Of a DNA stretch of 32,937 bases, positions 1 to 32,937 are shown in pieces. Positions within the stretch are counted from its first letter, which is position 1, and each line of letters begins with the position of its first letter. Under the pieces are notes generated by a model. The model worked only from the letters and a program-made list of their open reading frames with translations. It did not search any database and was not told the origin of the DNA. A program made the position numbers and the translations under genes. This stretch comes from Methanomassiliicoccales archaeon (GTDB lineage: Archaea; Thermoplasmatota; Thermoplasmata; SG8-5): assembly GCA_030636255.1 (NCBI GenBank), contig DAOVXH010000002.1, positions 1-32,937 on the forward strand. The letters run 5' to 3'.

Positions 1-905
1 TAGGTCAAGCACATAATTATCTTCTGTTCAATCAGATTTCTGGCAAGAAAAGGCAGTGCCAGTATGGTGGACTCATCTGCCCAGTGAATATCTTCAAGTA
101 TGAGCAGCAGCCCCTTTTCTGATGCATTGGACTCGAGTATCTCATGTATCCGATTCTGAACCTTCAATCTCTCCACTTCAAGATTTATGTTCTCAAGGGA
201 ACGTTTGACTCGATATTTTTTTTCCACCAGGCCCTCAATAATACCAATTGAGCCGGATAATGAGTCTAAATCTCCATCCCAGTCCATTAGAAGGTCAAAA
301 TAGGTTTCCTCAATATTGTTGAGGCATTTCTTTATATCCTTTTTCATATCTGGATGTTCATCCCCGGAGGTTACAACTGCCAGGTATACAAGGTCGCCGT
401 GCTCAATTGTAATCTTTGTGTTCAGGTATTCAAGCTTTCCCAGACCGCCTTTCTGTTCTTCGGCCTCTCCATCTCCAAATGAATCCTTTACAAAGTCCTG
501 AACTGCAGTTAGCATTGAACCAAGTATATCCTCGTCAATTCCCTCATCTTTTGACCTTGAAATGTGAGAAATCAAGAGACCTATCTTGCTTATCAGAAAC
601 ACTTCATCAAAATAGGCAAAATCTTCCAGGCTGAAAAGAGCATCTTCGGCAATATCGCAAAGTGCCCTTTGAAATCCCTGGTAAGGGATGCCAGCATCCT
701 GAATTGTGCACTCGCCTTTACATATGGGAATTCCTGATTCTGTAGCAATATTATCAAGATAATCCGTCAGCGTGGATTTTCCAATACCTGCCTCTCCATT
801 AATCAGAAGAATCTGGCCCTGGCTCTCAAGAGTTCTTTTGAATGCTTTATCTATTATTTCTCTTTCTGGCTTACGGCCAATCATGTCAATTTGAGGGACT
901 CTCAT
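1..905 (-). CDS. AAA/STAND-type P-loop ATPase, C-terminus truncated by the window edge
   Basis: Hand translation from ATG at 903-905: MRVPQIDMIGRKPEREIIDKAFKRTLESQGQILLINGEAGIGKSTLTDYL... (Walker A GEAGIGKST), later LLLILEDIHWAD (Walker B). Open to position 1. Absent from the ORF track because it has no stop inside the window. Confidence 0.85.
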   Translation of the reverse strand, partial: MRVPQIDMIGRKPEREIIDKAFKRTLESQGQILLINGEAGIGKSTLTDYLDNIATESGIPICKGECTIQDAGIPYQGFQRALCDIAEDALFSLEDFAYFDEVFLISKIGLLISHISRSKDEGIDEDILGSMLTAVQDFVKDSFGDGEAEEQKGGLGKLEYLNTKITIEHGDLVYLAVVTSGDEHPDMKKDIKKCLNNIEETYFDLLMDWDGDLDSLSGSIGIIEGLVEKKYRVKRSLENINLEVERLKVQNRIHEILESNASEKGLLLILEDIHWADESTILALPFLARNLIEQKIIMCLT

Positions 906-955
906 CTAACCTAATCAACATGAGCGTGATAGGAATTAATATTTTGGGTATTATC

Positions 956-1726
956 CTACCGAATCTTCCTTCTGGTGATAAGACCAAAACCTACTATCAG
1001 GATAGTTAATCCAACAAGAACAGTCAAAGCAAATATCCAGTCACTTCCGCCTTCTATGTAGAAACGGTCCTCGACAATCATGTCTCCTGCCTCAAGGTCA
1101 ATTACCCCATCGCCATTGAGATCAACTAATATTTTAGAATCATGCCATCCTGGTTCCTTGTCTGTTGCAATCCATTCAGAGGATGTTGTTGTTGTCTGCA
1201 TGGCAGGAATAGAATTGATTAACTGATGGTCTATCTCAACCTCATCTACCAGGAATCGAACCGTAACATTATTCACCATTACATTGGAGGGATTCTTAAT
1301 CTCCGCGCTTATATGGATAGGTGCCACGACAATAATTGGCTGAACCTTTTCATAGTAAAGGGTTCCAGATGTGCAATTTACATGAATGTCAAGTTCTCCT
1401 GCTTTTGACATGCCAGTTATATTGAATGAGAAGGTATAGTTTCCTGGGCTTATTGTTCCATTAACTGCCTCTGGCTCCAGTGGGGATGCGCCGGAAATAT
1501 TGGCTCCATCAACATACACCATGTAGCTCCATTCCCTGTTATCTGGGTCAATAATGGTTCCTGTATAATCTCCGCCACGGAGAGTTCCAATGACGGAAGG
1601 TCCGTTCAACTCAACACGAATACCTGTTGTATTGGTTTGTGCCAGGGCAGGAGGTATAATCTGCATTAACAGCACTGACATCAGTAGAATCGCGACAAAT
1701 GATTTTATAATATTTCTTGAACTCAT
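956..1726 (-). CDS. Secreted/membrane-anchored protein with a CARDB-like beta-sandwich and C-terminal TM helix
   Basis: N-terminal hydrophobic signal (IIKSFVAILLMSVLLMQIIPPALA); IKNPSNVMVNNVTVRFLVDEVEI... resembles CARDB; C-terminal WIFALTVLVGLTILIVGFGLITRRKIR. ATG at 1726 preferred over the GTG at 1744. Confidence 0.7.
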   Translation of the reverse strand: MSSRNIIKSFVAILLMSVLLMQIIPPALAQTNTTGIRVELNGPSVIGTLRGGDYTGTIIDPDNREWSYMVYVDGANISGASPLEPEAVNGTISPGNYTFSFNITGMSKAGELDIHVNCTSGTLYYEKVQPIIVVAPIHISAEIKNPSNVMVNNVTVRFLVDEVEIDHQLINSIPAMQTTTTSSEWIATDKEPGWHDSKILVDLNGDGVIDLEAGDMIVEDRFYIEGGSDWIFALTVLVGLTILIVGFGLITRRKIR

Positions 1727-1731
1727 TGCAA

Positions 1732-4700
1732 TCACCTTATCCACCTCTTCTTTCTGGCATAGTAGAATAGTCCAAGTGCAACGCTAACTGACATCACCAT
1801 GACTCCAGCATTTGTCATTTCATCACCAGCTGCAATTGTTGAAACTTCTTCACCAATAATGGTCACATTGTCTGTGTATATCTGAAGTTCTGGATATCTC
1901 AGTATTATGTATTGGGATGTTGGTGCTGAGCTGCCACTTTCAGAGTAACCTGTTATAAGCACACTTGCCTGCCTAGATGGGTTTTCTGCAATAGGCGTTA
2001 TGGTGATTGGGATATCTGAAACACCGCCAGAAGCTATGCTGAAGTTGAATAATCTTGTATTGTCGTTGAGAAGTTCTGCTCCATCAACAGCACCAAGTTC
2101 AGCCTTCCATCCATTTGCTGCTAAATCATCTAGATTTCCAATATACAGTGTGACTTTGTCATCACCATTGCCATTATTTTTGGCTGCAAATACAGAGGAT
2201 ATTACATCGTTCATGAATATAGGGGAACTTGCAAGTGGCTCTATTGCCAGGACATATGTTTGCTTGATATCCACATTGATAATCTCACTTGATGAAACGG
2301 TTGGGTCATTCTTTGACACTACCGCCAGATTAATTGCGTTTTGGGAAATCTTAGCGCCTTCTGGAATTGTCGCAGTAATGGAGGCAGTGCTATCCTGGCC
2401 TGCATCAATAGTTACTTCATACTTGTTAAGTTCAAATATCCAATCAGGATTTCCTCCTGTAGCACTGATTGTGTAGGTATCTTGTATATTTCCAAGATTA
2501 CTTATATCAAATTTGTAGGTCACAGTAGAATTGTCTGGCGTCTCCTTCAATTGGCCTATGTCATAGGTTAAATCAACGTTTCGGTCCTCAACCATTGACA
2601 TTGCCAGATTCATTTGATTGCCACTATCGACTATTTCAAAGGTCTTGCTGACATTATAACGAATTGAGACACCATCAACCTTGGCATTTACTGAACTGGA
2701 CACTGCGTAATTTCCTGCAGGCAACCATATTTCATAGAAACCATTCTCATCGGTAGATGTTGGGATTAGGCTTATGTTTGACTGGAATAGGAGTTCAGTA
2801 ATTCCATACTGGTTAAGGCCATAGTAGGCAGTTCCGAATATTCTATATCCCTTTTCCATATCAAAATCTACATTTATTGAATCCAAATCAACTATTAGTA
2901 AATCCAGATAGGTGTTGTGAGAGAACTGGTCATGGATATGTACTGTGTAAACATTTGGTTTCAAGGCAATTTCATAATGGCCAAGTGAATCAGTAATTGT
3001 TGTGAATTCCTCCTCAAGTGAATAGAACACTATTTCAACGCCTGCTGCACCGTTTGATAGGTTACCAGAAATAACCGTGTAATGGTCTTCTCGCTCCAGA
3101 AAAATTGATAGAGAAGAACTGGTATTAGCATTCATGGATTCGTTTGCATAGTAATGGTATGCCTTCATATCATCGCCATCATATGCCACGAAGTCAACTG
3201 CAAGGTCATATAATCCATCTAATTCCAGTACTGCCTCGAATGTTCCAACCTCATCAGTTTTCACGATTATTGAGCCATTACTGTTCTGATCATTAAAGAT
3301 TATAACTTGTGAAGGCATTGCTTCTGTGCCATACACAATATCTCCTCTAAGCACTCTTGCATCTCTGATTTCTACAGAAATGCTGCTTGAGTTTTCAGAC
3401 ACAATAACATCGTTCATACCAACAAAGATTGTACTATTATCTGCATATGATGCTTTTACCACATAGCTGCCTGGCATGATATAGAAATTTCCTGAACCAT
3501 TGTTCACATAATATCTTCTATATTCTGGACCATTCTCAAAAGTTATATTTGAATTCAGAGGGTAATCGCTAATAACAGAGATATCAAAGTTCTGTCTAAT
3601 CTTTGCGTTTAGATCAAGTTCTATTGACCTTCCATCATAAACACCAGTAGAAAATTCATAATTATCGTCTATCTGGTAAACTAGCGAATCATTATTCTGA
3701 GATATATTCTGTATGAAATAAACTGAATACTGGCCAGGACCAAGTTCTCCACTATAGTTTCCATCCCTTCCTACCTGAATCTCTTTGTAATTTGATTCAT
3801 TGGTTGTTGATTGGAATTTGAGAATTATATTCTGATTCTCGAGTGGTGTGTCATCAAGAGATAGAGTTCCAACGATTGGCAATTTTACTGGAACCATACT
3901 CTTGAATATGCCATCTGACAGTTCGTCAGCCATGAATGTACCCAGTTCAATCAGTTCAAATCCTAACTTGCTTATCATTACTTGATACTGAACATCTGGC
4001 TTTAGATTTATGGAAAAGGTTCCATTAGTATCTGTGATTGCCCCTTCAAATTCACCTGATGGTTCTTTGAAAATAACACTTGCATACTCAAGTCCAATGC
4101 CATCCCAAGAGATAGCACCCGAGACTGGTGTGCCTGCCAGAACTGTAATGTCCATATTATATGAGGCAGTAGTGAAATCCTGAGTCTTGTAGAACACATA
4201 GTTGTTAGAAGATATCTGGATGACATACTCTCCCTTTGGAATATTCACTGTATAATCACCCTGTGCATTAGAGTATACCATCATTGAATATCCATTGGCA
4301 ACTTCCTCTATGTAAATTGGCAAGCTGCCTGCAGAAGCACCATATTGATTTGATATGTGTCCATTAAGCATTGTTCCATGCTGGAGATAGATCTCAGCCC
4401 GGGCATCCCCATCAACTATCAATTTTGTGTTTACTGCATATGTTGAAGAACTAATAGTGCATTCAGAATATAGATTGTATATATCATTTTCAATCCAGGC
4501 AGAGTAATTACCAAATTCATCTGTTGTCAATATAAAGTCAGTATATCCAGTTAACCTCATTTTTCCATTTGGAACTGGTGTGTCATCAGGGAGCCTTAAT
4601 GTTCCAGATAGGTATGATGATTCGAACAATATGTAATCATTTGTATTGTTCTCTCCCGGGACAACCTCTACGCTCTGCAAATTACTGGCATATCCCTCAA

Positions 4701-7700
4701 CATAGGCCTGTGTTGTGAAGAGGCCTTGAATTATATTTTCAAATGTATAGTTGCCAAATTCATCAGTCTGGACTGAGAAATATATCTCCTCACTTGGTGA
4801 AAATAGGTTCACATTCGCGAAATCAACCGGGGTGCCATCAATAAATGTTACTGTCCCGCTCATGGAAACTGAGGGGACAATAAACTGATCTGTGTTAACT
4901 TGACCACTTGTGATTATTATACTTACGGTTGTCAAGCTGGTTCCAGCCACAGATAATGTTGCAGAATATCCGCCAGGTGGAAGTGAGCTGATATTGAAAA
5001 TCCCTCTATCATCTGATGTAGATATTATATCAAAATCAATGCTGTTATGATTCATGTGTATTTCCACATCAGGTAGTAACTGATCTGTTTCATCAGTAAA
5101 GGCTTCATCACCATCTATGTCCCAATAAGATATACCAGCAAAGTCTCCACTATTGATTATTATGTCCTGGTCAATGAGATAATCTGGCTTTCCATTATTG
5201 TCCCTATCTTCATCTTCTCTCATTGCCTGGTAGTCTTCGATATGCATTGAAGTTAAGTTCAACTCAGAACCTATAAGGCTCATTGGATCCATTGGGCCAA
5301 TGGAAGTTGTAAGAGTTATGTCACCATATGGTACAATAATAGAATAACTTCCATTCTCATCGGTAACAACTCTCTGATGAGGTATGCTGAAATCATCTGT
5401 TACTGTAATTGCGATGCCACCAAGGGGTGTACCGTCTTCCATGGTTACCTTGCCGCTTATTATGGCACCATCATAGTATTTCAACATCATTACGCCCTGA
5501 TAAAGGCTGGAACGGTCGCTAAGGTCAGAAATACCATCACCGGTCATTTGCCTTTCATATGCATCCCAGAAGTTCATTGCCTGCCATGCATCCGTGTGAT
5601 TTTGAATTTCTTCTGCTCCATATGGATTCCAGTAGGCTGTTCTGTGTTCAAGTTTGAAATGGGTCATATTCCAACCAGGCATTATTGCTTCAGTGGCCAT
5701 TGATTCAGTCAGACCTGGAATTCCTGCGTCCTCACCCCGGCCAACATCTTCTCCACTGTAGCCAATGAAACATTTGTATAGCATTGAATTGTAGAACATA
5801 TCATTATAGATAATCTTGTAGGGATTTTCTTGATCAAGTTGGACATCCATTGGTATATCATCCAAATCATATTCACCACCAAATTCTCCAATTGCCTTGA
5901 TTTCCCAGAAATCATATGGCTGATTGCCAATATCATCTATCCTGTGGTCAGAAAGTTTTGCTGGAGCATAGAAGATTCCAGTATTGTCTGCGGAGAATGG
6001 GAAAAGACGACTGTCAATTCCAAAGTATCTAATCGAGTTACCAGTAAATTCACAAAGATCATTGTAAAGGTTTACAACACCCTCTTCGTCAAGTTCATTG
6101 GTTATCAATACCCTTAGCAAGATATAACGGGCATTCTTCTCCTGAATTATATCATCTCTTGGGCCGTATATCTCAGGATGTGCTAATATGTCATCAACAT
6201 AATCTCCAGGGTTCTCAAGATAATCATTCAGAACATTAACATCAATACCATATGATTGCATCATGCTCTCAATTTCTATGTCTAAATGATTCTCTACACC
6301 CTCGTAATTTCTTCTCCAGTTTCCTTCAAGGATTCTGGCACAGAGCAATGATATGGCATCTGCCTCACTCTGGCTCATTATGAAATTACCAGCTAGTTGG
6401 TGACCTCCAAGGAAATTATCTGCAACTGTAGGGTGGTCCCCCTCATTGACTACCTCAAACCCGTAATCCCACCAGCTCAGGAACGCAGGACGTTCGGAGG
6501 CAGGGTAAATTTCAGTGTCTTGAGTGGCAAGCCAATCATAAGCAGCAGGCCAATATCTACTGTTCAGTGGCAGTGAATAACCAAATCCACCAAGGAACCA
6601 GTTTGTACCGTTTATTGGGTCATAATTGGATGGCTGCATGAATATAGGAGCAGACTCATAGATCTCAAGGTCATAATCATTCTTCACTTCGTAAGGAATA
6701 CCTGCATCAAGGCCGCCCCAGACATTTGGCATTATAACGAAGAATGCCAGGAATACAATTCCTGCTGTAAAAGTGAATCTGGTTTTCCGGATGTTCATAT
6801 AAAGAACGAAGTATCCGAATAGTAGAACAAACAGTAAGAATCCGTGGGTGGCACTTGTGAACTCCCAATCAGTATAGAATTCTGAAAGGATGTAGAACAA
6901 TGCGCCTGAGATGGGTATCAATGCGGTTAATAGATTATATGTCCTGTTTGGATTTGTCTCAGCTATAAGGTTCAGCATGTATATTCCAATAATTGCAGCA
7001 AAACCGATTACAAAGACAGGATATGCAGCATTGGATATTAGGAACAATACTAGAGACAATACAACAAGAAGTGCAGTGGAAACCAACATACCCATTTTGA
7101 ACTGTGTGGACATGTGAGCTTGTGCAGATCTTTTCATGTTGTCTGTGAACTTCTTGATATCCATTTTTGTTATGAGCAATGCAATAATCCATCCAGCAGT
7201 TATGGCAAAGGCCGGCCCTGCATTGAACATAAATCTTGCTGCTGTGACTGCCATGTAAATAGATATAGCTGTCCACAAAGTGATAAAGGTGAAATCCGAC
7301 TTCCATGATTTTGGTAGCTGGATGGCAGCCCATGCAATTCCTATGAACGACAACCAGAACGTGAACATTCCGAATGACATTGCCAGATTACTGAATGGAG
7401 GTGCCTGCGCCTCTGCAATTGTCTGATACTGTTTGTTCTGAATGAAATAACCTGCACCACTAGCCACAGTACTAACAAGTGTGTCCAGAAGTGAAGGGGT
7501 AATTACTGCAAGCAGAAGTACCGATATTAGTCCAATACCTATCATACCGGAGAAAACCAGTATCCAAGGGAGCTTTCTTGTTACTATGAGTGCAAGAGCA
7601 AAGGCAGTTGCACCCAGGAACATGTAAAATGGCGTATCGAACCAGCTTGGTACCTGAAGGGACTGGAAGTAATATGGGAACGCAATAAGCAGACCAACTC

Positions 7701-8880
7701 CAACAGCCACAAAATAGATTGCCAGAACTCCGAATGAATCAATATTACGGAATTTATTTATCAATAACTGGATGAGGAAGTAGGCAGTCATAAGAACTAT
7801 GACATATGCATAACCTTTCCATATCAGGGCAACGCCGGCAAGAGATAGGCCAGCCATAACTGCATAGAGAATTGGAACCCTATTAGTCTGAACCAAATCT
7901 TTCACGCCACTAAATATGGCATCTGGTTTGCGCCAGGTGCTAATCCATTCCTTTTGTTCCATTAATTTCAATGCCTTCAAGAAGAAGAAAAAGGTTGTAA
8001 CAATAAAGAACAGAGCCATTGCGTCGTGGTCAGCGTTTGTGAGAACACTTCTTTGAATGTGACCAGGCATAACTGCAAGCAAGAATGCTGCAATCATTCC
8101 GGTTCTCTTACCAAATGCCTCTCTGGCAAGGAAGTATGTTGGGAAGATTGTCAATGCACCCCAGAATGCTGTTGAGAATATGAACACATAGAATGTAGCC
8201 TCATACTGGCCATCTTCGAAGAATGGTGAAAGAGCCAGGCCACCAAGTGTGACTGACCAGTCATAGAGTGGGGGACGTGGGTTCCTTGTACCCAGTGGAT
8301 AATTTAGCATGTCATCCCAGAAATGATGATCCCCAGTATCGGATGCATAATCTATCACAAAGTTGTGATAATACGAGTCAGAACCACCAGATAGTATAAA
8401 CCCATCTTCAGTTGCAGGCACAACACCATAATAAGACCTGACAAATAATGCAAGACAGAATATGAAAACAAGGATTGCCATTACCTTCCAGTTCTTTCCA
8501 ATCCATGTTCTTGCGAAGGTTGTAAGTGGATTGAAGCCTGGCTTCTTTGTTTCCTTTGGAACATCTTCTTCCTTTCTATCGCGTCTTCTGCTTTGTCTGC
8601 CTGTTTGTGTGGGTGTTGTATCAACTGTTTCGTCCTTGAACTCCAAAGAATCAGACTCATCAATGTTTTCATCTTCGGTCTCAAAGGTCTCTGGTACCTC
8701 TTCAGGAATTTCTTCCTCGGGAGATACTGGCATGGGTACTACTGGTTGCTCAAGAGCTTCCGGGTCAGAGTTTTCTACTTCAATCTGTTCAGTAGGCTGC
8801 TCCGGTTCCGGTTGCGACTCTGCAATCGTTTCCTGGACATCTTCAGAACTATCTTTCTTGAGCCACTTCATTCTATTCAC
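1732..8880 (-). CDS. aglB: AglB/STT3-family dolichyl-(di)phosphooligosaccharide-protein glycosyltransferase with a giant C-terminal Ig-like/carboxypeptidase-regulatory-like repeat extension
   Basis: 2382 aa; multi-TM N-terminal half; SGGSDSYYHNFVIDYA luminal DxD-type region; signature WWDYG (AFLSWWDYGFEV). After about residue 1138, many repeats of the form 'SGTV...DGTPV..A.V......TDE.G.Y.....G.Y', then NEW3/CARDB-like domains and a terminal TM with a KKRWIR tail. GTG start at 8880 or ATG at 8871. Confidence 0.92.
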   Translation of the reverse strand: MNRMKWLKKDSSEDVQETIAESQPEPEQPTEQIEVENSDPEALEQPVVPMPVSPEEEIPEEVPETFETEDENIDESDSLEFKDETVDTTPTQTGRQSRRRDRKEEDVPKETKKPGFNPLTTFARTWIGKNWKVMAILVFIFCLALFVRSYYGVVPATEDGFILSGGSDSYYHNFVIDYASDTGDHHFWDDMLNYPLGTRNPRPPLYDWSVTLGGLALSPFFEDGQYEATFYVFIFSTAFWGALTIFPTYFLAREAFGKRTGMIAAFLLAVMPGHIQRSVLTNADHDAMALFFIVTTFFFFLKALKLMEQKEWISTWRKPDAIFSGVKDLVQTNRVPILYAVMAGLSLAGVALIWKGYAYVIVLMTAYFLIQLLINKFRNIDSFGVLAIYFVAVGVGLLIAFPYYFQSLQVPSWFDTPFYMFLGATAFALALIVTRKLPWILVFSGMIGIGLISVLLLAVITPSLLDTLVSTVASGAGYFIQNKQYQTIAEAQAPPFSNLAMSFGMFTFWLSFIGIAWAAIQLPKSWKSDFTFITLWTAISIYMAVTAARFMFNAGPAFAITAGWIIALLITKMDIKKFTDNMKRSAQAHMSTQFKMGMLVSTALLVVLSLVLFLISNAAYPVFVIGFAAIIGIYMLNLIAETNPNRTYNLLTALIPISGALFYILSEFYTDWEFTSATHGFLLFVLLFGYFVLYMNIRKTRFTFTAGIVFLAFFVIMPNVWGGLDAGIPYEVKNDYDLEIYESAPIFMQPSNYDPINGTNWFLGGFGYSLPLNSRYWPAAYDWLATQDTEIYPASERPAFLSWWDYGFEVVNEGDHPTVADNFLGGHQLAGNFIMSQSEADAISLLCARILEGNWRRNYEGVENHLDIEIESMMQSYGIDVNVLNDYLENPGDYVDDILAHPEIYGPRDDIIQEKNARYILLRVLITNELDEEGVVNLYNDLCEFTGNSIRYFGIDSRLFPFSADNTGIFYAPAKLSDHRIDDIGNQPYDFWEIKAIGEFGGEYDLDDIPMDVQLDQENPYKIIYNDMFYNSMLYKCFIGYSGEDVGRGEDAGIPGLTESMATEAIMPGWNMTHFKLEHRTAYWNPYGAEEIQNHTDAWQAMNFWDAYERQMTGDGISDLSDRSSLYQGVMMLKYYDGAIISGKVTMEDGTPLGGIAITVTDDFSIPHQRVVTDENGSYSIIVPYGDITLTTSIGPMDPMSLIGSELNLTSMHIEDYQAMREDEDRDNNGKPDYLIDQDIIINSGDFAGISYWDIDGDEAFTDETDQLLPDVEIHMNHNSIDFDIISTSDDRGIFNISSLPPGGYSATLSVAGTSLTTVSIIITSGQVNTDQFIVPSVSMSGTVTFIDGTPVDFANVNLFSPSEEIYFSVQTDEFGNYTFENIIQGLFTTQAYVEGYASNLQSVEVVPGENNTNDYILFESSYLSGTLRLPDDTPVPNGKMRLTGYTDFILTTDEFGNYSAWIENDIYNLYSECTISSSTYAVNTKLIVDGDARAEIYLQHGTMLNGHISNQYGASAGSLPIYIEEVANGYSMMVYSNAQGDYTVNIPKGEYVIQISSNNYVFYKTQDFTTASYNMDITVLAGTPVSGAISWDGIGLEYASVIFKEPSGEFEGAITDTNGTFSINLKPDVQYQVMISKLGFELIELGTFMADELSDGIFKSMVPVKLPIVGTLSLDDTPLENQNIILKFQSTTNESNYKEIQVGRDGNYSGELGPGQYSVYFIQNISQNNDSLVYQIDDNYEFSTGVYDGRSIELDLNAKIRQNFDISVISDYPLNSNITFENGPEYRRYYVNNGSGNFYIMPGSYVVKASYADNSTIFVGMNDVIVSENSSSISVEIRDARVLRGDIVYGTEAMPSQVIIFNDQNSNGSIIVKTDEVGTFEAVLELDGLYDLAVDFVAYDGDDMKAYHYYANESMNANTSSSLSIFLEREDHYTVISGNLSNGAAGVEIVFYSLEEEFTTITDSLGHYEIALKPNVYTVHIHDQFSHNTYLDLLIVDLDSINVDFDMEKGYRIFGTAYYGLNQYGITELLFQSNISLIPTSTDENGFYEIWLPAGNYAVSSSVNAKVDGVSIRYNVSKTFEIVDSGNQMNLAMSMVEDRNVDLTYDIGQLKETPDNSTVTYKFDISNLGNIQDTYTISATGGNPDWIFELNKYEVTIDAGQDSTASITATIPEGAKISQNAINLAVVSKNDPTVSSSEIINVDIKQTYVLAIEPLASSPIFMNDVISSVFAAKNNGNGDDKVTLYIGNLDDLAANGWKAELGAVDGAELLNDNTRLFNFSIASGGVSDIPITITPIAENPSRQASVLITGYSESGSSAPTSQYIILRYPELQIYTDNVTIIGEEVSTIAAGDEMTNAGVMVMSVSVALGLFYYARKKRWIR

Positions 8881-9007
8881 CAGTTGTATGATTTGAGTAA
8901 CCTCCCGATAATCTGGTCTTATATATTACTTTGCATATTGTATATAGTATATTATGGGGTATAGCCAGTTATTAAATTATATTCTCTTGAATTAAAATTA
9001 AAAGAAG

Positions 9008-9082
9008 CGGACGCGGAGGGATTCGAACCCTCGATATACAGCTTAGGAGGCTGTCGCCATATCCTAGCTAGGCCACGCGCCC
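9008..9082 (-). tRNA. tRNA-Arg (anticodon CCU)
   Basis: Reverse complement folds as a cloverleaf: acceptor GGGCGCG/CGCGTCC, anticodon stem ACAGC-CTCCTAA-GCTGT (anticodon CCT), T arm GAGGG-TTCGAAT-CCCTC, discriminator G. No intron. Confidence 0.93.
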
Positions 9083-9114
9083 GAGATGGAACAAGAGTGA
9101 CATCGAGGCGAGGA

Positions 9115-9234
9115 GGAGAACCATAGGTTTTCCTTCAGGCCACGAAACACATTTGTGTTTCGGTTTTGGTGCAGTACAACGAGGCCAGAGGAATACGTTA
9201 GCAATCCTCGCAGCCGCGAAATGTTCGCATTTCG
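9115..9234. other. Hairpin-rich intergenic block (candidate structured RNA or palindromic repeat element)
   Basis: Four inverted repeats: 9115-9133 GGAGAACC-ATA-GGTTTTCC; 9143-9162 CGAAACACA-TT-TGTGTTTCG; 9180-9210 CGAGG...CCTCG (alternative GAGGA...TCCTC); 9217-9234 CGAAATG-TTCG-CATTTCG. Confidence 0.5.
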
Positions 9235-9290
9235 ATATGTTGGCGAATGCAAACTGGTGAATTGGCACAGGGTAATAATATTTTCCCAGC

Positions 9291-12200
9291 CTACCAATCA
9301 ACAACCCAGTCAACATTAGCATTTACATGAACCCAGTAGGCATTTCCAGCAGCCATTGTGACTGAGCTGAGGTCAGTTTCATCCCTAATTAAAGATGGCT
9401 GAGTCTTATTAAATACCGAAATAATATCAACTGAACCAGGCAGCGTGGTACTCGCCAGTCTATCTGTTCCAGAAGGATAACCTACAAGATTCCATCCAAT
9501 TTTCAGATTTATTGTAGTAGATGGCTCTGAAGCACCGTAAACATACAGGGTAACATCTAAATTAGTTACATTTATCCAGAATCCCATATTGCTGTCTAGG
9601 CCGAAAGCGTCATTGAGTGAGGGTGACCTGTCCAATCCATAGGTTAGCCAGGGATTCATAAGTGTGTCATTATATGTGGCTACTCTGTCCCATTTTCCAT
9701 CAATTGAAGATAATACTGAGGTAATTGAGGTGTCTACCTGCTTCCAAGGCACAGAAACCATATTCCATCCTTGTTCCAGAGAAATAGCATATGATGGCAG
9801 GGGTGCAGAAATCCAACTATTTTCTGTTGTGAATGGCCAGTTGTCCTGATTGTTGCTTACAACACCACCAGAAGATGGAGAATCGTAGTAAAGTTCTACA
9901 AACTCACAGCCTGTGACTGAAGGCTCGGCATACTCGGATATAACCAATCCAGCAGTTTCATCCCCATTAATCCCTGAACCTGGGGTGGCGGTGATGTCAG
10001 CATCCGCACTGATCACCCAGCTAGTGGCGAGTGACCCGTCATGATTTGCACTAATCCGTTGGCAAGTACCGGATGTGAAAGGCTGGCCTGTCTGGCCATC
10101 AAGCAGGGTATTTGTGTCGTCATAGAGCTCATAGGTTTCATCTCCATTGAGAGCGGGGGCCGTCCCCTTGGAGCTGATTGGATCGGCGTTGTCAAGGTAG
10201 AGCACGTTGGAACCCAGAGTTATGCCAAAGTGAGTTTCAAAAGTGCTTTTAGTGGAGTCCCTAGCAATTATCAAATAACCGCCTGGTTCTATGCTCATGG
10301 CAGGGGGGATTGTAGTGGTCTTGGTCGAGTCATACTGCTCAATGCGATATCCTTCCAGGTCAAGTGGAACACCGCCTCCACCACCAGTTGGTATTATGAA
10401 CGGGTCATCGACGAATCCATCAATGTTTGCATCAGGAGTTGTCCAGTTGTCGAAGAAATTGCCTCCCACGGGATATCCCATGTCCCAAGTGTTGAGGCCG
10501 GCATCCTTGGTGTGGTTCGTATTGGTAAGGAAATTATTGTGGAAAATCGTATTCCAGGAGCCCTGAACGTTCATGCCCAACTCGGTTGTGAAAATTGTAT
10601 TGTTCTCAAGGGTATTATTGTCACACCCAGATGTCAGAAATATGCCATTGTAAACTCCAGTGATATTATTGTCTTCGATATTGCAGAGATCAACATTGTT
10701 CAGCTTGATGCCGCAATCGGTTGCCAGTGCTCCGCCATTGACTATCTCGAAGCCGCTGAGCTCGACGCCATTTGCAAGTATCTCGACTACAGTTCCGGAG
10801 CCGCCACCATCGATTATTACATTTCCTGCTGTTGCAGTAATTGTCACTGGCACATCAATAACAACGTTCTCGAAGTATGTGCCATCATCAACCATTATCC
10901 TGTCTCCAGAGGTGGCATTGTCGATTGCCCACTGTATCATGTGATGGTCTGTGCCCTGGTCTATATTATGTACTGGTCCAGGAGGAGCGTTCCAGCCTTC
11001 TTGAGAGGCAAAGGGTAAGTAATCCCTATTAGTGCCCCCTCCGCCGCCTGTGACCGGGGGATTACCTGAGCCCCATATGGAATCCACATACTCGGGATGA
11101 TCGATAAACGGATTTCTATTGTTTTGATTTGAATAGACAATTTCATTTCTGTGCCTGTCAATATCGTCAACTGGGTCATTAATATGCCACTCTAAGAGAG
11201 TTGAAAGTTTTCCGAATATTGACCCGGAAGTTGGTACATAATCAACAAGTTCTAGATCTAATCCCACATTATCCCATGAATCGCCGTCATACCTTGTAGC
11301 CATGTAAAACATCATTCTTGCAATATCCCCTTTAACCGCATCTCTGGGTTCCCATGAATCTGAATCAGAATAGCATTCGGTTGCTTCGGAATTTTGAACG
11401 CCTCCGTTGTCAAAGTCTAGATTACCTCTATCAGAGTTCACAGAAACATCAGACGGTCGCAAATGGTGGGCATCTGTACCCGCTGGAGGTGTCTCACTAA
11501 AATCACCGTGGGATTTTGCCCATACATGTTCTCTGTTCCAATCTGGATATACAGAAGTTTTTGGTATTGACCGTCCCGTATAAAGCAAAATAAAATTATC
11601 AGAATTGTTCGGATCTTCATCAGATTCTGGTAAAATTGTCCATAAATTGTCATAACTTTTTTCCGTATGATTCCTAATTATAATATGAAGGGCATCTTTC
11701 AAATCGTCCCCGACCTTTCCAGCCGCTGCATCATAGTATCCAGCTGGTATATCTCCGCTCTCTCCACCACCTGGAACAGAATATATATTGTCAACAAATC
11801 CATCAAAGTTATTGTCAGGGTTTGTCCAGTCAGACCAGTAATTGCCTCCGGTTGGGGAGGTGAGGTTCCAGACATTTGAACCATCATCATAGGCCTGGAC
11901 CGTGTTTATCAGAAAATTATTGTGATAAATCGTGTTATTGTGGGTCCCATTATCAGATTTCAGACCATATCCGTTCATTGTTATGTCATTCAGTGTGAAC
12001 TGGCACCAGTTGGAGTTGTTGAGGTAAATGCCATTTCCGACATTGCCATTCATTGTGTTATTGGTCACATTGCCATTGACCACATTGAAAAGCGTGACAC
12101 CAGTGTTTGTGAAGTACGGACTGCCAGAGCCCCCGCTGGCATTGGAAAAGCTGCAATGAATTATTCTGAAGTGGTCTGTGGTATTTCCGATATAAATTGC

Positions 12201-12443
12201 ATACCCAAAGCCTGCTGCTTCAATCTCAAGGTTCTCTATCACCCAGGGGGTGCCTGGGTTGCCGTCACCTGAGGAGGCATAGGCTGCGAATTGGATATTT
12301 GAATTAATTCTTATGGGGGAACTGGGAGCCAAGGGTTCTGCAGACTGGCTCTTTTCACCCGCAGTCTCTCCTGGATTGAAAGAGATAAACGCACCACTGA
12401 ATGCAATCAATACGCTGAGCCAGACAACAAAGAATCGCCTCAT
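9291..12443 (-). CDS. Secreted multidomain protein: NosD-like parallel beta-helix, endonuclease I (EndA/NucM-type) domain, second NosD-like beta-helix, lamin-tail-like region
   Basis: Signal peptide MRRFFVVWLSVLIAFSGAFISF after the RBS GAGAGGAGATAT. Nuclease motif NREHVWAKSHGDF...AHHLRPSDVSVNSDRGNLDFDNGG. Beta-helix segments with N(N/T)TI.HNNF...GGN(Y/F)...W..PD.N.DGFVD seen twice. ORF extends to 12476; ATG at 12443 preferred. Confidence 0.82.
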   Translation of the reverse strand: MRRFFVVWLSVLIAFSGAFISFNPGETAGEKSQSAEPLAPSSPIRINSNIQFAAYASSGDGNPGTPWVIENLEIEAAGFGYAIYIGNTTDHFRIIHCSFSNASGGSGSPYFTNTGVTLFNVVNGNVTNNTMNGNVGNGIYLNNSNWCQFTLNDITMNGYGLKSDNGTHNNTIYHNNFLINTVQAYDDGSNVWNLTSPTGGNYWSDWTNPDNNFDGFVDNIYSVPGGGESGDIPAGYYDAAAGKVGDDLKDALHIIIRNHTEKSYDNLWTILPESDEDPNNSDNFILLYTGRSIPKTSVYPDWNREHVWAKSHGDFSETPPAGTDAHHLRPSDVSVNSDRGNLDFDNGGVQNSEATECYSDSDSWEPRDAVKGDIARMMFYMATRYDGDSWDNVGLDLELVDYVPTSGSIFGKLSTLLEWHINDPVDDIDRHRNEIVYSNQNNRNPFIDHPEYVDSIWGSGNPPVTGGGGGTNRDYLPFASQEGWNAPPGPVHNIDQGTDHHMIQWAIDNATSGDRIMVDDGTYFENVVIDVPVTITATAGNVIIDGGGSGTVVEILANGVELSGFEIVNGGALATDCGIKLNNVDLCNIEDNNITGVYNGIFLTSGCDNNTLENNTIFTTELGMNVQGSWNTIFHNNFLTNTNHTKDAGLNTWDMGYPVGGNFFDNWTTPDANIDGFVDDPFIIPTGGGGGVPLDLEGYRIEQYDSTKTTTIPPAMSIEPGGYLIIARDSTKSTFETHFGITLGSNVLYLDNADPISSKGTAPALNGDETYELYDDTNTLLDGQTGQPFTSGTCQRISANHDGSLATSWVISADADITATPGSGINGDETAGLVISEYAEPSVTGCEFVELYYDSPSSGGVVSNNQDNWPFTTENSWISAPLPSYAISLEQGWNMVSVPWKQVDTSITSVLSSIDGKWDRVATYNDTLMNPWLTYGLDRSPSLNDAFGLDSNMGFWINVTNLDVTLYVYGASEPSTTINLKIGWNLVGYPSGTDRLASTTLPGSVDIISVFNKTQPSLIRDETDLSSVTMAAGNAYWVHVNANVDWVVDW

Positions 12444-12536
12444 ATATCTCCTCTCGGGATAGGGATAAATATGCAACCCATCTCCAATTATAGTAATGTA
12501 GCTAAAGGCATTTAGAGTTTATGCCTATACAATATA

Positions 12537-13643
12537 TTAGATTGATATGAGATCATACTTCCTGCTACCCAGCCCAATCTTCTCACCATACTCTAGTTGA
12601 TAGGTCCAGTCAAGGTCATTAGCTGCCCGGATATTGTCCAGGCCCTTTTTCACGCCTTCAACAATTCTGGAATTTGGATTTACCTTTTCCTGGTTCACCA
12701 TGTCTGCGCATGCCTGGTCCAGTGCAATAGGGTCCTTTGAAGCCAGTATTCCTATGTCCGGCACAATTGGAGCGTCACTCCATCCAACACAATCGCAGTG
12801 AGGGGTAACATTCATGACAAAACTCATGTACCCAACCTTTCCTTCCTTGCCCTTGATTGCGCCCATGCAATATTCCACCATCTTTTCCTGAAGTGACTGA
12901 GCAGAGGAGTCCCATTGTATTTTTATGGCCTTTGGAACGCATGTAATTAGGCATTCTCCGCATCCGTAGCATGTTTCCGGGTCAATGTATGCCTTACCGT
13001 CGGTGATGGTTATTGCCTCCTTAGGACACCATTTTGCGCATTTGCCACAGCCGATACAAATCTCCGGGTCAACCTTTGGATTCAAATCTGAATGCATCTG
13101 CTGTTTACCTGCCCTTGTACCAAAGCCCATTCCCAGGTTCTTGATTGCACCGCCTATTCCGCCTACCATATGGCATTTGAAATGTGATACCACCATGAGA
13201 GAATTTGCATTGACACAGGCAGAGGCCAGTGTAACTTTTTTAAAGTGATTTAAATTCACTTCCACTTCCACAGAATCCCTTCCAATCAGGCCGTCGGCAA
13301 TTATCACAGGAGCTCCGATGACACCGGGCAACCAACCGTGCTGGGTCGCAGTATTCAGATGGTCAACGGCATTTGATCGGGAGCCAAAATAAAGTGTGTT
13401 CGCATCAGTGACGAATGGATTGCCGCCTGCCTTTTTCACAGAATCCACAACTTGTTTTACATAAACGGGACTCAAAAAGGTAGTGTTTCCAGACTCCCCA
13501 AAATGGACCTTGATTGCTGTGAGGTCATTCTCAGAAATGCATTCATCAAAGCCTGCTTTCTCAAAAAGTCGATTGACCATATTCACGAGACTTTCTGAAC
13601 TCTTCTTGGCCCTGAACGGTGCAAAATAAACCTTGGATGTCAT
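12537..13643 (-). CDS. DUF362-family protein with two 4Fe-4S ferredoxin motifs
   Basis: MTSKVYFAPFRAKK...; DLTAIKVHFGESGNTTFLSP; CIGCGKCAKWCPKEAITI and CYGCGECLITCVPKAIKI. Start at the internal Met (13643) preferred over 13697. Confidence 0.85.
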   Translation of the reverse strand: MTSKVYFAPFRAKKSSESLVNMVNRLFEKAGFDECISENDLTAIKVHFGESGNTTFLSPVYVKQVVDSVKKAGGNPFVTDANTLYFGSRSNAVDHLNTATQHGWLPGVIGAPVIIADGLIGRDSVEVEVNLNHFKKVTLASACVNANSLMVVSHFKCHMVGGIGGAIKNLGMGFGTRAGKQQMHSDLNPKVDPEICIGCGKCAKWCPKEAITITDGKAYIDPETCYGCGECLITCVPKAIKIQWDSSAQSLQEKMVEYCMGAIKGKEGKVGYMSFVMNVTPHCDCVGWSDAPIVPDIGILASKDPIALDQACADMVNQEKVNPNSRIVEGVKKGLDNIRAANDLDWTYQLEYGEKIGLGSRKYDLISI

Positions 13644-13692
13644 TGTATGGTAATCCTGAATGTGATATTTATTTCTGTTGTAATTCAAAGAT

Positions 13693-13712
13693 AACAATAT
13701 CTAAATATCGTT
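13693..13712. promoter_or_regulatory. Near-palindrome overlapping the putative glnA TATA element
   Basis: AACAATAT-CTAA-ATATCGTT (one mismatch), centred about 26 nt upstream of the glnA ATG. Confidence 0.3.
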
Positions 13713-13728
13713 AGTTATTGCAGGTTGT

Positions 13729-15054
13729 ATGGCACCTAGCAAGGAGAGGATTCTTGAACTGGCTACTGAGAACAAGATAGAATATATACGCCTCCAGCTA
13801 ATTGATATAATGGGCACTCCAAAGAATATTGTTATACCCACCAGAAGGCTCGAAGAGGTGCTGCATGATGGAATAGCATTTGACGGCTCATCAATTGTCG
13901 GCTATGCAACCATTCGGGAATCAGATAAGATTGCAAAGCCAATTCCAAGAACATTTGCTTTACTGCCAGATACTCTGGAGAAGAGAAAAACAGCCAAGAT
14001 AAATTGTGAGATTTACAGATCAGATGGAGAGCGGTTCCCTGGTGACCCCAAATATGTTCTGGAAAAAATGCTGGACAAGGCCGAAAAAATGGGCTTCCAA
14101 TTCAACACTGGCCCTGAATGCGAATTCTTCCTGTTCAAGAGAGAGGATGGCAAACCAACCACAATTCCAAATGATAGAGGAGGATATTTTGACTTATCGC
14201 CCCTGGACCTGGCCGAGGACGTGCGTGGAGATATTTGCGCTACATTGGACCAGATGGGATTTGAAATTTACACATCACATCACGAAGTTGCATACGGCCA
14301 GCATGAGATAAATTTCCATTATGCTGATGCATTGACCACTGCAGACCGAGTTGTTACCCTCAAATATGTGGCAAAAATAATTGCACTGAAGTATGACCTT
14401 CACGCAACTTTCATGCCAAAACCGATATACGGGGTAAATGGAACTGGAATGCACACCCACATGTCCCTGATGAACAATGGTCAGAACGCTTTCCACAATG
14501 AGAATGGGCCAGAAGGGCTCAGTGAAACAGCGACGCAGTACATTGCTGGGCTTTTGAAATACTCCAAGGAGATGGCTGCCATACTAAATTCCAAGGTCAA
14601 TTCATACAAGAGATTAGTGCCTGGCTATGAGGCCCCTACCTATATTGCCTGGTCAACAGAGAATCGTTCAGCACTTATCAGGATACCTGCAGCCAGGGGA
14701 AAGGCAACCCGGGTCGAGCTGAGAAACCCAGACCCTGCTGGAAATCCATATTTGCAGTTCGCAGTCATGCTGGCTGCCGGCCTGAAAGGAATCGAGGACA
14801 AGCTTGAAGCTCCTGAAGCCGTGCACAAGGACATTTATGGGCTGAACCAGAGAGAAAGGGAGCAACTGAAAATTGATACGCTTCCATCAAACCTGGGCCA
14901 TGCAATCTCATATATGAAAAAAAGCGAGTTCATGCTTGAGACACTGGGCCCCCACATATTTGAGAATCTGATTTACCTTCAATCAAGGGAGTGGGACGAT
15001 TATCGTACCCAGGTCACCCAGTGGGAGATTGACAAGTATTTGTGGAAGATATGA
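13729..15054 (+). CDS. glnA: Glutamine synthetase (type I)
   Basis: FDGSSIVGYATIRESD, GPECEFFLF, EVAYGQHEINFHY, FMPKPIYGVNGTGMHTHMSL, NSYKRLVPGYEAP...NRSALIRIP, VELRNPDPAGNPYLQFAVMLAAGLKGI. Confidence 0.95.
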   Translation: MAPSKERILELATENKIEYIRLQLIDIMGTPKNIVIPTRRLEEVLHDGIAFDGSSIVGYATIRESDKIAKPIPRTFALLPDTLEKRKTAKINCEIYRSDGERFPGDPKYVLEKMLDKAEKMGFQFNTGPECEFFLFKREDGKPTTIPNDRGGYFDLSPLDLAEDVRGDICATLDQMGFEIYTSHHEVAYGQHEINFHYADALTTADRVVTLKYVAKIIALKYDLHATFMPKPIYGVNGTGMHTHMSLMNNGQNAFHNENGPEGLSETATQYIAGLLKYSKEMAAILNSKVNSYKRLVPGYEAPTYIAWSTENRSALIRIPAARGKATRVELRNPDPAGNPYLQFAVMLAAGLKGIEDKLEAPEAVHKDIYGLNQREREQLKIDTLPSNLGHAISYMKKSEFMLETLGPHIFENLIYLQSREWDDYRTQVTQWEIDKYLWKI

Positions 15055-15134
15055 GATTATCAAACATTATAGATAGTTTTATAAATATCCTCAATATTAT
15101 CCAGTTTTCCTGATAGAATGAAAGGGGGGACTTA

Positions 15135-16496
15135 ATGTCAATCTCTGATGTAAAACAATTAATCAAGGAAAAAGAAATACGCTGGGTAGTAGTTAATTTT
15201 ATTGATATTTTCGGACATCACAGAAATATTTCTTTGCCTGCCGAGTCATTCTTATCTGGACATGCCTGGGACGGCGTAGATATTGACGGTTCCTCTGTTG
15301 GATTTGCTTCTGTGGAGAAAAGTGATATGATCCTTATTCCAGATGCAGAATCCTACTGGCTCGACCCTTTTTCAGAATCAACAGTAAAACTTCATGCCTG
15401 CATTCAAAATCATTCCGGCGAAAAAGTCGGTCCCCGGAGTGCCCTGAAAAAGATTGTCCAGGAATATGAGAAGCTGGGCCTTACACCGTATCTTTCGCCG
15501 GAAATGGAGTTCTATGTCTTCGAGAACATGGAACAGGCCATAATGGAGAATGATTTCATGGGCGCGGACATGGACTGGGGCGGAAAGAACATAATGCACA
15601 CCTTTCTGGACCATTACAGTAAATCCAGGTATCCAGTCAAGGCAAAACAGGCATATTTGTCAGCAGATGTCCATGAATCACTGAGAGATTTCAGAGACAA
15701 GCTTTCTGAAATTCTGCAAGAAGCTGGCTATCCTATCAGATATCATCATCATGAGGTTGGCAGGCGTCAGTTGGAGATTGAAACCGGTTACTTCCCGGCA
15801 ATGAAGGCTGCTGACTATATTATCAATTTCAAATACATGGCAAAGGGACTGGGTAAAGAATGGGGGCTGCTTCCGACCTTCATGCCAAAACCCTCTGCCC
15901 ATGATGCTGGCAATGGCATGCACTTCCACATTATGCTAAAAGAGGGGGAGAAAAACGCATTCTCTGATGCAAATGGAGAGCTCAATGAAACAGCAAAACA
16001 AGTTATTGCTGGACTCATGGAACATGCACCGGCACTATGCACTTTCACAAATCCCACAATTAATTCATATCGCAGATTGATTCCTGGTTTCGAGGCACCG
16101 GTGGCAATTGCCTGGAGCAGGAGCAACCGTACCGCATTAATTCGTGTGCCAGGCAGCGCCAAGGGCGATAATAACAATATTGAGATAAGAAACCCGGACA
16201 CCAGCGCCAACCCATATTTTGCAGCAACTGCGATTCTGGCAGCTGGCCTTGATGGTATCCGCAGGAAACTGGAAGCCCCGCCAGAGGCTGTTGGGAATCT
16301 ATACGAGTGCAAGGAATCTCCAATGCTTCCTACAATTCTGGACCATGCCCTGGAGGCCACTTCAAAGGACAGCGTTATACTGGATGCCATTGGAAAGGAC
16401 CTCTGGAATACCTACATGGCCGCAAAGAAGAAAGAAATATGCCAGTATAGAAAACAAATACCTATTTTCGATTTTAATCAATACTTTGGAGTTTAA
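15135..16496 (+). CDS. Glutamine synthetase family protein, second paralogue
   Basis: DIDGSSVGFASVEKSDM, LSPEMEFYVFE, HHEVGRRQLEIETGY, FMPKPSAHDAGNGMHFHIML, NSYRRLIPGFEAP...NRTALIRVPGS, IEIRNPDTSANPYF; RBS-like AAAGGGGGGA before the ATG. Confidence 0.92.
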   Translation: MSISDVKQLIKEKEIRWVVVNFIDIFGHHRNISLPAESFLSGHAWDGVDIDGSSVGFASVEKSDMILIPDAESYWLDPFSESTVKLHACIQNHSGEKVGPRSALKKIVQEYEKLGLTPYLSPEMEFYVFENMEQAIMENDFMGADMDWGGKNIMHTFLDHYSKSRYPVKAKQAYLSADVHESLRDFRDKLSEILQEAGYPIRYHHHEVGRRQLEIETGYFPAMKAADYIINFKYMAKGLGKEWGLLPTFMPKPSAHDAGNGMHFHIMLKEGEKNAFSDANGELNETAKQVIAGLMEHAPALCTFTNPTINSYRRLIPGFEAPVAIAWSRSNRTALIRVPGSAKGDNNNIEIRNPDTSANPYFAATAILAAGLDGIRRKLEAPPEAVGNLYECKESPMLPTILDHALEATSKDSVILDAIGKDLWNTYMAAKKKEICQYRKQIPIFDFNQYFGV

Positions 16497-17254
16497 TCCA
16501 AATGAGTGCAATCGCCTACGTTCACAGTTTTTGTAGATTTATCATTCATCTCGATGATCAATGAGCCATTCTCATCAATGTCCTTGGCCAGGCCTTCAAA
16601 CATCTCTTTTGGACCGGCAATAATAACTCTCTGGCCTAATGTACCTGAGAGTTCCCGCCATTCATCAAGAAGCTCGTCATATTTTCCGGCAGCCAGCATA
16701 TCAATTCTATGTTTGATTTCCTGGAGAATTGTCTCTTCCAGGTTCTCAAGCTTATTCTTCTTGCCAGTTTCCTCCAGTACAGATGTTGAGACCTGGCTGA
16801 ACTCATAGCCTTCTTGAACCTTATTGTTCACATTGATTCCGATACCAATAATAGCCAGCTGCTTTCCGTCTGTATTGAGTAACTCACCAAGAATTCCACA
16901 TGCCTTTTTACCATTTATGAGAACATCATTGGGCCATTTCACACAGGCTTCAATATTATATTCATGCATTATGGCAGTTGCAACAGCACAGCCAGACATC
17001 AATGGAATAAGTCCGAACTTATTATTGTCAAAATTTTCTTCGGTTTCAAGAAGAATAGACATCCAGAGTCCGCCCTCAGGTGATTCCCAGGTTCTAGTCA
17101 TTCTTCCTTTACCTTTTGTCTGGATCTTGGAAACAACTATGGTTCCATGGCCTGCGCCTTCCTGGGCAAGTTCTCTCAATGCCTGGTTTGTGGAACCAAT
17201 TGTCTCATATCGAAATATCTTGCGGCCGAACATGAACTTGGGAATGAAATTCAC
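16493..17254 (-). CDS. birA: Biotin--[acetyl-CoA-carboxylase] ligase
   Basis: YETIGSTNQALRELA, KIQTKGKGRMTRTWESPEGGLWMSILL, VKWPNDVLINGKKACGILGEL, IIGIGINVN. Confidence 0.93.
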   Translation of the reverse strand: MNFIPKFMFGRKIFRYETIGSTNQALRELAQEGAGHGTIVVSKIQTKGKGRMTRTWESPEGGLWMSILLETEENFDNNKFGLIPLMSGCAVATAIMHEYNIEACVKWPNDVLINGKKACGILGELLNTDGKQLAIIGIGINVNNKVQEGYEFSQVSTSVLEETGKKNKLENLEETILQEIKHRIDMLAAGKYDELLDEWRELSGTLGQRVIIAGPKEMFEGLAKDIDENGSLIIEMNDKSTKTVNVGDCTHLD

Positions 17255-17323
17255 CTATTTATTTCAGACTATTAGGTATCAGGAAATTATTCTGCTTGGA
17301 CTCCTAATAAACTGCAGAAATGT

Positions 17324-17677
17324 CTAAATTTTTACTGCCATAGCCATGCAGCCGGGTGGGGCAGATATGGTGACATACGATGCTTTTTTAGATGTCCTAT
17401 TTGCCACACTGTGTGGTACTGAACAATCATGAAAAAGCCAGCCTCCAGCTCCCAAAATCGTCTTGGAATCACCTATCTTGAACTCAATTGTCCCTTCCAA
17501 TACATATTTGAATTCCTCGCCTTCATGAATATGGGCCTTCCCCAGTGTCTTGCCAGGTTCTATTTCAATACGAACTGCTTCCAGGCCATCGCCCCTTGCA
17601 AGAAGCTCCACTATATTTCCTTTCACTAATTTACGTTCTTTATACTCGCCATGCTTACCGCTACTAAGATTACTCAT
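17324..17677 (-). CDS. Small cupin-domain protein
   Basis: EPGKTLGKAHIHEGEEFKYVLEGTIEFKIGDSKTILGAGGWLFHDCSVPHSVANRTSKKASYVTI matches the cupin_2 pattern. Confidence 0.85.
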   Translation of the reverse strand: MSNLSSGKHGEYKERKLVKGNIVELLARGDGLEAVRIEIEPGKTLGKAHIHEGEEFKYVLEGTIEFKIGDSKTILGAGGWLFHDCSVPHSVANRTSKKASYVTISAPPGCMAMAVKI

Positions 17678-17736
17678 TTTATCCCCTAGGGAATAATAGG
17701 TCGCTGGTTGTATATTAGGATTTCGCTAGGCAAGAA

Positions 17737-19182
17737 TCAAGACTGGCTGGCTGCCACAACAGCTTCAACTGCTGCCATTGCTGCTGCAATCTTTTTATTT
17801 CCGCCCTGGGTCTTCTTTTCTTCCATGTACTTGATAACCTTGTCCATGATATTATTGTTTGGAATATAGCTGGTATCATAGATTCCTCCCTTGAAGACCG
17901 GGTCGTTCATTACAACTTCATGGAATGGAATGTTTGTCTTGACACCACCTATCTGGAATTCCCAGAGAGCACGCTTCATTCTTTCTATGGCACGTGGTCT
18001 GTCCTCGGCCCAGACTATTAGCTTTGCGCCCATTGAATCATAATATGGCGGGAACTTGTACCCTTGATATATTCCAGAATCAACACGCACACCTGGACCA
18101 GATGGCTCAGCATATCTGGATATGGTTCCAGGGCATGGCATGAAATTATTTGCAGGGTCTTCGAAGTTTATACGGCATTCAATGGAGTGACCTTTGACCT
18201 TAATGTCCTCCTGCTTGTATTCCAACTCAAGTCCAGAACCTACCCGGAGCATCTCTCTGGCTAAATCTACACCAGTAATCATTTCAGTAACTGGATGCTC
18301 CACCTGAAGCCTTGTGTTCATTTCCAGGAAGTAGTATTTTCCATCCTTGTACATGAACTCGCAGGTTCCGGCATTATAATAGCCAGCAGTATTTGCTGCA
18401 AGCTTTGCCTGCTCACCCATTTCCATTCTAATCTCTTGAGAAATTGCCTGGCTTGGTGTCTCTTCAATAAGCTTCTGGTTTCTGCGCTGGACAGAGCATT
18501 CTCTGTCATAAACATGAATTAAGTTTCCATGCTTGTCACCAATAATCTGGAATTCTACATGATGAGGTTCATGGATGTACTGCTCAATGAATACTGCATC
18601 GTCGCCGAAGCTGGATTTGGCTAATCTCCTGACCTTTTCCAGTTCTTCTTCCATCACGTCAGCACTATCAACCTTGACAATACCTATTCCACCGCCTCCG
18701 GCACTGGCCTTCAGCATAATTGGGTATCCTATCTCATGGGCTATGTCCTTGGCTTTTTCATGATCGGTAATAGCCTCGGTAACACCGGCCACAACATTTA
18801 CTCCTGCCTTTATCATGCTCTTCTTGGAATCAATCTTGGAGCACATTAGCTTCATGGCATCCACTGGCGGGCCAATGAATTCTATATTATTATCGGCGCA
18901 CATCTGAGCGAATTCGAAATTTTCAGCCATGAAACCATAGCCAGGATGAATTCCATCTGCTCCTGTGTCCAATGCAGCTTCAATAATCTTTTCCTTGACA
19001 AGATAGCTCTCTGCTGAGGGAGCTGGCCCAATGTGGACCTTTTCATCGGCATATCTCACAAAAAGAGAAGTCTTATCTGCGTCTGAATAAACTGCAACGG
19101 TTGGTATTCCCAGTTCCTTGCAGGCTCTCATTATTCGAATGGCGATTTCACCGCGGTTGGCAATCAGTACTTTACTAAGCAT
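17737..19182 (-). CDS. pycA: Pyruvate/acyl-CoA carboxylase biotin carboxylase subunit
   Basis: MLSKVLIANRGEIAIRIMRACKELGI...; KASAGGGGIGI; YHEPHH-type region HEPHHVEFQIIGD; EMNTRLQVEHPVTEMITGVDL. Confidence 0.92.
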   Translation of the reverse strand: MLSKVLIANRGEIAIRIMRACKELGIPTVAVYSDADKTSLFVRYADEKVHIGPAPSAESYLVKEKIIEAALDTGADGIHPGYGFMAENFEFAQMCADNNIEFIGPPVDAMKLMCSKIDSKKSMIKAGVNVVAGVTEAITDHEKAKDIAHEIGYPIMLKASAGGGGIGIVKVDSADVMEEELEKVRRLAKSSFGDDAVFIEQYIHEPHHVEFQIIGDKHGNLIHVYDRECSVQRRNQKLIEETPSQAISQEIRMEMGEQAKLAANTAGYYNAGTCEFMYKDGKYYFLEMNTRLQVEHPVTEMITGVDLAREMLRVGSGLELEYKQEDIKVKGHSIECRINFEDPANNFMPCPGTISRYAEPSGPGVRVDSGIYQGYKFPPYYDSMGAKLIVWAEDRPRAIERMKRALWEFQIGGVKTNIPFHEVVMNDPVFKGGIYDTSYIPNNNIMDKVIKYMEEKKTQGGNKKIAAAMAAVEAVVAASQS

Positions 19183-19191
19183 CTGACTCCC

Positions 19192-21027
19192 TCACTCGAT
19201 TCTCATCATTATAGCGCCGGTCTCAAGCATGTCACCCTCTGCAACGTAGAGTTCCTTGACCTCGCCTTCCCAGTCAGATTCCACATTGCTTTCCATCTTC
19301 ATGACTTCCAGGATGGCCACAACATCGCCCTTCTTCACCTTGTCGCCTACCTTGACCTGGAGCTTCCAGAGATTTCCCTGGCATCCGGTCTTTTGCATAC
19401 CAGGTGCATTTGGGTCTGGGCCAGATGATGGGCAAACTGCTGCGCCTCCACTGGCTGCTATGAATCCGCCAGTTGGCTCAACTTTAACTTCAAAGAACTC
19501 TCCATCTACCTCAACATTAAACTCTGTTGGTATTGGAGCCGGTCCTGCGACCTGCCTGGCCTCTGGAGGTTCTGTCTCGATATAAACATCTGGCAATTCT
19601 GGGAATAAACTTTTCACCATTGCTCTTGTTGCTGGGTGATCCTTGTTAAGTGGAAGTTCGTCAGATGTAAATTCTGGAATTGCCTCGCCCAGGAGGAATT
19701 TTAAGCCCACTTCTGGGAACAATGTGTATGTCATTATGTTCTCGTCAGTCATGTCAATGCTTGGTGCCTTTTCTGCTAATTCACTCTTTCTGACATCCCA
19801 CATGTTCTTGTCCACAAGGTCTGCTGGCCTGCAGTCAATGACTTCATCCTTCCAGTTAGGCCCCAATACAATTTCCATAATCTTTGGGTCTATTGGGCCT
19901 GGGGACTTGCCGTACATTCCTTTACAGTAATCAATTGTTTCTTTTGGTATCTTCTCGTATCTGCCGAAAAGAACGTTCATGACCGCCTGAACACCAACAA
20001 CCTGGCTGGTTGGAGTAACAAGCGGAGGGTATCCGAGTTCTTCACGGACCTTTGCGGTCTCATCAAGAACCAAGTAAAATTTATCTGATGCCTTTTGCAT
20101 CTCCAACTGGCTAACCAGGTTGGACAGCATTCCACCAGGTATCTGATGAACCATAACTGATGGGTCAACCTTCATGGCCTCATGACGAACAAGATGTCTG
20201 TACTTGTGCCAGATTTCCATGAAGTATTTTCTGATCTCAATAAGCTTGGCAAGGTCATAACCTGTATCATATTTTGTGCCCTGAAGTGCTGCAACAACAC
20301 TCTCTGTTGGAGCGCCACCGGTTCCACCTGATATAGGGGACATTGAAGTGTCTAATACATCAACGCCAGCTTCACATGCGGCCCAGTATGAGAGACCGGT
20401 CATTCCACTGGTATAATGGCTGTGTAAATCGATTGGTGCCTTTCCTCCGGCATCCTTGTAACCTCTGATTATTCCATCAGCATACTTTGGAGAAATCATG
20501 CCTGCCATATCCTTAATACAAACTGACTGGCAGCCCCAGCTTTCAAGCTTGAGCAGGTCATCAACATATCTCTCAATTGTGTGAACCGGACTGATTGTGT
20601 AACTTATGCAGCCCTGGGCATGTCCTCCCTCTTCGAGGACTGCCTTGATTGGAACCTCAATGTTCCTCATGTCATTGAGTGCGTCGAAGATACGGAAAAC
20701 ATCAACACCATTCTTCTTAGCCAGACCTACAAACCTGCGAACAACATCATCAGGGAAGTTCCAGTAAGCAACAATGTTCATTGCCCTCTCCAGCATCTGA
20801 GTTTTGGTGTTTGGCATTACTGCCTTCAGATCCCTCATTCTTTTCCATGGGTCTTCATTAAGGAAACGAATTGGTACATCGAACGTGGCACCACCCCAGA
20901 CCTCCATGGACCAGAAACCTATTTCGTCCATTTTCTCTGCAATCGGGAGCATGTCCTCCGTTCTCATCCTAGTCGCAAGAATCGACTGATGCGCATCTCT
21001 TAGAGTTTGATCGTGTAATTCTACCAT
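19192..21027 (-). CDS. pycB: Pyruvate carboxylase subunit B / oxaloacetate decarboxylase alpha-type carboxyltransferase with C-terminal biotinyl domain
   Basis: HDQTLRDAHQSILATRMRTEDM, VEVWGGATFDV-type motif MEVWGGATFDVPIRFLNEDPW, IKDMAGMISP, C-terminal biotinylation motif LEVMKMES. Confidence 0.92.
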   Translation of the reverse strand: MVELHDQTLRDAHQSILATRMRTEDMLPIAEKMDEIGFWSMEVWGGATFDVPIRFLNEDPWKRMRDLKAVMPNTKTQMLERAMNIVAYWNFPDDVVRRFVGLAKKNGVDVFRIFDALNDMRNIEVPIKAVLEEGGHAQGCISYTISPVHTIERYVDDLLKLESWGCQSVCIKDMAGMISPKYADGIIRGYKDAGGKAPIDLHSHYTSGMTGLSYWAACEAGVDVLDTSMSPISGGTGGAPTESVVAALQGTKYDTGYDLAKLIEIRKYFMEIWHKYRHLVRHEAMKVDPSVMVHQIPGGMLSNLVSQLEMQKASDKFYLVLDETAKVREELGYPPLVTPTSQVVGVQAVMNVLFGRYEKIPKETIDYCKGMYGKSPGPIDPKIMEIVLGPNWKDEVIDCRPADLVDKNMWDVRKSELAEKAPSIDMTDENIMTYTLFPEVGLKFLLGEAIPEFTSDELPLNKDHPATRAMVKSLFPELPDVYIETEPPEARQVAGPAPIPTEFNVEVDGEFFEVKVEPTGGFIAASGGAAVCPSSGPDPNAPGMQKTGCQGNLWKLQVKVGDKVKKGDVVAILEVMKMESNVESDWEGEVKELYVAEGDMLETGAIMMRIE

Positions 21028-21136
21028 CCAGACACCTTCAAGTAAGTTGGTTGTGGCGCTGTAATAAACATATATAATTAAATGTTTCTATTATAAGGAC
21101 ATTTTAAACCATAATTGTTAGATGTAATAAAAAAAA

Positions 21137-24100
21137 TTAAAACTTCAAAGCAACCTTTTTCTTGGCAACTCTTGGAGCTTCATCTTTCTTTTCTTCGGCA
21201 GGTGGCTGAACTGGAGGTGTTGGTGGTTTTTCTTCTGGCTTGTCCTTTATTGTATCGCCATCCTCATCTACAGGTACCGGTTTCACTGCTGTTGGCTTGT
21301 CTAAATCGTCTATAATATCTTCCGAGGCAGTTTCGTCCATCTTTTCTGTATACTCGGTTCCACATCCAGTACACTTGCCGAACCTTCTTGCACAAAGAGA
21401 GTGATATTCATTGCCGCAGGAGCATCTTACTATGTCTGTACCAGCTTTTGCCTTGCCCATGCAGATATCGCACTTGGTATCTACTGTGGCCTTCAATTCT
21501 TCGAATGTTGATTCAACTGATGGTTTGGCTGCTTCAACCTTTGCTTCCATGACAAATACATGATCGCTTACCTCATCCTCGAAGACCTTGCCATCCATTA
21601 TTCTTGTGGATGATAATTTGATTATGACTGGAACATCTCCAAGTGTCTCAAATTTCATCTTCATCTTCTGGATTATTTCACCGCCGCCGCCTCTGAGAGT
21701 CTCGATTGGTTTAAAGCCACCAATGGAAATGTCTCCAATGATGTTTACTTCCACATCCTTGGCAAGGGCCTTTCCCTGATTTTTGATAACCAGGTCTGTA
21801 TCAACCCATTCTCCCTTCTGGACCTTATCTACAATTATGTCTGCTACAAGCTGTGGTCTGAAGGCATCTACTTCATTGTTTACTACCTCAATGGTCTTTT
21901 TCATTGTGGCCAGTGCCATCTGATAATCCTTATCTTTCTGGTCTTTTGCCTGGTCAAAGAGTGTCTGAGCTTCCTTCACATTGATGCCAAATTTCTTTGA
22001 ATTGGAAATGATTTTATCGGCTTCGTAGGTAAGTTCAATAAACTCTCTCTCGAAACCCTTCTCAAGGTCTATGGCATCTTTGGATTTCTCCACATGCCCA
22101 ATAGCCTCCCTGTATTTACCCTGATCAAATGCAGCCTTTGCCTTGGTCAGAAGTTCCTGACTGGCATCTATGTCAGCACCAACCTGCTTTGCATGTTCCA
22201 TTGCACGCTCTGATTGCGAATAATGGTCCTCGAAGAATGCCTTTAATTTACCCTGAATATCCTCCAAGGTGGTGTTTATCTTCTCACTGGACACTTCAAA
22301 TTTGCCAGTATCCAGGAAGGTCTTTGCCTCTGCTAGAAGTGAGCTCGAACCTGCAACATCTATGCTATACTGGCTTGCAAGGTCACTTAATTTGTAGGTT
22401 CTTGAAAGTTGTGTGGTAAGATGTGAATTGGACAGTCTCCTGGCCTCCAAAGCACCCTCCCTGGCAATTTCGGTGGCAGTCCGGTAATCATTGCCTGCCT
22501 TTGCACTTTCTGCATCAGCCAGAAGTTTTTCGGCGATTGCCACATCTGCCTTGATATTCTTGGCAGAGTTAATCTGGGCATTAAGAGTTTGGATAGCCTC
22601 CATTGTCTCACTGTAATCTTCGCTAACCTCATGAAGTTCATCCCCACTTTGGATAGCTTGTTCCAGGGCCTTGACATAATTTCCTTTCTTCATCTCATCC
22701 CTGGCCTGGGAGATTATGGCCTTTGCTTTCTTGGATACAATGCCTATGCCCTCTGCCTCTTTGAGTTTATTTTCGGCTGTGCTTATGGCCTTCTCGGCCA
22801 TCTCCTGCTGGAGGCCAACCTTCTCAAGTTCACCTTCACTCTTCATTGCCTCTGACAGGGCTGTTTTATATTCCTTATTATTGAAAGCATCGGTGGCTTT
22901 GTCCATGAGTTTTTCAGCCGCATTAACATTAATTCCTTCCAGCTTTGCCTTTTCAATTGAAACCCTGAATGCTTTTATTGTATCGGAAACATGTGCTTCT
23001 ATAGCCTTTCTGGATTCTGAAGCACTTTTAACTGCCAGGTCAATTGCCTGCTGATAGTTCGAATTGTTAAGCTCGGTGAGTGCACCCTCGAGCAATTTTT
23101 TGGACTCAGGCATACTAGCATGAAGAGTATCACCATCATTCAAGGCATCCTGGGCATTCTTGAGTTCCATGGCTGCCTTCTTGCTGAAATTTCTGATATC
23201 TTCAAGCTCAAGTTTCACCTGCTTGGCCTGCTCAACTGCTTCCTTGAAATTTTTACCACCAAAAGCACTTCTTGCTGATTCGAGCCGTTCTTCCTGTGCA
23301 GTGATTGCCAGATTCAGGTCCTTGGCATCCATCAATGTAGATTGTGTTGCTGATATCAAATTTGAAATTCCTGGTTCGATGATTGCCAGTGTATCCTTCT
23401 CCAGCTTATCTGCAAGTGGTAATGCATCTGTTTGATTTTGAGCCTTGATGTGATTGGATAGCTCATGGGCATTGCCTTCAAGATCACCAGCTTCTATCTC
23501 CAGCTCTTTCATAAGCGCAAGGCTTTCTTCAACAAAGCTGAGTTTGCTGGCTGCAGTGTAAAGGTTCAGCATAACTTCTGTTTCCTCTTTTGCCTTCTCA
23601 GCTTCCTTGAGTGCATTTTCATAATCAAATCTCTCGAACATGCCCTTTGCAGAAAGAAGGATTGCCATTGCTTCTTTTACATCGACCTTGTTCTTCTTGG
23701 CCTCTGCAAGTATTGCGGCTGCCTGATTAATTGCATCATAGGACTTCTGGTGGAAGTCAATCTGTCTTTCAGCAGAATCCTTTGCCCCCTTGCTCTCCAT
23801 GTGGGTTGTGAAGAAATCGGCCTTGGAAAATGCGGTCTTTGCTCTCTTTAATGCCTCTTTCATGTCTGAAATATCAATTCCCAGCTTCTTGGCCTCGATG
23901 GCAGCCAGTTTACCCTCGCCAAACATTCGCTCGGCTGCTACATATTGCTGGTTCTTTGCATCTGAGAGGGATTTTTCAGCATCAACCAAAACACTGGAAA
24001 AGTCCCTGTTATTCATCATATCATCGCATTTATTGCTTGTATTTTCAAGTGCCTGAACATCACAGCCCATCTTCTTTGCTACGGTTAAAGCCAAGTTAAG

Positions 24101-25879
24101 GTCAGAGACCATGGCCCTGGCCTTCTGAGATTGGCTGGTCTCAAGCATATTGAGTGCCTTGTCTGCAAGCTCGAAGGATTTGTCATAGGCATTCTTGTCA
24201 AATTCCTCTTTTGCAGAGTCCAAGAGCCCCTGAACCATATTTACATCAATATTCTCTGCATCGCATATAGCCAGTTCTGCAGAAGCAATGGTATTGGACA
24301 CATGGATTTTGATAATATCTTCAGCACGCTTGGTACTATCAGCAGAAAGCTCAATGGCCTTCTGATAATTGCCAGATTTAGTTGCATCAATAGCCTGTTT
24401 CATCATTGACTCTGGCTCTTTTAAATTTGCTCCGAGCCTGTCCCCGGCACTTATTACCAGTTCTGCAATTTCAATACATTCAGTGGCAAATGAGTAGAGG
24501 GCACTGCCCAGTTCTTCCTTTGCCTGTTTAACATATGCCTGGACAGATTCAAAATCCCTTGCCTCAAGAGATTCTTTTGCAGAAGATATGGAATTATCCA
24601 CATTGGACATCTCGGCACCAAGTTCCCGTGCAATTGTAATTTGCTCGTCAATACTTGCAATTGTGTTCTCGATGTCTTCATACTCGCCGACTATCTCGTC
24701 CACAACATCATCGCCCTTATTGGCCATCTCAAGGGCAATTGCGAAATCACCATCTTTCAGGGCATTCTTTGCATTATTTAGAAATTCCATTGCTCCACTG
24801 AGGTCTGCACCTATTTTGTTTGCTGCAATGAATTTAGATCTTGATTGTGATATTGTCCCCAGAACTCTCTGGAACTGGGCATTGTATATTTCAGATTCTA
24901 GCTCCTTCATGGCCTCAATAGAATCAAGATAATTGCCCTCTTTCAAAGCAGATTTGGCAATGCTCATTATCTCGACAGACTTGTCCACATCCGATTCTAT
25001 CCGCTCGGCTTCCTGAATCTTCAATGCATGGCCTTCAAGGGCATCGCTTATTGCACGATTAAGAGTTTTTTCTGCTTCAGACTTTGAAAGCCTGGCAGAG
25101 CTCATAGCGGCTTCAAGGTTTGCGGCGGTTATCTCATCCTCTGTACGAGTTATGAGTTCTGAAACCTTTTCAACGTCTGTATCAAGCTCCTTGGCTGTGA
25201 TTAAATAACTTTTTGCCTCATCTAGAATCTCATCTACCTGGGATGAAAGTTCTGAACCAACAGATTCCATGCATTCCTTGAGTTTCTCCAGTGACACAAA
25301 GTAATCCTGTGATTCCATGGACTTCCTTGCCTGTTCCAGCATATCTTCGCTGGCAGATACATCTTCACCCATATTTCTCGCAAGCACAACCATGGACTGG
25401 GCCTTGGAAAATGTCTCGGAAAGATGCTCCTGTGCAACCTTCTCAAGTGCACCCCAGCTCTCCTTTGCCAGGTCCATTGCAGTTCCATAATCTTTTTCTT
25501 TAAGAGCCTTTTTTGCCTCTTCTAATACCTCTAGGCCATCTCCGCAATCTGCACCTACTTCTTTTCCAAGCTCGGCAAGTTTGTCAACTGAATCAATAAT
25601 AGACTGAACACCATCTGTAAAACATTTCTGGGCAGTATCTTTTGCCTGGATTGCTTGGCTAAGCGCATCTTTGTATTCCTTATCCTGAATTGAAGCACTG
25701 GCAATAACAAGAAGCTCTTCAGCTTTTGCTATATTGATATCAGAAACCTTGGCAGATTTAATTATGCCTTCTGCTATTTGCATCTCATCTTCAGCTTGCT
25801 GGCGATTCTTCTTTTCTTCTTTTGCTTTTTCTTCCAGCTGCTTAGTGAGTTGCATGGCCTTCAGATAACTGCTTGTCAC
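21137..25879 (-). CDS. Giant helical-repeat (solenoid/coiled-coil) protein with CARDB-like domain, C4HC3 RING-like zinc finger and Pro/Lys-rich tail
   Basis: 1580 aa, no signal peptide; about 21 repeats of ~66-70 aa (A..K.LG.D...A..LL..AK..L..GDY..A...A.......), then DLVIKNQGKALAKDVEVNIIGDISIGG..., then CDICMGKAKAGTDIVRCSCGNEYHSLCARRFGKCTGC. GTG start at 25879. Confidence 0.8.
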   Translation of the reverse strand: MTSSYLKAMQLTKQLEEKAKEEKKNRQQAEDEMQIAEGIIKSAKVSDINIAKAEELLVIASASIQDKEYKDALSQAIQAKDTAQKCFTDGVQSIIDSVDKLAELGKEVGADCGDGLEVLEEAKKALKEKDYGTAMDLAKESWGALEKVAQEHLSETFSKAQSMVVLARNMGEDVSASEDMLEQARKSMESQDYFVSLEKLKECMESVGSELSSQVDEILDEAKSYLITAKELDTDVEKVSELITRTEDEITAANLEAAMSSARLSKSEAEKTLNRAISDALEGHALKIQEAERIESDVDKSVEIMSIAKSALKEGNYLDSIEAMKELESEIYNAQFQRVLGTISQSRSKFIAANKIGADLSGAMEFLNNAKNALKDGDFAIALEMANKGDDVVDEIVGEYEDIENTIASIDEQITIARELGAEMSNVDNSISSAKESLEARDFESVQAYVKQAKEELGSALYSFATECIEIAELVISAGDRLGANLKEPESMMKQAIDATKSGNYQKAIELSADSTKRAEDIIKIHVSNTIASAELAICDAENIDVNMVQGLLDSAKEEFDKNAYDKSFELADKALNMLETSQSQKARAMVSDLNLALTVAKKMGCDVQALENTSNKCDDMMNNRDFSSVLVDAEKSLSDAKNQQYVAAERMFGEGKLAAIEAKKLGIDISDMKEALKRAKTAFSKADFFTTHMESKGAKDSAERQIDFHQKSYDAINQAAAILAEAKKNKVDVKEAMAILLSAKGMFERFDYENALKEAEKAKEETEVMLNLYTAASKLSFVEESLALMKELEIEAGDLEGNAHELSNHIKAQNQTDALPLADKLEKDTLAIIEPGISNLISATQSTLMDAKDLNLAITAQEERLESARSAFGGKNFKEAVEQAKQVKLELEDIRNFSKKAAMELKNAQDALNDGDTLHASMPESKKLLEGALTELNNSNYQQAIDLAVKSASESRKAIEAHVSDTIKAFRVSIEKAKLEGINVNAAEKLMDKATDAFNNKEYKTALSEAMKSEGELEKVGLQQEMAEKAISTAENKLKEAEGIGIVSKKAKAIISQARDEMKKGNYVKALEQAIQSGDELHEVSEDYSETMEAIQTLNAQINSAKNIKADVAIAEKLLADAESAKAGNDYRTATEIAREGALEARRLSNSHLTTQLSRTYKLSDLASQYSIDVAGSSSLLAEAKTFLDTGKFEVSSEKINTTLEDIQGKLKAFFEDHYSQSERAMEHAKQVGADIDASQELLTKAKAAFDQGKYREAIGHVEKSKDAIDLEKGFEREFIELTYEADKIISNSKKFGINVKEAQTLFDQAKDQKDKDYQMALATMKKTIEVVNNEVDAFRPQLVADIIVDKVQKGEWVDTDLVIKNQGKALAKDVEVNIIGDISIGGFKPIETLRGGGGEIIQKMKMKFETLGDVPVIIKLSSTRIMDGKVFEDEVSDHVFVMEAKVEAAKPSVESTFEELKATVDTKCDICMGKAKAGTDIVRCSCGNEYHSLCARRFGKCTGCGTEYTEKMDETASEDIIDDLDKPTAVKPVPVDEDGDTIKDKPEEKPPTPPVQPPAEEKKDEAPRVAKKKVALKF

Positions 25880-25903
25880 ACCTTCAACTCCATCATCGTA
25901 TTA

Positions 25904-25931
25904 TTTAGCAGGGCACCCATCCCTTGCTAAA
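25904..25931 (-). promoter_or_regulatory. Leader hairpin upstream of the giant repeat protein
   Basis: Minus strand TTTAGCA(A)GGG-ATGGGTG-CCCTGCTAAA: 10-bp stem with one bulged A and a 7-nt loop, about 25 nt before the GTG start. Confidence 0.4.
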
Positions 25932-26070
25932 CCTAGCCACGACTGCGTTATTCTCAACATATAAATATTAATATATATAATTATCGACTAATTACGCGTT
26001 TATATAGTATAAGCAGGGTTTTTTCCCAAATTTGCCATAGAGAGATAGCCTTTTATTTGAAAAAGGGATT

Positions 26071-26925
26071 ATGAACTTCGAAAACATGACATATACTGAG
26101 TTCCTCCTATTGCTTTTTACAAGTATTAGCATAGGTTTGGTCATTGGTCTCTACCTGTTCGGTAATTTCAAGAACATCACTATATTGGAAGCACTCAATG
26201 GATTTAAAAAGAATTTCAAATATGTGCTTGGCCTTGGGCTTATCCTACTGGCAATAGTTATAGAAAATGCAACCCATACTATTCTTGATCCATTCACTAC
26301 TGATTACACACCTCTGATATGCGCACTCAGCATGAACGGTGCAATAGTGGAAGCAGTTCAGACCTTCAGAACACCTGCCATGGACATGTTCTTCATAGTG
26401 ATTTACATTTATTTTTACATATTCATGCTTCTTTTTACACCACTTCTTTATGCTGTGCGAGACGATAAGAAACATATCAAACAATATATGCTGGCAATGC
26501 TTATTGCATATGCAATAATGATGACATTTTACTTGCTATTCCCTGTGAAAACAACAGGTCAATCCGGGCTCATCAATGCATACCCTGTGCTTTATTCAAA
26601 TCCCAATCTCCTGGAGTTCGTGCTGGCCTTTGACCCCCTTGATAATTGCTTCCCAAGCGGTCATGTCGCAGGTCCTGTGCTGACTACTATGCTTCTGTTT
26701 CCTATCAGGGATCATAAGAATTACAAAAGATTTGCCTACTTTACCCTGATAATCAGTGCACTGGTTATTATGTCGGTAATATACCTTGGAATCCACTGGG
26801 AAATTGACGTAATTGCAGGAATAGGTGTTGCATTCATTTCAGTCTGGCTGGTAAGAAATAAGAGATTTAGAGAATCACTTGATACATTTTTGATAAATAT
26901 CAAATTCAAAAGCAATAATAGATAA
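26071..26925 (+). CDS. PAP2-family membrane phosphatase
   Basis: Multi-TM; CFPSGHVAGPVLTTMLLFP and IYLGIHWEIDVIAGIGVAF match PAP2 motifs. Confidence 0.88.
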   Translation: MNFENMTYTEFLLLLFTSISIGLVIGLYLFGNFKNITILEALNGFKKNFKYVLGLGLILLAIVIENATHTILDPFTTDYTPLICALSMNGAIVEAVQTFRTPAMDMFFIVIYIYFYIFMLLFTPLLYAVRDDKKHIKQYMLAMLIAYAIMMTFYLLFPVKTTGQSGLINAYPVLYSNPNLLEFVLAFDPLDNCFPSGHVAGPVLTTMLLFPIRDHKNYKRFAYFTLIISALVIMSVIYLGIHWEIDVIAGIGVAFISVWLVRNKRFRESLDTFLINIKFKSNNR

Positions 26926-26926
26926 A

Positions 26927-27808
26927 TTATGCCGGTATGATTGACACTACTGTAATCTTGAAGACCAGTGTTTTTCCAACAACCTCTTTATTGTAATCCG
27001 CTGTATATGTACCTTCACTCAGATTAACATCAGTAATAAGGAACTGCCCTATCTGGTCAATTCCAGACAACTCGCCTTCATCTTCGGAACTTAAGAGATG
27101 CTTAATTACTATCTCTCCAGTTCCATTGTTTACATTTGTATCTATGGATATCACCTTGGAATTCCAGTTACCATCAATGCTCACTATCTCCCCTACCATG
27201 GGGTTATGTTTGAGCATTATATGCTGTGATACCGGGTCAATATAGAAAACCGTCATGTTCCAGCCATAAACATTGCTTTCTACAGTTGTGCCAACTATTG
27301 GTTCCACCTGATAGATTTCCTGGAAAGCCGAGTAATTGGTTAACCAGTCATAGATTGGTACGGTCTGGGTGAGTGGCCTTGTTTCAATTAGATCCTCATT
27401 TGCATAGCCATATGCCTCTTCTGTAGGTATTGTGAGCATCCTTGTCTGATTGATGCCCATTCCTACTACTCCATTATCGAAACCCTGTATCATCTGACCT
27501 TCACCTACTGTGAAGCTCAATGGATTGAATGGAGCGGTAGAAGAAAAGGAGAGGCTTTTTGGATATAGCGTATGGTTTTCAGCAACGCTCTGGAGAGATG
27601 TATCAAATACTGTTCCATCCTCGAACATGCCTACGTAATCGACACTTATCTGGTCACCTATTTGAACGGTGAGTCCAGATTCCACTGGATCATGGGTTGT
27701 TGATAATGCACCATATGCGGCATAACCACCTGCTATCACCAGTGCTACTACAACGATGAAAGCTATTGCCATAAATTCCCATCTTTTCCAGATGCTGTCA
27801 TTTGCCAT
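26927..27808 (-). CDS. FKBP-type peptidyl-prolyl isomerase, membrane-anchored/extracytoplasmic
   Basis: N-terminal TM (FMAIAFIVVVALVIAGGYAAYGAL); VQIGDQISVDYVGMFEDGTVFDTS...; VGEGQMIQGFDNGVVGMGINQTRMLTIPTEEAYGY; long C-terminal insert/flap-like domain. Confidence 0.9.
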   Translation of the reverse strand: MANDSIWKRWEFMAIAFIVVVALVIAGGYAAYGALSTTHDPVESGLTVQIGDQISVDYVGMFEDGTVFDTSLQSVAENHTLYPKSLSFSSTAPFNPLSFTVGEGQMIQGFDNGVVGMGINQTRMLTIPTEEAYGYANEDLIETRPLTQTVPIYDWLTNYSAFQEIYQVEPIVGTTVESNVYGWNMTVFYIDPVSQHIMLKHNPMVGEIVSIDGNWNSKVISIDTNVNNGTGEIVIKHLLSSEDEGELSGIDQIGQFLITDVNLSEGTYTADYNKEVVGKTLVFKITVVSIIPA

Positions 27809-27861
27809 GTGTAATCCTCAAGCCTCTTATTCTTTGAATTTCCGATGAAATTCATTTGTTT

Positions 27862-28116
27862 TTAGAGATTTTTTATCATGTCGGAAACAAAGTTCTTGAG
27901 CTCATCATCATCTGGTATGGTCAATGACTTCTTGAACCTTGCACTTCCGTCTGGCAGGAAATATCCTCTAGATACGGAAATGAACTCATTCACTCCGTCA
28001 TCTGTAACTGCCTTCTTCCTGGCCACTTCCAAGAAGTTGTTTCTTCCAAAATTCTTTCTCTCTGATCCTATGGTCTCAAATTCGACACTCGCTTTTGGTG
28101 CGTAATCATCTGACAT
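27862..28116 (-). CDS. Small hypothetical protein (84 aa)
   Basis: Clean ORF in an otherwise unassigned gap, with an AT-rich upstream region; FLEVARKKAVTDDGVNEFISVSRGYFLPDGSARFKKSLTIPDDDELKNFVSDMIKNL resembles a compact folded domain. Confidence 0.65.
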   Translation of the reverse strand: MSDDYAPKASVEFETIGSERKNFGRNNFLEVARKKAVTDDGVNEFISVSRGYFLPDGSARFKKSLTIPDDDELKNFVSDMIKNL

Positions 28117-28219
28117 TTTTTATCCCTCATATATTTTTTTGCACCCTCGGTAGGGTTGAAGGCGGAGATTTCCTTATTTATTATAAAGGTTTGTATTGGA
28201 TAACTATATTAATAGATAT

Positions 28220-29182
28220 TTATCTCTGAATTTCCTTGCCTATTAGAGCAAAGAAGGCAATAAGTGATTCCAACTGGATGCGGCTATTGCTTCCCTCAAC
28301 CATGCGGAATTCTACCTCTCCCATCTTATCCATGAGCCTGACCTTTCCCAATTCGGAGATTTCCAGCTCAAAGACGCTGCGATGCATCTGACGTATCACA
28401 TCCTCGCCAGAAAGCCCATACTCAACAAGCAGCTTGTCCAGTGAGTCCCTGGCTTCAACAAATTTGCCTTCCAGTGCCAGTTCCATCATTTTCATTATGT
28501 CCTTTGGCCGGCCGGTGGCACTTGTCTTGAACACAGTGTCAGAATCAACCTTTCCTCCAAGTGCAGAGGATACCTGAAATACATTTGTTGCCTTTCTCAG
28601 ATCGCCGCCAGCCACGTAAAGGAGGGCTTCCAGACCATCATCTGTGATTTCAATTTTTTCTGCCTTGGCAATGCGCTTTATGTATTCGATAACGTCCTTT
28701 GGAAGCAGGGGCCTGAATCTAAAAACAGCGCATCTGGACTGAATCGGGTCAATGATTTTTGAAGAATAATTGCATGATAGAACGAAACGACATGTACCGG
28801 AGTACTTTTCCATGGTCCTGCGAAGGGCGGCCTGGGCGTCCGAGGTCAGTGCATCGGCCTCGTCCAGGAAGATAATCTTGAAAGAAGTGGCACCCAGTGG
28901 AGCGGTCCTGGCAAAGTCCTTTATTGTCTTGCGAACAACATCAATACCTCTCTGGTCAGAAGCATTTAGCTCCTGAAAATTAGTGTGCCAGTCATCACCG
29001 AACATCTGCTTGGTAAGTGCAATGGCGCAGGTGGTTTTTCCGGTTCCAGCAGGTCCAGCGAACATTAGATGGGGCATATTAGTGGTGCCAACATATGCCT
29101 TCAAACGTTCAACTATCTCAGTATGACCAACAACATCTTCTAGAATTTTCGGGCGGTATTTCTCAATCCACAGTTCTTTCAT
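28220..29182 (-). CDS. rfcS: Replication factor C small subunit
   Basis: WIEKYRPKILEDVVGH, GPAGTGKTT, FLDEADALTSDAQAALRRTMEKY, QSRCAVFRFRPL. Confidence 0.96.
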   Translation of the reverse strand: MKELWIEKYRPKILEDVVGHTEIVERLKAYVGTTNMPHLMFAGPAGTGKTTCAIALTKQMFGDDWHTNFQELNASDQRGIDVVRKTIKDFARTAPLGATSFKIIFLDEADALTSDAQAALRRTMEKYSGTCRFVLSCNYSSKIIDPIQSRCAVFRFRPLLPKDVIEYIKRIAKAEKIEITDDGLEALLYVAGGDLRKATNVFQVSSALGGKVDSDTVFKTSATGRPKDIMKMMELALEGKFVEARDSLDKLLVEYGLSGEDVIRQMHRSVFELEISELGKVRLMDKMGEVEFRMVEGSNSRIQLESLIAFFALIGKEIQR

Positions 29183-29190
29183 GAGACCAC

Positions 29191-30990
29191 CTATTTATTG
29201 ACAACTACCTGGAACTCAGGAGTATCTCTGACCTGATCGAAGGACGGGTCAGTCTTTGCCCTTTCCCTGAACTCCTCTTCAATATCAGCCGAACGGGTAA
29301 GGAAAGGCACTACCAGCTTCAAATTACCCTTCATGGCCTCTGCTGTGGACTTGTAATACCATGCAGCGGCATTGTTCATCTCTCTCTTCACCACTTCATT
29401 GAGGGAAGCAGTACAATCGTCGTATCTACCGGCCTTGAAATGGGCCGCTCCCTTGGTCAGGTACGCATCTATATCATCACCGTCAATGGCAATAAGCTGG
29501 TCAAAGGTTGCAATAGCATCATCATATTTTTCCAGTACAAATTGCACTGAGCCCTTGTTATGCAATGCAACAGTATCGGTAGATACCAGCTCCACTGATT
29601 TTGTGAAATATTCAAGCGCCTTATCATAATCATCATTTTCGAAATAATGGTCTCCAGCATCATTGTAAAGGCCGGCATTGTCCGGGTCTGCTGCTATCTT
29701 TGTTTCCCACGGGCCCATCTGCTCAGGTTCAGCTACGGGTTCTTCCACAACAGGTTCCGGTGCCGGTTCCTCAGCGACCTCTGGAGCAGCTACTGGTTCT
29801 TCCATAACTGGCTCTGGTGCAGGCTCTTCCATAACAGGTGCTTCCTCCTGTGCTGGCTCTGCTACTTCCATAGGCACTTCCACAACTACTTCTGGAGCAG
29901 GTTCTTCTGCCACTGGTTCATCTGAACTCGATGGCTCTTCAATAACTGGTTCTGGTTCGGCTGGTGCCAGTTCAATCTCCGGCTCTTCCATTGGCACTGG
30001 TGTTGCCTCCACGGAAATATCTGGTGCTATCACTTCAGCCTCTGGTGCAGGTTCTTCTATTGCAATCTCCGCAACAGCAGGTTCTGCTCCGGCAGGCCTG
30101 AGCTCTGCCAATTTGGACTTGTAATCTTCATTGTCCGGTGCCAGACTGGTTAATTTCTGATAAATTTCAGTGGCTTCGTCACTCTTTCCCTCTGACAGGA
30201 GATGTTCTACTTTCTTTTCCAGAAGGCCTATATCATCTGGCCTCAGTTCAAGAAGCTTGTCAACAGCTGTCATATTATTGGGATTCAGTTCCAGAACCTT
30301 CTCATATACCTCTGGTTCCTTCACCAGGTAGCCCAGTCTAAGGTATGCCTCTATTGCATCCGAGGTATTGCCCTCGGCAACAAGGAGCTCAGCACGCTTT
30401 CGCCACAGCCCAGGATCCTTTGGATTCTTTTTGAGCTTGTTTGTGATGGTTTCCAGGTCTACCGGAGATAATTCATCCAGCTTATTTTTGAACTCCTGGT
30501 TATCAGGTGCTATCTCCACCATCTTTTCCAACATCTCAGCAGCATCGTCCTCTTTTTTGCTCATAATGAGAGCATCAACCTTATTCTCCATGGCCTCAAG
30601 GTTATTTTCCTCGTATTTCAGAACCTCATCAAAGCACATGACTGCATAATTCAACATTGCGCCACTCTTCATGTGGACAATACCACGACTCATCCAGGCA
30701 TCAGTATTCTTGGGATTAAGTTGGGTTGCCTTGTCAAAACATTCAACTGCCCTATCTGGTTCTCCAGTTTCAAAGAGACCATGGCCAGTTCTTGTGAAAA
30801 GTGATGAGTATTCCTCTGGATTTTCTGCAATTCCTTCTTCCCGGTAAAGATATCTATGGCCACGTCTGTATTCAGAAGCTGCCTTGTCAAGGTCACCACC
30901 TTTCAGATGGGCGTCCGCCTCGTCAAGCAGTTCCTCGATGGCTGCAACGGCCTTGCTTTTTTTATCTTTCTTACCACCAAAAATAGGCAT
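29191..30990 (-). CDS. TPR-repeat protein with a low-complexity acidic/proline-rich central linker
   Basis: N- and C-terminal TPRs (AVECFDKATQLNPKNTDAWMSRGIVHMKSG; YDKALEYFTKSVELVSTDTVALHNKGSVQFVLEKYDDAIATFDQLI), separated by a run of EEPAPEPV(M/V)EEPVA-type repeats. Confidence 0.9.
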   Translation of the reverse strand: MPIFGGKKDKKSKAVAAIEELLDEADAHLKGGDLDKAASEYRRGHRYLYREEGIAENPEEYSSLFTRTGHGLFETGEPDRAVECFDKATQLNPKNTDAWMSRGIVHMKSGAMLNYAVMCFDEVLKYEENNLEAMENKVDALIMSKKEDDAAEMLEKMVEIAPDNQEFKNKLDELSPVDLETITNKLKKNPKDPGLWRKRAELLVAEGNTSDAIEAYLRLGYLVKEPEVYEKVLELNPNNMTAVDKLLELRPDDIGLLEKKVEHLLSEGKSDEATEIYQKLTSLAPDNEDYKSKLAELRPAGAEPAVAEIAIEEPAPEAEVIAPDISVEATPVPMEEPEIELAPAEPEPVIEEPSSSDEPVAEEPAPEVVVEVPMEVAEPAQEEAPVMEEPAPEPVMEEPVAAPEVAEEPAPEPVVEEPVAEPEQMGPWETKIAADPDNAGLYNDAGDHYFENDDYDKALEYFTKSVELVSTDTVALHNKGSVQFVLEKYDDAIATFDQLIAIDGDDIDAYLTKGAAHFKAGRYDDCTASLNEVVKREMNNAAAWYYKSTAEAMKGNLKLVVPFLTRSADIEEEFRERAKTDPSFDQVRDTPEFQVVVNK

Positions 30991-31165
30991 CTCACAATCT
31001 CCGTATGTCTCTCATCAAATATACAGTCTCAGTAATTGTTTAATTGTTTATAAACCCTTCGTCAGATGAGCCATTGGACATAATATAGCCTGCCCTCACG
31101 GAATAGATTAATTTGCAAAAAATCAGGCCGCAAAGTTAATTATCCTTTGAAGTTTCGCCTTCACC

Positions 31166-31672
31166 ATGGTGGAGAGACTAATACGCAGGTCCAGGTCAAG
31201 GCTAAGAAGGCCATTGCCGCCTCCCCCGAAGGAGCCAGTGCCACATATCCCAAAAAAACCAATACTGGCCTCAACTGGAACCAGGGTTGATAGATTGTGT
31301 GCAATTTGTCTGGGAAAGCTCAGCCCTGGAGTTGCCATAACATTCTGTAATTGTGGTAAATTCTTTCATCTGGATTGTATTTCCGAGGTGAAAATCTGTC
31401 CAATATGCCAGGAGGAGATGGAATTCAGCCATATTGTGGTTGAGGAGGATGCCGCCCCCCAGGACCAGGAAATTACCGATTATGAGGAAGATATTATTGA
31501 GTTAGTGTTCCAGTGCCCCTTGTGCCAGGAATATGTTGATGAGGATGCTGCGGAGTGCAAATGCGGAGCGCAGTTTGACACGGAAGTGGAAATATACACA
31601 TGCCCAGAATGTGATGAAGAAGTCGAGCCAGATGTTTCTGCCTGTCCACATTGCAATGTTGACTTCGGATGA
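31166..31672 (+). CDS. C4HC3 RING-like zinc-finger protein with two C-terminal zinc ribbons
   Basis: LCAICLGKLSPGVAITFCNCGKFFHLDCISEVKICPICQEEM, then CPLCQEYVDEDAAECKCG and CPECDEEVEPDVSACPHC; basic/proline-rich N-terminus. Confidence 0.85.
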   Translation: MVERLIRRSRSRLRRPLPPPPKEPVPHIPKKPILASTGTRVDRLCAICLGKLSPGVAITFCNCGKFFHLDCISEVKICPICQEEMEFSHIVVEEDAAPQDQEITDYEEDIIELVFQCPLCQEYVDEDAAECKCGAQFDTEVEIYTCPECDEEVEPDVSACPHCNVDFG

Positions 31673-31783
31673 CTACACTGCGTGTAATCACCCTCTCGTG
31701 AATTATTGCTTTTTTATTGCCGATAGAAAAATTCATGATTTGATAGAACAAAACGTTAATACCGGAAGCTTATCCACCCTCAT

Positions 31784-32020
31784 ATGCGAGCAGATGTCCG
31801 CATTGATGCTGAAGATAAAGCTCAAATGCTGGCCAATGCCCTCCGGCCGGAAATGGAACAAGAGGTTTCCAGAACCAGAGTAGATATTAGGGCAGAAGGC
31901 AGTGAGCTAATAATCAGCATACAGGCAGAGGATGTGGTGGCCCTTAGGGCGTCCCTGAATTCCTACCTTCGGTGGACAAAGCTTGCAATTGACAGTCAAG
32001 AAGCAATTGGAGATGAATAA
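31784..32020 (+). CDS. pcc1: KEOPS complex subunit Pcc1-like
   Basis: 78 aa; ANALRPEMEQEVSRTRVDIRAEGSELIISIQAEDVVALRASLNSYLRWTKLA; directly upstream of prefoldin beta, as in many archaea. Confidence 0.75.
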   Translation: MRADVRIDAEDKAQMLANALRPEMEQEVSRTRVDIRAEGSELIISIQAEDVVALRASLNSYLRWTKLAIDSQEAIGDE

Positions 32021-32378
32021 GATGGCAGCAGATATGGATGCAGAGATGCAGAACAAGCTCATGCAATTTCAACAGGTCCAGCAACAGGTCCAGGTTATTG
32101 CCCAGCAAAAATACCAGATTGACGTTCAGGTTACAGAGATTGAAAAGACCATGGATGAACTGGACAAGGTAAAGAAAGGCGCAGAGATTTACAAGAGCGT
32201 TGGAACAATTCTCGTGAGAAATGATGACAAGGATACCTTGAAAAAGGAGCTGGAAGAGAAGAAAGAGACCCTGGAAATACGCATAAAAACCCTGACAAAA
32301 CAGGAAAAGACACTCAGGGAAATGCATCAGAACCTTCAGGAAGAGCTCACAAAGGCATTCCAGAAAGAGCAAGCATGA
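32013..32378 (+). CDS. pfdB: Prefoldin subunit beta
   Basis: MNKMAADMDAEMQNKLMQFQQVQQQVQVIAQQKYQIDVQVTEIEKTMDELDKV...GAEIYKSVGTILVRNDDKDTLKKELEEKKETLEIRIKTLTKQE. Start at 32013 overlaps the pcc1 stop. Confidence 0.9.
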   Translation: MNKMAADMDAEMQNKLMQFQQVQQQVQVIAQQKYQIDVQVTEIEKTMDELDKVKKGAEIYKSVGTILVRNDDKDTLKKELEEKKETLEIRIKTLTKQEKTLREMHQNLQEELTKAFQKEQA

Positions 32379-32937
32379 GCAAAAGTCCAGCAGAAATAAT
32401 CAGAACCGACCTTGAGAAGCAAAACAAGGTCATTTTTCTTCATTCCAATGCAGATTTGGACTCGGTTGGCAGTGCAATTGCCATCCAGTTATTTTTTGGC
32501 AATGCCAGATTATGCGCACCGGCTGGAGTATCCCATCTCGGTAAAAAATTACTGAACGATATGGACATTGATTTTTCAGAGCAGTTTGACCTTCAGGACG
32601 AGCTGCCAGTTATTGTAGATGCACATGGAGATTCCTCCCTGGGCTATGGTGGAATTGACTGGCCAGAGGCAGTAATCATTGACCATCACCGATTAATGGG
32701 TGAACTGATTGCCAAAGATTCATACCTTGACGAAACAGCAACCTCGACCTGCGAATTGATATGGGAAGTTTTAGGAAAGCCAAAGGAACTGGATGAGAAA
32801 ATAGGCATGGCATTGATGGCAGGAATTCTTGCAGATACCGGTCATTTGAGAAGAGGCTCACACAGAACACTGGCAGCTGCCTCGGAGATACTTTTAGCAT
32901 CTAATTTGTGCATGGACGACCTTGTTCAGGTATTTGA
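32375..32937 (+). CDS. DHH-family phosphoesterase (RecJ/NrnA-like), C-terminus beyond the window
   Basis: Hand translation MSKSPAEIIRTDLEKQNKVIFLHSNADLDSVGSAIAIQLFF...VIIDHHRLMG...GILADTGHLRRGSHRTLAAA; ATGA overlap with the prefoldin stop. Confidence 0.85.
   Translation, partial: MSKSPAEIIRTDLEKQNKVIFLHSNADLDSVGSAIAIQLFFGNARLCAPAGVSHLGKKLLNDMDIDFSEQFDLQDELPVIVDAHGDSSLGYGGIDWPEAVIIDHHRLMGELIAKDSYLDETATSTCELIWEVLGKPKELDEKIGMALMAGILADTGHLRRGSHRTLAAASEILLASNLCMDDLVQVF

Follow-up and report, generated by a model that had tools for sequence, protein, structure and literature searches.

A giant repeat protein of Thermoplasmata with a C-terminal RING-type domain, a candidate scaffold for chromosome organization or cell division

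Many families of the archaeal class Thermoplasmata encode a giant protein in which a long helical-repeat solenoid is followed by a beta sandwich and a RING-type domain with conserved zinc ligands, and in separate clades its gene stands in operon-like linkage to smc-scpA-scpB and to ftsZ. We put the chance that this protein is a scaffold rod for chromosome organization or cell division, with its RING as a docking module, at about even, and this reading fits the giant better than that of a dedicated E3 ligase. The protein was analyzed in a stretch of 32,937 nucleotides (the window) from a Methanomassiliicoccales archaeon whose genome comprises 1.7 Mb in 210 contigs and is listed as 77% complete. 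Families of the genome set searched are labeled f1, f2 and so on, and loci carry L-numbers.

Architecture of the giant protein

The giant is a 1580-aa protein encoded at 21137–25879 on the minus strand from a GTG start, and it is composed of 21 helical repeats of 62 aa, a CARDB-like sandwich, a Prok-RING_1 domain and a Pro/Lys tail. This is the layout of repeat scaffold, adaptor and RING-like end that an initial annotation, made from the sequence alone, had described, and the open reading frame and C-terminal motif quoted there proved exact, with the eight ligands at residues 1470–1506.

The solenoid spans residues 50–1340 (21860–25732, minus strand) as tandem units, each of one helix of ~15 aa and one of ~39 aa. 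A repeat profile seeded with units defined in the AF2 model and then iterated traced the repeat from residue 50 as far as about residue 1362, in 21 in-step units of about 62 aa each, and in the AF2 model residues 1–520 form alternating helices of ~39 and ~15 residues with a pLDDT of 90.7. Foldseek returned no significant PDB match for the solenoid fold (best E = 0.44), and homology to HEAT/HAWK proteins was rejected on that basis. An EzrA-like spectrin fold was also rejected (Foldseek E = 4), and an NCBIfam SAXB match in the solenoid, which fell under the cut-off, was taken as helical-repeat noise.

The sandwich occupies residues 1344–1444 approximately (21548–21850, minus strand) and was modeled with a pLDDT of about 90. 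Foldseek likened it to the CARDB domain of PF1109 (3idu/2kl6, TM about 0.52 by target length) and to adaptin ears, which supports the CARDB-like sandwich that had been placed before the RING, but only one of nine orthologs of the giant matched Pfam CARDB. The RING-type domain, a binuclear treble clef of C4HC3 type, lies at 21362–21472 (minus strand). Behind it, the Pro/Lys-rich tail noted earlier is indeed present (21137–21322, minus strand); it also contains Glu, is predicted to be disordered (pLDDT below 50) and ends in KKKVALKF. Of 67 giants, 18 share a KKxVALK-like end. Within its own genome, the encoded KKKVALKF occurs a single time, in the giant gene itself, and the idea that it is a motif common to the genome was rejected.

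Giants of about 1440–1625 aa occur across many families of Thermoplasmata, and orthologs are present throughout the window's order; the named close relatives are MAGs whose records place them in Thermoplasmata, Methanomassiliicoccales or Euryarchaeota. We regard the giant as a soluble rod of about 170 kDa that is shared by many Thermoplasmata families. Pfam and NCBIfam hold no named family for the whole protein, so that the initial annotation was right to see no named archaeal family in the protein as a whole but not in its zinc-binding domain, which belongs to Prok-RING_1 (PF14446). That family covers the domain only and leaves the repeat scaffold without a named protein family. The giant is of interest as a protein of 1500–1600 aa in many families that has no family name and whose repeats have no solved fold.

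The RING-type domain

The zinc finger of the giant is a RING-type domain. Its eight ligands are spaced C-x2-C-x12-C-x-C-x4-H-x2-C-x6-C-x2-C, and the isolated domain scored 31.6 bits against Prok-RING_1 (cut-off 29.1), with scores just below the cut-off (24.7–28.7) when longer flanks were included. In an alignment of 38 RING sequences, among them two further RING proteins of the window's genome, all eight ligands are invariant and 37 members match Prok-RING_1. A profile of this alignment matched, over the whole domain, the RING-H2 E3s RNF165 and Arkadia in the PDB (E = 4e-6 to 2e-5) and, more weakly, the Pygopus PHD (E = 2e-4). The AF2 model of the RING stretch is strand-strand-helix with a pLDDT of 77–86. 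Cross-brace pairing of the ligands (1,2,5,6 / 3,4,7,8) is likely, as it fits both the ligand order and the modeled hairpin and helix. The RING-like order that had been read from the eight ligands is thus borne out by family membership, profile matches and predicted structure, which together do not support the alternative of two unrelated zinc knuckles.

Among known fingers, Prok-RING_1, the family to which the domain belongs, is likewise a C4HC3 binuclear treble clef. The RING-H2 domains of RNF165 and Arkadia instead have C3H2C3 ligands, and the giant has fewer residues (6) between C6 and C7. PHD and RINGv fingers share the ligand order of the giant, but the giant lacks a Trp before C7 and its C6–C7 loop is short.

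Sixty-seven of 72 loci with the giant, or a large piece of it, carry the eight-ligand motif at the C-terminus, so that the ligands are conserved in orthologs from many Thermoplasmata families, well past what chance would produce; the spacing is 12/1/4/6 in 49, 12/2/4/6 in 17 and 12/1/4/4 in one. Full-length giants without the RING were found at four loci (L099, L101, L102 and L118) and occur in f21, f30 and one f22 genome. The persistence of such RING-less giants would be expected if the giant were purely a structural rod whose zinc finger caps or stabilizes one end. Conservation in the RING nevertheless extends past the ligands, to a hydrophobic residue before C2, a CxCG motif and an Arg third after C6 (59 of 67), and we consider a purely structural rod unlikely.

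Gene neighborhoods and a possible scaffold role

In the window's own family, the gene order TPR, rfcS, 84-aa protein, FKBP, giant, pycB, pycA is syntenic. Upstream of the giant, Pfam identified the genes for a TPR protein (29191–30990), rfcS (28220–29182) and an FKBP-type isomerase (FKBP_C, 26927–27808), and downstream lies a pycB/pycA-like pair (17737–21027) that was named by eye from sequence; all are on the minus strand and kept in this family.

Other lineages have different neighbors. In 23 loci of six families other than the window's, the giant follows smc-scpA-scpB on the same strand, typically 79–201 bp behind scpB, although one of these loci, L133, ends at a contig edge before smc. SMC and ScpB were confirmed by Pfam in one locus, and ScpA, which has no Pfam match, was named because of where its gene lies and because the proteins at the different loci resemble one another. 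In four loci of f15, the giant lies 3–49 bp behind ftsZ. When 65 giants were placed on a tree, both linkages proved to be clustered: the FtsZ-linked giants form a single clade with 100% support, and the SMC label requires two changes. Because of this clustering, we interpret the SMC linkage as essentially one event within a conserved synteny that also includes hutH, rather than as several independent gains.

That the giant is linked to smc-scpAB or to ftsZ in separate clades suggests a scaffold for chromosome organization or cell division. The 21 two-helix repeats would form the rod, at whose end the RING-type treble clef and the CARDB-like sandwich would act as docking heads for partner proteins. 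From gene linkage, we infer that the giant may interact with SMC or division machines; the RING would then be mainly a protein-docking module and, in genomes that encode a ubiquitin-like protein (Ubl), might also serve as an E3-type adaptor. Besides the two linkages, this reading is favored by the rfcS and FKBP genes upstream of the giant in the window's family, by the invariance of the zinc ligands and by the retention of giant and RING where neither E2 nor Ubl was detected. It is weakened by the variation of neighbors between lineages, by the location of smc on a different contig from the giant in the window's own genome, by the essentially single origin of the SMC linkage within a synteny shared with hutH, and by the RING-less giants. 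Its place in smc-scpAB and ftsZ operons of some lineages makes the giant a candidate part of the chromosome or division machinery in archaea.

Two eukaryotic comparisons are by analogy only. HAWK subunits of condensin and cohesin are also helical-repeat proteins, but the 62-aa repeats of the giant, with their long and short helices (39 and 15 residues), have no significant PDB fold match and do not form a HEAT-repeat solenoid of the HAWK type; where HAWKs bind kleisin, the corresponding link for the giant is its gene linkage to scpA/scpB. Nse1 of SMC5/6 is an example of a RING subunit in an SMC complex. The searched passages on archaeal SMC (PMC7055376), ESCRT (PMC11188069) and Caldiarchaeum ubiquitylation (PMC5654768) give no account of the giant.

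Two loci carry KaiC-like genes. At L089, a KaiC-like pair precedes the giant, and two KaiC-like ATPase genes adjoin L035:994-3045, which encodes a membrane-type protein (683 aa) that combines the same RING type with a zinc ribbon.

A ubiquitin-like system in Thermoplasmata

The initial annotation had raised a resemblance to a eukaryotic-type E3 or scaffold, and a search of the window's genome for a ubiquitin-like modifier with E1 and E2 homologs did find candidates for each. Genes for Ubl, E2 and a JAB protease are adjacent (L172:772-2176; G000:C180), and the giant is not linked to this cluster in its own genome. The E2 (G000:C180, 168 aa) contains FHPNI and GGYVCTKLL, with its Cys aligned to the catalytic Cys of plant UBC; the JAB protease passes its Pfam threshold; and the Ubl has PDPEGG followed by an extension at its C-terminus. 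A profile of the Ubl family matches ubiquitin; the match is strong to tandem chains and weak (about 0.001–0.01) to single ones. Two E1-like ThiF proteins are encoded away from the cluster, one of them at L194:6204-6992. Across the class, 87 of the 250 Thermoplasmata genomes had a match to the Pfam E2 family UQ_con above its cut-off, and the 14 control genomes had none. Judged from these gene sequences, Thermoplasmata apparently carry a complete Ubl-E1-E2-JAB gene set, and its coexistence with one RING type would make ubiquitin-like signaling testable outside Asgard archaea and Caldiarchaeum.

PADLOC defence models did not match the E2, the Ubl, the small RING protein described below or the giant. 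For ThiF and JAB, matches to the E1-E2 and JAB models reflect family membership only, and a PADLOC defence system was rejected.

The Caldiarchaeum E1-E2-RING cascade includes srfp, a small RING-H2 protein that is encoded in the operon and has an invariant Trp, according to the passages searched in PMC5654768. Thermoplasmata resemble it in having Ubl, E1-like, E2 and JAB genes that are often clustered, but the giant differs from srfp in being huge, encoded off-cluster in its own genome and Trp-less. In the portions of the open-access literature searched, we recognized no description of a Thermoplasmata Ubl-E2 operon or of the giant.

Outside the window's genome, L178:4969-7053 encodes a protein of 694 aa that weakly matches RING and RWD, beside a cluster of E2 and E1-like genes in a 5.2 Mb Thermoplasmata genome of f17.

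Is the giant an E3?

If the giant were an E3-type scaffold, its solenoid would hold substrates and its RING would recruit the Ubl-charged E2. The components for this are in place in the window's genome, including an E2 with HPN and a catalytic Cys and a Ubl with PDPEGG and a ubiquitin-matching profile; the RING profile matches RNF165 and Arkadia; and at five f9 loci the giant has a Ubl-E2 fusion as its divergent neighbor. Within the RING, C1-x-[ILVF]-C2 is found in 57 of 67 giants and a Pro after C7 in 46 of 67. However, most members of the window's own family have Thr or Ala at the latter position, the E2 neighbors in f9 have lost the active Cys, the 6 residues from C6 to C7 are fewer than the matched RING-H2 domain has, and none of the 67 RINGs contains any Trp. 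Some known E3 RINGs also lack the E2-contacting Trp.

The distribution of E2 bears on the same question. The RING-giant is present in 94 of 250 Thermoplasmata genomes, 44 with and 50 without an E2 match (odds ratio 2.3, p 0.0025, a value that ignores phylogeny and is affected by MAG gaps). Four of the genomes without a match, all from f15, are listed as 99% complete, and f15 is not among the matches listed in the Ubl search. Thus, of the features of a RING E3, the giant has an E2 in the same genome but neither consistent co-occurrence with E2 nor an E2-contacting Trp, and co-occurrence and the missing Trp both weaken E3 as the default reading. The earlier E3 proposal therefore stands as regards the Ubl, E2, JAB and E1-like proteins of the genome and the f9 fusion beside the giant, but is countered by the many genomes that keep the giant with intact RING but have no detectable E2 or Ubl, by the absence of Trp and by the smc-scpAB and ftsZ neighbors. 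An E3 role, as far as sequence allows a judgment, is possible though rather unlikely, and would be most plausible where E2 is encoded, as in the window's own lineage.

A different E3 candidate is encoded in the window itself. The small RING protein (31166–31672, plus strand) has the same RING type at 31298–31408, followed by zinc ribbons. Its family is present in 47 genomes, and E2 accompanies it in 44 of these (odds ratio 55, p 5e-21, again with phylogeny ignored and MAG gaps having an effect), compared with 44 of 94 for the giant, and we saw no full-length copy in f23 and f15, both of which lack E2. This protein might be an E3 of the Ubl system and the RING of the giant a paralogous docking module, which would be compatible with the scaffold role. 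Against this, the small RING gene lies outside the Ubl operon, its RING also lacks Trp, f8, f11, f9 and f19 have E2 but few or no clear full-length copies, and the co-occurrence counts take no account of phylogeny; we rate it as a serious prospect at somewhat less than an even chance. Since RING-giants are kept without detectable E2 or Ubl and have no Trp, the giant does not appear to need the Ubl system, and the small RING protein is the better E3 candidate.

The scaffold and ligase roles could also be joined, with the giant as an SMC/FtsZ-associated Ubl ligase scaffold that was ancestral in Thermoplasmata and has been kept in non-catalytic form where the Ubl system was lost. We consider this very unlikely; if true, it would provide an archaeal, non-Asgard link between ubiquitin-like modification and chromosome segregation or cell division.

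Other RING proteins and other genes of the window

The same RING type occurs near the C-terminus of proteins of about 605–624 aa (L037, L039, L040 and L041), and four f19 proteins of about 1230–1264 aa (L104, L105, L106 and L107) have a hydrophobic stretch and such a RING at their C-terminal end. Outside the window's class, open reading frames of about 3150–3200 aa in f35 (L201 and L202) contain a matching sandwich-RING region.

Elsewhere in the window, 1732–8880 encodes a 2382-aa protein that by eye begins as an STT3/AglB-like transferase (WWDYG) and continues with long beta-rich repeats, and 9291–12476 encodes a 1061-aa secreted-looking protein with a stretch that by eye is endonuclease-I-like.
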